Position numbers and translations under genes: made by a program
Assembly (NCBI RefSeq): GCF_000687915.1
Contig: NZ_JHZY01000004.1
Location: 754,001-818,000 of the forward strand
Length of the DNA stretch: 64,000 nucleotides
From: Leeuwenhoekiella sp. MAR_2009_132
GTDB lineage: Bacteria > Bacteroidota > Bacteroidia > Flavobacteriales > Flavobacteriaceae
Direction of reading: 5' to 3'
In this document: piece by piece, positions 1 through 64,000 of the stretch
Layout of the letters: the number at the start of each line of letters is the position of its first letter
Position numbering within the stretch: the stretch's first letter is position 1
Notes under the pieces: model-generated
Databases searched by the model: none
What the model saw: the letters and a program-made list of their open reading frames with translations, nothing else
Told to the model about the DNA's origin: nothing

Positions 1-798
1 ACCCGATTTACCTGCATAAAGCGTATCTACATTAATTGTATTCCAATGTGTTTCTCCTCCTATCCCGCGCTCATTTCCTACCCAACGTAAATCTGGTCCT
101 GCATCACTAAAAAACAAAACCTTAGGCTGAATTTCTTTAGCCATTGCAATGGTCTGTGGCCAGTTGTAATAATTCTCACGATCTATTTTGCGTTCTTCAT
201 TAGCTCCGCCATAATAACCGTCACCCCCATTTGCACCGTCAAACCACATCTCAAAAACAGAACCATAACCGGTAAATAATTCTTCGACCTGTTTGCGGTA
301 ATAGTCTACGTATGAAGATTCGCCATAATCCGCTCGATTACGATCCCATGGTGATAAATACACCCCAAATTGCAATCCGTATTTTTGAGCAGATTCAGAT
401 ACCTCTTTTACTAAATTCCCATTCCCTTCTTTGTACGGACTCGCAGCAATATCGTGCTCGGTATAGTTAGAGGGCCATAAAGCAAAACCATCATGGTGTT
501 TTGCTGTTAAAATCGCGCCTTTAAAACCCGCATCTTTTAAGGTAGAAAACCACTGGTCTGTATCTAATTCTGTAGGATTAAAAAGTTCTGGAGACTCATC
601 CCCGTAACCCCATTCTTTATCGGTAAACGTATTGATCGTAAAATGAATAAACGCATTCATTTCCATCGCATACCACGCAAGCTGTTCTTGAGAAGGCACT
701 GCTCCAAAAGCTTCCGGAGGAGTTTCTTCATTAGAGTTTTTACAGGAAGTTAATCCTAATAATAACAATACAAGTAACGTGGTTATTATACGATTCAT
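1..798 (-). CDS. Alpha-L-fucosidase, GH29, lipoprotein (partial, C-terminus off the left edge)
   Basis: An open frame of 266 codons starts at the ATG at 798 and runs off the window edge. The start MNRIITTLLVLLLLG is followed by a lipobox LTSC with the lipid cysteine at residue 19, so it is an exported lipoprotein. AKHHDGF (about 99-105) and MWFDGA (about 184-189, Asp187 the likely nucleophile) are the GH29 hallmarks. The enzyme should release alpha-linked L-fucose from glycans at the cell surface or in the periplasm. The start lies 5 bases after the stop of the upstream GH29 gene, so the two are co-transcribed. It differs strongly from that neighbour, which suggests a different linkage preference. 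The family is clear; substrate is inference. Confidence 0.9.
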   Translation of the reverse strand, partial: MNRIITTLLVLLLLGLTSCKNSNEETPPEAFGAVPSQEQLAWYAMEMNAFIHFTINTFTDKEWGYGDESPELFNPTELDTDQWFSTLKDAGFKGAILTAKHHDGFALWPSNYTEHDIAASPYKEGNGNLVKEVSESAQKYGLQFGVYLSPWDRNRADYGESSYVDYYRKQVEELFTGYGSVFEMWFDGANGGDGYYGGANEERKIDRENYYNWPQTIAMAKEIQPKVLFFSDAGPDLRWVGNERGIGGETHWNTINVDTLYAGKSG

Positions 799-803
799 CG
801 GTA

Positions 804-2252
804 TTATTTTTTAAATGAAAATGCCAATGCCGCTGTTCCAGCTCTACGTATCTCTGATGGAATCGCTACTGTAACTTTATCGTCTTTAACAGTATATTTT
901 AAAGATTTACCGCTGCTCACTAATTTTAGAACACTTCCTTTCTTGGGTAGATTTCCTTTCCAGGATACACTTTTAGGAGCATCTCTGCCTTCAGGAATTA
1001 AGGTAATTGCAAAAGTCTCTTTATCATTAGCCGTAAAATACGTATCTCCATCCTGAAAAGTATCTATAGCATGAGTATTATAGATCGCAGTACTGTTTGC
1101 ATCAAGCCAGTCTCCTATTTCAGCAAGAATAGGTAATGCATCTGGAGGTAATAAGCCATCTGGTTGTGGTCCAACACCCAGCAACATATTTCCGCCTTTA
1201 GCAACCACTTCTACCAGACTGTGAATCACTTTGGTTGAAGTTTTAAAATCATCATTGGGTACATAACCCCAGTTGTTTCCTAAGGTCATACAGGTCTCCC
1301 ACGGGTTATCCAGTTTCGTATCCGGAATTTTACGTTCGGGGGTTTGATAATTCTCATACGGACCGTGAACGGTGCGGTCTGCAAAAATAATTCCCGGTTG
1401 GGCCTCACGGGCCATCTCCGCAATACGCGGCATATTTACTTCCTGGTCCCACTCTGGGATAGGCGCTCCCCATGCTCGCACTTCGTCATTTACGGTTTCT
1501 TTAGGACGCACCCAGCCACCATCTAACCATAAAATATCGATCTGCCCGTAATCGTGCATCAATTCGCTAATCTGGTTGAAGGTAAAGTCTTGATAGGCTT
1601 TCCATTTTTCAGGATATTTACGAATGTCATAATTCACATTACGGTCTGGCGTAGCATATTTATCCCACCAGAAATCCTGATTGTGCCAGTCTGGTTTAGA
1701 AAAGTAAGCACCTATCATAAAATCTTTCTTTCTAAATGATTCAAAAACATACTTAGCCACATTGGCTTTAGGGTGGTTTTTAAAGGGCCCGTTTGTTATT
1801 TTATAATCGGTTTGCTGGGTATCAAACATATTGAAACCGTCATGATGCTTAGTTGTAAAAACCACATATTTCATCCCGGCTCCTGCAGCAGCATCTGCCC
1901 AACTATCGGGATCAAAATTCACCGGATTAAACACCGAACTCAAATTCCAATACCACTTTTTGTAGTCGTTATACGCCATGCCTTCCGGTCGCTCAAGCCA
2001 CGGCTCAGAGCAAATTTGCCAGGATTCTATAATTCCGGGAACCGCATAAACTCCCCAGTGTATCAGCATTCCGAACTTTTGATTCCCCCAGTTTTCAAGC
2101 TTGGCTTTCACTTGTGGATCTACTGGCGCCTCATAAACTTCAGAGCGTTCATGTAAATTACCTCCCTGAGCGAATAAGCCTCCACTGCAGGCTAGGGAAC
2201 CTGCTAGTGCGGCTAAACAATAAAAGTATTTAGGATATGAAAGGATGCGCAT
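804..2252 (-). CDS. Alpha-L-fucosidase, GH29 (482 aa)
   Basis: Retaining exo-fucosidase of family GH29. The exported N-terminus has a hydrophobic stretch ending LACSGG, which could be either a signal peptidase I or a lipoprotein (Cys22) signal. Visible family motifs are HWGVYA (about 65-70), TKHHDGF (134-140) and LWLDGGW with Asp244 as the probable nucleophile. Length is close to that of other bacterial GH29 catalytic modules plus a short beta domain. It sits 6 bases downstream of the GH3 gene and 5 bases before a second GH29 gene, a tight three-gene operon. The pairing of two divergent GH29 enzymes implies action on more than one fucosyl linkage. Confidence 0.93.
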   Translation of the reverse strand: MRILSYPKYFYCLAALAGSLACSGGLFAQGGNLHERSEVYEAPVDPQVKAKLENWGNQKFGMLIHWGVYAVPGIIESWQICSEPWLERPEGMAYNDYKKWYWNLSSVFNPVNFDPDSWADAAAGAGMKYVVFTTKHHDGFNMFDTQQTDYKITNGPFKNHPKANVAKYVFESFRKKDFMIGAYFSKPDWHNQDFWWDKYATPDRNVNYDIRKYPEKWKAYQDFTFNQISELMHDYGQIDILWLDGGWVRPKETVNDEVRAWGAPIPEWDQEVNMPRIAEMAREAQPGIIFADRTVHGPYENYQTPERKIPDTKLDNPWETCMTLGNNWGYVPNDDFKTSTKVIHSLVEVVAKGGNMLLGVGPQPDGLLPPDALPILAEIGDWLDANSTAIYNTHAIDTFQDGDTYFTANDKETFAITLIPEGRDAPKSVSWKGNLPKKGSVLKLVSSGKSLKYTVKDDKVTVAIPSEIRRAGTAALAFSFKK

Positions 2253-2258
2253 AAAATT

Positions 2259-4670
2259 TTATTTAGATTTTAATAGTATAGTTTCCGTAAGCTTAAAACT
2301 GTCTTTAAGTCTAATATCTTGAGAGGAAGCGCCTATTTGCACTTCAAAACTTCCGGCTTCTGCCACGTGTTTCATTTCAGCATTATACAACGCCAACTCT
2401 TCGGGCGTAAGTACAAATTTTACTGTTTTGCTTTCGCCTGGCGCTAAATGTATACGCTCAAAACCCCGCAATTGTTTTACGGGTGTCACCACACTGCTCA
2501 CCTCGTCTATCAGATACAATTGAACGACTTCATCACCGGCAACTTCACCTGTATTTTTTACAGTTACCTGCACTTCTATTTGTGTAGATTCATCAGTTCC
2601 GCTTTGCGAAATTTTTAAAGTGGAATATTCAAAAGTAGTATAGCTCAACCCGTGCCCAAAAGCATATAAAGGTTTTGAAGATTCTTCTACATAGTCACGG
2701 CGCCTGGGCCACCAGTGGTTGTAATAAACCGGCGTTTGACCTACAGAACGAGGAATCGAAACTGGCAGGCGACCCGCCGGGTTATAATCACCAAATAAAA
2801 CATCTGCCAACGCGTGTCCTCCCTGAGAACCCGGATACCAAGTATCTATAATCGCCGGAATATTTTTGGCAGGCCAATTTATTAAAAGAGGTCTGCCGGT
2901 AATCAACACTAATATTGTAGGAGTCCCTGTGGCTTCTACAGCCTTGAGTAACTCGAGTTGTTTTCCCATTAAATCTAAGGTAGAACGATCGTAGCCTTCG
3001 CCACTTTCCATATCACTAAGCAGTTCATCTTTTTTTGAAGCTACAGTAGCTGCCCCTGTTTCCAGATATTCGGTTTTAAAATCACGTGCACTAGAGCCAC
3101 CTAAAACCACAATAGCTACTTCTGCATTTTTTGCCGCCGCAACAGCTGCAGGAATGTCGGTTTGAGTGGTATCGCGTATCGCTGTCCCTTTTACGTAAGT
3201 GATTGTAGCATTAGACATTTTTGCACGTATTCCCTCAAGAGGTGTTACGATAAACTCGGGATCTTGTGGAGCCGTGTAGTCACCCAGCTGGTTATACATC
3301 GTATCTGCGTTGGGACCAATCACAGCAATACGTTTAATTTCTTTGGAAAGCGGAAGTAAATCGCCTTCATTCTTCAAAAGCGTAACCCCTTCTAGTGCCA
3401 TCTGTTTTGCGATAGCTATATGAGCTGCATTGCGAACAACCTTCTTAGGCTTCTTTAAATCCACATAAGGATTCTCAAAAAGTCCCATTTTAAACTTCAA
3501 CCGAAGCACATTTTTTACGGCCTCATCCAGTCGGGTTTCAGTTACTTTTCCGTCCATATAAGCTGTAAGCAAAGCATCATCAAATCCGTTCCCGCCCAGA
3601 TCTACATCTACTCCGGCATTCATTGCTAAGGCTGCTGCATCTTCTAAAGTCGCTGCTGCGTGATGGTCATTTTTTATACCTTCAATACTTCCCAGGTCAG
3701 AAACCACAAAACCTTTAAAGCCCCATTGATCACGAAGCAAACCCGCTAATAAGCTTTTATGAGAAGTACTGGGAATCCCGTCTACCGAACTGTAAGCGGT
3801 CATTACAGAAAGCACTCCGGCATCTATTGCCTTTTTAAACGGATACATATAATCTTGCATCAATTCCCGCTGCCCAATATGTACAGCTCCACCATTATGA
3901 CCTCCCTCTGAAACTCCATATGCAGCAAAATGCTTTAAGGTCGATATTACTTTTTCTGAATCATGTATACCATCACCACCCTGAAAACCTTTTATCACCC
4001 CCAATCCCATTTGAGCAATCAAATAAGGGTCTTCTCCAAAAGTCTCTTCTACCCGCGACCATCTAGGTTCACGTGCTAAATCTAGTATAGGACCATAACC
4101 AATGTGTGCACCTTGAGCGCGTAGCTCTTGAGCAACAGCAACTCCCATTTTTTCATTCAATCTTGGGTTAAAGGTACTCGCCTGAGCAATCGCACTTGGA
4201 AACTCGGTTGTGCCTATTGCCATATGACCGTGCATGGCTTCCTCAGCTAAAAATAAGGGGATACCTAAACGGCTTTCTTCTACAGCTACTTTTTGAATTG
4301 CATTCGTTGCTTTTGCGGCAAGCTCTGGGTTTAATCCATTTACCAGTGTTTTTTGCGTCCAGGGATCTGCACGCAAAACACCCCATAAAGCTCCTATTTT
4401 TTGATTTTGAATGGCATTTTTAAGTTCCTGACTAGCTTTTACCTTATCACCCGTTTTTGTGTACATTTTCCAGCCTAAAAGCGTGGTTAATTGCCCCACT
4501 TTTTCTTCAATCGTCATACGATTAACTAAATCTGAGACTCGTTGTTCTACAGCTAGTTTAGGGATTTTATAGTCGGCGTTTGCCGGGATTTTATCCTGAG
4601 CAGAAAGTTGTGCCACTGCAACAAGCACAGTAACAGCGGCAATCAACCTCTTCAAATAAATAGAATGCAT
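2259..4670 (-). CDS. bglX: Beta-glucosidase/beta-xylosidase-type glycoside hydrolase, GH3 (803 aa)
   Basis: Family 3 glycoside hydrolase of the BglX type. It has a signal peptide (about residues 1-24, cleavage near QLSAQ), an N-terminal TIM-barrel domain with KHFAAYG (246-252) and VVSDLG with the nucleophile Asp325, a second alpha/beta sandwich domain, and a C-terminal fibronectin-III-like domain (roughly 690-790, beginning near YAFGHGLSYTTF). The general role is removal of terminal beta-linked glucose or related sugars in the periplasm. The gene symbol rests on overall architecture, not on known substrate. It is followed at 6 bases by GH29. Upstream at 4703-4733 is a perfect inverted repeat that may be an operator. 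Confidence 0.88.
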   Translation of the reverse strand: MHSIYLKRLIAAVTVLVAVAQLSAQDKIPANADYKIPKLAVEQRVSDLVNRMTIEEKVGQLTTLLGWKMYTKTGDKVKASQELKNAIQNQKIGALWGVLRADPWTQKTLVNGLNPELAAKATNAIQKVAVEESRLGIPLFLAEEAMHGHMAIGTTEFPSAIAQASTFNPRLNEKMGVAVAQELRAQGAHIGYGPILDLAREPRWSRVEETFGEDPYLIAQMGLGVIKGFQGGDGIHDSEKVISTLKHFAAYGVSEGGHNGGAVHIGQRELMQDYMYPFKKAIDAGVLSVMTAYSSVDGIPSTSHKSLLAGLLRDQWGFKGFVVSDLGSIEGIKNDHHAAATLEDAAALAMNAGVDVDLGGNGFDDALLTAYMDGKVTETRLDEAVKNVLRLKFKMGLFENPYVDLKKPKKVVRNAAHIAIAKQMALEGVTLLKNEGDLLPLSKEIKRIAVIGPNADTMYNQLGDYTAPQDPEFIVTPLEGIRAKMSNATITYVKGTAIRDTTQTDIPAAVAAAKNAEVAIVVLGGSSARDFKTEYLETGAATVASKKDELLSDMESGEGYDRSTLDLMGKQLELLKAVEATGTPTILVLITGRPLLINWPAKNIPAIIDTWYPGSQGGHALADVLFGDYNPAGRLPVSIPRSVGQTPVYYNHWWPRRRDYVEESSKPLYAFGHGLSYTTFEYSTLKISQSGTDESTQIEVQVTVKNTGEVAGDEVVQLYLIDEVSSVVTPVKQLRGFERIHLAPGESKTVKFVLTPEELALYNAEMKHVAEAGSFEVQIGASSQDIRLKDSFKLTETILLKSK

Positions 4671-4702
4671 AGAATTTTGTAATGTTTTCTGAAAAAAACT
4701 GC

Positions 4703-4733
4703 TAATAACTCACACTTTATATCTGAGTTATTA
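4703..4733. promoter_or_regulatory. Perfect inverted repeat upstream of the GH3-GH29-GH29 genes
   Basis: TAATAACTCA (4703-4712) is matched by its exact complement TGAGTTATTA (4724-4733) across an 11-base spacer. It lies 33 bases before the GH3 start codon and has no following T-run, so an operator is more likely than a terminator. The rest of the 4671-4898 gap shows nothing else I recognise. Confidence 0.4.
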
Positions 4734-4898
4734 CAATACATCCTTTAAAGCTAACAGATTACTTCAGTTTATTGAAAAATAATCGCTGAATAACTACAGA
4801 GCGTAGCTTAGTGACTTGAAGAATTAAAATGACTTTTGAAAAGAATTGTCTAATAGACAGCTAACTTAAGATGTGTTTACGGATAACTAATTCAATTT

Positions 4899-5300
4899 TT
4901 AATTTTTCCACATTAAACGTATAAAAACCACCAGAAAGAAACCAAAAAACAGCCAGTCATTTACACCATACATCGAGAAAAATAGCCCCGCTAAAGTGTC
5001 TTTCTTATAAACTTCGGAAAGATTGTGATTGAGCAACCAGTTAATCCAGATGATACCATAAATCAATTTTTCAATAACAAAGACACCCACAAGCCATTTT
5101 ACATGTTGATAGCTTTTGGTCACCGAAATATATGCCAGTCCCCAAATAACAATCATCAACAACCCAAAATTTGACATGACTACAGGATCGTATTCAGTAA
5201 TAACGGGGTTTGTAAAGAATTTTGAAAATACCAATACAGACATATTCATAAGTCCGCCTGCGATAAAACCCTTAGAAATAACAGCTTGTTTAATAGTCAT
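4899..5300 (-). CDS. Small integral membrane protein, unknown function (133 aa)
   Basis: No confident family. The 133-residue protein has four predicted membrane segments, roughly at residues 12-30, 43-60, 68-88 and 106-130, with short polar loops and a basic C-terminus (RLMWKN). The layout resembles small BphX-like or DoxX-like four-helix membrane proteins, but I see no diagnostic motif. It lies between the lipoprotein gene at 5455-5985 and the GH3 operon, with gaps of about 150 and 230 bases on either side, so it is probably a single unit with no obvious tie to glycan use. Confidence 0.6.
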   Translation of the reverse strand: MTIKQAVISKGFIAGGLMNMSVLVFSKFFTNPVITEYDPVVMSNFGLLMIVIWGLAYISVTKSYQHVKWLVGVFVIEKLIYGIIWINWLLNHNLSEVYKKDTLAGLFFSMYGVNDWLFFGFFLVVFIRLMWKN

Positions 5301-5454
5301 CGTTGCGTTGTAAAAAATTCAGAAACCTTGAAATATAGGTTTAGTAAATTACGCTATTTAAAACCAGAATTGGTAGAACTTAAATACAAGGGAATGTTTA
5401 ACTCAGAAATAATTACGACATCTAAAACTTAAACCTTCTGCTGAAACTTTAAAT

Positions 5455-5985
5455 TTAATCCAGAGCAGTAATGCTTAAAATTCGAACTCCAATAAAACAA
5501 TCATCTGCACAGTTATCTTCAACATAACCGGCTAATGAAATTAAGCCGTTATTCTTGGCTTCAAAATATGAGGTAAAGCCTTTTTGCTTCACGAGCCATT
5601 TCTGAACCGCTTTAGTATAAATTTCATCTAAAGTTAACGTAGCAGCTGCCGGTGTATCTTCGTGTGTATTTAACGTAGTTTCAGTTTCAGACCACTGTTT
5701 CTGATCTTCGGGAAGAGTATTGGGACTGCCACCCACATAAGAAAAATCACGCTGAGTGACCATCCCATTTGTAACTGTAATTGTAGTTTCCCAGGAGTAA
5801 TCTGTAAAAACCGAGCCTCCACCTACTACATATTTATAGGTGTTAGCAGACTCATTTTTAAAAGTCAACCAGCTCTTAAAGCTGGTCTTATATTCACTAT
5901 TAAAATTTAAATCATCGTCAGAAGCACACGAAATTAACGTCGTATTGAATACCAGAAAAACGATTAAATAATAATAGGGTTTCAT
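5455..5985 (-). CDS. Lipoprotein of unknown function (176 aa)
   Basis: The ATG at 5985 is chosen because the protein then starts with a standard lipoprotein signal, MKPYYYLIVFLVFNTTLISC, with the lipid cysteine at residue 20. A frame with a non-ATG start 39 bases further upstream would place 13 polar residues before it. The mature part starts with an acidic ASDDDL stretch, common for surface sorting in Bacteroidetes. It ends with a segment holding two close cysteines (NCADDC). The overall feel is of the small DUF6174-like lipoproteins, but this is weak. The gene stands alone between the symporter terminator and the small membrane protein gene. Confidence 0.65.
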   Translation of the reverse strand: MKPYYYLIVFLVFNTTLISCASDDDLNFNSEYKTSFKSWLTFKNESANTYKYVVGGGSVFTDYSWETTITVTNGMVTQRDFSYVGGSPNTLPEDQKQWSETETTLNTHEDTPAAATLTLDEIYTKAVQKWLVKQKGFTSYFEAKNNGLISLAGYVEDNCADDCFIGVRILSITALD

Positions 5986-6091
5986 AACTGTTTGATTTTT
6001 GATTGCATCTTGTAGATGCAGCAAACTGCTTTTAGTTGCGTTAAATTAATTAATGTCTCAAAAGAAAAGCAGCACAGTTAAGAGCTAGAAA

Positions 6092-6120
6092 AAAAAAAGC
6101 GCTCTTTCGAACGCTTTTTA
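6092..6120 (-). terminator. Rho-independent terminator after the symporter gene
   Basis: AAAAAGCG and CGCTTTTT pair around a short loop, followed on the minus strand by a long T-run. It sits 25 bases past the stop of the symporter at 6145, closing the nagB-symporter unit. Confidence 0.75.
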
Positions 6121-6144
6121 ACCAGAAACAAATTTAAAAAAAAC

Positions 6145-7965
6145 TCAAAAAACTCGCGTTTTTATGCGCTTCCATAGTTTTACCAGAACTAAGGTTGAAA
6201 TAAGCGTGAGTGCTGTTAAGATCGTGGCTTGAGTAAAGTACCCGTATATCCAGTAGCCGGTGCTAAACAGTGCACCATATATAGTAACGCAACCTACCAA
6301 AGTGGCTAGTATTCCTGCTGGCACAGACCACTTTTGGGTATTGGTAATTAAATTATTTCCTTCTTTACTGGCTCGCTGAATAATGCGTTGCCAGCCCGGT
6401 CCACCGGGTTGCGTTTGCTTGTAGAAATCAAATAAGGTTTTGTCTTTTTCAGGTTTGGTTAAAAAGGTAACCGCAACCCACACTACGGTCGTTAACAATA
6501 CGATCAGCGGATAGGTTGACCAGTTTGGAAGCATCCCATCTTCTTGGGTAGTACCAAATAACAACAAGCCTAACGGACTAAAATTAAATAGTATTGAAAT
6601 TACTCCGGAAGAAAACATTGCCGAGATTTCGCTCCACGCATTGATTCTCCACCAGAACCAACGCAGGATAAATATAAGTCCGGTACCCGCTCCAAACATC
6701 AAAATTATATTGAATAACTGATACGCGTTAGTAAGCACCAGTGCCAGTGCCGAACTCACTACCATTAACATTACGGTAGAAATTCGACCTACATTTACCA
6801 GTTCTTTTTGAGAGGCTTCTTTCTTAACATAGCGGGCATAAAAATCGTTTACCACATACGACGATCCCCAGTTTAAATGCGTTGATATGGTCGACATATA
6901 AGCTGCAATTAACGAAGCCATAACCAGTCCTAATAAGCCTGTTGGTAACTTAGTTAGCATCGCCGAATAGGCTAAATCATCTCCCAGTTTACTTTCTACA
7001 ATGTTGGGAAATGCCTCGTGAATACTAGCAATATCAGGATATACAACTAGAGAAGCTAAGGCTACTAAAATCCACGGCCACGGGCGTAATGCATAATGCA
7101 AAGCGTTGAAGAAAAAGGTAGCGCCTATTGCGTGATTTTCATCTTTTGCAGCCAGCATACGCTGAGCGATATATCCACCGCCACCGGGTTCTGCCCCGGG
7201 ATACCACGCGCTCCACCACTGTACCGCAAGCGGAATAATAAGTAAGGTAACCACTAAACTTGTATCACTAAAGTCTGGCAGAATAGCTAGTTTATCTATA
7301 ACTTCAGGATGTGTCATCAGTCCGCTCATACCGCCAACTTCTGGTAGATTCACACAGTAATACGCAGCTCCTATTCCTCCTGCCATAGCGGCAAAAAAGA
7401 GAATAAAATCGGTGTAAACCACTCCTTTGAAACCGCCAATGGTACTAAAAATAACCGTTACCAATCCTGCATAGCCTATAGTTTCTAACGGACTCAACCC
7501 TAACATAATTTGACCGATTTTTATCGCCGCCAAAGTCACAGCACTCATCGCCAAAACATTAAAAATAACGCCTAAATAAATAGCTCTAAATCCGCGTAAA
7601 AACTTTGCAGGTTTGCCACCATAACGCAATTCGTAAAATTCAATATCTGTATTTACCCCAGATTTACGCCAAAGCTTAGCATATACAAATACGGTAAGCA
7701 AACCGGTGATTAGAAAAGCCCACCACACCCAGTTACCACTTACTCCCTGATTACGTACAATATCAGTAACCAAGTTAGGTGTATCTGTAGAAAATGTAGT
7801 GGCAACCATCGAGATTCCCAGTAACCACCACGGCATATTTCTACCCGATAAAAAATATTCTGAAGAGCTCTTACCTGATTTTTTTGCGACCAGTAATCCT
7901 ATGATTAAAGTGATTGCAAAAAAGCTGATGATAATGGCATAATCAAGCGTTTCTAGAGCTACCAT
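6145..7965 (-). CDS. Sodium:solute symporter family (SSS) sugar transporter (606 aa)
   Basis: Inner-membrane Na+-coupled symporter. The ATG at 7965 gives MVALETLDYAIIISFF, the normal SSS start just before the first helix. A longer frame reaching 8142 would overlap the nagB gene by about 100 bases and adds a non-membrane leader. About 13-14 membrane helices are visible, with the typical SEYFLSGRNMPWW segment after the first helix and GGFKGVVYTDF in the middle (the conserved SSS region). It lies 71 bases downstream of nagB, suggesting uptake of an amino sugar or an oligosaccharide released by the locus. The solute is inference. Confidence 0.88.
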   Translation of the reverse strand: MVALETLDYAIIISFFAITLIIGLLVAKKSGKSSSEYFLSGRNMPWWLLGISMVATTFSTDTPNLVTDIVRNQGVSGNWVWWAFLITGLLTVFVYAKLWRKSGVNTDIEFYELRYGGKPAKFLRGFRAIYLGVIFNVLAMSAVTLAAIKIGQIMLGLSPLETIGYAGLVTVIFSTIGGFKGVVYTDFILFFAAMAGGIGAAYYCVNLPEVGGMSGLMTHPEVIDKLAILPDFSDTSLVVTLLIIPLAVQWWSAWYPGAEPGGGGYIAQRMLAAKDENHAIGATFFFNALHYALRPWPWILVALASLVVYPDIASIHEAFPNIVESKLGDDLAYSAMLTKLPTGLLGLVMASLIAAYMSTISTHLNWGSSYVVNDFYARYVKKEASQKELVNVGRISTVMLMVVSSALALVLTNAYQLFNIILMFGAGTGLIFILRWFWWRINAWSEISAMFSSGVISILFNFSPLGLLLFGTTQEDGMLPNWSTYPLIVLLTTVVWVAVTFLTKPEKDKTLFDFYKQTQPGGPGWQRIIQRASKEGNNLITNTQKWSVPAGILATLVGCVTIYGALFSTGYWIYGYFTQATILTALTLISTLVLVKLWKRIKTRVF

Positions 7966-8036
7966 ACTATCTATTATTATTGGTATTGTTATTACTATTT
8001 TAGATTCTTTAACTGATGCTATTTTCAGTATTCTTT

Positions 8037-9968
8037 TTAGAAATGATAGCGCATAAAAGCTTCCATTGCGGCATATTGTGCCAGTCCTAAATCTCTGTAT
8101 TTCTGAGCCGTTTCTTTGTTTCGGTCTTCTGCACGTACCCAAAATTCGCGTAAATCTTCTCCCTGAAACATTACTCCGTCTTTTTGAGACTGGTGGTAAA
8201 ATATCGCCTGTCGTTTTTTAAGCACCTGATCCGGGCTCATAGGTACGGCCATTTCAATCTCGTGCATTTCAAACTCGTGCCACGCACCGCGGTACAACCA
8301 CACCCAGCAATCGCTCATATACGCTTCTTTTTTGAGCTGCTCGAGGGATTCAAAAATAATATCAAGACAGACTTTGTGGGTTCCGTGGGGATCGGCGAGA
8401 TCGCCCGCAGCATAAATCTGATGCGGTTTTACTGTAGAAATAAGCTCGTTTACCACAGCAACATCCTGCTGCGACATTGGGTTTTTCTTAATGCTTCCTG
8501 TCTCGTAAAACGGAAGGTTTAAAAAGTGCACCTGCTCGTCTGCAACGCCTTCAAATCGTGTAGCTCCCAGAGATTCACAACGCCTGATTAAGCCTTTTAA
8601 CTGGCGTACTTCTAGAGGATCTACTTCATTACGCTGCTTGTTTTTAATTTGCTCTGCAATTTTACTGAAACGCTCACAATCGTTATTACCCAATTGTGCG
8701 GCTACTTCAGCAAATTTCAAGGCTTCGGTATCGCTTACTGCAATATTTCCACTGGTTTGATAAGCGATATGCACTTCGTGTCCCTGTTCTACCAGACGGT
8801 CAAAAGTGCCTCCCATAGAGATTACATCATCATCAGGATGCGGACTAAAAATTATTATTCGTTTTTTGGCTGGGGTAGCACGCTCAGGACGGTTAGTATC
8901 GTCTGCTCCCGGTTTACCTCCCGGCCAGCCGGTAATCGTATGTTGCAACTTGTTGAACATCTCTATGTTCAGGTTGTATGCAGAGCCCTGTAACGCCAGT
9001 AAGTCTGACATACCATGGTCGTTGTAATCTTTATCGGTAAGACTTAATATTGTTTTGTTTGTTTTTTGGCAAAGCCAAAAAACAGCCTTTGCAGTAAGTT
9101 CTTTAGTCCAGTCACAGGTACCTACCAGCCACGGCGTTTTTACTCGGGTAAGTTCTGAAGCTGCGGCGTCGTCCAGTACAAACGTGGTGTTATCGTGTTC
9201 CTGTAAGTACGTTGCAGGAACCGTAGAAGAGATTTCTCCTTCTATAGTTTCTTTTAAAATCTCGGCTTTATTTTGTCCCCAACCTAAGAGCACAATACGG
9301 TTTGCATTAAGCACTGTATTGATTCCCATCGTGATGGCTTTTTTAGGAACATTAGAAATACCTCTAAATGAACCTGCAGCATCTGCACGGGTTAAATAAT
9401 CTAAAGTAATCATTCGGGTACCCGAATTAAAATGCGAGCCCGGCTCATTAAAACCTACGTGACCCGTCCTACCTATGCCTAAGAGTTGAAAGTCTAATCC
9501 ACCAGCGGCTTTTATTTTAGCTTCATAACCAATGCAATAGGGTTTAATCGCTTCCTGAGCAATTGTACCATCAGGAATATTTACATTTTCTGCAGGAATG
9601 TCTATATGATTGAATAAATGCTCGTGCATAAAATAATGGTAACTCTGTACATCAGACTTATCCATAGGCCAGTATTCATCAAGATTGAAGGTTACAACGT
9701 TTTTAAAACTTAAACCTTCTTCCTTATGCATACGCACCAACTCAGCATACACATTAATAGGCGATGAACCGGTTGCTAAACCTAACACACACTGTGCTCC
9801 CGCAGCTGCTTTACTACGAATTAAATCTGCAATCTCGTGTGCTACGATAACCGAAGCTTCACCAGACCGCGAAAAGCTGATGTTGTGGATTTTTTCAAAA
9901 CGGGTCTCTTCAAATTTACCCGCCGGTTCATAATTTATAAGTGTCGAATTCTTAACGCTTGTTTCCAT
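8037..9968 (-). CDS. nagB: Glucosamine-6-phosphate deaminase fused to a PIG-L/LmbE deacetylase domain (643 aa)
   Basis: Residues about 20-300 are a NagB isomerase/deaminase: LATGSSP (64-70), FNLDEYWP (94-101) and GRTGHVGFNEP (166-176). This converts GlcN-6-P to fructose-6-P and ammonium in the cytoplasm. Residues about 365-640 form a PIG-L/LmbE domain with the zinc motif SPHPDDD (375-381) and a later HGTHK-type motif (DLADPHGTHK). The long two-domain form is well known in Bacteroidetes and could join deacetylation and deamination of GlcNAc-derived substrates, but the job of the second domain is not proven. It heads the unit with the SSS symporter and links hexosaminidase products to glycolysis. 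Confidence 0.92.
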   Translation of the reverse strand: METSVKNSTLINYEPAGKFEETRFEKIHNISFSRSGEASVIVAHEIADLIRSKAAAGAQCVLGLATGSSPINVYAELVRMHKEEGLSFKNVVTFNLDEYWPMDKSDVQSYHYFMHEHLFNHIDIPAENVNIPDGTIAQEAIKPYCIGYEAKIKAAGGLDFQLLGIGRTGHVGFNEPGSHFNSGTRMITLDYLTRADAAGSFRGISNVPKKAITMGINTVLNANRIVLLGWGQNKAEILKETIEGEISSTVPATYLQEHDNTTFVLDDAAASELTRVKTPWLVGTCDWTKELTAKAVFWLCQKTNKTILSLTDKDYNDHGMSDLLALQGSAYNLNIEMFNKLQHTITGWPGGKPGADDTNRPERATPAKKRIIIFSPHPDDDVISMGGTFDRLVEQGHEVHIAYQTSGNIAVSDTEALKFAEVAAQLGNNDCERFSKIAEQIKNKQRNEVDPLEVRQLKGLIRRCESLGATRFEGVADEQVHFLNLPFYETGSIKKNPMSQQDVAVVNELISTVKPHQIYAAGDLADPHGTHKVCLDIIFESLEQLKKEAYMSDCWVWLYRGAWHEFEMHEIEMAVPMSPDQVLKKRQAIFYHQSQKDGVMFQGEDLREFWVRAEDRNKETAQKYRDLGLAQYAAMEAFMRYHF

Positions 9969-10125
9969 AATGATTCTGCTAAATAGTTCTGCTAAAAACT
10001 AATATTCAATAACTGTTTTAAAAACCTCTTTCATACTAAAAGAAGACTTTTAATTTTCTGATATGAAATTCTAATTTATCTTAATATTTTCAAAAAAGAT
10101 TCGATAGACAACGATTCTAAAGGTC

Positions 10126-10147
10126 TAAATAACATTTGGGTTATTTA
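10126..10147. repeat. 8-bp perfect inverted repeat in the GH92-nagB gap
   Basis: TAAATAAC and GTTATTTA flank a 6-base spacer 33 bases past the GH92 stop. There is no T-run, so it is either a weak terminator or an operator for nagB. Nothing else is recognisable in 9969-10179. Confidence 0.3.
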
Positions 10148-10179
10148 AAATTTATTTCGTGTATTTACGACAGTAGTAT

Positions 10180-12414
10180 TTATTCAAAAATTACGTGGCC
10201 TGCCTTCACCCAATTTTTATGAGAGATAAAATTGTCTTTTAAAGGCTTACCATCAATTTTAAAATTTGCATCCATATCTGTTGTTGCATCACTTTTCCTT
10301 TCGATCAACAATGATTTTTCAGAATAAAAATCTGAGTTTAGGTGAATTGTAATAGTCTCAAATTGGGGTTCAGACAGGGTGTACATAGGATCTGCAGGCG
10401 TCATAGGATAAAATCCCATCATTGCATAAATTAACCAGGCACTCATTGTACCGGTATCTTCATTACCCGGTAATCCTGCCGGCTTATTGGTGAAATAGGT
10501 ATCAATTAACGAAGCAACTTTCTCTCGTGTCTTGTGCGACTTACCAGGCAGGTAATTGTATAAAAACGGATAAGCAATATCGGGTTCATTTGCCATATCA
10601 AATTGTTGCTCACTAAAAACCGCATCCAGTTTTTCTTCAAAAGCTTTTGCACCACCCATTAACTTAATCATTCCGTTAATATCATGCGGTTGCATAAATA
10701 AATACTGCCACGCGTTGCCTTCTATAAAACCCGGATTTTCTGTAAAATTTGCGCCCGCTAACGGGTCAAATGGTGTATACCAGCTGCCATCAAGCATTTT
10801 AGGTTGTAAAAAACGGCTCTCTTTATTGTATAATTTCTTATAAGAAAGTGATCGTTTTTTAAAGCGCTTAGCATCCTCTTTTTTACCCAAAGATTCTGCT
10901 AATTGCGCAATCGCAAAATCGGCTATATTGTATTCTTGAGTGGTAGAAACAGGGCCTTTTATATGCGAATCTACACTTACATACCCGTTATCTATATACT
11001 CGCCTAGACCGGGACGCAACGGATTATTCTCACGAGTATCGGCACTTTTTAGCATAGCCTCGTAAGCCTTATTGATATCAAAATCTTTAATGCCTCGTAA
11101 ATAGGTATCTGCAAGAACTACAGCAGCAGGATCGCCCACCATCGTAAAAGTTTCGGTAGCATTAAGCTCCCATTTAGGCAACCATTCATTCTGATCATAA
11201 ATATCGAGCATTGAATTCACCATATCTAATTGCTCTTGTGGATATAACAAACTCATTAATTGATGATAGTTGCGATACGTATCCCAAAGCGAAAACACGG
11301 TATACCGCGTGCCATCTGTATGCTTTACAGCACGGGTTTTCATCGCCGGATATTCCCCATTACTATCATTTAAGATACTGGGAGCTACCTGCGTATGATA
11401 CAAAGCCGTATAGAAAATAGTTTTATCATCGGTGTTGTCGCCGGTAACTTCAACCACATTTAATTTATCATTCCAGGCTTTTTGCGTTTTTTTATACACC
11501 TCATCAAAAGTAGCATCACCTACTTCGGCATCCAGATTTTCACGCGCATTATCAATACTCACATATGAGATACCTACTTTCATAACCACTTGTGTTGGCG
11601 CTTCAAAATCATAACTAAAATAAGCACCTATGCTATCTCCCACGATCTCTCGCATAAACTTTTCTTTAATACGGGTCTTGCCATTATACGTCATCCACTC
11701 GGCTTCTACGCCTTTGTATTTTTCGGGTTTATCCCAAATACCATAATCTTTTGCTTCGGTGGAAAGGCGCGCGACAAAATAAACAGGATAGGCGCCCTCT
11801 GCATTGTTGTAGCAAAATGAACCTACCATACGATAGCCTTCTACATCATTAGCCGAATTAATTTTTAGCATTGCCCCGTGTTCGTTAGTAAGCCCCAATC
11901 CTAAATTGAGCAGAATATTAGATTTCCCTGCGGGAAAACTATAGCGACTCACACCTACACGCGTACTAGCAGTCAACTCTGTTTTAATAGCATATTTATC
12001 AAGTTCTACCCCATAATAACCGGGTTTTGCAACTTCATTTTTATAGGTTGTTCCGTATTTTAAATAATCTGTTTCGAGCGCACCTGTGGTAGGCATACTT
12101 AAAATAACACCTAAATCTGGGCAGCCTACACCGCTCATATTTACGTGGCTAAACCCCGTTAAAAACGTGTTCTCACTCACATATGGGTTAGACAACCAGC
12201 GGCTGTCTTTTTCTAATGTATTTTGTTTTCCTGCTACGTTAAAAGGGGAAACACTTGCCATACCGCGTGGTGCAATTGCTCCTGGATTTGTAGCTCCAAA
12301 ATTAGAAGTCCCTATAAATGGATTTACATATTGGGTATAATCTACTTCTTGCGCATTCGCGAAAAACACAGAGATTAAACTAACGAGCAGCAGTGTTTTC
12401 TTGTTCAATATCAT
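10180..12414 (-). CDS. Alpha-mannosidase, GH92 (744 aa)
   Basis: Ca2+-dependent inverting exo-alpha-mannosidase of family GH92. A signal peptide (MILNKKTLLLVSLISVFFANAQ) leads into the N-terminal VNPFIGT motif, then a beta-sandwich domain and an (alpha/alpha)6 barrel with the family motif GNEDTGTMSAW near residue 655, which carries acidic residues of the active site. The N-terminal loop NPGAIAPRGMASVSPF departs from the more usual PGAxxPFGMVQxSPD seen in the second GH92 of this locus, so the two may cleave different mannosyl linkages. It follows GH20 at 16 bases and would trim mannose from N-glycan-like chains in the periplasm. Confidence 0.92.
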   Translation of the reverse strand: MILNKKTLLLVSLISVFFANAQEVDYTQYVNPFIGTSNFGATNPGAIAPRGMASVSPFNVAGKQNTLEKDSRWLSNPYVSENTFLTGFSHVNMSGVGCPDLGVILSMPTTGALETDYLKYGTTYKNEVAKPGYYGVELDKYAIKTELTASTRVGVSRYSFPAGKSNILLNLGLGLTNEHGAMLKINSANDVEGYRMVGSFCYNNAEGAYPVYFVARLSTEAKDYGIWDKPEKYKGVEAEWMTYNGKTRIKEKFMREIVGDSIGAYFSYDFEAPTQVVMKVGISYVSIDNARENLDAEVGDATFDEVYKKTQKAWNDKLNVVEVTGDNTDDKTIFYTALYHTQVAPSILNDSNGEYPAMKTRAVKHTDGTRYTVFSLWDTYRNYHQLMSLLYPQEQLDMVNSMLDIYDQNEWLPKWELNATETFTMVGDPAAVVLADTYLRGIKDFDINKAYEAMLKSADTRENNPLRPGLGEYIDNGYVSVDSHIKGPVSTTQEYNIADFAIAQLAESLGKKEDAKRFKKRSLSYKKLYNKESRFLQPKMLDGSWYTPFDPLAGANFTENPGFIEGNAWQYLFMQPHDINGMIKLMGGAKAFEEKLDAVFSEQQFDMANEPDIAYPFLYNYLPGKSHKTREKVASLIDTYFTNKPAGLPGNEDTGTMSAWLIYAMMGFYPMTPADPMYTLSEPQFETITIHLNSDFYSEKSLLIERKSDATTDMDANFKIDGKPLKDNFISHKNWVKAGHVIFE

Positions 12415-12430
12415 ATCCTTATTTTTGGGA

Positions 12431-14749
12431 TTATTCCACTAATATTTCGTCTAAAAAGGTAAAAACTCCTCTTTTATTTTCTGGAATATACGTAGTGATT
12501 TCTACTTTTATAAATTGTGCCTTTTGCACTTTAGTGTCTACTGTAAATGTTTTTAATGTTGATGCCCCATTGGCTTTAAATAGGTGTTCTAACTGACCAA
12601 CTGTTGCATAATTAATCGAATCTTTTGACACTGAAACTTTAAAATCTGATGGGAAATAAATGCCCGCACCTTGATTTTCTAAAACTCCTATACGTACTTT
12701 AGAAAATTCTTTAACCTCATTGAGGTCTATAAGCAGCGTTACAGGTGTGGCTAACCAGCCCAGCCATTGCCCGTCGTGAAAATTCTTAGAACCGCGTAGC
12801 ACATTAACTAATGTCGCACCACCTGCTCCCCGGTAGTTTCTGTGCGGTTGTTCTACCAATGTAACTGTAGCACCTGCTGCTTTATGAAAATTAAATGTTT
12901 TAGATAAAACGCGACCTGCGGGGGCTCCATTTTCAAAAACTGCTGCAGTAAGTGTGGTTGTAGAATCTATCGTAAATGGCTCATTATAAACTTTAGCATT
13001 AGCATTTAGCTCTTCGTTATCTAGCGCATACAATACTGATGCCTGAGGCATTTCTGAAGCAAGCGCTAAACGAATTCCGCCAAAGACTGTGTCGCGTTCT
13101 GCAGTTGCTTCCACATTATAAACGCTACGCGAATAATTAACTCCTAAAGCATCTAAACGTGGCAAAAAGCGTTGTAGCCGCGAAGTATAGTCTTCCCATC
13201 CCGGTTTAGAATTAGCAGACCAAAGCACTTCTGCAAGCGCTGTTATCCTCGGAAAAATCATATACTCAGAGTCATCTTGCGTGGTGATATACTCCGACCA
13301 TAAATTAGCCTGTGCACCCAGCACGTGATTTTTTTGACTTACGCTCATTGAGTCTATTACAGGTGAAAAATCATACACCTGCTCAAGGGTGTTCATCGCA
13401 TCAAAGGCTAAGGGCTCTACATCAGGATTGCCCTGATAAAAATTAAAATACATCGGATTTTCGGGAGTCATTATCACATCGTGACCTGCCTTTGAAGCTT
13501 CCCAGCCTCCTTTTGTACCACGCCAACTCATAACCGTTGCAGATGGTGGCAAACCACCTTCAAGAATCTCATCCCAACCTATTAACACCTTATCATTAGC
13601 TTCCAGAAATTGCTCCATACGTTTCATAAAATAACTTTGGAGTTCGTCGGTATCTACCAGATGTTCTTCTTTCATACGACGCTGGCAATCGGGACAGGTT
13701 TCCCAGTTTGTCTTTGTGGCTTCATCACCACCCACGTGTATGTATTTTGATGGAAAAAGCGGCATTACTTCGCTAAGTACCTCTTCTAAAAATTTGAAAG
13801 TAGTTTCTTTTCCGGGACAGTAAATCTCGGTAATAGGCCATACCCCACCACTGGGCACACCTATAGATTGCTGTGTACAGGATAAAAATGGATATGATGC
13901 GATAGCACTCATCACGTGAGCCGGCATCTCAATTTCGGGAACTACTGTTATTCCGCGTTGTGTAGCATATGCTACGATCTCTTTTATATCTTCCTGCGTA
14001 TAAAACCCGCCATACGTACCGTTCTCATCAGAATTATTTTCTGATCTGGCGTTCCAATGCTTGTCTTCCTGATTTACTCTAAAGGCTCCTACCTCGGTAA
14101 GTTTGGGATATTTCTTAATTTCAATGCGCCATCCCTGATCGTCTACCAGATGCAGATGCAGCGTATTCATTTTTAGCATCGCAAGGCGATCTATAGTTTT
14201 TAAAATGTAATCCTTCTCAAAAAAATGTCTGGAAACATCAAGCATTAAACCGCGCCACTTAAAGCATGGCGCATCTTCTATTGCAAGATTCGGAATATAA
14301 AAACTATCTTTTTCTCCTACTTGTTTTTGTTCAATATGAACCGGAAGCAGTTGGCGTAAAGTTTCTAAAGCATATCTAAAACCTGCGGAAGAAGCAGCTT
14401 TGATATCTATAAACTCAGAAGTTACAGTTAAGGAATAGGCTTCGGTTTTTAGATTTTTATCAACGGTAAATTGCACATAATTAGCAGCAGGAGCTTGCTG
14501 TTGTATTTCTAAATTCCAACCGGCACTTGATTTAAATTTATTACGAAATGCAGTTGTAACCGACTGTAAACTGTCTGAAATCACAAAAACGGTTGCTTCA
14601 GTAAATTGAAAGCTTCCCGGGTTTAATGTAAGCTTTTGCGGTTGCGGGATTAATGCCAGATCTTCAGATTTAAAAACCGGTTCTTTCTGCTGGTCACAAC
14701 TCAAAAAAAACAAAACAAGCAAACCGATTAAAAAATAATTTTCTTTCAT
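12431..14749 (-). CDS. Beta-N-acetylhexosaminidase, GH20, lipoprotein (772 aa)
   Basis: Exported exo-hexosaminidase. The lipobox LFFLSC places the lipid cysteine at residue 18. An N-terminal GH20b domain (about 30-155) is followed by the TIM barrel with HLHLVDDQGWRIE (198-210) and the catalytic pair Asp342-Glu343 in HVGGDEA. After the barrel come a chitobiase-C-like segment (about 560-620) and a discoidin/F5-8-type C-terminal domain that probably binds carbohydrate. The enzyme uses substrate-assisted catalysis to release terminal GlcNAc or GalNAc. It lies directly before GH92, and its product can pass to the NagB protein. Transported GlcNAc would also need a kinase and NagA, not seen here. 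Confidence 0.94.
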   Translation of the reverse strand: MKENYFLIGLLVLFFLSCDQQKEPVFKSEDLALIPQPQKLTLNPGSFQFTEATVFVISDSLQSVTTAFRNKFKSSAGWNLEIQQQAPAANYVQFTVDKNLKTEAYSLTVTSEFIDIKAASSAGFRYALETLRQLLPVHIEQKQVGEKDSFYIPNLAIEDAPCFKWRGLMLDVSRHFFEKDYILKTIDRLAMLKMNTLHLHLVDDQGWRIEIKKYPKLTEVGAFRVNQEDKHWNARSENNSDENGTYGGFYTQEDIKEIVAYATQRGITVVPEIEMPAHVMSAIASYPFLSCTQQSIGVPSGGVWPITEIYCPGKETTFKFLEEVLSEVMPLFPSKYIHVGGDEATKTNWETCPDCQRRMKEEHLVDTDELQSYFMKRMEQFLEANDKVLIGWDEILEGGLPPSATVMSWRGTKGGWEASKAGHDVIMTPENPMYFNFYQGNPDVEPLAFDAMNTLEQVYDFSPVIDSMSVSQKNHVLGAQANLWSEYITTQDDSEYMIFPRITALAEVLWSANSKPGWEDYTSRLQRFLPRLDALGVNYSRSVYNVEATAERDTVFGGIRLALASEMPQASVLYALDNEELNANAKVYNEPFTIDSTTTLTAAVFENGAPAGRVLSKTFNFHKAAGATVTLVEQPHRNYRGAGGATLVNVLRGSKNFHDGQWLGWLATPVTLLIDLNEVKEFSKVRIGVLENQGAGIYFPSDFKVSVSKDSINYATVGQLEHLFKANGASTLKTFTVDTKVQKAQFIKVEITTYIPENKRGVFTFLDEILVE

Positions 14750-14872
14750 AGCATACGTTTAAGCATTTTTAAAACCTCTTAAAAAGCCAAATCTGAAATT
14801 ACAAGACTGCCAGAGAACCTTTGTAAATTCAGATTTAGTTTTAAAACCAATTTTTTGCCTTAAAAATGAGTT

Positions 14873-15982
14873 TTAGTTTGCAGCTTTAATTACAGCTAAT
14901 TGCTCATCTGTTAACGCGTTTCCGTCAAAAAAAGCGGCTCCTTTTGCGCCGTTATCTTTAGCTTGTTGTATAGCTTCTGCTAATTGCTCCGGACTCATTT
15001 CCGGAACATATATACCGGTATGCAATTCCGTTTTGGATCCTTCAAGATCTTTAACTCCCTGGCGGGTTGCAAAACCTATCCAATCTATCTCTTCATTATA
15101 AAAGTTATTATAAATCATAGGCAATACCACATCTATGTTCCATTTATCCCAACGCTGGCGTACCATATGGTCTGCCATTTCGGGGTATGGAAAAACCGCC
15201 CCGGTAAGTAACTTTCCATTTTCATGAACAATTTTATAGGCATCATCAACCACTGCTTTTATTTGATTTAAACGGAATTGTTTCCACTCCATATCAATTG
15301 CAGTATTGTGAGATTCTAGCGGGTTTTTATGATGCTCCTCTTCAAACTTTGCTATACAAGAATCACAATAGCAGAAATCATATTCTGCAAGCTCCTCATC
15401 CTGTACAAGGTCATATTTAGGCAACAAACCTATAGGCAAAAACACATCTGGGAAACGTATGTAGTCCAGGTGAAAACTCGTCACACCTTCTACTTTACTC
15501 ATCTTGTCAATTAAACCTAAAACATGCTCTCTAGATTCTTTACGGGTAGGACATAAAAACTGATAGTAATCTACATAAGGGCGGGTTTCAAAACTAGACT
15601 CACCATTACGATTTACGACATACCACTCTGGATGCTGCATTGCAATAGAATCTCCGGGGCGGTTCATTGTAAACATCCACGCGTGAACTTCAAGACCTTC
15701 GTTAACTGCTAAAGGAGTTAATCGCCCCAGCAAATCTGCATCTGCATTGGTATTAATTAAAACAGCATCAATACCATTATCACTGTATTTTTTAAATTCT
15801 GTCGTGTACGACTCATCAGTACGGCTGGCATCTGCAGTCATCCAAGTCCAGAATTTAAAATCTTTAGCCGTCTCTGTTACTTCTTCTGCTTTTTTCTTGT
15901 TCTCTTTAGGATGCATATTGTCTATGCAAGAGGTCGTAGCAACGATAGCTACAAGCATCATAAATAGATGTTTTAATCTCAT
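14873..15982 (-). CDS. Family 10-like glycoside hydrolase (GHL10), lipoprotein (369 aa)
   Basis: The ATG at 15982 gives a lipoprotein signal, MRLKHLFMMLVAIVATTSC, with the lipid cysteine at residue 19, and avoids overlapping the upstream gene that ends at 15990. A start at 16039 would overlap it. The body is a TIM-barrel of the GHL10/DUF4015-like type: early aromatic segment FKFWTWMTAD, LNTNAD-like loop, FHLDYIRFPD in the middle and VLPMIYNNFY late. The DYIRFPD signature is the best marker. Members act on uncharacterised glycans, so the substrate is unknown. It stands 8 bases after the CBM9-like gene, within the mannose-processing operon. Confidence 0.82.
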   Translation of the reverse strand: MRLKHLFMMLVAIVATTSCIDNMHPKENKKKAEEVTETAKDFKFWTWMTADASRTDESYTTEFKKYSDNGIDAVLINTNADADLLGRLTPLAVNEGLEVHAWMFTMNRPGDSIAMQHPEWYVVNRNGESSFETRPYVDYYQFLCPTRKESREHVLGLIDKMSKVEGVTSFHLDYIRFPDVFLPIGLLPKYDLVQDEELAEYDFCYCDSCIAKFEEEHHKNPLESHNTAIDMEWKQFRLNQIKAVVDDAYKIVHENGKLLTGAVFPYPEMADHMVRQRWDKWNIDVVLPMIYNNFYNEEIDWIGFATRQGVKDLEGSKTELHTGIYVPEMSPEQLAEAIQQAKDNGAKGAAFFDGNALTDEQLAVIKAAN

Positions 15983-15989
15983 AGTTGTA

Positions 15990-17048
15990 TTATTTAATTT
16001 TTGAATAGTTCCCGTCTTCTCGTATGCTGTACACCGCATTAGAGAACGGACTTTCTACTGTTATTGACCAGCCGTACGTATGGTTTTCTAATACTGGTGT
16101 AATTGTTTTAGTTTCTAGCTTAAATGTCTGCGCCTGCAGCTCTTTTAAATGGGTTGCCCAAACTTTATTTTTTGAAAAATAAGCTTTTTGCTTTCGGTAC
16201 AACTCATATAATTTCCAACGTATTTTCTCGTCCTGAGGAATTGTAAACACAACTTTTTCAGTAGGTGGTTTAGCGGAAAAATATACATAGCCCCAATGCT
16301 CGGGTTCATGCATATTGATCACTCCTTGCGGTGACCAAACCCAATTATATTCAGGCAGAAAATTGCCAGAAGCATCTTTTTTCCGGCTGTATTTTCCATT
16401 TTCTAAAGTGTGATCCCAGTTTACTCGAGAAAAATTGATTCGCCAAAATTTATCTATTGGTAAATCATTTGATCCGCTTGCTTCGGTCAAAACTGTCCAA
16501 GGGATAGCTATTTCTACACTCCAGCTTGTATCTATATCACGAGGGTCATTTAAAGTACCATTAATAGATACCGCAGATTGTAATCCCTGTATATCCCAAC
16601 TATCTAAAACCGGAGCAGACTCGCGATACGGTTTGACCAGCAATAAATCCCATACCGTATTGAGTGCGTTCATTTCAAACTCGTAGTAGTTATGCGTATC
16701 CCCATCGGGGTCTATAAATATTTCAAAATCGTTATTGTAGAATATTACGGTATCGCGTTGTTTAAGGGTTGCCCAAATGTGCGGTTCTTTTAATTCTGCA
16801 TAGAAATACAGATTCTCATCATCCCACAACATTTTGACCCGGGTTTGATATTTTGGGGTTTTCACACCTTCAATATCAATAAACTCTTCAGAAAATTCTG
16901 CTTGCTGCCACACCGCTTCATCCCCTTTACCATCTATAATTACCGGCGCTTCAATATGATGCGCAACATAAGAACGGGGTATATTTTTTTGGGCTACGCC
17001 CGAAAAACCAGCAAGAAGAGTTAAAAGTGTAAAGCTGTATTTCAGCAT
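15990..17048 (-). CDS. Exported CBM9-like carbohydrate-binding protein (352 aa)
   Basis: A signal peptide (MLKYSFTLLTLLAGFSGVAQ) precedes a family-9-like carbohydrate-binding module at about residues 30-240. Typical markers are the opening APVIIDGKGDEAVWQQAEF, LWDDENLYFYAEL, and FEIFIDPDGDTHNYYEFEMN. No catalytic motif is visible in the last 110 residues. It probably binds sugar or polysaccharide in the periplasm or at the surface, helping the neighbouring enzymes. Its stop is 8 bases from the GHL10 start and its start is 4 bases from the GH130 stop, so this is one transcript. Confidence 0.85.
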   Translation of the reverse strand: MLKYSFTLLTLLAGFSGVAQKNIPRSYVAHHIEAPVIIDGKGDEAVWQQAEFSEEFIDIEGVKTPKYQTRVKMLWDDENLYFYAELKEPHIWATLKQRDTVIFYNNDFEIFIDPDGDTHNYYEFEMNALNTVWDLLLVKPYRESAPVLDSWDIQGLQSAVSINGTLNDPRDIDTSWSVEIAIPWTVLTEASGSNDLPIDKFWRINFSRVNWDHTLENGKYSRKKDASGNFLPEYNWVWSPQGVINMHEPEHWGYVYFSAKPPTEKVVFTIPQDEKIRWKLYELYRKQKAYFSKNKVWATHLKELQAQTFKLETKTITPVLENHTYGWSITVESPFSNAVYSIREDGNYSKIK

Positions 17049-17051
17049 AAT

Positions 17052-18023
17052 TTAAAGACTATTAGTTTTTACAAAGTCGATGATTTCGCTCAATTTACCA
17101 AAAGCCACCGAAGTTACCGTATCTGCTGCTCCATAATATAATGCCACTTTATCTTCTTCTATAGAATGCAAGGTGGCACACGGAAACAATACATTTGCCA
17201 CATCGCCTACCAATTCATAAGGTGCTGCCGGAGCCAACAAATACGGCTGACTGCGGTATAATACTTTATCTGGATTGTCTATATCTAGTAATGCCGCTCC
17301 TACCGAATACCTAAACCCATTACAGGTATTAATTACTCCATGGTAAAACAACAACCAGCCTTCATCGGTCAAAATAGGCACTGGCCCTGCTCCAATTTTT
17401 GTACACTGCCAGGCACTGTCTACAAACGGAGTTACTTTCATCACACAACGGTGTTCTCCCCAGTATTTCATATCGGGGCTGTAGCTGATGTAAATATCAC
17501 CAAAAGGCGTATGCCCATTATCGCTAGGACGGCTCAACATAGCATATTTACCATTTATTTTCTGTGGAAATAAAACACCATTACGGTTAAAAGGGAGAAA
17601 GGCATTTTCGCACTGAAAAAATTCTTTGAAATCAAAAGTATAACCTATACCTATAGTTGGGCCGTGATAGCCATTACACCAGGTAATCCAGTAGCGGTCT
17701 TCAATAAAACACACGCGCGGATCGTATTTGTAATCAGACTCAATCATTTCGGTATTACCAGCGCCAAATTGAATAGGATCGTGATTGATATCCCAGTTGA
17801 TTCCGTCTTTACTAAAACCTGCAAAAATATTCATTTGCACTGCTTTATTATCACATCTAAAAACACCCGCATAGCCGTCGCCAAAAGGAACTACAGCAGA
17901 GTTAAAAATACTGTTAGAACTTGGGATGGCATAACGATCTATAATTGGGTTTGCATCATAACGCCACATTACATCTGTATTGTTTGCGGGTCTATCTTGC
18001 CAGGGGATTTGGGTTGTACTCAT
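17052..18023 (-). CDS. GH130 beta-mannoside phosphorylase-type enzyme (323 aa)
   Basis: Five-bladed beta-propeller of family GH130, with no signal peptide, so cytoplasmic. Conserved segments are [16 protein letters not shown] (about 98-113, with the catalytic-region Asp and an Arg), KIGAGPVPI (about 213-221) and LLFYHGV (about 230-236). The Arg, Lys and His of these motifs are those that bind phosphate in mannosyl phosphorylases, so a phosphorolytic enzyme acting on beta-1,4-mannosyl-GlcNAc (the N-glycan core) or mannooligosaccharides is likely. A beta-1,2-mannosidase role cannot be excluded. It is flanked by the CBM9-like gene and by a symporter gene, fitting import of a small mannoside and intracellular cleavage. 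Confidence 0.88.
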
Positions 18024-18078
18024 AATCGTATTTATCTTATCATTAATCCTTATTAAAAGGCATTTTAATTGTTTTATA

Positions 18079-19950
18079 TTAATCTAATTTTTTGACCTTA
18101 TCGAGCCAGGTAAATTTTAATATTAGTGTCGTGATTCCAAATATTAAAAGGCTTATCGCTGTTTTATTATAATCTCTTACTACAAGAAAAATAGGCAGTA
18201 AAATCATACTCGACTGCCATATTATACCTACTGCACAGTTGAGCATATCTATACCAAAATCCTTATTCTTACCTACCTGTTCGGTTTCGGTAAGTTGTTC
18301 CCGTACCGGTTTCCACCAGCCCCAGGGATGCACCGATGTATAAAAACTTTTAAGAGTTGCAATAGCCGTAGGTGGTGTAAAATAAGTTCCTAAAAATGAA
18401 CCTAAAAGTGAAAATCCAAATATTACCGGGAATAAGTATATAGCAGGAATTTGTGCATATTGATACAATAGTGAACCTTCTTCATATCCCGACGCTCCCT
18501 GATCTATAATATATTGTAAAGTAGCTACAATTAGTCCTGTAAGCATTCCCCAGAAATATCCCCAACCGTTAAAACGCCACCAGATCCACTTTAAGAAATT
18601 GGCGGCTACATAACCTCCATAAAGTGCACTCGTAATCCATAAGGTGATTGAGTTTATAGAATCTGCAAAAAAGCCCATTATAACACCAAGAATCACCACT
18701 GCGAAAGAGGCGATATGACTCGCTTTTACATAATGATTATCTGAAGCTTCTGGTTTAAAGTATTTTTTATAAATATCATTTACGATGTAGGCGGGTCCTG
18801 CATTTACAAATGCTGAAAACGTTGACATAAATGCAGCAAGTAGCCCTGCGAGCATTAATCCTTTAATTCCTACGGGAACGTGATTATTAATAACCTGCGG
18901 TAAGATTACTTCAAGATCATTACCACTAATACCACCTCGCGCAGCAAGTTCTGGAGCAATAAATACAAGACCTAATAATACAATTGCCGCAATCATTAAA
19001 TACCTGGGAATAAACAGTACTAGATTTGTAAATCCGCTCATATAGGCAGCATCTTTTACCGTACGGGTTGATAAAATACGCTGCATGTCATAACTGGGTG
19101 TAGGCCCTGCAATACTTGCAAAAATTCCTTTAAACAAACTCATTCCCACAAAGGCTCCAAACATCTTATAGCCTTGTGAATCTATTAGTGCATTAAAACT
19201 TTCAAAGTCACCCGCCCAAAAACCGGTGAGCTCACTACCAAATGCCACATTAGACCATTCTGCAGGAATAAGCGCAGTTACCTGCGCATCTGTAAATGCA
19301 TAAAAAGTATATCCTGCTACCAGAACACCTGCCAATACCATAATACCAAACTGCAATACTTCAGTAGAAACCACAGAGAACATTCCGCCTTTAATCGTAT
19401 AAATGGTAGTTAAGAAAATAAGCACGAGCGCATATACCTGTTCGGAATTTAAAAGCTGCATTTCTGCGATCACCAGACTCACATCCCAGGGGAGAATCAC
19501 GGTCATAAATTTACCTACTCCTTCAAAGAAATAAGCGATAAAACCTACCGAAGCCACTACTGCAAATATGGCTACAATAAGATGCGAGGCACGGCCTGCT
19601 TTATCATCACCAAAACGAGAAAGAATCCATTCAGAACCGGTCATCACGCCCGATCTTCTAATCCATACGGCCAGAAACATCATCACAAAAATCTGATTAA
19701 ATATGGGCCACATCCACATAAACATGAAGCTTTTTACGCCATATAAAAACAAGATTCCCACCATCCAGGCAGTTCCCGAAACATCAAACATCCCAGAACC
19801 ATTACTAAGCCCGAGATAGTACCATTTTATACTTTTACCCCCTAAGAAATAGGAGTCTAACCCTTTTGAAGCTTTCTTAGCCACCCACACACCTATACCG
19901 ATGGTAGCCAGCAAATAAACCACAATAATTAGTACATCTATACTGTTCAT
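18079..19950 (-). CDS. Sodium:solute symporter family (SSS) transporter (623 aa)
   Basis: Na+-coupled symporter with about 14 membrane helices. The start [26 protein letters not shown] is a standard SSS first helix, followed by [14 protein letters not shown]. It differs clearly in sequence from the symporter at 6145-7965, so the locus has two transporters with probably different solutes. It sits between GH92 (2 bases upstream) and GH130 (55 bases downstream). A beta-mannosyl disaccharide or mannose is the natural guess for the solute, since GH130 enzymes act in the cytoplasm. The solute assignment is inference from context. Confidence 0.88.
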
Positions 19951-19952
19951 CT

Positions 19953-22208
19953 TTAGTTTACCGGCTTAGTTACTCCCCACTTTTTATTAGGTGCAGACCC
20001 CATCACAAACTTGAGTTCGCCTCCTTTTAAAAGTTGGTCGTGTGTAATTTGAGTTTGATTGAAAACCTCCCCATTAAGTGTTGCAGATTGAATGTAAAAA
20101 TTAGCTTCAGAAACCCCTTGTGCGATTATACTGAAAGTCTTTCCGTTAGGTAAATTAATAGTTGATTTTTCAAAAATCGGGCTTCCTATTTCGTAAGCCG
20201 CACTTGCCGGATTTAACGGATAAAGCCCCATAGAACTCCATACGTACCAGGCAGACATCTGGCCGGCATCTTCATTACCACTCAACCCATTAGGCGTTGT
20301 ATTGTATTGTGTTTTTAAAATTTGATTAATCCAGTATTGCGTTTTCCAGGGTTTGCCGGCTTTATTAAATAAATACGCGATGTGATGACTGGGCTCATTA
20401 CCGTGTGCATATTGCCCTATTAAGCCCGAGATATCATTAGATATATGATCCCCCTTAATTTCTGAACTCTCTGTAAACAGCTGCTCCAGCATTTTAGTAA
20501 ATGGTTCGGCACCACCATGCAGCTTTATAAAATTATCTGTATCGTGAAGTACAAACCAACTGTGCTGCCATGCGTTCCCTTCGGTATAATCTGTGTTTTT
20601 CATATGTTGAGAAAACTTAGGATCAAAGGGTATGTGCCACGCACCAGCTGCAGACTTACCACGCATAAAACCAGTTTCTGAATCATACAACCGCTCATAC
20701 GATTTAGAACGTTTTGAGAAATACTCGTAATCTTCAGTATGTCCTAATGCTTTAGCCATCTCAGCAACACACCAGTCATTATAAGCATATTCTAACGTAT
20801 AGGTTACAGACTCGTCTATTTTATCATAAGGTATGTACCCAAATTCTTTGAGATACTCCAGACCGCGCTCATCACGCATTTGGGTGTTTTTCATCGCTTC
20901 AAAAGCCTTCTCTGCGTCAAAACCTTTAATACCTTTAAAATAGGCTTCAGTAATTACAGGTATCGCGTGATTTCCTGTCATGGTATTGGTTTCATTGCCA
21001 TAAAGTGTCCATACAGGCAAGCTCTTATGTACTTGATAATAGGCCAACATAGAGTTGACTATAGCTGTGGTTTTATCGGGTTGAATTAATGCAAGTAAGG
21101 GGTTTTCAGCCCTAAAAGTGTCCCAAAGCGAGAGCGTAGAATATGCTGTAAAATCTACTTTTACAATGCTGTCATTTTCCTGACGGAATTCTCCATTTAC
21201 ATCACTAAAAGTTACCGGCGCAATTTGTGTATGATACAATGCCGAATAAAAAATTGTCTTCAAAGAATCTGTAGGGGTTTCTACAACAATATGCTGTAAC
21301 TGCTTATTCCAGACTTGTTGCGCTGTAGTTTTAGCCTGTTCAAAATTCATGTTAGCCGAAGCTTTCATATTTTCTTTGGCATTAGCAACACTCACCGAAG
21401 AAACCGAAATTTTGACCTCAACATCACGACTTCCGTCTATATCAAAAAAGAATTGAGCCGCCGTATTTTTACCCACAACGCTATCTGCTTTCTGAATGTT
21501 TTTATCCTGTATTAATTGGTATCTTGAAATAGGTTTTGAGAAAGTCGCCACATAAAAAACTTTTTGATTTTTTGCCCAACCTGTAGTATGTCTGTAACCG
21601 CTAATTGTATTTTTATCTTCTACGTGTATCGCTGTCTCTACTGTCGCATCCCAGTTAATCGCAAAACCAAGATCGAGTACTACTGAAGGTTCTCCTGCAC
21701 CCTCATAATTGTATTTTTGAAACGCCGTGCGCTGTGTCGCTGTAAGTCCTACTTTAATTTGCGGATCTTCAAGATAAACCGAATAGTAGCCCGGTGAAGC
21801 GCTTTCACGTTTGTGTGAGTATTTTGAAATATAAGGACGGTCTAATCTACTGGTATAGGTTTTGGTTAGGTCAAGTTCTTTAGCCGTAGGCATAAATAAT
21901 AGATCTGCTAAATCACCTATACCGGTACCGCTTAAGTGCAACTGACTAAAACCAGACACGATAGAATCTGAATAATGATACCCCGAACACCAGTCCCAAC
22001 CATTTGTACCATTGTCTGGACTTACCTGTACCATACCAAACGGCATTGTAGCTCCCGGATAGGTGTGGCCGTGACCACCTGTACCTATAAATGGATCTAC
22101 GTAAGCTGTAAGATCAAGTACCGGTATTGTAACATCTTCTTTTTTTTCTTCGGTATTGCAAGAAATAAAAGCAGTTATAAGTAAAATATAAATAGAATTT
22201 TTTAACAT
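19953..22208 (-). CDS. Alpha-mannosidase, GH92, lipoprotein (751 aa)
   Basis: Second GH92 enzyme of the locus. The ATG at 22208 gives MLKNSIYILLITAFISC with the lipid cysteine at residue 17, while an upstream in-frame start would add 11 polar residues before the signal. Canonical motifs are VDPFIGTGGHGHTYPGA, PFGMVQVSPD and, near residue 655, GNEDAGQMSAWYVW. It should cleave terminal alpha-mannose at the cell surface or in the periplasm. It is the first gene of the minus-strand operon and starts about 140 bases from the divergent kinase gene, so its promoter region lies at 22209-22348. Its sequence is nearer to the family core than the other GH92 here. Confidence 0.93.
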   Translation of the reverse strand: MLKNSIYILLITAFISCNTEEKKEDVTIPVLDLTAYVDPFIGTGGHGHTYPGATMPFGMVQVSPDNGTNGWDWCSGYHYSDSIVSGFSQLHLSGTGIGDLADLLFMPTAKELDLTKTYTSRLDRPYISKYSHKRESASPGYYSVYLEDPQIKVGLTATQRTAFQKYNYEGAGEPSVVLDLGFAINWDATVETAIHVEDKNTISGYRHTTGWAKNQKVFYVATFSKPISRYQLIQDKNIQKADSVVGKNTAAQFFFDIDGSRDVEVKISVSSVSVANAKENMKASANMNFEQAKTTAQQVWNKQLQHIVVETPTDSLKTIFYSALYHTQIAPVTFSDVNGEFRQENDSIVKVDFTAYSTLSLWDTFRAENPLLALIQPDKTTAIVNSMLAYYQVHKSLPVWTLYGNETNTMTGNHAIPVITEAYFKGIKGFDAEKAFEAMKNTQMRDERGLEYLKEFGYIPYDKIDESVTYTLEYAYNDWCVAEMAKALGHTEDYEYFSKRSKSYERLYDSETGFMRGKSAAGAWHIPFDPKFSQHMKNTDYTEGNAWQHSWFVLHDTDNFIKLHGGAEPFTKMLEQLFTESSEIKGDHISNDISGLIGQYAHGNEPSHHIAYLFNKAGKPWKTQYWINQILKTQYNTTPNGLSGNEDAGQMSAWYVWSSMGLYPLNPASAAYEIGSPIFEKSTINLPNGKTFSIIAQGVSEANFYIQSATLNGEVFNQTQITHDQLLKGGELKFVMGSAPNKKWGVTKPVN

Positions 22209-22348
22209 TTGTAAGCTTATTTTATGTCTTGACAGCGCCAACTGTTAAGATTTTTAATAAATATGTAATATATTATAACCGTTTAAGTTTTTTATTAGAC
22301 AAACAACAGTTCTCAAAAGCTAAACAGCTTAAAATTCATTTTTGAACA

Positions 22349-23434
22349 ATGGCCCTAAGCGCTACACTAAAGAATAATTTGTTGCTAAATGCAACTACCG
22401 GCTATAAAATAAACAGCTCGCACCATGTTATTTTCTGGTTGGTTTATTTCTTATTCAACTTTTTGCGGTGGGGCAGTTATTATGAGGATTATTTCTACTC
22501 GTTTAAGTCTAATTTACTAGGCTTTCCCATACATATGACCTTGTCATATTTTACAATTTATGTACTCATTCCTATCTTCATCTATAAGCGAAAATATACC
22601 TTTTTCATACTGAGTTTAATAGCTGCTATTTTTGTAATGGTTATAGTAAAATATGAGCTCACTTATTTCTTAATAAGCAATAATGTCTGGCCCGAAGGTC
22701 CTGAAGAAACCACAAGTCTCAATGTAAATTACATCGTAGTTATGATGCTGGGCGAACTGTATGTAATCTCTTTTGTTACGGCTATTAAAATAACCATAGA
22801 CTGGATGCGGGAACGCCAACTGGCAGCCACTCTTGCTGCCTCTCAATTAGAAACAGAATTGCGGTTTTTAAGGTCACAAATCTCACCACATTTCTTCTTT
22901 AATACACTCAATAACATCTATTCTCTGAGTTTAGAAAAGTCTGAAAATACTCCCGATACCATTCTAAAATTATCAGATTTAATGCGGTATCTACTTTATG
23001 AGACTAAAGAAAAACGGCAGTCTCTTGCAAAAGAGATTAAGTTTATAAATAACTATTTAGATCTGGAGCGTATACGGTACAACCACAAACTCAATTTAAG
23101 TTTTAAGATAACCGGTAACCCTAAAGGGAAGAAAATCGCTCCTATGCTTCTTATTCATTTTATTGAAAATGGTTTTAAACATGGTGCAAATAAAAATATT
23201 GGGATGGTATCTATTAAAATAGACCTTAAAATAGATGAAGACTTTCTTTATTTTAGTATGAGTAACACCCTGCCTCAAAAGGATTTAAAAAACAATATCC
23301 CAAATGCAGGCGGAATAGGTATCGAAAATGTTGAAAAACGCCTTAAATTGGGCTACGGAGCACAGGATTATGATCTCAAAATCTTTGAAGAAGACGGGGA
23401 ATATAAAGTATTTTTAAAATTGAAGTTATTATGA
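22349..23434 (+). CDS. LytS-type sensor histidine kinase (361 aa)
   Basis: Membrane sensor of the PF06580 (His_kinase) type. Four membrane helices lie within residues about 25-150 (segments such as HVIFWLVYFLFNFL and FFILSLIAAIFVMVIV), followed by a linker and the phosphoacceptor motif QISPHFFFNTLNNIY (about 176-190, His180 the probable site). The C-terminal ATPase domain has HFIENGFKHG and GGIGIENVEKRL. The stop overlaps the next start in an ATGA arrangement, so kinase and regulator are translationally coupled. Its gene diverges from the GH92 operon, which suggests, but does not show, control of that locus. Confidence 0.92.
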   Translation: MALSATLKNNLLLNATTGYKINSSHHVIFWLVYFLFNFLRWGSYYEDYFYSFKSNLLGFPIHMTLSYFTIYVLIPIFIYKRKYTFFILSLIAAIFVMVIVKYELTYFLISNNVWPEGPEETTSLNVNYIVVMMLGELYVISFVTAIKITIDWMRERQLAATLAASQLETELRFLRSQISPHFFFNTLNNIYSLSLEKSENTPDTILKLSDLMRYLLYETKEKRQSLAKEIKFINNYLDLERIRYNHKLNLSFKITGNPKGKKIAPMLLIHFIENGFKHGANKNIGMVSIKIDLKIDEDFLYFSMSNTLPQKDLKNNIPNAGGIGIENVEKRLKLGYGAQDYDLKIFEEDGEYKVFLKLKLL

Positions 23435-24138
23435 GTTTACAATGTGTAATAATAGATGATGAACCTCTGGCTATTAATGTTATTAAGAACCACATCACAA
23501 AACTTAGTACACTCGCTGTTATTCAGACTTTTGACAACGCAATCTCGTGTATTGATTTTTTGAGAACAAATACCTGTGATTTAATTTTTCTAGATATTAA
23601 TATGCCGGTTTTAGATGGCTTGAGTTTTCTAAAAAGCCTTGATAAAAAACCAATGATTATTTTAACCACGGCACACGAAGAGTACGCCGTAGAAGGTTTT
23701 GAACTCGAAGTTTTAGATTATTTAGTAAAACCTATTTCGTTTCCGCGGTTTTTAAAAGCTACAAACAAGGCGCTTTCAAAACATCAGGAACAACAGAAAC
23801 CTAAAGCAGATACAGATTCTATTTTTGTTAAAGTAGATAAGAAAAAAATGAAGAAAGTATATCTAGATGATATTCTTCTTATTGAAAGCCTCAAAGACTA
23901 TATAAAGATTATTACCACCAGCGGAAACTACGTTGTACACCAGACATTAGGAAGTTTTACAGATGAGTTACCTGCTCCAAAATTTATACGCATACACAGA
24001 TCTTATACAGCTAATATCACTAAAGTAGATGCTGTAGAGGGCAATAGTGTTGAGATTGCAAACAAGCGCTACACTATAGGTCGTAATTATTTAGAAGATG
24101 CAAAAAATGCTATTTTACACAATCAAACAGGAAATTAG
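23431..24138 (+). CDS. LytTR-type response regulator (235 aa)
   Basis: Receiver domain at residues 3-115 with the acidic pocket IIDDEP, phospho-acceptor Asp in LIFLDINMP (about 55) and Lys in DYLVKPI, followed by a LytTR DNA-binding domain at about 135-230 (IFVKVDKKKMKKV, LIESLKDYIKI, FIRIHRSYTAN). It is the partner of the LytS-type kinase, whose last four bases it overlaps. Such pairs in Bacteroidetes usually control nearby transport or envelope genes. The target is not visible in the sequence; the adjacent divergent glycan operon is the first candidate. Confidence 0.93.
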   Translation: MSLQCVIIDDEPLAINVIKNHITKLSTLAVIQTFDNAISCIDFLRTNTCDLIFLDINMPVLDGLSFLKSLDKKPMIILTTAHEEYAVEGFELEVLDYLVKPISFPRFLKATNKALSKHQEQQKPKADTDSIFVKVDKKKMKKVYLDDILLIESLKDYIKIITTSGNYVVHQTLGSFTDELPAPKFIRIHRSYTANITKVDAVEGNSVEIANKRYTIGRNYLEDAKNAILHNQTGN

Positions 24139-24223
24139 CAGATTGACAATTAATAGTTTAATAAATTAAGAGACCGCGATTCTACATTGCAAACAGTTAA
24201 CATAATAGCATAAGTTATTTTGC

Positions 24224-24231
24224 TATTTTTG
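24224..24231 (+). promoter_or_regulatory. Bacteroidetes-type -7 box
   Basis: TATTTTTG fits the TAnnTTTG -7 consensus of Bacteroidetes sigma factor and stands 18 bases before the ATG of the coiled-coil protein gene. I see no clear TTG at the -33 position. Confidence 0.35.
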
Positions 24232-24249
24232 ATTTAAAATTTTAACTGT

Positions 24250-25431
24250 ATGCAATACACAAAACAACTGCTTTTCTTTGCTATTTGTTCTTTCTTCAAC
24301 TATTCTGTTACTGCACAAGACCAGGTATCTGCACAAATTATAAAAGAACGAGATTCTCTTTTACTCAACCTTAACAGACAATTAGAAGATAATGCGATTA
24401 AACTTAAATCGCTTCAGGGCGAGTTTTCAGACCTCAACCCTAATCGCACGAGTCAACGCCTGGGTAGCCTTGACAGTATTATTTCTAAGCAAGAAAATCG
24501 TATTACGCTACTTGAGAATTCCAGAAAAATTCAGTTAAAATTAAACGGCCAGCTTGCTTTTACAGAATTAATGAGCATTCACCGGGATATTAAACCCAGC
24601 AACCTGCTACTTTCTTCACAAGAGTTTTTCAGTAAAATAGCAGCAATAAATAATCCCACAAATTATGCGGCTTATGAGAGCTGGTTTAAAGAATATCAAG
24701 ACTGGTATGAGCGTAAAAAAGGAAAAGACAATTGGTTAGATTTAATTAATAACAGCTTAACCGTACTAAATAAACCTGCCAGCAACGTGCCTCTTTATGG
24801 CTCTTTATATCAAACATTTTCTACAGGCATCACTTCTGCGTTAGAAATTGTAGGCGGCGCCAGTAAAGATTTACGCGATAAAACCCCGGCAATGCTCAAC
24901 GTATTAAATACGGCGAGCCAGTTTAGCCAGCAGCAAAGTATTATAGACAATGAGTGGAAAAGTATTAATGACGAGCTCAATAAGCTTGAAAATGAATACA
25001 ACCGCCTTTTAGAAGAACAAGCTACGTATTACGGTCTTAATATGAATATGGTAAAGCAATATCAAAATGCGACCTTAGACAGTGAGCGTGAGACCTTAAA
25101 GAATAATTTCAGAAAAGCCATAAATACAAAAATCGGCGCTATGGAAAAAGACCACAATAAAGAATGGCTTACTGAAGTTGAGCGATTTATGGTCAAAACC
25201 CAGTCACTACGTCAACGCTTTGGAATGCTTACATTACGTATGAAAAGTAATATTGCGAAGTATAAAGAATTGATAATTCAGTTTTCTAAAAATGAATTAC
25301 TTGCGGAAGAGTTTAGATCTAAAATACGCGAATTACAAGGCAGTATAGATCAGGTAAACGCAAATTTTAATGCGGTATTTAATCCTTCAAAATACATTGA
25401 AGACTCTGCAGTAATGTATATCACGCAGTAA
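24250..25431 (+). CDS. Exported coiled-coil protein of unknown function (393 aa)
   Basis: A signal peptide (MQYTKQLLFFAICSFFNYSVTAQ) is followed by a mostly helical protein rich in Lys, Glu, Gln and Asn. Heptad-like stretches are visible at about residues 28-100 (ERDSLLLNLNRQLEDNAIKLKSLQGEF) and 225-260 (WKSINDELNKLENEYNRLLEEQ) and again near 345-375. No enzyme motif or membrane anchor is seen. It probably acts in the periplasm as a structural or adaptor protein. It follows the two-component genes by about 110 bases with its own -7 box and is read in the same direction as the hydrolase gene 41 bases downstream. Confidence 0.75.
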   Translation: MQYTKQLLFFAICSFFNYSVTAQDQVSAQIIKERDSLLLNLNRQLEDNAIKLKSLQGEFSDLNPNRTSQRLGSLDSIISKQENRITLLENSRKIQLKLNGQLAFTELMSIHRDIKPSNLLLSSQEFFSKIAAINNPTNYAAYESWFKEYQDWYERKKGKDNWLDLINNSLTVLNKPASNVPLYGSLYQTFSTGITSALEIVGGASKDLRDKTPAMLNVLNTASQFSQQQSIIDNEWKSINDELNKLENEYNRLLEEQATYYGLNMNMVKQYQNATLDSERETLKNNFRKAINTKIGAMEKDHNKEWLTEVERFMVKTQSLRQRFGMLTLRMKSNIAKYKELIIQFSKNELLAEEFRSKIRELQGSIDQVNANFNAVFNPSKYIEDSAVMYITQ

Positions 25432-25472
25432 TAACTAGGTTTTGAAACCCGGTAAAATTTAAAAATAAGGTT

Positions 25473-26360
25473 ATGAAAAAGCTTAAAAAAGAAGACATCA
25501 AACAAGAAGTTTTTGATCTGTATGACGCATACGCTCATAACAGATTAGAACGCAGACAATTTGTAGAACGATTATCTGTATTTGCCGTGGGAAGCATTAC
25601 AGTACCCGCTTTAATGAGCTTTTTAATGCCCGATTATAAAACTACCATGCTGGTAGATCCTCAAGACCCTAATCTCGATTCTCAATTTATTACGTACAAT
25701 TCACCTAAAGGTGGAGGTGAGATAAAGGCTTTGCTATCAAAACCTAAAGATGCAACAGTAAAACTTGGTGGTATTGTGGTTGTGCATGAGAACCGTGGTC
25801 TTAATCCGTATATCGAAGATACCGCTCGCAGAGCAGCTCTTGCCGGTTTTATAACAATTGCGCCAGATGCCTTGAGCCCATTAGGAGGTTATCCCGGCAA
25901 TGATGATGAGGGACGCGAGATGCAACGCAAACGCGACAGCGGTGAGATGCTTCAAGATTTTATCGCAGCCTACGAGTTACTCAAAAATCATCCCGATTGT
26001 AACGGGAAAGTGGGCGTTGTAGGTTTTTGTTTTGGTGGTTCTATCTCTAATATGATGGCGGTACACGTACCTACACTTGCTGCAGCTGTACCCTTTTATG
26101 GCGGGCAACCTACCGAAGATATTGATAAAATTACTGCGCCTTTACTCTTGCAGTATGCCGGTTTAGACGAACGCATAAATGCAGGCTGGCCAGAATACGA
26201 AGCTAAACTGAAGGAATACAATAAAGAATATGGTGTGTTTGTTTATCCTGATGTAAATCACGGTTTTCACAATACCACTACCCCGCGCTATGACAAAGAG
26301 GCTGCAGAACTAGCCTGGGAACGTACTATTGCATTTTTTAAAGAGCATTTGACTTCTTAA
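25473..26360 (+). CDS. Dienelactone hydrolase family protein (295 aa)
   Basis: Alpha/beta hydrolase of the DLH family. The nucleophile elbow GFCFGG (about 188-193) carries Cys, as in carboxymethylenebutenolidase, with Asp in LDERIN (about 233) and His in NHGFHN (about 263-268) completing the triad. The N-terminal segment ERRQFVERLSVFAVGSITVPALMSFL resembles the Tat-like leader seen in the YghX subgroup, so export is possible although the arginines stand in RRQF form, not the full consensus. Substrate unknown. Its stop overlaps the convergent gene at 26357 by four bases. Confidence 0.87.
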   Translation: MKKLKKEDIKQEVFDLYDAYAHNRLERRQFVERLSVFAVGSITVPALMSFLMPDYKTTMLVDPQDPNLDSQFITYNSPKGGGEIKALLSKPKDATVKLGGIVVVHENRGLNPYIEDTARRAALAGFITIAPDALSPLGGYPGNDDEGREMQRKRDSGEMLQDFIAAYELLKNHPDCNGKVGVVGFCFGGSISNMMAVHVPTLAAAVPFYGGQPTEDIDKITAPLLLQYAGLDERINAGWPEYEAKLKEYNKEYGVFVYPDVNHGFHNTTTPRYDKEAAELAWERTIAFFKEHLTS

Positions 26361-27082
26361 TCTTTGCAAAGTTCGAGATAATCCTGAGCCAGTTTTTTAT
26401 AATTCTGTGGAAGTTTAGAATAGTAATTACCAGTTTCAACCTGTTCTAAAAGCTCTGGACATTCTCTGAAAATTCTTTCTGCAGACCGTTTAAAAGCTTT
26501 TTCATTATTGTAATTGAGAAAGTATGTATCGCTATCATAAACCGAAGCATCACCGGTCTGAATAAAGATCAGGTTATGGGGCATGTAATAGCCTTGCCAA
26601 TTAACCGCTCTAAAAACACGTATGTTTCCATAATCGTAAACGAGTTCGTTAAGGCCGTTACCAATACCTCCTTTCATCTTTCGCAGAAAATACAATCTAA
26701 TGGTATCAATCTCCGTAGAAGCGGCTGCTTTTTCCTGCTTTTCCTTTGGTACAAGTGAATCGACATAGCGTTTCCCCATTACTTCTCTAAGGGCATCTAT
26801 CAAATTTTTTTTTCGATATAATTCGACATATCGCACTTTTACAGATTTCCAGTTTTTTGTTTTTCCTTCGGGTTTGTGTTCAGAAAATACAATAGAATTA
26901 TCTGCCGTAGGGTCCGGAAAACCATAACCCGTGACAATTACACCATCAGCATCAGTATATTTTAAAGGCACAAAAGACGCAGCGGCTTGTTCTTTATACA
27001 AGTTGCGTGTTGCAAACTGTGCACAAAGATTTTGGCTAATTAAAGCTCCGATAAAAGTAAAAATTACAACTATATTCCTCAT
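26357..27082 (-). CDS. Exported protein of unknown function (241 aa)
   Basis: Signal peptide MRNIVVIFTFIGALISQNLCAQ, then a soluble domain without a recognised family. Notable features are many aromatic residues, a VRYVELYRKKNLIDAL segment, and a C-terminal helical part with a single late cysteine (LELCKD). The length and style match small periplasmic hypothetical proteins of Flavobacteria. It is convergent with the hydrolase gene, overlapping by four bases, and is transcribed alone. The 210-base gap to the aldo/keto reductase would hold the promoters of both. Confidence 0.65.
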   Translation of the reverse strand: MRNIVVIFTFIGALISQNLCAQFATRNLYKEQAAASFVPLKYTDADGVIVTGYGFPDPTADNSIVFSEHKPEGKTKNWKSVKVRYVELYRKKNLIDALREVMGKRYVDSLVPKEKQEKAAASTEIDTIRLYFLRKMKGGIGNGLNELVYDYGNIRVFRAVNWQGYYMPHNLIFIQTGDASVYDSDTYFLNYNNEKAFKRSAERIFRECPELLEQVETGNYYSKLPQNYKKLAQDYLELCKD

Positions 27083-27292
27083 TTAATATTAATTAACTTC
27101 CTAAAGCTACAGTAATTTTTCAAAAAATAAAGTTCCATTTTTCGACTAAAATAGGAATTGTTCTACTTTTAAATGGTTTAGCTTTTTTAAAAACCTCTAG
27201 GATAAAATAGCGTGGTAATTCAACCCAAACTTTAACCTCAATTTAAAACTGAAGTCTGCTGTCCTGCCTAACTTTAAAGAAAAACAAACCTT

Positions 27293-28315
27293 ATGAAATT
27301 TAATTATGTGGGAGATACCGGGCTAATGGTATCAGAACTGTGTTTTGGCACAATGACCTTTGGTGGCGATAATGCAGGAATGTGGAGTAAAATCGCAGCA
27401 GTTGATCAAAAAGAAGTAAATGAGATGCTCAAAGCTGTTTTTGATGCTGGTATTAACTTTATTGACACTGCTAATGTATATTCTTTCGGGCAATCTGAAC
27501 AACTCTTAGGACAGGGCTTAAAAGATTTAGGCACTAAACGGGATGATGTGGTAATCGCAACAAAAGTTTTAGGCCCTATGAGTCAAAAACCCAATGACGT
27601 TGGGCTTTCTAGATATCATATTTTCAACTCGGTTGATGCCAGTTTAAAACGATTACAGCTTAATCACATAGATATTTTATATGTGCACGGTGTAGACCCC
27701 AGAGTTTCAGTAGAAGAGATTCTAAAAACGCTTAATGATATTATAGCAACCGGTAAAGTACGCTATATCGCTATTTGTAACTGGCCGGCTTGGATGGTTG
27801 CAAAAGCACAGGCGATTGCTAAATACAACGGCTGGCAAAAATTTATAGGGCTGCAGTATTATTATTCTGCTGTGACGCGTGATATCGAGACCGAACTTGT
27901 ACCTATGGCAGCAGATCACAATCTGGCAATCTTTCCCTGGAGTCCACTTGCAGGTGGTTTCCTAACCGGTAAATATGCTCGTGAAGGTAGTAGTGAAAAA
28001 GGCTCGCGACGTGCAGACTTTGACTTCCCACCTATTAACAAAGACAAAGCTTTTAATCTTGTAGATGTTATGCAGGAAATCGCCATTGCTCATAACGTAA
28101 CTGTTGCTGAAATTGCCTTAGCCTGGGTACGCCATCAAAAAGGAGTAACCAGCACTATAATAGGTGCCAAAACAATCAAGCAATTACACTCCAATATAAA
28201 ATCGACTGAAATTAATCTTTCTAAAAATGATTTAGATAAAATTGATGCAGTTAGTGCTAAACCTGATTTATATCCCGGGTGGATGGTAGAACGACAGTCT
28301 GAGTATAGAAAGTAA
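27293..28315 (+). CDS. Aldo/keto reductase (340 aa)
   Basis: NADPH-dependent oxidoreductase with the AKR TIM barrel. The family motifs are LCFGTMTFGG near the start, FIDTANVYSFGQSE (about 56-69, with the catalytic Asp and Tyr), the Lys in IATKVLGP (about 90) and His in ILYVHGVDP (about 125). The C-terminal cofactor segment is TSTIIGAKTIKQL. It looks like the AKR11/YajO-like group that reduces aldehydes of sugar or lipid origin. It is a single gene closed by the terminator at 28331. The exact substrate is unknown. Confidence 0.9.
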   Translation: MKFNYVGDTGLMVSELCFGTMTFGGDNAGMWSKIAAVDQKEVNEMLKAVFDAGINFIDTANVYSFGQSEQLLGQGLKDLGTKRDDVVIATKVLGPMSQKPNDVGLSRYHIFNSVDASLKRLQLNHIDILYVHGVDPRVSVEEILKTLNDIIATGKVRYIAICNWPAWMVAKAQAIAKYNGWQKFIGLQYYYSAVTRDIETELVPMAADHNLAIFPWSPLAGGFLTGKYAREGSSEKGSRRADFDFPPINKDKAFNLVDVMQEIAIAHNVTVAEIALAWVRHQKGVTSTIIGAKTIKQLHSNIKSTEINLSKNDLDKIDAVSAKPDLYPGWMVERQSEYRK

Positions 28316-28330
28316 AAAGCAATCTAAGCT

Positions 28331-28360
28331 AAAAAGCTCCTCAATTGAGGAGCTTTTTTT
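28331..28360. terminator. Bidirectional terminator between the AKR and LysR genes
   Basis: A perfect hairpin with arms AAAAAGCTCCTCA and TGAGGAGCTTTTT sits between two convergent genes and carries A and T runs on the two sides, so it can stop transcription in both directions. Confidence 0.88.
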
Positions 28361-28365
28361 ATAAT

Positions 28366-29298
28366 CTAACTGCTTTTAAATTCTGTAAACCAGGAAAATT
28401 TTTGATCTATTATATCTTGCTTATTAGCATTTAAAAATTCTAAATATGCCAAAGCTGCAGGAGACAATTTCTTAGTCTTCAACCAGATTAGATTCCAGTT
28501 TGTAGTAATGGGTAAGCCTTTAACTTTTATAATTTTTAGATCCTTATTTTTCAGTTCGTTCTTAATTCCTATTAAAGGCATGATAGAGCAGCCCAACCCG
28601 GAAACTACCGCTTGCTTAACAGCTTCATTTGAGGTCAATTCCATTTTTTTACGTACTAAATAGTTATGATTTGCTATAAATCTTTCCATAGCGTTTCGGG
28701 TAGCAGAACCTTCTTCCCTATAAATAATAGGAAGTGCCTCAAAAACTTGCTTTTTAGTTTTGATGTTTGTGTAGTTTAAATCTGTACTTCCCACAAAGAA
28801 GAGCTTATTAGGCATTAAATCAATGCTGTTGACTTTTAATTTTTCAGGCAATACTGAAACCAATGCAAAATCTACTTCATTCAATTCGAGGCTTTCAACA
28901 ACCCGCGATTTATTAGTAACATCCATAATAAGATCTACCCCTGCATTTGCATTCATAAAATCAGACAAAAAATAAGGCATCACATATTTACCTGTAGAAA
29001 CCACCGAGATTTTTAAACGCCCATAAAGTTCGCCCTGAAAGGCCAGTGTTTTATAATTAATAGCATAAACCTCATTGAGTATTTTTTCTGCCGCAAGGGC
29101 TATTTCTTTTCCAAAGTCTGTGATATAAAGCTTTCTTCCTACAACCTCTGTAAGTGGAATAGGAAATTGATCCTGAAAATTTTTAAGTTGAATTGATACT
29201 GCAGGTTGTGTTAAATGAAGTTCTTGTGAAGCCTTAGTAATACTCTGTATTTGAGATACTTTTAGAAATATCTGAAGTTGATGTAACGTATAGTTCAT
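28366..29298 (-). CDS. LysR-type regulator, CbbR/RbcR-like (310 aa)
   Basis: N-terminal winged helix-turn-helix (residues 1-62, MNYTLHQLQIFLKVSQIQSITKASQELHLTQPAVSIQLKNF) and a C-terminal effector-binding domain (about 90-300). The wording of the HTH is close to the CbbR/RbcR group that controls CO2-fixation and inorganic-carbon genes. It is transcribed away from the DAB operon with a 113-base shared promoter region that holds a perfect palindrome at 29308-29322. LysR-DabB-DabA linkage is known from other bacteria, so it most probably senses carbon status and switches this operon. Confidence 0.9.
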   Translation of the reverse strand: MNYTLHQLQIFLKVSQIQSITKASQELHLTQPAVSIQLKNFQDQFPIPLTEVVGRKLYITDFGKEIALAAEKILNEVYAINYKTLAFQGELYGRLKISVVSTGKYVMPYFLSDFMNANAGVDLIMDVTNKSRVVESLELNEVDFALVSVLPEKLKVNSIDLMPNKLFFVGSTDLNYTNIKTKKQVFEALPIIYREEGSATRNAMERFIANHNYLVRKKMELTSNEAVKQAVVSGLGCSIMPLIGIKNELKNKDLKIIKVKGLPITTNWNLIWLKTKKLSPAALAYLEFLNANKQDIIDQKFSWFTEFKSS

Positions 29299-29307
29299 AA
29301 AATTTGT

Positions 29308-29322
29308 TTATGTATTACATAA
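29308..29322. promoter_or_regulatory. Candidate LysR/CbbR operator
   Basis: TTATGTATTACATAA is a perfect 7-1-7 palindrome with the TTA..TAA ends expected of a LysR-type box, 10 bases upstream of the lysR start and about 90 bases upstream of the first gene of the DAB operon. A role in autoregulation and divergent control is inferred. Confidence 0.5.
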
Positions 29323-29411
29323 CTAATATAAATAAAAATTAATGATTTGAATACCTAATCTTTGCAATCAGATTTCAAATCGAATTAATCAAAACTTTAA
29401 AAACAAGTAAA

Positions 29412-29720
29412 ATGGAAACAAAAGAACTGGTAAAAAGCAAAGAGACACAACAAAAAATTCAATTGGTTAAAGGAACGTTCTCTACATCTGAAGCATCTAA
29501 TGTTGTCCTTTCCTTAATTGATCAAAAAATCAATTTTCACAAAATACAGCGTATGCAACTTTGGGAAAAAAATCATAACCGCGATTCAAATCAAATAGAC
29601 ACGCGTATACAAGAACTTATTGAAGAAAAAAGAATTGCGACTGCTTTTATAAACAATGCTTCAAGGCTTGGTCAAAATTTAAAAATAGACGGTATCCTCA
29701 CCCTAAGTATTGTAGAATAA
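29412..29720 (+). CDS. Small cytoplasmic protein of unknown function (102 aa)
   Basis: First gene of the DAB operon. The protein has no signal or membrane helix. The segment LVKGTFSTSEASNVVLSLIDQKINFHKIQ, then a charged helix with HNRDSNQIDTRIQELIEEK, resembles a widespread small protein family of Bacteroidetes with no known role. Its position between the LysR regulator and DabB suggests a link to bicarbonate uptake or its control, but this is context only. Confidence 0.7.
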   Translation: METKELVKSKETQQKIQLVKGTFSTSEASNVVLSLIDQKINFHKIQRMQLWEKNHNRDSNQIDTRIQELIEEKRIATAFINNASRLGQNLKIDGILTLSIVE

Positions 29721-29793
29721 GTGGTTTAGTGGGTTAGTCTATGTTAGCAAATCTAGCACGCATTAATCCCTGGGTTTTTCTAAATTAAAAAAT

Positions 29794-29997
29794 ATGTTAC
29801 TAAAAACAGTATTTACAAACCACGCTATGCTTCTCTCAAAAAATAACATGTTACCGCTTTTAGGAATGTTTGTTTTAGCGCTTCTTATGCTATTCTCCTA
29901 CATTAATGAATCACTCTTTTTAGAACGTATAATGGTATGCAGCTTTATTTTAAGCCTTGTCTGTATAGGTAAAATTGGCAATAACAAACATCAATAA
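29794..29997 (+). CDS. Small membrane protein in the DAB operon (67 aa)
   Basis: Two hydrophobic segments, about residues 20-36 (MLPLLGMFVLALLMLFSY) and 45-60 (MVCSFILSLVCIGKI), make this a likely two-helix membrane protein. No family recognised. It lies between the 102-residue protein and DabB in the same direction, with 73 and 83-base gaps. It could be a small accessory subunit of the DabAB complex, which is inference from position alone. Confidence 0.5.
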   Translation: MLLKTVFTNHAMLLSKNNMLPLLGMFVLALLMLFSYINESLFLERIMVCSFILSLVCIGKIGNNKHQ

Positions 29998-30080
29998 GCC
30001 TAATCTGGTTTAACCACGTGATCACTGTCTTGAAAATCTCAAAGCAGCTTTAAAAGTACAACTCGTTAAAAACTGAACTC

Positions 30081-31568
30081 ATGATTTCTGAAAAGAATTT
30101 ACACTTAAATACTTCTCAAAATTTTAATGGAACAACACAGTCTGCCCCTTCCTTAAAAATATCTAAAACCATCTCTTTCTTTTTATGGTTTCTCTTTATG
30201 AGTAACCTGGCTTACCTGCTTTATTTTTATCCTTACTTACCTCAATGGCATTTAGGCACACTCTTTAAAATCAATGGCTTTACAGTATTAATCTGGACTA
30301 CAGTTTCCTTCTTTGGAGCACTAATAAGCAGTTACGCCAAAACCTATTTAATTGGTTTTCAGTACTACAACCGCTTTATGATGCTCTGTCTGGGCTTTAT
30401 TCTCTCTGTAATGTTGTTTATAATGGCAAATCACGTCGCAATTTTACTTATCAGCTGGCTAGCGATGGGTCTATTTATGGCGCGATTAATAGGTATAGAT
30501 TCTAAATGGGGCGAAGCGCGCGAAGCATCAAAATTTGCACTACGCTATTTTCTAACCGGTAGCTTGTTTTTGAGTATAGGAGTATTGTTACTAGCTTTTG
30601 AAAGTGAAAACTTTACCGTAAGCGGCATAACACTTTCTGTTGCTGCTTTACCTAACACAATTCTCTTAATTGCAGCTTTGTGCATAATTATCGCTGCTCT
30701 GGTTCAATCTGCGATTTATCCCTTTCACCGGTGGCTCTTATCTGCAATGACCTCACCCACACCGGCATCTGCTCTTATGCACGCTGGTTTTGTTAATGGC
30801 TCAGGAATATTACTCGCCTTATTTTCTACCGTGTTATTTGCTTCTAATACCTTAAACATTCTTTTAATTATAGGCGGACTAACAGCTATAATCGCACAAT
30901 TTACTAAGCTTTTACAGGTTAACGTTAAACAGAAATTAGCCTGCTCAACTATCGCACAGATGGGGTTTATGATTATGCAATGTGGGTTAGGTTTTTTCAA
31001 CGCAGCCGTAGTACATTTAATTCTTCACGGGTTTTATAAAGCTTACCTGTTCTTATCATCAGGAGAAGAGGTTGCGCGCTCTCAACCACAAAAACCTCTA
31101 CAAATTAAAATAAAACCGGCTCAGGCAGTTCTGGTTCTTTTCTTCGGGATTCTTGGTGCATTTTTATTTGCCTTTTTAACCGGAAAAGGAACAGCACTTA
31201 ACAGTGGTATTTTTCTAACGGGTATCGTAGCTATTACAGTAGGACAGATAACCTACAACATTGTAAAGCAACAAAGTTTGTCTGTGCTGCAGAAGCTACT
31301 GCTTCCGCCTGTACTTTTTCTAATGGGTATAGGGGTTTACGCCTTTTTATACAATGCCATCACCGTAATAATGGGAGATATGCTTATGATTGATGTTGCC
31401 GTACCACTTTCAGCCATTCAGATTCTTTTTGGCGCTGTATTTTTAATAGGCTTTTTCATAATGAAGCTGGGCTTCTATAGAAAACTACCCTGGCTTTATA
31501 TGTATCTGCTAAAGCGCTCTCAGCCTAACAAAAAATCTATACTAATGTATAAATCAACCTCTTTATGA
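30081..31568 (+). CDS. dabB: DabB: NuoL/ND5-like proton channel subunit of the DAB carbon pump (495 aa)
   Basis: Integral membrane protein with about 13 helices, of the proton-conducting transporter family that includes NuoL and MrpA. Markers are WLAMGLFMARLIGID, the QSAIYPFHRWLLSAMTSPTPASALMHAGFVNGSG stretch (broken here for length: key residues Lys-free loop, TPxSALMHAG) and KLACSTIAQMGFM. In DAB complexes this subunit couples ion flow to CO2-to-bicarbonate conversion by DabA. The stop overlaps the dabA start by four bases, showing tight coupling. No other complex I genes are near, which supports DabB over NuoL. Confidence 0.92.
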   Translation: MISEKNLHLNTSQNFNGTTQSAPSLKISKTISFFLWFLFMSNLAYLLYFYPYLPQWHLGTLFKINGFTVLIWTTVSFFGALISSYAKTYLIGFQYYNRFMMLCLGFILSVMLFIMANHVAILLISWLAMGLFMARLIGIDSKWGEAREASKFALRYFLTGSLFLSIGVLLLAFESENFTVSGITLSVAALPNTILLIAALCIIIAALVQSAIYPFHRWLLSAMTSPTPASALMHAGFVNGSGILLALFSTVLFASNTLNILLIIGGLTAIIAQFTKLLQVNVKQKLACSTIAQMGFMIMQCGLGFFNAAVVHLILHGFYKAYLFLSSGEEVARSQPQKPLQIKIKPAQAVLVLFFGILGAFLFAFLTGKGTALNSGIFLTGIVAITVGQITYNIVKQQSLSVLQKLLLPPVLFLMGIGVYAFLYNAITVIMGDMLMIDVAVPLSAIQILFGAVFLIGFFIMKLGFYRKLPWLYMYLLKRSQPNKKSILMYKSTSL

Positions 31569-33946
31569 TCACACAAAATATTCAAAAAAGCATTAGCGAA
31601 GCTTCTCAGGTAATTGGAAAAACCTGGCCACTATATTCTTTTGTAACCTCAAACCCACTCTCGGGATATGAAAGATTACCTTTTAAAGAAGCCGTACAAC
31701 AAGCTAAAGGTTTTTTAAATGCCCAGGTTTTTCCGGAAACATCGATTTTTCGCCATGCCTGGAAAACAGGAGAAATTGATCACAAAGAACTCAAACAGCT
31801 ACTGGCTGAAAACGGCTTACTAAAATCTCCTGAGTTTTACCTTGATTTACTAAGCGCTCAAAAACAAGTAGAAATAAAAAATACAGCTCACAAGATTGAC
31901 CGAATTATGGCTCAATGGCTTTCCACTTTTCTAGACGAAGGTTTAGCAGAGTGGGAAATGCCCGGTAAAGAAGAAGGTTTTTATAACGTTTGGCGCAAAC
32001 TAGCTAAATATGACGCTGAATTAAAAATTAAGAATGCTCAAGAAATTCCTCATACGGCAGCAGAAGCATTAACCCTGGTTTTAAAAGATTTTACTGAAGC
32101 AGAAATCACTTCACTATTTAAGTATCACCTTGCAGCATTACCGGGCTGGACAGGATTTATTAATTATAGAACAGCATCAAACTCTACCTGGCAACAGGCC
32201 TACCCTATTACGCTAGAAGAATATCTGGCTGTTCGATTATTTATTTGTAAAAAATTAAATTTAAGCCTTCTCCCTCCTAAATCTGTGATGCCGAGGGAGA
32301 ACAGCATCGGGCAGATTCAATACCTCTGGCTAAAAGCCTGGGAGAAAAGCTGGCAAAACAAACTTGCAACAGCTTTAGCTAAAAATAAACTAAACACCAC
32401 AGAAAAAGAATTTAATTCTCCAGAAGCACAACTGGTTTTCTGTATAGATACCCGGTCTGAACTTATACGCAGGCACGTTGAGTCTACCGGTAATTATGAG
32501 ACTTTTGGTTACGCCGGTTTTTTTGGGATCGCTATGGATTACAATACAGCAAACGACACTAATTCTCGTAAATCCTGTCCGCCAATAGTACCTTCTGCCT
32601 ATGTGGTTACAGAAGCTGCGCAGGCAAATAAAGGAAATCAACATCTTGCGCACTCAAAGAAAAATGAAAATTTAAAATTCGCTAACTATTTTCTGAAGCG
32701 AATGAAAAATATGCTCCCCTCAGCTTTTGGATTTGTTGAAGGATCCGGGTTTTTTTATGGTATGTCGCTAATAGCTCGTACGTTAAAACCCGGTTACTTA
32801 TACCGCATTAAACAGAAAAAAAACACTACTTATGAGCACATTTACGAACCTCAAATACACCACTCTCACTCAAAAGAAGCTGCAAATTCAGAACTTAGCC
32901 TATCAGAAAAAGTGAGCATTGTAAAATCTGCCTTTGACTTAATGGGTTGGAAACATTTTGCACAAGTTGTTCTTTTTGTAGGTCACGGTAGCCATTCTGC
33001 TAATAATCCATTTAGCTCAAGTCTTGATTGCGGGGCATGTGCTGCAAGCCCGGGAAGACATAATGCACGTATGCTCGCAAAACTGGCAAATCTTAGAGAG
33101 GTACGGGAAGTACTAAAAGAAAATCATCAATTTAATATCCCGGACTCAACTGTTTTTATAGGTGCAGAGCACAATACAACTACAGACGAGATTGTAATTT
33201 TTGATTCTTTGATTCCTGAAAGTCATCATATAAAGCTCGATGAAATCAAATCAAATTTAAAGGCAGCCCAACTAACAGCTACTCGAGAACGCTTACATGT
33301 AACTGAAGACAGTATTTTTCTGGCACAGGACAAAGCTAATAATTGGGGTGAAACTAGACCCGAATGGGGTCTTGCTAAAAATGCAGGATTTATTGTTGCG
33401 CCAAGAAAACTTACAAAAAATATAAATCTTGACAGCAGATATTTTCTTCACTCGTATGACTGGGAAACAGATACTACAGGAAAAGCATTAGAAGGTATTA
33501 TGCAGGGACCTATGGTTGTTACCCAATGGATTAACAATCACTATTACTTTTCTACAGTAGATAATAAAAATTTTGGGGGAGGAACTAAAATTACCCATAA
33601 TATAACCGGGCACTTTGGTGTCGTACAAGGCAACGGCGGAGATCTCAAAATGGGACTTCCTCTACAGTCTGTAAGCCTTTCTGACAACGAGACTTACCAT
33701 CAACCGCTAAGACTTTCGGTGCTTATAAAAGCTCCATTAGAACGAGTAAATGATATTATATCGCGTAATCAACATTTACAAACCCTAGTTGATAATGAAT
33801 GGATTTATCTACTGGTTATGAATCCTTTAAAAAATAATAAAATAGAGCGCTATACAGCTGGGCTAAACTGGAAAAACCTCTCAAAAGAGGAAACCACAAA
33901 AGAATCTTCTTTGACTGAAGAGGCTCTTGAAGAAATGGCCTTCTAG
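31565..33946 (+). CDS. dabA: DabA: carbonic-anhydrase-like subunit of the DAB inorganic-carbon pump, DUF2309 (793 aa)
   Basis: Large soluble, membrane-attached DUF2309 protein. Its zinc site matches that of known DabA proteins: Cys293 and Asp295 in VFCIDTRSE, His474 in VGHGSHS, Cys489 in LDCGAC. The 15-residue His-Cys spacing is the expected one. With DabB it forms an energy-coupled CO2 hydration system that accumulates bicarbonate in the cytoplasm. Here no RuBisCO or carboxysome gene is near, so it probably feeds anaplerotic carboxylases and biosynthesis in a heterotroph. The gene overlaps dabB by four bases and is closed by the terminator at 34003. Confidence 0.95.
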   Translation: MITQNIQKSISEASQVIGKTWPLYSFVTSNPLSGYERLPFKEAVQQAKGFLNAQVFPETSIFRHAWKTGEIDHKELKQLLAENGLLKSPEFYLDLLSAQKQVEIKNTAHKIDRIMAQWLSTFLDEGLAEWEMPGKEEGFYNVWRKLAKYDAELKIKNAQEIPHTAAEALTLVLKDFTEAEITSLFKYHLAALPGWTGFINYRTASNSTWQQAYPITLEEYLAVRLFICKKLNLSLLPPKSVMPRENSIGQIQYLWLKAWEKSWQNKLATALAKNKLNTTEKEFNSPEAQLVFCIDTRSELIRRHVESTGNYETFGYAGFFGIAMDYNTANDTNSRKSCPPIVPSAYVVTEAAQANKGNQHLAHSKKNENLKFANYFLKRMKNMLPSAFGFVEGSGFFYGMSLIARTLKPGYLYRIKQKKNTTYEHIYEPQIHHSHSKEAANSELSLSEKVSIVKSAFDLMGWKHFAQVVLFVGHGSHSANNPFSSSLDCGACAASPGRHNARMLAKLANLREVREVLKENHQFNIPDSTVFIGAEHNTTTDEIVIFDSLIPESHHIKLDEIKSNLKAAQLTATRERLHVTEDSIFLAQDKANNWGETRPEWGLAKNAGFIVAPRKLTKNINLDSRYFLHSYDWETDTTGKALEGIMQGPMVVTQWINNHYYFSTVDNKNFGGGTKITHNITGHFGVVQGNGGDLKMGLPLQSVSLSDNETYHQPLRLSVLIKAPLERVNDIISRNQHLQTLVDNEWIYLLVMNPLKNNKIERYTAGLNWKNLSKEETTKESSLTEEALEEMAF

Positions 33947-34002
33947 CCTAAAATTACCAGATCTGTTGAATGAATAGATCAGTTTTAAAATAAGCACACT
34001 AC

Positions 34003-34033
34003 AAAAGCTTCTTGCAAACAAGAAGCTTTTTTT
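34003..34033 (+). terminator. Rho-independent terminator after dabA
   Basis: AAAAGCTTCTTG and CAAGAAGCTTTT pair around a four-base loop, followed by a T-run. It stands about 57 bases after the dabA stop. Confidence 0.9.
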
Positions 34034-34130
34034 ATTATTTTCAGTAAAACACCTAAACGTTAAAGGGGCTAAAAACCTGATTTATAGGTTATTTACCCGT
34101 CAAATAAAATACTTCATTCGTGTAGTTTTA

Positions 34131-36095
34131 ATGCACATAAATCAACTAAAACTACTCATTATGCCCGGACCAGCAGTACATTACATCGTAGGAAAAGATC
34201 TAACGCGCGGATTTCCTTTTAAAATTGATTACAAACCGAACGCTCCCAGAAAAGATTACTTATTTGACCCACACACTATTGGGATTTTAAATGAGTATCC
34301 TATTTACCGAAATTTTGGGACGTTGGGTCCAGACTTTTTATTCTTTAATGTAAAAGATTGGCCTGCAGGCGAATTTATTCCTGTCAAACAAATGATCAAG
34401 TTTGCCGAAATTTTAAAATCTCTTGAAGTTAAAATTGAAGAAAGTTTTCCTGCTCTTATAAAAATTAAAGAGCTGAAAGAAGATCTTGAGGAAGTTGTAG
34501 GTGATGTGATCGCAAGCTCTGCAATTCTATCTACAATCCAATTATTTATAGATGACATAAAAGCAATAATAGGCCTTATAGGATCTATTGTAAAAGAAGG
34601 ACTTAAAGATCTTGTGACCTCAAATATTGATATTTATAGTTTCCTTTCAAGCCCTATTCAGGTGTGTGAACCCAAAAATAACTGGTGGTGGTTTGATGTT
34701 TTGCATTATAGTAAAACCGGGGAATTTGCAGAATATCTTTTAAAAAATTCAAAACACAATGATGCACTGCACGCTTATGCAATAGGCTATTTATCTCACG
34801 TAGCTGCAGATAGTGTAGGTCACCCCTATGTAAACAATATTGTAAGAGGTCCTTATCGTACGCATAGCCAAAGACACAATGTTGTAGAGAAATTTCAGGA
34901 CGTCTCAGCATTCAACTATTTTGAGTCTAAAGAATTTAGCACAAGCGAACTGCATGAAGAATTTAAGTTTGACGATCGCGTACATGACTTATTTACAGGA
35001 GCACCTGTACCCGATTACGATTCTATTATAGACGGGCTAACACCGGGGTTAACTGACGTAGGGCTCCCTAAAGAGATTGCAAAACTTTTTGCAGAAGCTA
35101 CGCAACATGTCTATGATACTCCAGGTGGGCATCCGTTTGGAGGAGGTATGACCGAAGAAGAGGTTGATGCTTCCTACAGGCTTTGGTACAGCTGGTTTAA
35201 AGCAACTACCAGTGAAGCAATCTTACCAGATTCACTTCCAGATTTACCACCGCTAACTGAAGAAATACGGGAAGTTTGGAATCGCTTTAAAGACAAATTT
35301 AATAATGCGTTAGATGAATTAGATAATGCATTAGACGATTTATTTTCTGGCGGCGGAAGATCTTTCAGTTTAAAAGGCTTGGCTAATTTCTTTAAAAAAA
35401 TTGCGCGTATTATTAATGCAGCTGTTGCGGCTGCTGCAGCATTTATTGAAGCCATTGAAGAAACTATTGTGAATATTAGCAAACACGCTGTACATTTTAT
35501 GCTTAACAAGGTTTACCAGGCATTATATGTAATCTACGACTATTTTAGACTTTCTGTTTCGCTAAACGGTCTTGCATTTCCCGGGGTACGTCATCTTGAC
35601 GACTCAAAAGTACGGCACATGTTAAATCCTATTATTAAAGATGTTAGAGGTAATAGATTATCTAATTCGTGGCCCTATCCTATTAAACACGTTGATGTAG
35701 GAACAGGTATCTGGCGCACAGCTCCACAAGAAGCTCATTTAGTCTATCCCAGCCCATCAAAACCAGAATTAAATCTGGTTACACCAGCACCACTCACTTA
35801 TACATCAAAAGTGCATACCTACTACATTAAAGACGATGTAGGTATAGATTTAAATTTTATTAATCAAATAGGACCTATTCCAGATTTTAATAATCATAAT
35901 ACGCGTGTTAAGAATGAAGTGTTAGGCAACGCCAGCGAATTAACAGGAACTCTATATGACCATTTTCAGAAAGGAAAAAAACTACCCAATATAAATCTAG
36001 ATGCAGACAGAGGCATAGGTTACCCGTGTTGGGAACCCGAGGGCTGTGAGAATGATAGTATTAAAGAACCGGTTAACCCAAAATTCAATTTTTAA
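34131..36095 (+). CDS. Zinc-dependent phospholipase C-like protein (654 aa)
   Basis: The region about residues 205-275 has the metal-binding helix pattern of zinc-dependent phospholipase C proteins: HAYAIGYLSHVAADSVGHPYVN followed by RTHSQRHNVVEKF, with several His and Asp that could bind zinc. A start at Met11 (34161, MPGPAVHYIVG) is equally possible and agrees with the family, where PGPAxH is usual. There is no obvious signal peptide. The remaining ~350 residues include an alanine-rich helix near 440-455 and no known domain. It is followed at 12 bases by the EF-Tu-domain-II/Ig-like gene, so the two are probably an operon with a joint function. Confidence 0.72.
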   Translation: MHINQLKLLIMPGPAVHYIVGKDLTRGFPFKIDYKPNAPRKDYLFDPHTIGILNEYPIYRNFGTLGPDFLFFNVKDWPAGEFIPVKQMIKFAEILKSLEVKIEESFPALIKIKELKEDLEEVVGDVIASSAILSTIQLFIDDIKAIIGLIGSIVKEGLKDLVTSNIDIYSFLSSPIQVCEPKNNWWWFDVLHYSKTGEFAEYLLKNSKHNDALHAYAIGYLSHVAADSVGHPYVNNIVRGPYRTHSQRHNVVEKFQDVSAFNYFESKEFSTSELHEEFKFDDRVHDLFTGAPVPDYDSIIDGLTPGLTDVGLPKEIAKLFAEATQHVYDTPGGHPFGGGMTEEEVDASYRLWYSWFKATTSEAILPDSLPDLPPLTEEIREVWNRFKDKFNNALDELDNALDDLFSGGGRSFSLKGLANFFKKIARIINAAVAAAAAFIEAIEETIVNISKHAVHFMLNKVYQALYVIYDYFRLSVSLNGLAFPGVRHLDDSKVRHMLNPIIKDVRGNRLSNSWPYPIKHVDVGTGIWRTAPQEAHLVYPSPSKPELNLVTPAPLTYTSKVHTYYIKDDVGIDLNFINQIGPIPDFNNHNTRVKNEVLGNASELTGTLYDHFQKGKKLPNINLDADRGIGYPCWEPEGCENDSIKEPVNPKFNF

Positions 36096-36107
36096 AACTT
36101 CTGAATC

Positions 36108-37370
36108 ATGAATGATTTACTTAAAGAAATAAATAGAGACATTAAAATTCTTAATGATCAAATAGAAAAAGATAGCAACGAACTAAAGCGATATAAAGAT
36201 TCCCCAGAATTTAAAACGGAACAGGATTTATCAAAACGACAGGAGTTTGACAATACAATAGATGAGTTTCAAGCTAAATCATTTTTAGTGATCCCCAGCT
36301 TTATTGGCGATTCCGGAAATCGTCCTTTAAGCAGTTATGTTAGAGGCAGTAGCGTGGGGATAAAAATTTCTGATCCTGCAGGAATAACACAACATACAAT
36401 TAAGGCAAATCATACTTATGTAATTGAGACTGAACTTATAAATAAAGGCGACTTATACCTCTCATCTATTAATGTTGATTTTTTCTGTAGTCCGAAGTAT
36501 AAAGAGTCTGATGTATTATTTGAGATAACTTCAATTAGCTTTTTATTTAATACTCCTATAGTAAAAGGGGTTCTAAAAAAGGGGAGCATTAGCATAGGAG
36601 ATCATCTTAAAATAATTACTGAATCTCATTCTATTTACACCCAACTTACAGGAATCTCAATTCCTAACGGAACTAATCATACAGCTTCTAGCGATTCGCA
36701 AATCATAAGTCTATTTTTAGATACAGATCAACTAAAAAATGAATTAAAAAGTCTCGTCTCACCGGGAGACCGCATAGTAGAAGCACCAGATTACAATACA
36801 GAGCAACGCATGTTTAGATTTAGAGTTGAAGATGTATTTTCTATTACGGGTAGAGGCACTGTAGTATCGGGCATTGTAGAACAAGGAACGTTTACTTTAA
36901 ATCAAAAATTAAATTTATTTACAGGTACAAAAAGTGGTGAGCGATCGCGAAATAAACTTGGTCTTGAAGCCACAAGTTTAACCATCATGCGCCAAACTGT
37001 TACGAGTATAAAAACCGGTGATCGCGTAGGTTTATTGTTTAGAGGTCTTGAGAAAACGCTTTTTAGAAAAGGTGATATTTTGGTTAAACAAACCCGAGAA
37101 GATTTTACTGCAGCAATTAAAATAACAGAACCACCGCAAAGTGTTCAAAATAATGAATTCTTAGGAAGCAGAACTACCTATTGTCATGGGTTTGACACTA
37201 CCATAACTTCTTTAAAATGGACGGCGCCACCTCATAAAGATAGAAGCGAATATATTTTTACAGCACGGGCTTATGCTGCATTTCCTACAGATATGCCTCA
37301 AGATTTTGATGCACTAAGTCCAGAACTTGACCGACATGTAGCATCAAAAAAAGTAGAATGGACTGTTTAG
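36108..37370 (+). CDS. Protein with EF-Tu domain-II-like repeats inside an Ig-like fold, unknown function (420 aa)
   Basis: Residues 1-55 form a charged coiled coil. About 80-130 and 335-420 look like the two parts of a CARDB/Ig-like domain (IETELINKGDLYLSSINVDFF early; FTARAYAAFP and DRHVASKK late). Between them lie segments like domain II of translation GTPases: about 138-225 (FEITSISFLFNTPIVKGVL, SIGDHL, SPGDRI) and, more clearly, 237-327 (FRVEDVFSITGRGTVVSGIV, then KTGDRVGLLFRGLE and RKGDIL). No G domain (no P-loop or NKxD) is present, so it is not a translation factor. The upstream partner is the phospholipase C-like gene. It may be an effector or scaffold protein; no function can be given. 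Confidence 0.7.
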   Translation: MNDLLKEINRDIKILNDQIEKDSNELKRYKDSPEFKTEQDLSKRQEFDNTIDEFQAKSFLVIPSFIGDSGNRPLSSYVRGSSVGIKISDPAGITQHTIKANHTYVIETELINKGDLYLSSINVDFFCSPKYKESDVLFEITSISFLFNTPIVKGVLKKGSISIGDHLKIITESHSIYTQLTGISIPNGTNHTASSDSQIISLFLDTDQLKNELKSLVSPGDRIVEAPDYNTEQRMFRFRVEDVFSITGRGTVVSGIVEQGTFTLNQKLNLFTGTKSGERSRNKLGLEATSLTIMRQTVTSIKTGDRVGLLFRGLEKTLFRKGDILVKQTREDFTAAIKITEPPQSVQNNEFLGSRTTYCHGFDTTITSLKWTAPPHKDRSEYIFTARAYAAFPTDMPQDFDALSPELDRHVASKKVEWTV

Positions 37371-37390
37371 CTTAAAAAATAAATCCATAA

Positions 37391-37420
37391 AAAAACCTCT
37401 TGTTTTCACAAGAGGTTTTT
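37391..37420. terminator. Bidirectional terminator beside the tRNA-Leu fragment
   Basis: AAAAACCTCTTG and CAAGAGGTTTTT are perfectly paired across a six-base loop, 20 bases after the stop of the gene ending at 37370 and 6 bases beyond the 3' end of the tRNA fragment on the other strand. It can serve both and looks like the native terminator of the tRNA gene. Confidence 0.85.
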
Positions 37421-37426
37421 GCTTTG

Positions 37427-37484
37427 TACAGGCGGGGAGACTCGAACTCCCACACCTTGCGGCACTAGATCCTAAGTCTAGCGT
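37427..37484 (-). tRNA. 3' part of a tRNA-Leu(UAG) gene, the attachment site of the integrated element
   Basis: On the minus strand the anticodon stem CTAGA/TCTAG with loop CTTAGGA (anticodon TAG), a long class-II variable arm, the T arm GGGAG-TTCGAGT-CTCCC and the 3' acceptor strand CGCCTGT plus A are all intact. The 5' side is not: no ACAGGCG acceptor strand is found where it should be (near 37510), although a vaguely D-arm-like GGTGCTGTTTGGGC is there. So this is not a working tRNA but a fragment. A tyrosine recombinase gene begins about 240 bases inward. The expected reading is an integration boundary, with the complete tRNA rebuilt at the far right end, outside the window. CCA is not encoded. 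Confidence 0.8.
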
Positions 37485-37581
37485 ACATTTGCCCAAACAG
37501 CACCAAAGCCACTCATTTTCAATTGATTATATAATATGTCATTTTCTTTGATATCATCTAATATCAATTGATTTCAACATT

Positions 37582-37686
37582 TGTTGTACCTATGTTGTAC
37601 CCAGAGAAACTAATAAATTTGTATCTTTAGGGAAACTTCTTGGTAAACTAAACATTCAAAATTGAATGTTGTACCTATGTTGTACC
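37582..37686. repeat. Pair of 20-bp direct repeats and a palindrome before the integrase
   Basis: The 20-mer tgttgtacctatgttgtacc occurs exactly at 37582-37601 and again at 37667-37686, with start points 85 bases apart, and itself contains two TGTTGTACC-like halves. Directly before the second copy a perfect 9-2-9 inverted repeat spans 37651-37670. The rest of the 37371-37720 gap holds the terminator and tRNA fragment. These are likely binding sites for the recombinase arm domain or an excisionase. Confidence 0.7.
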
Positions 37687-37720
37687 TGATTTGGCTTTCG
37701 TACGCAAAACTAGGTCAATT

Positions 37721-38935
37721 ATGTCATCAAACGCTAAAATAGTTCTTCGCAAAAAGCCTAATAAAGAAGGCTTGTATCCTCTTGCCATACGTATTACAAA
37801 AAATCGTCGCTCAACATACCAATATATAGGTCACTACATTGAATTGGAAGATTGGGATGAAAAGAATATTCGGGTTAAGAAATCACACATAAATTTCAAA
37901 ACCTTGAACAATTTGTTATCCTTGAAACTTTCTGAATTAAACAATGCTCTTATTACGCTTCAATCCGAACAAAAAGATGCTTCTGCCAATCAAATTAAGA
38001 AGGAAATATATTCCTCCGGTATCAATGCTACATTCTTTGAATTAGCACAAGAACATCTTGACGATTTAGAAAGTACAGAAAAGCTAAATCGTTTATCTAC
38101 TGATAAAGCGTGGTTGAGTTTTATTATAAAATATCACAATTCGAAACAATTGTCTTTTCAAGAAATTGATGAACGTTTTCTTAAAAAACTGATGTTAACT
38201 TTAAAAGTTAAGTACTCCCTGTCTGAAACCTCAATAATGAACATTTTGGTATTTGTAAGGCTATTATTTAACAGAGCAATTAAATACAAAATTGTAAGCA
38301 GAGAATTATATCCCTTCGGTGGCGATAAAATAAAAATCAAATTTCCTGAGACTACCAAAGTAGGACTAAATATTTTAGAGATTAAACAAATTGAAAATTT
38401 GATAAATCTCAAACCTTCTGAAATGCATACTAGAAATGTCTGGCTTTTTAGTTTCAATTTTGCTGGTATGCGGGTTTCTGATGTTTTGCGAACAAGATGG
38501 TCGGATATTTATGATAACAGATTGCATTATAGAATGCATAAAAACGCAAAGCTTCTATCATTAAAAATCCCTGAAAAAGTATTGAAGATTTTGGACCAAT
38601 ATAGAGACGATAAAAGAAGTGATGATGATTTTGTTTTCCCTGAATTGAAAAAGGCAGACCCTGAAAATGCGAAAGATTTATATAACAAGAGAAAAACTGC
38701 TACAAAGAGGTTTAATGACAATCTAAAATCAATTTCTAAAAAGGCTAAAATCAATAAGCATATAACAATGCACATAGCACGTCATAGCTTTGGGAATATT
38801 GCTGGGGATGCAATACATCCTTTAATGCTTCAAAAATTGTATCGCCATAGTGATTTGAAAACCACCTTAAACTATCAATCTAACTTTATACATAGAGAAG
38901 CTGATGATGCATTAGATAGTGTTGTAAACTTCTAA
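37721..38935 (+). CDS. Tyrosine recombinase/integrase of the element (404 aa)
   Basis: The ATG at 37721 is used; the frame can be extended to a TTG at 37691, which is less likely. Domain order is an arm DNA-binding domain (about 1-90, opening MSSNAKIVLRKKPNKEGLYPL), a SAM-like core-binding domain (about 100-205) and the catalytic domain (about 215-404). The catalytic residues are present: Arg251 in GMRVSDV, His351 and Arg354 in HIARHSFG, His376 in YRHSDL and nucleophile Tyr385 in TLNYQS. This is the Bacteroidetes conjugative-element type. It lies just inside the tRNA-Leu fragment and is the only plus-strand gene of the element in view. Confidence 0.93.
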   Translation: MSSNAKIVLRKKPNKEGLYPLAIRITKNRRSTYQYIGHYIELEDWDEKNIRVKKSHINFKTLNNLLSLKLSELNNALITLQSEQKDASANQIKKEIYSSGINATFFELAQEHLDDLESTEKLNRLSTDKAWLSFIIKYHNSKQLSFQEIDERFLKKLMLTLKVKYSLSETSIMNILVFVRLLFNRAIKYKIVSRELYPFGGDKIKIKFPETTKVGLNILEIKQIENLINLKPSEMHTRNVWLFSFNFAGMRVSDVLRTRWSDIYDNRLHYRMHKNAKLLSLKIPEKVLKILDQYRDDKRSDDDFVFPELKKADPENAKDLYNKRKTATKRFNDNLKSISKKAKINKHITMHIARHSFGNIAGDAIHPLMLQKLYRHSDLKTTLNYQSNFIHREADDALDSVVNF

Positions 38936-39072
38936 TTAGAGTCTTCGGTGATTTTCAAATATCATATTTACAAGGATGTGTCAGAGAATGAATCTACGGC
39001 AAAACAGGCACATCAAATATTTTATAATTGACGTCTGTATTTTCTATAAATTTAATCCTCGTTCATTTTCGA

Positions 39073-41373
39073 TTAATAATTTAAATTAAGTCCTGCTCCA
39101 AAACCCATATCGCTATCATAATGCGCTGTAATTCCTAAATTTCGGGTTGCAATATATCGCAATCCTCCCATATACTCCTTGTCTGTATTCCACATAAGAT
39201 TCATACGCAACCTTGCTGTGACAGGAATATCGTTTCGCTCAAACTGTAGTCTTACATTTCCATCTGTAAATATTTCCGCCTGTGCCATCACCAACATTGG
39301 CAGGGTATAGTTGACCCCTACACTAACTAATGCACGCTTATCTTTTGTGTTTTTTTGACCAAAGAGGTTTTCCTCAACCTCATTATGTCCCAATTTTCTA
39401 TAGCGCCAGTCAAAACCTACAAATGGCATCAACCATTGCATTTTTCCAATATACCGTCCTATATGGGTTTCTGTTTCATAACCTTCCATATCAGTATATC
39501 CCAAACGCCATTCGGTGCCAAAACTCCATCGTGTACTTTGGGCCATCAGTTGTCCATCATTTCCATTGGTGGCAAAATCGTTTTCTGCCATAAAATGAAA
39601 ATTCCTATCGTCGCCTTTTAGTTTTCTCAATGCAAGGTCTGGATTGGGAATCAATGGATTGGGTTCTTGGTTTTCATAACTAAAAACCCTGCCCATACCG
39701 CTCATCATATGGTACAGGATGTGGCAGTGAAAAAACCAATCTCCTTCTACATTTGCCTCAAACTCGATGACATCGGTTTCCATAGGCATAATATCCACCA
39801 CATTTTTTAGAGGTGCATACTCGTCTTGACCATTAAGCAATCTGAAATCGTGACCGTGTAAGTGCATTGGGTGGCGCATCATCGAATTGTTGTACAGTGT
39901 AATCCTTACTTTTTCGCCCTTTCTAATCAGGATTTTATCGCTTTCTGAAATCACTTTATTATCCAAGCTCCAAACGTAACGGTTCATATTTCCCGTTAGG
40001 GTAAAATGAAGTTCTTTTACTGGTGCATCATCTGGAAGTGTAGTTGCAGTAGGGGACTTTAGCATAGCGTAGTTGAGTGTCGTAATGTCTGAAAGTTCAT
40101 TGCTTTTGTACATATCTTCGTTCATCTTCATACCATCCATTTCTTTCATTCCATCCATTTCGTCCATTTTACGACCAGCAGGCTCTTCGCCTCCAATTTC
40201 CATTTTCTTGCCCTTTCCGTTATCAGTAGGACCAGTTATTTCTGGATACATTACCACGTTCATATCCATTTGCTGCATACTCATACTCATCCCCATTTGG
40301 TCGAGGTCGCCATTCATTTTCATCATTCCGTTCATCATTTCCATACCTTCAAAGTATTTCAATTTGGGCAGTGGCGATGTGAGCTGTTTGATGCCTTCGC
40401 CCAAATAGATAGAAGCTGATTTTGTGCGGTCTTCTGGGGTTGCCAAAAATTCAAAGGCCGTATTATCTGCAGGAATCGTAACTACCACATCATACGTTTC
40501 AGAAACCGCAATGAGCATTCTATCTACCTCCACAGGCTCCACATCGTTGCCGTCATTGGCGGTCACGGTTATTTTTCCACCGGCATACGTAAGCCAAAAA
40601 TAGCTGGAAGCACCTCCGTTTGAAATTCGCAAGCGCACCTTATCTCCAGCTTTCAAGCCTTTTATGGAAGTGTCATCATTTTCGCTCTTGCCATTGATGA
40701 AAAATTTCTCATAATAAACGTCGCTTACATCCATAGCATTCATACGCTTCCACTCGTTGTGAAGCTTGGTTTTAAAATGTCCTGTTTTTATGGCTTCTGT
40801 ATAACTTTGGGTAGTGCCCTTTTTTATAGCAAACCAATCGGATGCATTGTGGAGCATTCTGTGTACGTTTTCGGGTTTCAAATCTGTCCATTCGCTCAAT
40901 ACTATGGGAATGGTGGGCAAATCGTCAATGCCTTTTCTGAAGGTCTTGTCATCTGGTCTTTTATTCAAAATCATAGAGCCGTACATCCCTATCTGTTCCT
41001 GTAGCCCAAAATGGCTATGGTACCAATGGGTTCCGTGCTGTATGATGGGGAAGGTGTATTTATGGACTGTGTGCGGCGGAATCGGCATTTGGGTCAGATA
41101 GGGAACACCATCTTCCTTATTGGGCAAAAACAGACCGTGCCAGTGAAGGGCCGTTTCTTCATCCAACTCATTGTGTACATAAATTTCGGCAATGTCGCCT
41201 TCCGTAAACGTGAGCGTTGGCATTGGTATCTGTCCATTTACGGCAATGGCACGCTTTTCTTTACCTGTAAAATTGACAATGGTATCGCGAACGAACAGGT
41301 CGTAGCGAACTATATTTTGTGCCTCTATGGAAAGCGTTCCAAGAAACATAAGCAAGATGATTATTTTTTTCAT
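39073..41373 (-). CDS. copA: Multicopper oxidase (CopA type) with a C-terminal CopB-like barrel domain (766 aa)
   Basis: The ATG at 41373 gives the signal peptide MKKIIILLMFLGTLSIEAQ; the longer frame begins with TTG. Three cupredoxin domains carry the copper motifs LHWHGLF, HGTHWYHSHFGLQEQ, RHPMHLHGHDF and HCHILYHMMSGM. Between them is a Met-rich segment (about 340-425, many MxxM and MxM) as in CopA/PcoA proteins that oxidise and bind Cu(I). After the last copper motif about 160 residues follow that resemble the outer-membrane CopB/PcoB barrel (alternating strands, FGTEWRLGYTDMEGYETE, ending GFGAGLNLNY). The symbol is for the periplasmic oxidase and not the P-type ATPase of the same name. 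Confidence 0.9.
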   Translation of the reverse strand: MKKIIILLMFLGTLSIEAQNIVRYDLFVRDTIVNFTGKEKRAIAVNGQIPMPTLTFTEGDIAEIYVHNELDEETALHWHGLFLPNKEDGVPYLTQMPIPPHTVHKYTFPIIQHGTHWYHSHFGLQEQIGMYGSMILNKRPDDKTFRKGIDDLPTIPIVLSEWTDLKPENVHRMLHNASDWFAIKKGTTQSYTEAIKTGHFKTKLHNEWKRMNAMDVSDVYYEKFFINGKSENDDTSIKGLKAGDKVRLRISNGGASSYFWLTYAGGKITVTANDGNDVEPVEVDRMLIAVSETYDVVVTIPADNTAFEFLATPEDRTKSASIYLGEGIKQLTSPLPKLKYFEGMEMMNGMMKMNGDLDQMGMSMSMQQMDMNVVMYPEITGPTDNGKGKKMEIGGEEPAGRKMDEMDGMKEMDGMKMNEDMYKSNELSDITTLNYAMLKSPTATTLPDDAPVKELHFTLTGNMNRYVWSLDNKVISESDKILIRKGEKVRITLYNNSMMRHPMHLHGHDFRLLNGQDEYAPLKNVVDIMPMETDVIEFEANVEGDWFFHCHILYHMMSGMGRVFSYENQEPNPLIPNPDLALRKLKGDDRNFHFMAENDFATNGNDGQLMAQSTRWSFGTEWRLGYTDMEGYETETHIGRYIGKMQWLMPFVGFDWRYRKLGHNEVEENLFGQKNTKDKRALVSVGVNYTLPMLVMAQAEIFTDGNVRLQFERNDIPVTARLRMNLMWNTDKEYMGGLRYIATRNLGITAHYDSDMGFGAGLNLNY

Positions 41374-41405
41374 TTTGATGTCAAAAATTAGATTTTTAAT
41401 GAACT

Positions 41406-42299
41406 TCAATTTTTGTTTTTGATGGTTTCCACAACAGAGCCACAGCTTAACATCTGGGACCCGTAATAGGGATTCTTAATAGTGCTGTCCTTACTCAACC
41501 AGTTGGCATCCTGCATTGGGCAGTATTGGTAATAGAGGGTCTCTTTAGTTTCGTAAAACGAAATGATATCGTGCATACTTTTTGAAAGTACTTTGAACGT
41601 TTCCCGTTGCTTGCCAATATCCTTGTTGGTTGAAATGCTTTTTGCGGCATTCACTAAAGATGGCATTACCTTGGTTACAGCGGTTTGCTCTTCTACTTTT
41701 AACGATTCTATTTTTAAGGCCTTCAATGCGATTAACAATTCCGATGCATTCGCTGCTGCAGTTGTGGCATTGGTTTTAACCAAGGCATCTTTTACGGCAA
41801 AATAACTGGTGAACAATGCGTCCAACGTATTTGTTTCCTTCATTTCAGACATAGCCATATCTGTATGTTTTTCATTAGATGGCAAATTCATATCCATTCC
41901 CTCCCGTCCGGCAGGCGGGTTCATTTCAGTGTGGTCCATAGCCATTACTGGCTCTTTTTTTTGCCTTTCGTATTTACAACATTTCGCAAGTTGTGCATAC
42001 GCAGCATCTGGCGCTAAATATTCGTCGTTGTCATAACCTGCCAACGCGATGCGTTTTAATATTTCATCTCGATTTGTTTTTTTGGAATCGAAGGTTATTT
42101 CTGCCATTTTGCTGTCTTTGTTCCAGTTCACTATGGCGACGTTTTTAAGGTTTCCTGCTTTTTCTATGGACGTTTTGCACGTATCGCAGTTACCGAGAAT
42201 TTTTACGGTTTCTGTTTTAGGATTTTTTATTTGGGCGAAGCCCGAAGTGGCTGATAGTACTACCGAAAGCACTATCAATATGTTAAACATTGATTTCAT
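41406..42299 (-). CDS. Exported HMA domain plus DUF3347 protein (297 aa)
   Basis: A signal peptide (MKSMFNILIVLSVVLSATSGFAQ) precedes a heavy-metal-associated domain at about residues 30-95 with the copper-binding CDTC (39-42). A Met/His-rich linker follows (about 118-150), then a DUF3347 domain (about 155-295) closing with the conserved YCPM...WLS...NPYYG..ML.CG pattern. This is probably a periplasmic copper chaperone or sink. It precedes the multicopper oxidase by 32 bases in the same direction and could deliver copper to it. One of three DUF3347 proteins in the window. Confidence 0.87.
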   Translation of the reverse strand: MKSMFNILIVLSVVLSATSGFAQIKNPKTETVKILGNCDTCKTSIEKAGNLKNVAIVNWNKDSKMAEITFDSKKTNRDEILKRIALAGYDNDEYLAPDAAYAQLAKCCKYERQKKEPVMAMDHTEMNPPAGREGMDMNLPSNEKHTDMAMSEMKETNTLDALFTSYFAVKDALVKTNATTAAANASELLIALKALKIESLKVEEQTAVTKVMPSLVNAAKSISTNKDIGKQRETFKVLSKSMHDIISFYETKETLYYQYCPMQDANWLSKDSTIKNPYYGSQMLSCGSVVETIKNKN

Positions 42300-42394
42300 T
42301 TGTAAAAAGATTTAATTTGTTTGATAAAGTTGAATATTGAAAACAAGAGATTTGTTTTCAATTTGACATAGCTATGGCTATCGAGTTATTCGTA

Positions 42395-42769
42395 CTAGCT
42401 TAATTGAGGGGGTGACCAAATCTGGAAATAGCCAGGTTTAGATTGTTGTTTTGCGTAGTTCCAAAGGTTTTTGAAGGTGTCAACACTAATAGGGTTTATC
42501 TCGTCCGCTGTTGCAGAGAAATTTATTGGTAATGGTGTAGTAGATGGACAGTGACAGGCAAGATTACCGCAAGTGCCATCGCAATCTTTTTCTTCTTTGT
42601 CCTTATTTTTATGATTTTTACAACAATCGCTATTGGAATGTTCCGCGTTATCTGAACAACAGCTTTTTGCAGATTGATGGGTAAGGTCAATATGCGCAAA
42701 TACACTCGTGGGCACTAAAAATATGCCCAGGGTAATTATCATAATCGCTATTTGAATCTTCTTTCCCAT
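42395..42769 (-). CDS. Small exported Cys/His-rich protein (124 aa)
   Basis: The ATG at 42769 gives MGKKIQIAIMIITLGIFLVPTSVFA, a signal peptide; a longer frame starts at TTG. The mature part is rich in Cys and His: SCCSDNAEHSNSDCCKNHK then CDGTCGNLACHC. It looks like a metal-binding periplasmic protein and matches small proteins often found in Flavobacteria copper clusters, but no family name is certain. It lies 95 bases before the HMA-DUF3347 gene. The 240-base stretch upstream (42770-43008) holds only two copies of TACAGCTAT and no gene. Confidence 0.72.
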   Translation of the reverse strand: MGKKIQIAIMIITLGIFLVPTSVFAHIDLTHQSAKSCCSDNAEHSNSDCCKNHKNKDKEEKDCDGTCGNLACHCPSTTPLPINFSATADEINPISVDTFKNLWNYAKQQSKPGYFQIWSPPQLS

Positions 42770-43008
42770 TCTTGAATAATCGAGCAAATGTAATGAAAAA
42801 TGCAATCAATAATACAGATTGCTTTTTTGATGGCTCAAATTTAAGTTTTATTTATGAGTTCTATTTTGATTGATTCTTATATCATTTAAATACAGCTATT
42901 TACAGCTATAAATTAATGATTTAAAAATTTGAATACAGTTAGGGAAAAAGCTTTCAAAAACCAAAAATCAGTTCTTTCCATTTCATAATTCCAGTCGTTG
43001 AAATCCAT

Positions 43009-43788
43009 CTATTTCACATCCGCTAATTTTTGATGGAAGCATTTAACTAACATTTTATAAAGTTCTGGATGTTTCTTTTTGAGCAAATCTGGGCGCTCGA
43101 AGAAATATTCTGAAGCTACTGCAAAGAATTCTGCTTGGTTTGTACCACCATATTTTCTGATATCAGAATGGTTGTCGTTTATGGCTTCTATTTCCTTATG
43201 AATTAAATTCAGCCAAGGTATTGCATATTGATGTTCTAATAATCGCTCTGGAACGCCATCTGTTCTATCATCCAGCTTATCAATAAGGTGTACAAATTCG
43301 TGTATGCCTGTATTGCTTTTATCTGTTGTGTTTCTAAAACCGTGATACAATGCTTTTTTAGATAAAATCATTTGTTTCTCAAAACGTCCGTTCCCGACTA
43401 TCCCACCAATATTGCGCGAGTTATCCTTACTGCTAAATTGCATATCTTCATTAAAATTATCTGGGTATAAGAGGATTCCACTTAAATTAGTGTAATGCCA
43501 TTCTTTAAAGCCGAAAACAGGAATTACCGCACTTGCTGCAATTAAAATTTTGTCTAATTCTTCCAATTCAAACTGCACGCCATCTATATAAACCTCACTT
43601 AAAAACTGCATCATTTTTTGTTGAAAAACAAGTTGCCTGCCTTTTGAAAGATTTTTATAATAAAGAACATTCTCCATTAATAATTTGTGCCAATGCTCTG
43701 GAAATGGCTTTACGCTATGCCGTTTCTCTTTTCGATAAAAATGAATAGCAAACAGAAGAATCACAACCAAAATTAAAATATAAACCAT
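43009..43788 (-). CDS. Zinc-dependent peptidase, MtfA/M90-like (259 aa)
   Basis: A single N-terminal membrane helix (about 2-18, VYILILVVILLFAIHFY) is followed by a soluble domain of the MtfA family. The zinc-peptidase site is HEFVHLID (about 182-189), with the third ligand likely a Glu in NQAEFFAVASEYFF (about 222-235). MtfA-type enzymes are aminopeptidases that act on regulators or small proteins; the target here is not known. It lies 14 bases after the small HMA protein gene in the same direction and so belongs to the copA unit, which is unusual for MtfA. Confidence 0.85.
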   Translation of the reverse strand: MVYILILVVILLFAIHFYRKEKRHSVKPFPEHWHKLLMENVLYYKNLSKGRQLVFQQKMMQFLSEVYIDGVQFELEELDKILIAASAVIPVFGFKEWHYTNLSGILLYPDNFNEDMQFSSKDNSRNIGGIVGNGRFEKQMILSKKALYHGFRNTTDKSNTGIHEFVHLIDKLDDRTDGVPERLLEHQYAIPWLNLIHKEIEAINDNHSDIRKYGGTNQAEFFAVASEYFFERPDLLKKKHPELYKMLVKCFHQKLADVK

Positions 43789-43802
43789 ATTATAGCGAGG
43801 TA

Positions 43803-44015
43803 TTAATCTACAGGTTCCGCTTTAAAGCCTACCTTTTGCAAGGTAGCCTTTACATCTTCTTCTGAAGCACCATCGCTTTCTATGGTTAAAATTTTATCAG
43901 GATTAGCGGTATCCACTTCCCAACTTTCGACACCTTCTTGCTTGTTTAAAAAAGGGGTCACTTTTGATACACAACCACCACAATTGATATTTGTTTTAAA
44001 TTTTAAAGTTTTCAT
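43803..44015 (-). CDS. copZ: Copper chaperone, HMA domain (70 aa)
   Basis: A single ferredoxin-like heavy-metal-associated domain with the metal-binding CGGC (residues 12-15, INCGGCVSKV) and no signal peptide. It is a typical CopZ that hands Cu(I) to a P-type ATPase in the cytoplasm. It follows the ATPase gene by 23 bases and precedes the MtfA-like peptidase gene by 14. The spacing and size are as expected for a copA-copZ operon. Confidence 0.9.
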   Translation of the reverse strand: MKTLKFKTNINCGGCVSKVTPFLNKQEGVESWEVDTANPDKILTIESDGASEEDVKATLQKVGFKAEPVD

Positions 44016-44038
44016 TGCATTTGAATTTATAATTAATA

Positions 44039-46309
44039 TTAAAGTTTTACTCCTTTAAGCCTTAAACTATTTAGAACTACAGACACGCTACTGAAAGCCA
44101 TTGCCATTCCTGCTATCATTGGGTCTAATAAGAACCCATTTACGGGATACAAAACGCCTGCTGCAATTGGAATACCAATGAGATTATAAATGAATGCCCA
44201 AAATAGATTCTGACGTATGCCCAACACCGTTCTTTTTGATAATTCCAGCGCTTTTGGGATGGATCGTAAATCTGATGTTATCAAGGTCATTTTTGCTACG
44301 TCCATCGCTATATCTGAACCTTTTCCCATTGCAATACTCACATTGGCTTGCGCCAAAGCCTGGGAATCATTAATACCATCGCCAACCATTGCGACTATCT
44401 TTCCGTCCGCCTGCAATTTTTCAACAAAAGCTGCCTTGTCCGAAGGCATTACTTCGCCTTGGTAATTTGTTATTCCGACTTGTTTTGCGACAGCAGATGC
44501 GGTTTTATTATTATCTCCTGTAAGCATACAAACCTCAATACCTCTTTCCTGAAGCGTTACTATGGCCTTTTCTGAAGTTTCCTTAATCTTGTCTGCAATG
44601 GCGAGTATCGCCAGCACTTGTTTTTCATTACCAAAGAATATGACCGTTTTAGCCTGCTCTTCGAGACTTTCTGCTGTTTGCATTAAAGAAGATTCAATTT
44701 CAATATTCTTTTCGACCATTAGTTTATGGTTACCCACATAATATTTTGAACCATTCTCTGATTGCGCCTTTACACCTTTTCCTGTAATACTTTCAAAAGA
44801 AGCAATTTCAGCTTGTTCAACCTTTTCATTTTTTAAATGGTTGACTACTGCTTCCGCCAAAGGATGTTCCGATTGTGCTTCTATAGCCAAAAGAATTTGC
44901 TTGTATTCATTTTGATTTTCAAGGTTATTCTTCCAAATTATATCAGTTACTAAGGGTTTTCCTTCGGTAATTGTACCCGTTTTATCAAGGATAATAGCAT
45001 TCACTTTATAACCGAGTTCTAAACTTTCGGCATCCTTTATCAAAATATTATTTTCTGCGCCTTTACCAATTCCCACCATAATTGCGGTAGGTGTTGCCAA
45101 GCCCAATGCGCAAGGACAAGCGATAACCAACACGGCTACAGAGGTCAACAAGGCTTGTGAAAATGCGTTATCGCCACCAACTGACATCCAGACAATGAAT
45201 GTAATGATAGAAATGACTAATACGACAGGAACAAATATTCCGGCAATCTTATCAACCAGCTTTTGAACCGGCGCCTTGCTTCCTTGAGCTTCCTGAACCA
45301 TTTTAATGATTTGTGATAGTAAGGTTTCTCCACCTACTTTTTCGGCAGTAAATTGAAAGCTCCCTTTTTGATTTACCGTGCCTGCAAATACTTTTTCATC
45401 AGTTGATTTTTCTACTGGAACAGGTTCTCCCGTAATCATACTTTCATCTACATACGAGCTTCCCTTGGAAACTTCTCCATCCACAGGAATCTTTTCTCCG
45501 GGACGCACCAAAATGGTCTGGCCAACTTGCACGGATGAAATAGGAATTTCCTTTTCTTCTCCATTCTCAATGATTTTAAGGGTTTTAGGCTGAAGACCCA
45601 TTAATTTTTTGATGGCTGAAGACGTATTGGATTTTGCCTTTTCTTCCAATAGTTTCCCCAAGGAAATAAAGGTTATAATTACCGTAGCCGCTTCATAATA
45701 AACGTGAGGTTCAATACCACGACTCAACCAAGATTCTGGAAAAAAGGTATTGAATACACTAAAGATAAAAGCGATTCCTGTGCTCAAAGCTACCAAGGTA
45801 TCCATATTTGCTTTACCGTGTTTGGCTTGCTTGAAAGCATTGATGAAAAAGCTACGACCGAACCAAAAAAGAATTGGAAAAGTTAACACCAAAGAAATCC
45901 ACTTACCTGGTTCCCATTGCATATAGAACATTCCTAATACAAAAATGGGTAGCGTAAGTATAGCCGACCAGATAGTACGGCTTTTTATGTCCTGATAATG
46001 TTTTTGCTGAAGTTCTTGTTGTACTTCCGAAGGATTTTCTGTATCTATAATAATATCATAACCGACCTCGCGAAGTGCATTTTGAAGTTGATTAGGACTC
46101 AACGCTTTGTCGTATTCCACAAGAACAGAACTATTAGCGAAATTGACGCTGGCATCAAACACTCCTTCTGTGTGTTTTAAAACAGATTCAACGCTCGCTG
46201 CACACGATGCGCAGGTCATTCCCGTAACAGGAAATGATTCTTTTATTCCCTGTTTTTGCTTCTTTTCTTTGGTTTCAAATATGTTGATTGTCTCCATAAT
46301 CGTATTCAT
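44039..46309 (-). CDS. copA: Copper-exporting P1B-type ATPase (756 aa)
   Basis: One N-terminal HMA domain (GMTCASC, Cys33 and Cys36), eight membrane segments, the transport site CPC (398-400), phosphorylation motif DKTGT with Asp442, SEHPLAEA in the nucleotide domain (about 482-489) and the GDGIND hinge near 640. This set is that of P1B-1 Cu(I) exporters. A second in-frame Met5 would be an equally possible start. Upstream (46360-46385) is a motif repeated before the copper-storage gene, a likely operator. The copZ gene follows at 23 bases. Confidence 0.95.
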
Positions 46310-46359
46310 CTTAATACATCACAAATTTTAGGATTTAAAGTTTTTAATATATTACGTTA

Positions 46360-46385
46360 TATGCTGAATGAATTGTAGAATTTGC
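46360..46385. promoter_or_regulatory. Candidate operator, copy 1 (upstream of copA)
   Basis: A 26-base block beginning TATGCTGAATGA and ending GAATTTGC is repeated, with four mismatches, at 46963-46988 before the copper-storage gene. Being upstream of two copper genes, it is a good candidate binding site for the HMA-AraC regulator encoded at 47008. Confidence 0.5.
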
Positions 46386-46459
46386 TTGTTAAGGGTCACC
46401 AATATGTAATTTTCCCAAGTTTCCGATACAAACAAGATAACTTATACCCGATTTTTTAT

Positions 46460-46490
46460 AAAACAAAAGACTACAATGTGAGTTGTAGCC
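46460..46490 (-). terminator. Likely terminator after the copper-storage gene
   Basis: CTACAA (46471-46476) and TTGTAG (46483-46488) form a short hairpin followed on the minus strand by TCTTTTGTTTT. A second small hairpin (TGAGGT/ACCTCA) is at 46501-46518. Confidence 0.45.
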
Positions 46491-46543
46491 TTTCGGAATT
46501 TGAGGTTGTTGCACCTCACTATAATGAATTGAGATAAGTTGTA

Positions 46544-46864
46544 TTATTTTAAATATTCGTTACAAGCTTCCTCACATTTTCTACAGGCATCTGCACATTC
46601 TTGACAGTGTTTGTGGTCGTGCTTGGCACATACATCAGCGCATTTTTTACAGATATCACGGCATTGTTCTACCATACCTCTAACATCTTTATAATTTGAC
46701 GCAAGCAAATTTGCTGTTGCACTACAGATTGCAGCACAAGCCCTATCAGTTCTTATACAATCTACCATCATCTTGACGTTTTCTTCGCCAAGACAAGCAT
46801 CTGCACAGTAATTACAATGTGCTACACAATTGTTTAAAGCTTCGATTAATTTTGAATTTTTCAT
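46544..46864 (-). CDS. Four-helix-bundle copper-storage/binding protein, 16 Cys (106 aa)
   Basis: A short, all-helical protein with 16 cysteines in CxxxC, CxxC and related spacings (NNCVAHCNYCADAC at the start, QECADACRKCEEAC at the end). This is the pattern of the Csp/DUF326 four-helix bundle copper-storage family, which hold many Cu(I) ions inside the bundle. There is no signal peptide, so it is probably cytoplasmic (Csp3-like). It follows the AraC-type regulator gene, with the candidate operator copy 2 just upstream, and so is likely copper-induced. Confidence 0.9.
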   Translation of the reverse strand: MKNSKLIEALNNCVAHCNYCADACLGEENVKMMVDCIRTDRACAAICSATANLLASNYKDVRGMVEQCRDICKKCADVCAKHDHKHCQECADACRKCEEACNEYLK

Positions 46865-46962
46865 AAATATATTAGAATTTAAATTGTTAAAAATAGTCCA
46901 CTACTATAGCGGATATTACTAAAGACAATTTAATGTATGTAATATCGTTTTTTGTTATAAAA

Positions 46963-46988
46963 TATGCCGAATGATTTGTAAAATTTTC
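46963..46988. promoter_or_regulatory. Candidate operator, copy 2 (upstream of the copper-storage gene)
   Basis: The block beginning TATGCCGAATGA and ending AAATTTTC matches the block at 46360-46385 at 22 of 26 positions. It lies about 100 bases before the copper-storage start and next to the stop of the AraC gene. Confidence 0.5.
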
Positions 46989-47007
46989 GGATTAACAGAA
47001 TTTAACA

Positions 47008-47574
47008 TCATATTTTATCCAAATATTTACGATTCTGATTTGTGCTTTTTTTAAACTGTGTAGGTGTCATTCCTGTAACCTTTTTAAATTGATTGCTTAA
47101 GTATGCAACACTACTATAATGAAGTTTAAATGCTATTTCACTCAAGGTTAATTCATCGTAAACTATAAGTTCTTTAACACGTTCAATTTTCTGGTTTATG
47201 ATGTACTGCTCGAACGTAATACTTTCTACCGACGAAAAAAGTGAACTTAAATATTTGTAGTCCAAGTGAAGTTCGCCTGTAACAATATCTGCCCATTTGA
47301 AATCGAGCTCCTCGGAAGAATGATGGATTTTATCTACAACCAATGTTTTCATTTGTTCAATAAGTTGACTTTTACGGTCGTCAATCAAACTAAAACCTGA
47401 ATTTTGAAGCGCTTTGGAAAGACTATTTTTTGTGTTGGGACTTAACGATGAAACTAATTTAACCTCCCCCAATTTTATAGAAACATACAGTATTTTAAGT
47501 TGTTCCAAAATATTGGAAACTGCTGAGATACATCTTGGGCAGACCATATTTTTAATATGGATAGTCTCATTCAT
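47008..47574 (-). CDS. AraC-family regulator with an HMA-like N-terminus (188 aa)
   Basis: Residues 1-70 look like a heavy-metal-associated domain: MNETIHIKNMVCPRCISAV with a CxxC at Cys12 and Cys15 and the matching VKLVSSLSPNTKNSLSKALQNSGF tail. Residues about 85-188 form an AraC helix-turn-helix pair (LTLSEIAFKLHYSSVAYLSNQFKKVTGMTPTQFKK). The combination points to a direct metal-sensing activator or repressor of copper genes. It is surrounded by copper genes and a shared motif occurs before two of them. The N-terminal family call is moderate, since the domain is short. Confidence 0.85.
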   Translation of the reverse strand: MNETIHIKNMVCPRCISAVSNILEQLKILYVSIKLGEVKLVSSLSPNTKNSLSKALQNSGFSLIDDRKSQLIEQMKTLVVDKIHHSSEELDFKWADIVTGELHLDYKYLSSLFSSVESITFEQYIINQKIERVKELIVYDELTLSEIAFKLHYSSVAYLSNQFKKVTGMTPTQFKKSTNQNRKYLDKI

Positions 47575-47586
47575 ATAGTACTTGTT

Positions 47587-47763
47587 TCAAAATAATGTTA
47601 ATCCAGATTTGTATAGAGAATAATAAACGGCAGCTGTTGCAGCAACTACAAAAATCAATACTATCACAACTAAAGCTATAATTTTATCTTTTTTTGGAAT
47701 ATCACTTTTAGGCTGATGTTTCTTTCTGTCATTTTTTCTTCTATTTCTTCTACTCTCACTCAT
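47587..47763 (-). CDS. Small single-helix membrane protein (58 aa)
   Basis: A reading frame from the ATG at 47763 gives a basic head (MSESRRNRRKNDRKKHQPK) and one membrane helix of about 20 residues (IIALVVIVLIFVVAATAAVYY) with a short tail, 58 residues in all. GGAGAACGAGG before the start may aid initiation. No family known. It is between the AraC gene (12 bases downstream) and the CusB-like gene (64 bases upstream) in the same direction, so it probably belongs to the copper operon. Confidence 0.55.
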   Translation of the reverse strand: MSESRRNRRKNDRKKHQPKSDIPKKDKIIALVVIVLIFVVAATAAVYYSLYKSGLTLF

Positions 47764-47827
47764 CCTCGTTCTCCTTCAAAAAATCAAGATGACTAATTTA
47801 AACTACCCAATTAAGTATAGTTTTAAA

Positions 47828-49612
47828 CTATTGTACGGTTTCTGTTACTTCACCACAGTTTAGCATTGCTTGTCCGTAGTAGGGATTTTGTATTTCTTTT
47901 TCCGTGCTCAACCAATATGCGCCTTCATTATTATTTGCCATTGGACAAAAATCTATGTAAATTTCTTGGTTGATGCCAAACGCTTTCATTGCATTTATGA
48001 GGTGTGCTGAAAGACTGATAAAATGATTTCTCTGGGTTTTAATATCGGATGTCTGGGCAATTTCATTTGAGGAAGCCTTCAATTCTTTTTCAAGTTGCGC
48101 CCAGTGGTTATTCGCATTTTTATCCTTTAGCAAAGCAAGGTCAACTTGTGTTAAACTTTTCTGTAAGGTCTGTGCGGCCGTTTTTGCTTTTTCACTTTGG
48201 TCGTTTGTCAATGCTGTTTTAAGCATAATATAATCATCAAAAACTGTTTTGAGCTGCTCTTGGAATTTGGAAGCTACATCCATACGCTTGGCGGCATCAA
48301 CTGTGTTGTTTAAATTTTCCATTCCCAAATGCCCTTCGTGACCTGTCATTGTTTTACCACCTGATGCATTCATCATAGATTTTTTTCCTTGTAACTGTGC
48401 AGCGGCATCTACGGTAAATGTTCCGTTGGTTACCACTTCATCGCCGTTAGAAAGCCCTTCGATAATGGTATAGTTCTCACCATTTTTCGTTCCCAAAGTC
48501 ACTTCTTGCATTTCAAAAACGGGTTCATTGGGATTGGTCTTTACGTACACCAATGAGCGCTCGCCTGTCCACATTACTGCCGTTGCAGGTATGCTTATCG
48601 CAATTTCCATAGTATTGCCTTTTGTCATTGCCACTTTTGCGGTTACGAACATTCCTGGTTTTAATAGATTTTCCTTATTGTTCAATGTGGCGCGCACTGA
48701 AACAGTTCTGGACTTTGTATTCAAAGTAGGGTCGATAAATGAAACTGATGCTTCAAATTCTTTATTGGGATAAGCGTTACTAGTGATGGTTACCTTTTGA
48801 CCTTCCTTCAGTTGCGAGATTTGTCTTTCGTAGGCGTCAAACATTGCCCAAACAGTACCCAAATCACTTACTTTAACAATGGGCTGGCCTTGTTTTACAT
48901 AGTCGCCTTCTTCTGCCATTTTTTGGGAAACGGTGCCTGAAACAGTTGCATAAATCGGAAAATTTTCCCGCACCTTGCCAGAACTTTCTATTTGGTCTAT
49001 TTGGCTTTCAGAAAGTTTCCACAATTTTAATTTGTTTCGAACTGCTTTGTATAAACCTGGTTGTGATTCTTTCAGGTCAGAAGCAGTTAAAAGTTCTTGT
49101 TGGGCAGCAACGAGCGTTGGTGCATAAATCGTTGCCAACAACTGTCCTTTTCGTACTTCTTCGCCCGTGAAATTGACATTCAACTTTTCAATACGTCCTT
49201 CAAAATAGCTTGCCTGTACCGCATTGGCTTCTTCGTTGGCCATTATTTTTCCGGAAAGTGTTATTTTGTTATCGTCGGTTCCTGAAATATTTCCTACAAT
49301 TGTAGTTTGGATATTCGCCAGTGCCATTGCATTGTCGCTCATTTTTATTTCGTTCATTGCAAGCCCTTCCGCACCAGTTTCGGCGGGAATTAAATCCATA
49401 CCGCATATTGGGCAGTCGCCAGGTTCTGGTTGCATAATCTGTGGGTGCATTGAACAGGTCCACATTTGATGTTCTTCGGAGTGGTTAACGTCTTCGCTCA
49501 AATCTGTTACTTTCTTGCTGTTTACGGAACCTTCCGCAGAAGGGCCAAAAAAGACATAGCCCAAGACCAATCCTATGGCTAAAATTGCGGTATAAATGAT
49601 GTATTTTTTCAT
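47828..49612 (-). CDS. CusB-like RND periplasmic adaptor with heavy-metal-binding and DUF3347 domains (594 aa)
   Basis: An N-terminal membrane anchor (about 5-22) precedes a heavy-metal-binding domain of the YHS-like type (WTCSMHPQIMQPEPGDCPICGMDLIP, about 51-76), a membrane-fusion adaptor (hairpin and lipoyl regions about 130-300, with QASYFEGRIEKL and VSGTVSQKMAEEGDYV), and a C-terminal DUF3347 domain (about 440-590, FCPM...YWLS...NPYYG). It would link an inner-membrane pump to an outer-membrane channel for Cu/Ag efflux, but no CusA or CusC gene is in the window. It may serve as a periplasmic metal chelator or pair with genes further right. Confidence 0.87.
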   Translation of the reverse strand: MKKYIIYTAILAIGLVLGYVFFGPSAEGSVNSKKVTDLSEDVNHSEEHQMWTCSMHPQIMQPEPGDCPICGMDLIPAETGAEGLAMNEIKMSDNAMALANIQTTIVGNISGTDDNKITLSGKIMANEEANAVQASYFEGRIEKLNVNFTGEEVRKGQLLATIYAPTLVAAQQELLTASDLKESQPGLYKAVRNKLKLWKLSESQIDQIESSGKVRENFPIYATVSGTVSQKMAEEGDYVKQGQPIVKVSDLGTVWAMFDAYERQISQLKEGQKVTITSNAYPNKEFEASVSFIDPTLNTKSRTVSVRATLNNKENLLKPGMFVTAKVAMTKGNTMEIAISIPATAVMWTGERSLVYVKTNPNEPVFEMQEVTLGTKNGENYTIIEGLSNGDEVVTNGTFTVDAAAQLQGKKSMMNASGGKTMTGHEGHLGMENLNNTVDAAKRMDVASKFQEQLKTVFDDYIMLKTALTNDQSEKAKTAAQTLQKSLTQVDLALLKDKNANNHWAQLEKELKASSNEIAQTSDIKTQRNHFISLSAHLINAMKAFGINQEIYIDFCPMANNNEGAYWLSTEKEIQNPYYGQAMLNCGEVTETVQ

Positions 49613-49680
49613 AGTATATTTTTTTATTTCTTTATAAAACCCAACAGATTTTAAGACCAGTTAGGTTTTGGTAATTATTA

Positions 49681-50160
49681 TTATTCTGCTTGCAAACGCT
49701 TTATCATTGCTTTCATTTCTCCAATTTCTTTACGTTGTGCTTTGATAATATCATCAGCCAGTTTGCGCACTTCAGGGTCTTTGATATCGGCTCTTTCACT
49801 TGTTAAAATTGCAATTGAGTGATGGGGAATCATTGCTTTCATCCACAGAATATCGCCAATGATTGGGCTTTGTGCCCTAACCAAACCAAGTGCGCCTAAA
49901 AATAGCACCAAGCTACCTAATAAAATAGCGATGTTCTTTTTCTTGTTTTGATACATTTTCCGCATAAAAAACCACATTATTACTGCCATTGCTGCAATAC
50001 CCAAACAACTCATATAGAATCTGGTTAAACTAAAATATACGTGGTCTAACGCATAACTATTTAGATACATCGTGATGTACATTGCAATAAAAGATGCGAC
50101 AAGCATCAAAATAAATTTTGTGTAATTGCCTTTGTTTGTGTGTTGATTTGAATTTTTCAT
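49681..50160 (-). CDS. DUF305-containing membrane protein (159 aa)
   Basis: Three membrane helices at about residues 13-30, 44-64 and 75-95 are followed by a DUF305-type helical domain with the His-rich motif MKAMIPHHSIAILTSERA (about 110-127) and a C-terminal EIGEMKAMIKRL. DUF305 proteins are found with copper genes and the HHxxAI-type motif could bind metal. Likely location is the inner membrane with the domain in the periplasm. It is 17 bases downstream of the PepSY gene, in the same run. Confidence 0.85.
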   Translation of the reverse strand: MKNSNQHTNKGNYTKFILMLVASFIAMYITMYLNSYALDHVYFSLTRFYMSCLGIAAMAVIMWFFMRKMYQNKKKNIAILLGSLVLFLGALGLVRAQSPIIGDILWMKAMIPHHSIAILTSERADIKDPEVRKLADDIIKAQRKEIGEMKAMIKRLQAE

Positions 50161-50177
50161 TGTTTTAGAGTTTTTGG

Positions 50178-50891
50178 TTATGATTTAATTATTTTCTTTT
50201 TTAATTTTCTAATGGTTGGCGAGGAGGTGTACCACAGCAGGAATCCGCTTAACACCGTAATCAATCCCAAGAGCGAAAACGCCCTTAATACAATGGTATT
50301 GAAATTGTCGCGCGTGTCATAATCCATTGTGTGGGTCATCCATAAAAAGTCGAACCAACGCCACGCTCGATGCCTTACAGTCTGGAATTTTCCGTCTGTT
50401 ACCGAAACATAAGCATTAAGAGCTTCATCGGTATCATATGAAATAACATAGGCTGGCAATAGCTTTTCCCGATATTCGTGATAGTCGTCCACTTCGGTTA
50501 TTTTTTCGATGTTGGCGACTTTCAAACCATCTTTCATATAGTTTTTGGCAACAGACAAGGCCTCTTCTTCCGTAATATTTTTTTTTGCTTTCCCAGTTTT
50601 TGCACTGTACAATTTTTGATTGTTTATCCAGTAATAAGGCTCGTTGTTGATGTCCCTAATTTCGATACTTCCAATGCCTTCAGGATTGTTTATTTGTGAA
50701 GGACTTATTAAATCATCAAAGGCTTTGGGCACGTAATCTAAATTACAGAATTGGTCACCGTGAATGTCGTCTATGTTTGTCCAACTGAAATACATTCCGC
50801 TAATGGTCCAAAACAGGAACTGTACCCCCAAAAAGAGCCCCAAATATCTGTGGGTCTTTCGTATTTTTAGTGCGGTTTTCCTTTTCACCAT
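50178..50891 (-). CDS. PepSY-domain membrane protein (237 aa)
   Basis: N-terminal helix (about 15-33, HRYLGLFLGVQFLFWTISGMYF) and a C-terminal helix (about 205-225) enclose a periplasmic part with a PepSY-like domain (about 95-165). The KTHRYLGLFLGVQFLFWTISG start resembles the PepSY-associated TM family, whose members often act with iron or copper reductases. Its start is 3 bases from the P-type ATPase stop. A supportive role in metal reduction or insertion is inferred. Confidence 0.82.
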   Translation of the reverse strand: MVKRKTALKIRKTHRYLGLFLGVQFLFWTISGMYFSWTNIDDIHGDQFCNLDYVPKAFDDLISPSQINNPEGIGSIEIRDINNEPYYWINNQKLYSAKTGKAKKNITEEEALSVAKNYMKDGLKVANIEKITEVDDYHEYREKLLPAYVISYDTDEALNAYVSVTDGKFQTVRHRAWRWFDFLWMTHTMDYDTRDNFNTIVLRAFSLLGLITVLSGFLLWYTSSPTIRKLKKKIIKS

Positions 50892-50893
50892 CT

Positions 50894-53431
50894 TTAAAGT
50901 TTTAACGAACGTAACCGCAAAGCGTTCATAATAACGGAAACTGAACTAAAGCTCATTGCCAAAGCCGCTATCATTGGTGATAATAACAACCCGAAAATAG
51001 GGAACAAAACACCTGCTGCGATTGGGATTCCTAAAATGTTATATCCTAAAGCCCAAAATAGGTTTTGCTTGATGTTACGCATTACACCGTCGCTCAATTC
51101 CCGTGCCTTGACAATACCGTGCAAATCGCCTTTTACCAAGGTTATCATTGCACTTTCAATGGCAACATCTGTTCCTGTTCCCATTGCGATACCAACATCA
51201 CTTTTTGCCAAGGCTGGCGCATCATTGATGCCGTCGCCTGCCATTGCTACAACTTTTCCGCTGTTCTGTAATTTTTCTACTTCCTGAAGTTTGTTTTCGG
51301 GCAACATTCCTGCTTTAAAATCAGCAAGATTTAATTCTTTTGCGACCGCTTGGGCAGTATCGTGATTGTCGCCAGTAAGCATTATTACTGCGATACCTTT
51401 GTCTTGAAGTGCTTTGATCGCTTTGGCGCTGGTCGCCTTTATTTTGTCGCCAATGACAACATATCCCACAACTTTTGAATCGATGGATAGGTATGAAACT
51501 GTTTTTCCTTGCTTTTGAAAACTTTGTGCTTCGGTTTCCATTTCCGAAGTTAATTCAGCCTTGGCGTATGCCATCATTTTGGAATTCCCTAAATCCACTT
51601 TTTTCCCGTTGATGTTTCCTTCAACACCTTTTCCGGTAACTGCGCTAAACTTTTCAGCGCTCAAAAACTCAACATTCTTTTCTTTACCATATTTTACAGT
51701 TGCTTCGGCAAGCGGATGCTCGCTTTTGCTGTTTAGGGAAACGATGTATTGAAGCACTTCTTTTTCTGAAAAATTAGTTCCGAAGGCTCCGACTTTTTCA
51801 ACCGTTGGTTTGCCTTCTGTTATGGTTCCTGTTTTATCGATAATAAGTGTATCCACCTTGTCCATTTTTTCCAAAGCTTCGGCATTTTTTATGAGCACAC
51901 CATTTTGTGCGCCCTTACCAACACCGACCATAATGGACATTGGTGTTGCCAAGCCCAAGGCACAGGGACAGGCGATAATCAATACTGCAATTGCATTTAC
52001 AAAGGCATAAACATAGACGGGTTCCGGACCAAAAATAGCCCAAACCACAAATGTGATAATGGAAATAAGGACAACTATGGGTACAAAATATCCCGAGACG
52101 GTATCCGCCAATTTTTGGATTGGTGCACGACTGCGACTGGCATTATTGACCATTTGGATAATTTGGGACAGTAGGGTATCTGCACCCACCTTTTCGGCTT
52201 TCATCAAAAAAGATTGGTTGCCGTTGATGGTGCCACTGGTAACTTTGTCATTTGCCGCTTTGTTTACGGGAATAGGTTCGCCTGTAATCATAGATTCATC
52301 GACCGTTGTACTACCTTCGGAAATCACGCCATCAACTGGAATTTTTTCGCCTGGTTTCACCCGTAGGATATCGCCCAATTTAATGCTATCAATCGTAACC
52401 TCTTCTTCCTTGCCATCTTTGACTAGTATGGCCTTGTTTGGCGCGAGCTTTAGCAATTCCTTTATTGCTGAATTGGTTTTGCCGTGGGCACGTGCTTCCA
52501 AAACCTGACCCAAGAGCACCAAGGTCAAAATAATAGTGGATACTTCATAATATACGTGAACGGCACCAGATTCTGTTTTGAACTGTGCCGGGAAAAAATC
52601 GGGAAAAAGCATACCGAATACGCTGAATAACCACGCTGCGCCAGCACCAATGCCGATTAGGGTAAACATATTGAGGTTCCAGGTTTTGATGCTTTTATAG
52701 GCACGTTCAAAGAACATCCACGTAGCATAAAACACCACAGGAATTGAAAGTGCAAGCTGAATCCAGTTCCAGTTTTTTTGCTTCATTACCGTATATAACG
52801 GATTATTCGGAATCATATCGCTCATTGCGATTAAGAAAATAGGTAAGGTAAAGGCGACTGCAATCCAGAATTTCTTGAGTAATTTGTTATAGGTCTTTTC
52901 TTCGGCTGAACTATCTGCTTCCATTGGGACTAAGTCCATCCCACAGATTGGGCAGGCTCCAGGTTCATCTTTTACAATTTCCGGGTGCATTGGGCAAGTC
53001 CATTGTTCAGAAGTTTTTGCAGATAAATTTTGCTCTTCAACTAAATCCATTCCGCAGACAGGACAGTCTCCAGTTTTTTCATATGTTTTGTCTCCCTCAC
53101 AATGCATCGGACAGTAAAAAGTGCCAGTTCCTTTACCTTTAGGTTTTTCATTTTTTGCTTTCGTACTTCGACTACGCTCAGCATCAACTCCGGCGGTATC
53201 GTTTTGATGATGTCGCTCTCCAGATTTGTGGATAGAATAAGTACCACCTTCTTTTTTAAGGGCATCTTGGAATTTCTCAATAGGAATATGTGATTCCATT
53301 TCAATGGTAGCTTCAGCTTTTGCTAAATTCACAGTAGCCTTTGAGACACCTTTCACTTTGGAAAGTGTTCCTTCTACGTGATTTCGACAACCATTGCAGG
53401 TCATTCCGTGTATTTTATAGGTGTGTTTCAT
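50894..53431 (-). CDS. Heavy-metal P1B-type ATPase with HMA and two heavy-metal-binding domains (845 aa)
   Basis: N-terminal HMA (GMTCNGC, Cys12 and Cys15), then two heavy-metal-binding (YHS-like) domains FYCPMHCEGDKTYEKTGDCPVCGMDLV (described by parts: CPMH and CPVCGM) and WTCPMHPEIV...CPICGMDLVP, eight membrane helices, the ion site ACPCALG, DKTGT, HPLAEA and GDGINDAPAL. It is a second Cu(I)/Ag(I)-type pump. Its domain plan is that of larger Bacteroidetes CopA proteins. It heads the cluster ATPase-PepSY-DUF305-CusB. The HMA-proximal part has a stretch rich in Arg, Glu and Lys (SRSTKAKNEKPKGKG) that looks linker-like. Confidence 0.95.
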   Translation of the reverse strand: MKHTYKIHGMTCNGCRNHVEGTLSKVKGVSKATVNLAKAEATIEMESHIPIEKFQDALKKEGGTYSIHKSGERHHQNDTAGVDAERSRSTKAKNEKPKGKGTGTFYCPMHCEGDKTYEKTGDCPVCGMDLVEEQNLSAKTSEQWTCPMHPEIVKDEPGACPICGMDLVPMEADSSAEEKTYNKLLKKFWIAVAFTLPIFLIAMSDMIPNNPLYTVMKQKNWNWIQLALSIPVVFYATWMFFERAYKSIKTWNLNMFTLIGIGAGAAWLFSVFGMLFPDFFPAQFKTESGAVHVYYEVSTIILTLVLLGQVLEARAHGKTNSAIKELLKLAPNKAILVKDGKEEEVTIDSIKLGDILRVKPGEKIPVDGVISEGSTTVDESMITGEPIPVNKAANDKVTSGTINGNQSFLMKAEKVGADTLLSQIIQMVNNASRSRAPIQKLADTVSGYFVPIVVLISIITFVVWAIFGPEPVYVYAFVNAIAVLIIACPCALGLATPMSIMVGVGKGAQNGVLIKNAEALEKMDKVDTLIIDKTGTITEGKPTVEKVGAFGTNFSEKEVLQYIVSLNSKSEHPLAEATVKYGKEKNVEFLSAEKFSAVTGKGVEGNINGKKVDLGNSKMMAYAKAELTSEMETEAQSFQKQGKTVSYLSIDSKVVGYVVIGDKIKATSAKAIKALQDKGIAVIMLTGDNHDTAQAVAKELNLADFKAGMLPENKLQEVEKLQNSGKVVAMAGDGINDAPALAKSDVGIAMGTGTDVAIESAMITLVKGDLHGIVKARELSDGVMRNIKQNLFWALGYNILGIPIAAGVLFPIFGLLLSPMIAALAMSFSSVSVIMNALRLRSLKL

Positions 53432-53445
53432 AGTATCTGTTATTT

Positions 53446-54801
53446 TTACATTTTCATTTGTTCTTTTTCACTGTTTTCCATTCCCATATTCATATTTCCG
53501 TCTTTATCTGTATGCGATTTCATAAAAATAAATTGAGAAAGAAAAATGAGGGCAATACCAATTGCAGCAACTATTAGTACAAATGGGTCGTTTACATATT
53601 TTAAATAGATAAATGCTGCCAAAATAACAACATCCAACAGTATGGCAATTATTGGAATAATCGGGTTGAATTTTACTTCCTTTTTCAAATATTTAAAAAG
53701 TCCCCAATGAATAGCAATGTCCATTATCAAATAGAAAATAGCACCAATGGAAGCTATGCGAGTTAAATCGAACAAAACAGTCAAAAGTATCGCTAAAGAA
53801 ACAGTAAAAATCAGCGAAGGATTTTTAAGTTGCTTCATTCTGTTCATATCAGGAACTTGTTTCATATTGCTTAACATACCCAACATTCGCGAGGCAGAAT
53901 ATACGCTGGCAATTACACCGGAAACTGTTGCAACAATGGCTAGTAAAATAGTTAGCGTTGAACCCCATTCGCCAAATAGAGGTTTTGCTGCTGCTGCGAG
54001 AGCATAATCTTTTGCTATTATAATTTCTTCAATACTCAATCCGCCAGCAACCGATAATGCCAAAACAACATAGATAACCGTACAAACGATTATTGATATA
54101 ATTATGGAACGCCCTACATTTTTATGAGGATTTTTTATATCGCCACCTTGATTGGTAATGGTCGTAAATCCTTTGTATGCAAGGATAGACAAGGCCAATG
54201 CGGCAATAAATCCAAAACCTTCAGGCAGGGATTGGCCATTGGCAGCACTATAAGTACCTGTGATTGTGGGTAAACCAGAAATAACCAATCCTGATATAGC
54301 AAGAACTGCAATACCCACTACTTTAATAATTGCAGTAATGGTAGCGGTAGTCTCAATAATCTTGTTACCCGAAATATTGATGATATATGCAGCAACAATA
54401 AGCAATACACCCAATGCAGATGCATAACCTTCATATCCTTGCGGAAACAGTCGTAACGCATACGCCCCAAAAGTACCTGCCACTAAACTTTCTGAGACAA
54501 CCATTGATACATACATCAGCAAAGAAAATGAACCAGCAAGTGTACCTGGTAAATAGGCCTTTGTCAAAAATTTAGCAACACCTCCAGAAGAAGGATAGGC
54601 GTTTGAAAATTTAACATACGAATAGGAGCTAAAGCCTACTACAACTGCGCCTGCGATAAAAGCAATAGGAAATAAATCGCCGACTAATTCGGCTATCTGC
54701 CCCATTAAAACAAAAATACCTGCACCAATCATTACGCCTGTACCTAAAGATACAGAGCCTAATAATGAGAGCTTTTGGGTATTTATTTTTAATGGTTTCA
54801 T
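53446..54801 (-). CDS. APC-family amino acid permease (451 aa)
   Basis: Twelve membrane helices with the APC opening SLLGSVSLGTGVMIGAGIFVLMG, the SSYSYVKFSNAYPSSGGVAKFL region and KGFTTITNQGGDIKNPHKNVGR in helix 6-7. It probably exchanges an amino acid or polyamine. Its C-terminus ends in a Met-rich tail (DGNMNMGMENSEKEQMKM) unusual for APC proteins and suggestive of copper contact. It lies 14 bases upstream of the second P-type ATPase gene in the same run, so it is part of this metal-linked operon. Its solute is unknown. Confidence 0.87.
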   Translation of the reverse strand: MKPLKINTQKLSLLGSVSLGTGVMIGAGIFVLMGQIAELVGDLFPIAFIAGAVVVGFSSYSYVKFSNAYPSSGGVAKFLTKAYLPGTLAGSFSLLMYVSMVVSESLVAGTFGAYALRLFPQGYEGYASALGVLLIVAAYIINISGNKIIETTATITAIIKVVGIAVLAISGLVISGLPTITGTYSAANGQSLPEGFGFIAALALSILAYKGFTTITNQGGDIKNPHKNVGRSIIISIIVCTVIYVVLALSVAGGLSIEEIIIAKDYALAAAAKPLFGEWGSTLTILLAIVATVSGVIASVYSASRMLGMLSNMKQVPDMNRMKQLKNPSLIFTVSLAILLTVLFDLTRIASIGAIFYLIMDIAIHWGLFKYLKKEVKFNPIIPIIAILLDVVILAAFIYLKYVNDPFVLIVAAIGIALIFLSQFIFMKSHTDKDGNMNMGMENSEKEQMKM

Positions 54802-54875
54802 CTCGAAATTTCTATTTAATCTGATTACAATATTGGTTGCGGGTCACTTTTTATATGTTATATATATGTTTCAAA

Positions 54876-55169
54876 TTACCTTAATTTTTTTCGGATTGCC
54901 TCAGAAATATTTTCAGAGTAAACCCCATAAGCATCCACCAATAAGCCTTTTATTCCATTTTTGGAAGAAATGGCATATAGTACACTATTGTCATCTGTGC
55001 TACTCATTCCTTCAAAACGATGCATCTCGTCCACCTCAAAATCTTCTGGATGGAATTTCAACTTTAGAGCATTACATTCCAGATGTTTCTCTTTCAAATT
55101 GAAATCAACAGTGTAGCCTTTAGCCTGTAAATGAGCCATAGTTTCAGAAAGTGTATCGTAGCTTTTCAT
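54876..55169 (-). CDS. Small protein of unknown function (97 aa)
   Basis: A cytoplasmic, 97-residue protein with the run MKSYDTLSETMAHLQAKGYTVDFNLK then KLKFHPEDFEVDEMHRFEG. Proteins of this type are often called phosphoribosylpyrophosphate synthetase in Flavobacteria databases, but it is far too short for that enzyme and has no PRPP loop, so I treat the name as an error. It is followed by the APC gene 74 bases downstream. A stem-loop repeat of the element (55180-55253) lies directly before its start. Confidence 0.75.
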   Translation of the reverse strand: MKSYDTLSETMAHLQAKGYTVDFNLKEKHLECNALKLKFHPEDFEVDEMHRFEGMSSTDDNSVLYAISSKNGIKGLLVDAYGVYSENISEAIRKKLR

Positions 55170-55179
55170 ATTATAATAG

Positions 55180-55253
55180 TGCCCGACTTGGGAAGGAGTT
55201 TTAACTAATCAACAATGAAAAATTTTCCATTCCCTTCCCACATCAGGACTTAT
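55180..55253. repeat. Stem-loop repeat, copy A
   Basis: GTGCCCGAC..GGGAAGG and CCTTCCC..CAGGACTTA pair around a loop with CTAATCAACAATG. The same ends and loop occur in copies at 58416, 62145 and 62220. It lies 74 bases after the stop of the gene at 55327 and before the 97-residue gene. Confidence 0.65.
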
Positions 55254-55326
55254 TTTATGTTCTCTTGGCCTGTTTTAAATATCATAAATACTCTTATCAT
55301 TCTTTTTGAATATAGAAAACACATAG

Positions 55327-55869
55327 TTATTCCAATTTCAGCACCAATTGTGCAAATTGCACATTTATTGTTTTATCCAAACCTTGCATTAAAGAATCTA
55401 ACCCCGTATCTGAAACCAAAACCTGTCCCGTTGCACTTATCAGACAAGACATATTTATGCCCTGTTCTATATGGGTAATGGTTGCTTTAAACTGTGATTT
55501 ATAGGTTTCCCCTTGATATAAAACATCAACCAGCCAATTAAAATTGATAGGGTCGTGCCGTTTTGATAAAAAATCAACGGATGGAATAGTACCTGTAAAC
55601 CGAAGAATTGCAGGTGCTTCCCCTTCTTGTATAATGGCATTTAATTCAGGAAGGTCTGTTACTAAAGTTTTAAGGTCTAGAACACCATTTACTACTTTAG
55701 AATTGTAATCAAGATATAGTGCCAGACTATGGCTTTCTGCCTTGATAGTCTTACCGTCCACCAAAGTCATCATCTCAATATGGCCATCATCGGTTCTATA
55801 TATTTTTTGAGCCGAAACCTCGAAATATGTTATTAAAAGAACTGCGAACATCAATAGTTTAGTTTTCAT
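55327..55869 (-). CDS. Exported YceI-like protein (180 aa)
   Basis: The ATG at 55869 gives MKTKLLMFAVLLITYFEVSAQ, a signal peptide; a longer frame at 55926 starts with TTG and lacks a sensible signal. The body resembles YceI lipid-binding lipocalins: GHIEMMTLVDGKTIKAESHSLALYL, then DLKTLVTDLPEL and VQFAQLVLKLE. The match is weaker than for the clear YceI gene at 59136. It probably binds an apolar molecule in the periplasm. The gene lies 71 bases before the HhH/nuclease-like gene stop, on the same strand. Confidence 0.6.
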   Translation of the reverse strand: MKTKLLMFAVLLITYFEVSAQKIYRTDDGHIEMMTLVDGKTIKAESHSLALYLDYNSKVVNGVLDLKTLVTDLPELNAIIQEGEAPAILRFTGTIPSVDFLSKRHDPINFNWLVDVLYQGETYKSQFKATITHIEQGINMSCLISATGQVLVSDTGLDSLMQGLDKTINVQFAQLVLKLE

Positions 55870-55940
55870 AATGTTTATTGTTGCTAATTGTTTTCTATAT
55901 AAAGTAAGTATAACCATAATCCGCAATTGCCAATTTCAAA

Positions 55941-57185
55941 TCAAACTGATTTTGCTATTTTTTCCATAATTGTAAGGTCTGTACCAAATTTGCAAATCGC
56001 ATCGCAATGCATCCTCAATTCAGAAAACAAAATATACTTTATATGCATCTTGGAATTTTTGATTACAGGTCGATTCAATTGATGTATGACGTCTTTTTCA
56101 CGATGGTTTGGAATGATGATATAAAAAACCTCATCGCCATCGGAAATGCTGAAATATAAATCGGACAGTCTTAAAATTCCTGAATAGATACTGGTGCTTT
56201 TTTCAACCTCAAAAGCGGCTACTATATTATTGGTTCCCTTTTCAAACCAAAGCACATCAATGAGTTTAATGGTGGTTTGGGTTTCCTTATCGCAAGGAAG
56301 CGCTGGAAATGTTTTCATTGAAATGAACGAAAAACTTTGACCGCCAAAAGATTTACTTTTATCGTTGCTGGCAGGTGTAACGTCAAAACCAAGTGAAATG
56401 CCGATTTTCAATAAATGGTATTGCATTTCGTCGTGAAGTTTCTCTTCCTGCTTTTCTTCCTGAATTTCCCTTTGCCGTTTTACGATGTTTTTTTCAAATT
56501 TGACCCGTTCGGCCTCACTTAAATATTCGTCGTTACCTATGAGCATTTTTTGGGTGCCAATCTCGAAACACAATCCTGCAATTGCGCCTAAATCGTTTGA
56601 CAGTTCCGTTTTGTTTTTAGTATTGGTTTCTATCAAGATTTCCCTGATTTTCAGATACTCCGTCCAACTTCCCAATTTCTTTTTATCCTTGAACAGAAAA
56701 TTAAACCCATTTAGTATGGCCGTATTAAATGGTGGAAACCAAGTGGGATGCAAAAAATATAAAATACTTGCTACCGCTGGGCCGAGGCCTTTTACTTTGA
56801 GTGCATCCAACTTTACGATTTCCCTTACGACCTGTTCTTCCGTTTTGGCATTAATACAGTTTTCCAAAAATTGACCAAAAGCTATTTTATTGTCCTGATT
56901 TTCATAGATATCAGGAATGCGCAGTTTCGGCTTCCAATAAAAAGGATGCGCCACACCCGCAAAAACTTGCTTTTGCTCTGCAATGCTGCCCAACACAAAT
57001 TCCAGACTGCTTTCCTTAAAATCGTTTGGGAAGGTTTTGTTTTTAATGTCCTCAATCACCTGCAAAACGCCTCTACGGATGGTTCTAAACGCCTTCAATC
57101 TCTGGTCATTGTCAACAAACCAAGTATTGTAAACACTTTCCGAGTCGGTTTTATATTGATGGATTATTTGAGGAAAATTGCTCAT
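55941..57185 (-). CDS. Helix-hairpin-helix plus PD-(D/E)xK-like protein, unknown function (414 aa)
   Basis: The ATG at 57185 avoids a 46-base overlap with the next gene, so I prefer it to the Met at 57239. Residues about 127-147 (LKVKGLGPAVASILYFLHP) have a helix-hairpin-helix-like pattern as in DNA glycosylases and DNA-binding proteins. A coiled region (about 225-262) follows. Then VLWFEKGTNNIVAAFEVEKS (311-330) gives Asp310 and Glu326-x-Glu-Lys329, the core of a PD-(D/E)xK nuclease. It may be a restriction or repair type nuclease, but no family is confirmed. Its partner gene at 57194 encodes a NTF2-like protein. Confidence 0.6.
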   Translation of the reverse strand: MSNFPQIIHQYKTDSESVYNTWFVDNDQRLKAFRTIRRGVLQVIEDIKNKTFPNDFKESSLEFVLGSIAEQKQVFAGVAHPFYWKPKLRIPDIYENQDNKIAFGQFLENCINAKTEEQVVREIVKLDALKVKGLGPAVASILYFLHPTWFPPFNTAILNGFNFLFKDKKKLGSWTEYLKIREILIETNTKNKTELSNDLGAIAGLCFEIGTQKMLIGNDEYLSEAERVKFEKNIVKRQREIQEEKQEEKLHDEMQYHLLKIGISLGFDVTPASNDKSKSFGGQSFSFISMKTFPALPCDKETQTTIKLIDVLWFEKGTNNIVAAFEVEKSTSIYSGILRLSDLYFSISDGDEVFYIIIPNHREKDVIHQLNRPVIKNSKMHIKYILFSELRMHCDAICKFGTDLTIMEKIAKSV

Positions 57186-57193
57186 TGTTGCTG

Positions 57194-57676
57194 TTATTTC
57201 GTGTTTCTTGAAGAGGTATGTGTTTTGATGATTTTCCATTCGCCACCCATCTTTTTTAGGATAGACGTTGCCACGCCTTTTTTGCGAATCGTTCGTGTTT
57301 CACCTTTTTCATTTGGGTTAAGCACTATGGTATAAATGTAGGTTTCAGTAGTAAAAGCATAGGGCGCATCTACTTTGGCATCGATTTCATAATCAGAAAA
57401 GGTAAAACTTTTAAATTCGCCTAATTCTGGTCCAAGATGATGCTCAATGTAATGTGCATACGTGCCTTCGACTCCACCGGATTCAAATACTTCAGAATCT
57501 TCTGCAAATAAATTGAACGTGCCTTCAGTTGTCAAATTTTGAATGGCATCCTTGTAGGTTTTCATCACAGCAATAACCGCTTCCGTATCCGTCTTTGCTT
57601 TTGTTTCCTGTGCGTTGGATAAGCTGAAAGTAGCAATGAGAATTGTTACGAGTGCAATTGTTTTAATTGTTTTCAT
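57194..57676 (-). CDS. Exported NTF2/SnoaL-like protein (160 aa)
   Basis: A signal peptide (MKTIKTIALVTILIATFSLSNAQ) precedes a SnoaL/NTF2-like cone fold. It is recognised from AVIAVMKTYKDAIQNLTTEGTFNLFAEDSEVFESGGVEGTYAHYIEHH (by parts) and the late KKGVATSILKKMGGEWKIIKTHTS. Such exported proteins bind small molecules or act as enzymes, with no known role in this context. It is followed by the HhH/nuclease-like gene 8 bases downstream and preceded by the K+ channel gene 18 bases upstream. Confidence 0.82.
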   Translation of the reverse strand: MKTIKTIALVTILIATFSLSNAQETKAKTDTEAVIAVMKTYKDAIQNLTTEGTFNLFAEDSEVFESGGVEGTYAHYIEHHLGPELGEFKSFTFSDYEIDAKVDAPYAFTTETYIYTIVLNPNEKGETRTIRKKGVATSILKKMGGEWKIIKTHTSSRNTK

Positions 57677-57694
57677 AATTTTAGTTTTTAAAGG

Positions 57695-58252
57695 TTATTT
57701 ATTATCAACGTGTATTCTATTAATATTTGCAATGCCAAAGACAAGTACCAAAAAGCTCAAGAAAATTTCCATCATTACCAGCGTTTTTCCCGCAATTGAA
57801 ATTGGTACAATATCGCCATATCCAACCGAGGAAAAAGTTATCAAGCTGAAATAGATAAATTCAAAAAATTGCAAGAAGAATGAACCATTGAGCGAAGTAC
57901 TCTCTTTGAAATTTTCAGAATTCAAAATATATAACGCGTGATAATCAGTCGTGAATGAAAAAACAATCAAAACAATCAACACCGCAAATAAAGTTAGGAC
58001 GTGCGCAAGCTGATGGCTTTCGCCTATTATTTTAGCCAATTGTATGAACGTAAGCCGAACGATAAAAATGGTCTTGATTAGAGCCAAAGCCACAATTAAA
58101 ATAGGTCGCCATAGGCCATTATCATCTGCTTGTGCCCAAAATATATAACTCAGTGATATAGCGATAACCGCCGTTGCGGTAAGCAATACTTTTTTAAAGA
58201 GCTGTCCATAAAACCCATTGCCGTTTGATATATCATTTATAGTTTCTTTCAC
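57695..58252 (-). CDS. Ion channel, potassium-channel family (185 aa)
   Basis: A membrane protein with four hydrophobic segments and the potassium selectivity filter SSVGYGDIVPIS (about 140-151) between the last two helices. A GTG start is used because no in-frame ATG lies near. Two extra helices before the pore module (AVIAISLSYIFWA, LFAVLIVLIVFSF) make it a small, soluble-domain-free K+ channel. It is read with the NTF2-like gene at an 18-base gap. Its function in the element may be tied to envelope or ion stress, but that is inference. Confidence 0.85.
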   Translation of the reverse strand: MKETINDISNGNGFYGQLFKKVLLTATAVIAISLSYIFWAQADDNGLWRPILIVALALIKTIFIVRLTFIQLAKIIGESHQLAHVLTLFAVLIVLIVFSFTTDYHALYILNSENFKESTSLNGSFFLQFFEFIYFSLITFSSVGYGDIVPISIAGKTLVMMEIFLSFLVLVFGIANINRIHVDNK

Positions 58253-58415
58253 TATTGATTTTTTTAATACATTAATATTAGTTATATCATTGCAACACCA
58301 ATAAATAAGTATTGATGCCTTGAAAGGATAGATGAAACTCTAGTGGCCACTCCATAAAAATATACATCCTGAAAATCCAGTATTTACAATAAGATTTTCT
58401 TTCACAAAATTTCTA

Positions 58416-58475
58416 GTGCCTAACAAGGGGGGACTAAAACCAACCATCAACATTGACCCTTCCCTAATTAGGGCT
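58416..58475. repeat. Stem-loop repeat, copy B
   Basis: GTGCCTAAC..AAGGGG and CCCTTCCCTAATTAGGGCTT flank a loop with CCAACCATCAACATTG. The right arm can also pair with itself (CCCTAATTAGGG). It is 35 bases after the stop of the DUF4136 gene and 160 bases before the K+ channel gene. The rest of 58253-58509 shows nothing recognisable. Confidence 0.65.
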
Positions 58476-58509
58476 TTTTTTCTTGATATCTTTTTATATC
58501 ATTTTAAGC

Positions 58510-59106
58510 TCAGTTTTTTACAGTATTCCCATATTGATATTTTGCAAATATTTTTGCCACCGCCTCCTTAATTTCCTTTTGCTTGTCGGTGGTATTTGCG
58601 TGCAGCACATCTGGCGCAAATCCTTGCCAGACTAATTGACGGCGTTTCATATCTATAAGTTCTATGACAACGCCACCTTCTTTGTGTTCTTGAGATGATT
58701 GGTAACCGCCATAATATCCATAACCGTAAGACCCGAAATGACCATAACCGTGACCATAAGAAGGAAAATAAGGGTAGCCACCACCTGTGTTTATATCTCT
58801 TGTCTGTACAACGATACGGGAATCTACCAATAAATCAGGATTGCTCTTATTCAAGACGTAGCCTTTATTTTCCATTTGTTCCTGAATGGCGCCTTTTAAC
58901 CGTTTCTTTATCAATGTGTTGAAAAATAACGGTTCGTTTTCCTTGTCGCTGTCCATTTGAAAATCATCGGACCAGTAAAAGGTTTTGTAGGTTCCAAACT
59001 GTGCTTCTTGGTCATAATCGGTAACGATGGCCGAAGAAGTGACCGAACAACTTACTGCGGTAATGCTTATTAAAAGGCAGACTGCCAATTTTATTAATGT
59101 TCTCAT
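58510..59106 (-). CDS. DUF4136 lipoprotein (198 aa)
   Basis: Lipoprotein signal MRTLIKLAVCLLISITAVSC with the lipid cysteine at residue 20. The mature domain is DUF4136: DYDQEAQFGTYKTFYW at the start, NPDLLVDSRIVVQTRD in the middle, and the typical late RRQLVWQGFAPDVL. A Gly/Tyr/His-rich loop (GHGYGHFGSYGYGYYGG, about 120-136) is inserted between. It is a periplasm- or surface-facing protein of unknown role and is common in Bacteroidetes envelope clusters. It starts 29 bases after the YceI gene. Confidence 0.87.
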   Translation of the reverse strand: MRTLIKLAVCLLISITAVSCSVTSSAIVTDYDQEAQFGTYKTFYWSDDFQMDSDKENEPLFFNTLIKKRLKGAIQEQMENKGYVLNKSNPDLLVDSRIVVQTRDINTGGGYPYFPSYGHGYGHFGSYGYGYYGGYQSSQEHKEGGVVIELIDMKRRQLVWQGFAPDVLHANTTDKQKEIKEAVAKIFAKYQYGNTVKN

Positions 59107-59135
59107 AATCCATTTATTTAATTCAACAATCTATT

Positions 59136-59684
59136 TTATTTCTTCGTAAGTATTGCATCCACACTCAAGTCGTGCTTGTCATTAACTTTTATAAATACCA
59201 AACTTGGGCGTTCCAAATTATAATCGGTAATCAATAAAGACCAAGAAGCTGTTAATTGAATTGTATCTTCTGAAACAAGTTTCAACTCAATAGGAATGGT
59301 TATTTCCCGAGTAACTCCGGCAAGGGTGAAATCTCCCTTTGCGTTGAGCGTTTGTGTCGCTTTTTCTTCAAAATTAAAATCGTCCATAAATTTTCCTTCA
59401 AAAACAACATTGGGTTTTTTTTCCGCTTTTACCAGATCATACATATGTCCATCCCGTTTTTCATTATCTGTCTTTATGGATTTTACAGGAACCGAAAAGG
59501 TCAACGTGCCGTCCTTAAAACCTATGGTGCCCTGTAAATCATCAGATTTGCCGATATAGGAATTAAGTGGCATTTTTGCCTTAAAGGATGCGGTTCCTTC
59601 CTTTACTATATAATTTTGGGCCTTTATAGATACATTGCTTGAAAACAACAGTATTATTAACAAATAAATTAAGTTTTTACCCAT
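59136..59684 (-). CDS. YceI-family exported protein (182 aa)
   Basis: Signal peptide MGKNLIYLLIILLFSSNVSIKAQ, then a YceI lipocalin-like domain: EGTASFKAKMPLNSYIGKSDDLQGTIGFKDG (by parts), SFSVPVKSIKTDNEKRDGHMYDL and the FTLAGVTREITIPIE strand. YceI proteins bind isoprenoids or other lipids in the periplasm. The gene overlaps the upstream glutamate-synthase-like gene by eight bases, so the two are coupled. Its target ligand is unknown. Confidence 0.88.
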   Translation of the reverse strand: MGKNLIYLLIILLFSSNVSIKAQNYIVKEGTASFKAKMPLNSYIGKSDDLQGTIGFKDGTLTFSVPVKSIKTDNEKRDGHMYDLVKAEKKPNVVFEGKFMDDFNFEEKATQTLNAKGDFTLAGVTREITIPIELKLVSEDTIQLTASWSLLITDYNLERPSLVFIKVNDKHDLSVDAILTKK

Positions 59685-61203
59685 TACTTTTTATTTTTCG
59701 ACCATTCAATCCATTTGAGTATAACTCTTGATATGTCTTGGTCTCATTCTCATTGATTCGGCGGACAATATACTTTTTGTCGATACCCTTTCTATTTTCA
59801 ATACCCATTGATTTTAGCAGTTCCTTAAAACCTTCGATGGTATTTTTATGATAGTTGGCAACTTTGGTTTTTTTATCTTTTACAACAATGGATGCAACTC
59901 GGGAAGGCACCATTGTGGTAATTCCCGTAGGGCAGGTATCCAAATTGCATTTTAGCGATTGCACACAGCCCAAGGCAAACATCATCCCTCTTGCGCTATA
60001 ACAGGCATCTGCGCCGAGCGCCATCATTCTATAGATATCAAAAGCGGATATAATTTTACCAGCTGCCATTACTTTAATTTCATCTCGCAACCCATACTTT
60101 TTAAGAATGCCGTTTGCGAAATGGATGGCTTCAATTATTGGCATACCGGCCCAATGTAAGGATTCCATATGGGCAGCACCAGAGCCACCTTCGGCACCGT
60201 CAATGGCTATAAAGTCTGGGCAATTTTGCTTTTCGGCAAAGGTTTGAACCATTCTTTCAAACTCATCTTGTTGACCAATGCACAGCTTTATTCCCACAGG
60301 TTTTCCTTTAGAGAGTTTTCTCAATTTTCTAATGAAGCGTAGCATTTCAACGTCATTGTCGAATGCCGAATGAAAGGCTGGGGAATGAATTTCCGTTCCC
60401 TGCTCCACATCCCTGAATTTGGCAATTTCCTTTGTGTTCTTCTTTGCCGGCAAAATTGCCCCAAAGCCAGGTTTGGCACCTTGCGATATTTTTATTTCAA
60501 TCATTTTCACTACATCGTTGGTTGCGATATCGGCGAATTTTTTGGCGTCAAAATTTCCTTCTGCATCACGACATCCAAAATAGCCTGTTCCAAACTGAAA
60601 GATAATATCTGCACCGTATTCTTGATGATAGGGTGTAAAGCCACCTTCGCCGGTGTTTTGAGCAAAACCTGCTATTTTCGCACCACCGTTAAAAGCAAGG
60701 GTAGCATTTTTGCTTATGGAACCAAAACTCATTCCCGCAAGGTTGAGAATGCTGGCAGAGTAAGGTTTTAAGCAGTGGGAACTTCCTATAAGAACTCTAA
60801 AGTCGTCATTGATTTGTTTTGCAGGATATGTGGAATGGGTAAACCACTCGCGCCCCACTTTGTCATACGGAATCTGTGTTCCAAAAGGTTGATTTATAAG
60901 CGCATCGGCAGCTCTTTTATAGACAATTTCCTTTTGAATTAAAGTAAAGGGTTGCCCTTCGGTACGGTTGAGCAATAATGTTTCCTGAATAACGTGGCGT
61001 TGCTCCTCAAGAAGATTTGTGATTCTACCAAGCAAAGGGTAGGTTCTCCTAATATTATTTGATTCTTGAAAATAGTCCACAAGACCGAGAACGAGTAAAG
61101 GAAGGATAATCAATCCAATCCACCACAAATGGGGATGCCAAAATACCATAACGATATATGCAGCAACTAAAAATATAGCGGTTATAATAAATCCTTTTCT
61201 CAT
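59677..61203 (-). CDS. FMN-binding glutamate-synthase-family protein, membrane-attached (508 aa)
   Basis: Two N-terminal membrane helices (about 3-20 and 24-42) lead to a GltB-like FMN TIM barrel. Markers are SFGSISKNATLAFNGGAKIAGFAQNTGEGG, GAKPGFGAILPAKKN, DGAEGGSGAAH and MAAGKIISAFDIYRMMALGADACYSARGMMFALGCVQ. A cysteine cluster (CVQSLKCNLDTC) is typical of the iron-sulphur site. Unlike GltB it has no amidotransferase domain, so it is an orphan redox enzyme and not a full glutamate synthase. It is the first gene of a pair with YceI. Substrate unknown. Confidence 0.88.
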   Translation of the reverse strand: MRKGFIITAIFLVAAYIVMVFWHPHLWWIGLIILPLLVLGLVDYFQESNNIRRTYPLLGRITNLLEEQRHVIQETLLLNRTEGQPFTLIQKEIVYKRAADALINQPFGTQIPYDKVGREWFTHSTYPAKQINDDFRVLIGSSHCLKPYSASILNLAGMSFGSISKNATLAFNGGAKIAGFAQNTGEGGFTPYHQEYGADIIFQFGTGYFGCRDAEGNFDAKKFADIATNDVVKMIEIKISQGAKPGFGAILPAKKNTKEIAKFRDVEQGTEIHSPAFHSAFDNDVEMLRFIRKLRKLSKGKPVGIKLCIGQQDEFERMVQTFAEKQNCPDFIAIDGAEGGSGAAHMESLHWAGMPIIEAIHFANGILKKYGLRDEIKVMAAGKIISAFDIYRMMALGADACYSARGMMFALGCVQSLKCNLDTCPTGITTMVPSRVASIVVKDKKTKVANYHKNTIEGFKELLKSMGIENRKGIDKKYIVRRINENETKTYQELYSNGLNGRKIKSNG

Positions 61204-61212
61204 TTTTCAGTA

Positions 61213-61887
61213 TTAATGTGAATGTTCATCACTTTCTCCGTGACCTTCTTCGTTTTCGTTACCAAGATATTTCCCCTGTGGGCCAACTCCTTCAATATGC
61301 ACGAGCTGTGAACCATAGTGTCCTGCCTGTGCTACTGAATATCCTGCAAAAGCCATAACTACAAATACCCCAATTTCAAAACCTCGCTTTAATTTGTACC
61401 AGAAGAGGCTTACTATTTTTAATAGGGCTGCCAAAGCACTTGCCCATAAAGTCCAATCTGCATATTTGTCGTGCAGTTCCAAGACCTTTTTTGCGGTTTC
61501 TGTAAGTCCTTCGGTATGTGGGTGCACCAGTGTACCTGCTACGTAAGCTCCGATAAATCCGAATCCTACTGTTAGTAAAATGACCCAATCCAGTGTGCGA
61601 TTTAAAACGAACAGCTGGATGAGCTGTAACAAAACTGCCAATAAAAGCAGTACAATCGGGAAGTGTACAACTAATGGATGCAGATTAGGGAAATCGTCCA
61701 AACCGGCTTCAGTATGGTCTTGTGAGACAGAAATTGGACTGCTTGTTTCAAAAATAGAAAGTGATTTCTCATCCTTGATGTCGGTTTTAGTTTCAGAAAC
61801 AATAAAATTACTATCAGCAAATACCGTCGAAAAACCTCCAAACAAGGCTAACATCAATACGGTGAAAATTATTTTTTTAGATTTCAT
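61213..61887 (-). CDS. DUF2231-type membrane protein with signal peptide (224 aa)
   Basis: The ATG at 61887 starts a signal peptide (MKSKKIIFTVLMLALFGGFSTVFA). A start at 61911 would overlap the small gene upstream. The domain PNLHPLVVHFPIVLLLLAVLLQL and HPHTEGLTETAKKVLELHDKYADW is DUF2231, with four membrane helices and His residues that may bind heme. It ends with a His/Glu-rich tail (NENEEGHGESDEHSH) that may bind metal. It is followed by the glutamate-synthase-like gene at 9 bases. Confidence 0.85.
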   Translation of the reverse strand: MKSKKIIFTVLMLALFGGFSTVFADSNFIVSETKTDIKDEKSLSIFETSSPISVSQDHTEAGLDDFPNLHPLVVHFPIVLLLLAVLLQLIQLFVLNRTLDWVILLTVGFGFIGAYVAGTLVHPHTEGLTETAKKVLELHDKYADWTLWASALAALLKIVSLFWYKLKRGFEIGVFVVMAFAGYSVAQAGHYGSQLVHIEGVGPQGKYLGNENEEGHGESDEHSH

Positions 61888-61903
61888 TTTATATAGTTTT
61901 AAA

Positions 61904-62041
61904 TTAATCACCTGTTAATTGCAAGATCAATACACCTATCACAATAATGGCTATAATGGCATAAATGGTATAATTGAACCATTTTTTGAAGCCACTTCTC
62001 TTTTGTTTGGTTTCGCTACCGGTTTTACAACAATCTTTCAT
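61904..62041 (-). CDS. Small CC-motif single-helix membrane protein (45 aa)
   Basis: The frame from 62041 encodes MKDCCKTGSETKQKRSGFKK, one membrane helix (NYTIYAIIAIIVIGVLILQ) and LTGD. Early Cys4-Cys5 may bind metal. It overlaps none of the chosen starts and sits 16 bases before the DUF2231 gene, in the same run. Small CC-leader membrane proteins are frequent in Flavobacteria metal clusters, but the family has no name that I know. Confidence 0.5.
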   Translation of the reverse strand: MKDCCKTGSETKQKRSGFKKWFNYTIYAIIAIIVIGVLILQLTGD

Positions 62042-62144
62042 CTGTTGATATTTATTTATTTTTAATTATCAGATGTAATTGGCCAATCAACATTTCGCTT
62101 GTTATCAACTTTTTTGTATGGCTCATTTCATACTATTTTATTTG

Positions 62145-62213
62145 TGCCTAATTAAGAGAAAGGGCTTCACTAACCAACCAAAAGTATGTGCCCTCTCTCT
62201 TATTAGGACTTAA
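62145..62213. repeat. Stem-loop repeat, copy D
   Basis: GTGCCTAAT..AAGAGAAAGGGC and GCCCTCTCTCTTATTAGGACTTA form the best stem of the family (about 17 pairs) around a loop CACTAACCAACCAAAAGTATG. Its stem sequence is unlike the other copies except at the ends. It lies 7 bases before copy C in tandem. Confidence 0.7.
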
Positions 62214-62219
62214 ATTTTT

Positions 62220-62283
62220 GCCTGACCTGGGAAGGAATTAACACTAACCATCAACATTGTTTTCCTTCCCACGACAGGACTTA
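62220..62283. repeat. Stem-loop repeat, copy C
   Basis: GCCTGAC..TGGGAAGGAA and TTCCTTCCC..CAGGACTTA pair around a loop with ACTAACCATCAACATTG. Tandem with copy D in the 410-base gap 62042-62451. In the rest of that gap (62284-62451) I see no gene and only a TTAGGGAAGGG fragment reminiscent of the repeat. Confidence 0.7.
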
Positions 62284-62451
62284 ATGACTACCCAAGATAT
62301 CCCAGACATCTTATTTACTTCTGTTAACTAATAAACCAGAGCAACAAAAGATGCTTAGGGAAGGGATTACCTATTGAATAGTCTTTTGTATTTTGCCATA
62401 TTTAAACTTCCTACTACCATATTATCGGTTTCTTACTTTGTTTATTTACAC

Positions 62452-62883
62452 TCAATTATTTCCTTTTGCAATTAGGCTGTCCAATTCCATATACTTTTCT
62501 TTCATTAGGCTTAACGCAAAAGCTCCAGCAGAAGCTGTAAAGACTGAAAAGTCTAATGCTCCTTTTATTCCAGTGGAAAATGTCATTGAAAGCGCAAATA
62601 GTAGCAGTAAAAATCCACTCCATTTTGCGAACAATTCTGTTTTAAATCCAATTATCAAGAAGAATGCAAAAATAATTTCAGCTGCGGTTGCAATAATTCC
62701 GATTGTTGAAATTAATGAGTCCGGAATCCAAGGATTTATCTGTTGTGTGTAGTTAAGAAAATTATCCCAATTCCCCCACACAGAAACATCTTTGTTCCAC
62801 AATCCAAATCTATCAGCTACTGCCGATAAAAATCCGATTGATATTGCAAGTCGCAAAAAGAGTTTGATTATTTTAGTCCTCAT
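62452..62883 (-). CDS. DoxX-family membrane protein (143 aa)
   Basis: Four membrane helices with the DoxX layout: helix 1 at about 5-22 followed by SAVADRFGLWNKD, then IIATAAEIIFAFFLIIGFKTELFAKWSGF with the typical AE and GF positions and the late SGIKGALDFSVF. DoxX proteins are small redox-linked or quinone-linked membrane proteins. It is separated from the tandem stem-loops by about 170 bases and from the upstream DUF3347 gene by 56 bases. Exact role unknown. Confidence 0.85.
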   Translation of the reverse strand: MRTKIIKLFLRLAISIGFLSAVADRFGLWNKDVSVWGNWDNFLNYTQQINPWIPDSLISTIGIIATAAEIIFAFFLIIGFKTELFAKWSGFLLLLFALSMTFSTGIKGALDFSVFTASAGAFALSLMKEKYMELDSLIAKGNN

Positions 62884-62939
62884 CTTTGATTATTGTTGGT
62901 TGCTTAATTCTCTTGATTTTGGTCAAAAGGATTACAACT

Positions 62940-63500
62940 TTACTGAATTGTCTTTTGAACTTTCCCACATTTAAGCATTTTGCTGCCATAGTAGGGGTTT
63001 TTTACTTCATTACTTGTACTTAACCAAGCACTTCCTTTATCGTACATTGGGCAAAATTGTTCATATAACGTGCTTTTTGTACCCGTAATAGCTACCATAT
63101 CAGTAATATCCTTACTTAACGTTTTAAAGTGCTCGCGTTGGTGGTCTATCGCACTTTCAGAAATATGTTCTGCGTGCTCGGTAGCATCTTCTATGATATC
63201 GGCCAGCTCTTTTTGTTGTTCTTTTGAGTAACTACTCTTATCGAATTTTTTAAGAGAGGCTACCAATTTAGAACCTGATTGTGCCGCTTTCTTGGTGTCA
63301 TCGCCTACCAAAGCATCTTTCAACATAAAATAATCGGCAAGAACCGTTTCTGCCGCTGGATTCATTTTGTCCATTTTCATTTTACTATGATCCATTTCCA
63401 TTTCACCGTGCTTGTGGTTCATTTTTTCTTTTTCCTGGGCGTTGGTAAAAGAAACTGCTAACAATAGCATTACTGCTATACTCATTTTTAAATTTTTCAT
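62940..63500 (-). CDS. DUF3347 exported protein (186 aa)
   Basis: A signal peptide ([22 protein letters not shown]) precedes a His/Met-rich segment ([20 protein letters not shown], about 27-46) and a DUF3347 domain (about 50-186) with [13 protein letters not shown] and [12 protein letters not shown]. It is a stand-alone version of the domain at the ends of the HMA protein at 41406 and the CusB-like protein at 47828. The Cys, Met and His composition points to copper binding in the periplasm. It follows the heme-binding gene at 23 bases. Confidence 0.88.
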
Positions 63501-63523
63501 TTTTATTATTTTTAAATTATTGT

Positions 63524-63976
63524 TTATAAACTATCTTTTAATTGTGTGATAAAATTGATTAATTCTTCTGCCTCCGCTTCAGAAAACTTAGCATCTTTAT
63601 GTATCAAAGTGTAAGAATCCAAAGGCATTTCTCCGCTTTCTATCTGTTTGATAATTGATCGAAGTTTACTTGATTTTCTTCGGCTTGAAAGCGAATCCCA
63701 TTCGTTAAAATTAAGTTCGGCCTTGCCTTCTTTAATGTGGTCTTCCAAAAACCAAGCAGCGGGTTGAATCTTATTATACCAAGGATATTGCGTATTGTTA
63801 CTGTGACAATCATAGCAGGATACCTGTAATTTTTTCTGAATAGTTTCAGGAACATTATGTACCAACATAAAATCAGTTTCGGGAACCGTATAACTTTGAT
63901 TGCGTTCCGTGGGAATAAATTGAATCCCCACAAACCCTACCAGTGCTATTATTGCTATGATTTTTAAAATTTTCAT
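63524..63976 (-). CDS. Heme-binding domain (cytochrome-like) protein (150 aa)
   Basis: An N-terminal membrane anchor (about 3-18) is followed by a heme-attachment motif CYDCH (about 53-57, [20 protein letters not shown]) as in the Haem_bd family (DUF-type, PF14376), and late helices with [12 protein letters not shown]. It is likely a periplasmic membrane-held electron carrier. Its start follows directly on the stop codon of an upstream frame at 63977. It lies 23 bases before the DUF3347 gene in the same direction. Confidence 0.88.
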
Positions 63977-64000
63977 TTAATTGATTTCCTTTTGCATTTC
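63977..64000 (-). CDS. Possible C-terminal tail of a further upstream gene (edge fragment)
   Basis: On the minus strand the last bases read as an open frame ending MQKEIN and a TAA stop at 63979-63977, exactly before the ATG of the heme-binding gene. This is too short to name but is typical of a tightly packed operon running in from the right. Confidence 0.3.
   Translation of the reverse strand, partial: EMQKEIN

Follow-up and report, generated by a model that had tools for sequence, protein, structure and literature searches.

A hairpin family with varying stems and a recurrent loop in predicted copper-resistance operons of Flavobacteriaceae

Why do several palindromes with different stems and similar loops stand behind the genes of one integrated element, all facing the same way? 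The question arises in a window of 64,000 nucleotides (the whole stretch of DNA analysed here) from Leeuwenhoekiella sp. MAR_2009_132, in which a first-pass annotation had described four such copies, A to D, and had suggested attC sites of integrons, a REP-type mobile repeat or a structured RNA 3′ element as possible identities. All four were recovered where they had been placed, in one shared direction that is best read on the minus strand, and each is preceded, as claimed, by the 3′ end of a minus-strand gene. That annotation missed that the copies sit in a predicted copper-resistance gene run, which extends beyond the right end of the window into locus L007, and it overlooked a fifth hairpin, hp0.

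Hairpins in a predicted copper-resistance gene run

The relevant features, in window coordinates, are as follows; gene-cluster labels used below derive from single-linkage clustering, and members within the window are named by Pfam.

50894-53431, minus strand: copper-type P-type ATPase, downstream in the same gene run (NCBIfam TIGR01511, 593 bits against a cut-off of 397)
55178-55255 (model unit), minus strand: hairpin copy A (model match 81.7 bits; folding z -4.8)
58415-58480, minus strand: hairpin copy B, 3′ of a DUF4136 gene, with some mismatches in the stem (69.7 bits; z -0.1)
61904-62041, minus strand: gene for a 45-aa peptide (MKDCCK...), from translation and gene order
62143-62215, minus strand: hairpin copy C, hp2 of the array (75.4 bits; z -4.75)
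62217-62286, minus strand: hairpin copy D, hp1 of the array (75.2 bits; z -5.5)
about 62286-62383, minus strand: hp0, the fifth hairpin, from folds; loop CTGGTTTATTAGTTAACAG at 62321-62339
62365-62449, minus strand: decayed duplicate of the DUF3347 gene 3′ end, from local alignment to 62930-63019
62940-63500, minus strand: DUF3347 protein (Pfam PF11827)
63524-63976, minus strand: haem-binding domain protein (Pfam PF14376), to whose gene the hairpin family is tied by co-occurrence

Copy D consists of AAGTCCTG, a GGGAAGG arm, the loop TTGATGGTTAGTG, the opposing CCTTCCC and a terminal CAGGCA, and copy C pairs the arms AAGAGAGAGGGC and GCCCTTTCTCTT around the loop GGTTGGTTAGTG. When each was folded alone on the minus strand, copies A, C and D beat all of 200 dinucleotide shuffles. 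The stability of copy B alone is at shuffle level on that strand (92 of 200 dinucleotide shuffles equal it, z -0.1), and it therefore belongs to the family by sequence, loop and model score rather than by its own stability. The 3′ end of copy A lies 8 nt upstream of the ATG of a 97-aa gene. In relatives, the gene for the 45-aa peptide is often the next one after the hairpin array, and a downstream cluster, c14, is one that we take to be a permease from reading its sequence.

Searching the whole genome with a covariance model of the four copies returned these at E-values from 4.5e-21 to 2.5e-17, together with eight other matches at E≤10, the best of which reached 0.73. The claim that the copies are confined to the element thus holds, since all four strong matches lie there and the next is found only at E 0.73. 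Weak antisense matches (18.8-24.5 bits) over the same palindromes were excluded from copy counts.

Immediately before copy D, hp0 has a similar loop type, and across 13 aligned rows including the window its loop is kept while the stems vary, as judged by eye. The outer 5′ arm of hp0 is formed by the last bases of the decayed DUF3347 gene copy, whose alignment to the intact gene scores 73, whereas none of 200 shuffles exceeds 34; in the window this coding tail has decayed, yet the predicted pairing with the 3′ arm persists. A generic motif-plus-fold scan gave 11 matches in the window versus 8.7 per shuffled window, and because this is near shuffle level and hp0 also has relatives, only hp0 was kept from its new matches.

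Stem covariation, strand and loop

Across the family, a small internal loop separates an outer stem of 5 bp from an inner stem of ~8 bp, whose 5′ arm is purine-rich, in a unit of ~70 nt; the hairpin loop often contains GGTTAG, and the flanks read AAGTCC...GGCACA. That the stems are compensated, the loop conserved and the structure selected, as proposed earlier, is supported family-wide by covariation and loop counts. In an alignment of 81 matches (67 distinct rows), fitted to the model's own structure and including related, non-independent rows, both sides change in 10 of 13 pairs, a number also reached by 58 of 500 shuffles. Double-change cells in this alignment number 112, compared with 33.4 in shuffles and at most 33 in slid controls, and its covariation score is 0.419 against 0.196 in shuffles, with every slid control lower. 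In the first set of 45, which was fitted in the same way and shares species with the second, both sides change in 9 of 13 pairs, with 48 double-change cells versus 17.9; the number of pair types is at shuffle level (351 of 500 shuffles reach it). The two outcomes that had been named as speaking against the hairpin, a lack of further compensated-stem matches and matches explained by simple terminators, were both looked for, and the hairpin reading survived.

On the gene strand, G-U cells exceed A-C cells by 42 to 10 in the second set and by 37 to 21 in the first, and every one of the 81 matches at E≤0.001 in the named loci stands in gene sense. The suggested structured RNA 3′ element is favoured by this shared orientation, by the excess of G-U and by the placement described below; the RNA itself is predicted, in that we infer from sequence that cells transcribe this strand.

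The core of 44 of the 95 unique copies contains GGTTAG, where 2.2 are expected under mononucleotide shuffling, so that a loop motif is conserved while the stems covary, as looked for in a protein-binding hairpin. The exact motif is missing from the other 51, and the loops at L052 and L089 are quite different. Within tandem arrays, judged by eye, stems differ and loops are alike. In a weak comparison with rRNA locus L236 (strand unchecked, flanks included), with a shuffled control for Watson-Crick pairing only, the loop forms Watson-Crick runs no longer than those of shuffled loops.

Rho-independent termination was considered and rejected: no T-run directly follows the unit in 95 of 96 unique copies. 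TTTT occurs within -6 to +10 of the unit end in 15 of the 96, at +1 in L229 7171-7228 (a partial match) and some 4-7 nt past the end in the other 14. A terminator scan lists none at the copies; it allows only loops of 3-8 nt and is therefore no test of long-loop hairpins.

Distribution, placement and age

The covariance-model scan of Flavobacteriaceae that had been recommended found the hairpin in 39 of 249 genomes at E≤1e-6, with 1-4 copies per genome. Orthologues of the haem-binding gene (at least 170 bits) are present in 53 of the 249, and the hairpin occurs in 37 of these versus 2 of the 196 genomes without the gene; among the named loci, 61 of 80 carry the family according to the covariance models. 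Weak matches at E 1e-6 to 0.1, in 29 of the 68 matching Flavobacteriaceae genomes, were dropped as chance, as was L093 (31 bits, in surroundings without such an operon). Two wider samples of 395 genomes each gave matches at E≤0.001 in 7 for the phylum and in 16 for the order. Three lay outside Flavobacteriaceae: that in genome G914 was retained, its context being the same operon (L100), and L101 and L102 were discarded for overlapping predicted reading frames.

The hairpin is dispensable, since of the 53 genomes that encode the haem-binding orthologue, 16 show no copy in the loci retrieved for them. In these, the next start lies 1-28 nt past the haem-binding stop in 11 and 63 nt past it in two; at the remaining three (L142, L143 and L145) another kind of hairpin occupies this position, and the conserved loop may therefore not be essential. 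Nor is the tie to copper absolute, because the strong matches at L052 and L076, before RND efflux genes, and a match of 42 bits at L105, before a gene for a DUF347 protein, precede other genes.

A frequent position of the hairpin is between the stop codon of the haem-binding gene and the next start. In 17 of 21 copies right after this stop, the next start follows 11-14 nt on and belongs to one of three unrelated genes; the other four that follow this gene in the named set have it at 6 or 69 nt. Over all sets, a start is found 6-16 nt downstream in 35 of 107 unique copies, compared with 7% per 11-nt bin further on, and in 72 there is none within this interval. The spacers of these 35 have A at -12 in 27 and at -13 in 27 (raw counts without a background control). 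According to the excerpted text of one study, Bacteroidota mostly lack Shine-Dalgarno sequences, and A at these two positions is reported there as promoting initiation in Flavobacterium johnsoniae (PMC6847099).

The window copies are 62-67% alike among themselves, yet 86-93% like copies in other genera. Copy D is 93% identical to the hp1 copies in L058, L059, L061, L163 and L165, and copy C is 92-93% identical to hp2 copies of other genera. Copy B is 86% identical to L057 8054-8122, which lies downstream of a gene of the same cluster, and copy A is 90% identical to copies in L051, L216 and L217, which follow the haem-binding gene. By this measure, the copies are evidently old types that are mostly bound to their place.

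The family is absent from the Rfam library. None of its 4227 covariance models matched the window at gathering score, and the four matches at E≤3 within 54800-63000 lie over none of the hairpin copies. Nor was the hairpin described in open-licence PMC literature, searched by titles and abstract openings, a collection from which subscription journals are mostly missing.

Possible functions and alternatives

Stable stem-loops stand here between co-directional cistrons, with the exception of copy B as far as its own stability is concerned. We consider it somewhat more probable than an even chance that the family represents an intercistronic mRNA hairpin of predicted copper operons, likely post-transcriptional in action, which would set the product levels of the flanking genes. 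We predict that the hairpin forms in the polycistronic transcript of the putative copper-resistance operon, where the stem could set the upstream cistron, through protection or processing of its 3′ end, apart from the downstream initiation region. The conserved loop may be read by a putative trans factor, either a protein or a small RNA, in which case tandem copies with unlike stems and like loops would provide additional binding sites. CsrB/RsmZ-type arrays likewise consist of a series of hairpins that differ in stem and share a loop motif, and they sequester a protein; the present hairpins differ in being embedded in an operon, in having a loop motif other than the GGA of CsrA sites and in that their target protein is putative. 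Another parallel could be the cip-cel operon of Clostridium cellulolyticum, where intercistronic stem-loops mediate selective RNA processing and stabilisation (PMC4423207). As far as the excerpted account of that operon goes, both systems have stem-loops between the cistrons of a long operon, at the 3′ ends of upstream genes, that are gained or lost among orthologous operons; the present family is set apart by its conserved loop and flanks, its tandem arrays and a 3′ end that is often ~13 nt from differing starts, and processing is here only predicted.

The resemblance to the cip-cel stem-loops, in stem and in location where the upstream cistron ends (PMC4423207, excerpt), also suits a hairpin of purely structural function, serving as stabiliser or as processing barrier between cistrons, that no factor reads and whose loops are alike through common descent. 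Also in keeping with it, three of the 16 loci that lack the family have a different hairpin at the site. Such a barrier would not need kept loop bases and flanks, however, and many copies retain GGTTAG and the flanks AAGT...CACA even as their stems change, with loops alike even in tandem copies of unlike stem; we regard this alternative as unlikely but deserving of serious consideration. Considerably less probable is a metal- or metabolite-responsive cis element, such as a riboswitch or attenuator, governing the downstream genes. The tie to predicted copper genes would suit it, as would the position 11-14 nt ahead of the starts of unrelated genes and that at L076 and L052, where an RND efflux set opens 84 and 50 nt, respectively, past the hairpin. 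Against this, single folds show one short hairpin without a T-run that ends just ahead of the initiation region and leaves it uncovered, the hairpin is repeated in tandem, and like operons manage without it. Only slightly more credible, and in our view still doubtful, is an extension of the mRNA hairpin reading in which the hairpins are cis sites of a post-transcriptional copper regulon, with a trans factor or the loop itself sensing copper stress and resetting the ratio of operon parts. If true, this would be the first dedicated copper-resistance RNA element in Bacteroidota within the searches made, and tandem arrays would act as dose-counting binding sites.

Two further explanations place the function in DNA. 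A single-strand recombination site of the attC kind, enabling exchange of operon genes, would account for a hairpin at the gene end with variable genes downstream, and for junctions found with and without it: from the haem-binding gene to a c3-type gene (absent in L150, present in L104 and L078) and to the P-type ATPase (absent in L154, present in L073). The excerpted paper describes attC sites as 57-141 bp palindromes of variable sequence (PMC3053210), and the present ~70-bp palindromes at gene ends resemble them in their conserved ends and a middle that varies but stays paired. With the box definition of that source and a search range of 25 nt from the copy ends, RYYYAAC and GTTRRRY together were found in none of 95 unique copies on either strand, and one box in four. 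An integron integrase (TIGR02249) above the curated cut-off, the linked IntI for which a search had been recommended, was present in none of 42 hairpin-bearing genomes; sub-threshold tyrosine recombinases match this model in all 42 and in 14 of 14 controls. Moreover, the model units of copies C and D are separated by 1 nt, which leaves no room for a cassette, hairpin-less junctions vary in gene order too, the copies are old types, and the family further departs from attC, as characterised in that excerpt, in its conserved loop, its gene-sense G-U pairs and its want of single-gene cassettes. We judge such a site very unlikely, and a small mobile repeat (REP or MITE) dispersed by a tyrosine transposase can be given hardly any weight. 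REP elements with RAYT transposases are short palindromic intergenic repeats that stand after genes, and several like palindromes within one element, their presence or absence between like genes, and the neighbours of copy A, which differ from those of its nearest relatives, would agree with dispersal of this kind. The hairpins are nevertheless few per genome, belong to one operon type and, in all 81 matches of the named loci, one orientation; the copies of the present genome all lie in one gene run, with no strong ones elsewhere and no Y1 transposase (PF01797) found, a family present in 15 of the 42 hairpin genomes. Likeness within the genome is lower than across genera, the copies are old types, and a single 265-nt array query matched nothing in plasmid or phage records.

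The presence or absence of the hairpin at like junctions in many flavobacterial genera, frequently at constant spacing from unrelated start codons, constitutes a natural experiment on tuning within operons, and, if a factor reads the loop, the family offers a handle for finding an RNA-binding regulator. As a minor observation, the GGTTAG of the loop recalls what we take to be the GGUUAG of the tRNA D-loop.

Hairpin copies, their relatives and the folded strand

The four stem-loop copies reported in one direction by the first-pass annotation are present and in register.

55178-55255, minus strand: copy A
58415-58480, minus strand: copy B
62143-62215, minus strand: copy C (array hairpin hp2)
62217-62286, minus strand: copy D (array hairpin hp1)
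62286-62383: fifth hairpin (hp0)
62365-62449: DUF3347 3'-end duplicate, decayed (original 62930-63019)
62940-63500, minus strand: DUF3347 gene (PF11827)
63524-63976, minus strand: haem-binding gene (PF14376)

Each copy, read on the minus (gene) strand, has AAGTCC (AAGCCC as the 5' flank of copy B) ahead of a short outer stem and a small internal loop. Then comes a purine-rich arm (GGGAAGG; AAGAGAGAGGG in copy C), separated from its partner arm by a loop such as TTGATGGTTAGTG or GGTTGGTTAGTG, and the end resembles AGGCAC. Minus-strand folding of copies A, C and D was better than 200/200 shuffles each, and that of copy B was not better than shuffles (92/200 as good). No Rfam family matched the copies. 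A covariance model built from the four (R1) recovered them in their own genome at E 4.5e-21 to 2.5e-17 with the next match only at 0.73, which upholds the claim that the repeat is restricted here to the integrated element.

The covariance-model check suggested for Flavobacteriaceae found further members: R1 matched 68/249 genomes at E<=0.1 and 39 at E<=1e-6, the threshold taken for real hairpin matches. Forty-four surrounding stretches were fetched, and 45 matches went into a second model (R2). At E<=0.001, R2 matched 7/395 genomes drawn from the phylum (six in Flavobacteriaceae) and 16/395 drawn from the order (14 in Flavobacteriaceae). When named genomes were scanned for the haem-binding gene and the best 80 loci kept, 61 of these carried the hairpin; at E<=0.001 they gave 81 matches, every one in gene sense. 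Hairpin genera include Galbibacter, Nonlabens, Zunongwangia, Aequorivita, Gillisia, Dokdonia, Maribacter, Polaribacter and Arenibacter. In searches of an open-licence library aimed at the family, no listed title or abstract beginning described it.

The stems change yet stay compensated, as had been proposed. In the second of two alignments, both fitted to the structure, 81 matches (67 distinct rows) gave 93.2% paired cells versus 80.8% in shuffles, changes on both sides in 10/13 pairs and 112 double-change cells versus 33.4 in shuffles; in controls with the partner shifted one base there were 13 or 14 such cells, and 33 or 21 with a two-base shift. The first 45 matches gave both-sided changes in 9/13 pairs and 48 double-change cells versus 17.9. 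Against this, ten both-sided pairs were also reached by 58/500 shuffles of the larger alignment, and the pair-type number of the first set was ordinary (reached by 351/500). The second set holds 42 G-U cells for 10 A-C cells and the first 37 for 21, some species being common to both; this G-U excess favours folding of the gene-sense strand. Direct reading of copies A and C finds a G-U pair on the minus strand that is a mismatch on the plus strand. GGTTAG occurs in the core of 44/95 unique copies (2.2 expected under mononucleotide shuffling).

Operon context and spacing to the next gene

Gene clustering over the window and 44 loci gave one operon type: CusA/CzcA efflux, OEP outer-membrane factor, HTH_18 regulator, multicopper oxidase, DUF3347, haem-binding protein and hairpin, with a variable set 3' of the hairpin (copper-type P-type ATPase, DUF4440, putative permease, ion channel, 45-aa peptide and others). 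These names rest on members in or adjoining the window, and the oxidase's TIGR01480 score is below its cut-off. The hairpin directly follows a haem-binding- or DUF3347-cluster gene in 39/45 loci; elsewhere an extra gene without Pfam family (cluster c40) intervenes (the window and its sister L050), the contig starts just before the hairpin (L053), the hairpin precedes an RND efflux set (L052, L076) or the match is weak (L093). Of 53 genomes with a haem-binding orthologue (at least 170 bits), 37 carry the hairpin at E<=1e-6, as do 2/196 without one (G030, where the contig ends, and G129). A 42-bit family match at L105 7992-8063 lies between genes for a TonB-type receptor and a DUF347 protein, outside the copper operon proper, on a stretch beginning with a P-type ATPase-related gene.

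In most copies following the haem-binding gene, its stop TAA shares one base with the hairpin 5' flank. The next start lies 11-14 nt past the unit (the hairpin as matched) in 17/21 such copies of the named set, which stand before three unrelated genes; the other four have spacings of 6 nt (one) and 69 nt (three). Across all sets, a start follows the unit at 6-16 nt in 35/107 unique copies, against a background further downstream of 7% per 11-nt bin (334/4752), related copies being non-independent. Leaders of these 35 have A at -12 in 27 and at -13 in 27, figures without background control; in F. johnsoniae, A at -3, -6, -12 and -13 are positive determinants of initiation, according to PMC6847099. 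Taken together, spacing and leader positions suggest that, in copies near a start, the initiation region begins about at the hairpin end.

Sixteen haem-binding loci had no family match (best R2 E 0.22); counting ORFs of 40 aa or more as starts, the next lies 1-28 nt after the stop in 11 and at 63 nt in two. Three (L142, L143, L145) have a different hairpin at the same place, with the same layout of outer stem, small internal loop and purine-rich inner stem in L142/L143 and a loop resembling that of hp0 in L145. Nineteen named loci gave no match; one of them is on a contig that stops at the gene, and the L142-type hairpin recurs in L203 and L211. This hairpin is perhaps a second, sequence-unrelated family at this place. 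In L142 (after position 3296), L143, L203 and L211, which are Gelidibacter records and two other genomes, it begins at the haem-binding stop codon.

Readings of the hairpin

The suggested likeness to integron attC sites fails, with both boxes in 0/95 copies and an integron integrase above cut-off in 0/42 genomes. A REP-type mobile repeat, also proposed, is not borne out either: a Y1 transposase is present in 15/42 hairpin genomes and was not found in the window's own genome, and the copies belong to old types. A terminator was rejected, TTTT standing near the end in 15/96 copies. In 14 of these it is 4-7 nt beyond the unit, and in the remaining one, a partial match, it adjoins the unit; the consensus terminator scan can list no loops over 8 nt. 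A search with one 265-nt query found nothing in plasmid or phage records.

Sequence comparison establishes a covarying, gene-sense, intercistronic hairpin whose loop is conserved and whose place in predicted copper operons is often fixed. Of the earlier proposal of a structured RNA 3' element, gene-sense orientation, G-U excess and intercistronic place agree, and RNA folding itself we infer. On the most likely reading, the hairpin would fold in the mRNA and set apart the 3' end of the upstream cistron from the downstream initiation region, a separation that would change stability or initiation, and a trans factor would read the loop. The closest system already worked out, in PMC4423207, is of stem-loops that likewise lie between cistrons and set relative transcript levels.

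Arrays and history of the copies

By eye, operons with a second DUF3347 gene carry a series of hairpins ahead of the gene for the 45-aa peptide. It runs from hp0 (loop GGTTTATTAGTTAAC) through hp1 and, in some, hp2 to two more with other ends, the last again with a GGTTGATTGGTTAATA-like loop. The window array is hp0, hp1 and hp2. The peptide gene (MKDCCK..., window 61904-62041; no Pfam family) comes after hairpin arrays in many loci. The duplicated DUF3347 coding tail is decayed in the window, its last bases still being predicted to pair with the hp0 3' arm. A gene at 62452-62883 was apparently inserted between the DUF3347 gene and the array. The decayed duplicate (62365-62449) comes after it, as the remnant of an insertion that also duplicated the gene end.

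Leaving out near-identical sister copies (L050, L156), identity is 62-67% among the four window copies and 86-93% to copies elsewhere. D and C come closest to hp1 and hp2 in L058/L163/L165, B to the one in L057 that stands behind the same gene cluster, and A to those behind the haem-binding gene in L051/L216/L217. The neighbours of copy A are unlike those of its nearest relatives, which shows that operon blocks were rearranged around it. As compared here, the copies are old types, mostly place-bound, with no mobile-repeat burst.

A tRNA-Leu (37426-37507) beside a tyrosine integrase (37691-38935; Arm-DNA-bind_5, Phage_integrase) perhaps marks one end of an integrated element. Another tRNA-Leu ~60 kb further (L008 13760-13842) has 27 bases in common with it. 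Besides four full-length 16S rRNA matches, the genome has a partial one in three pieces (G000:C4:629981-631134).
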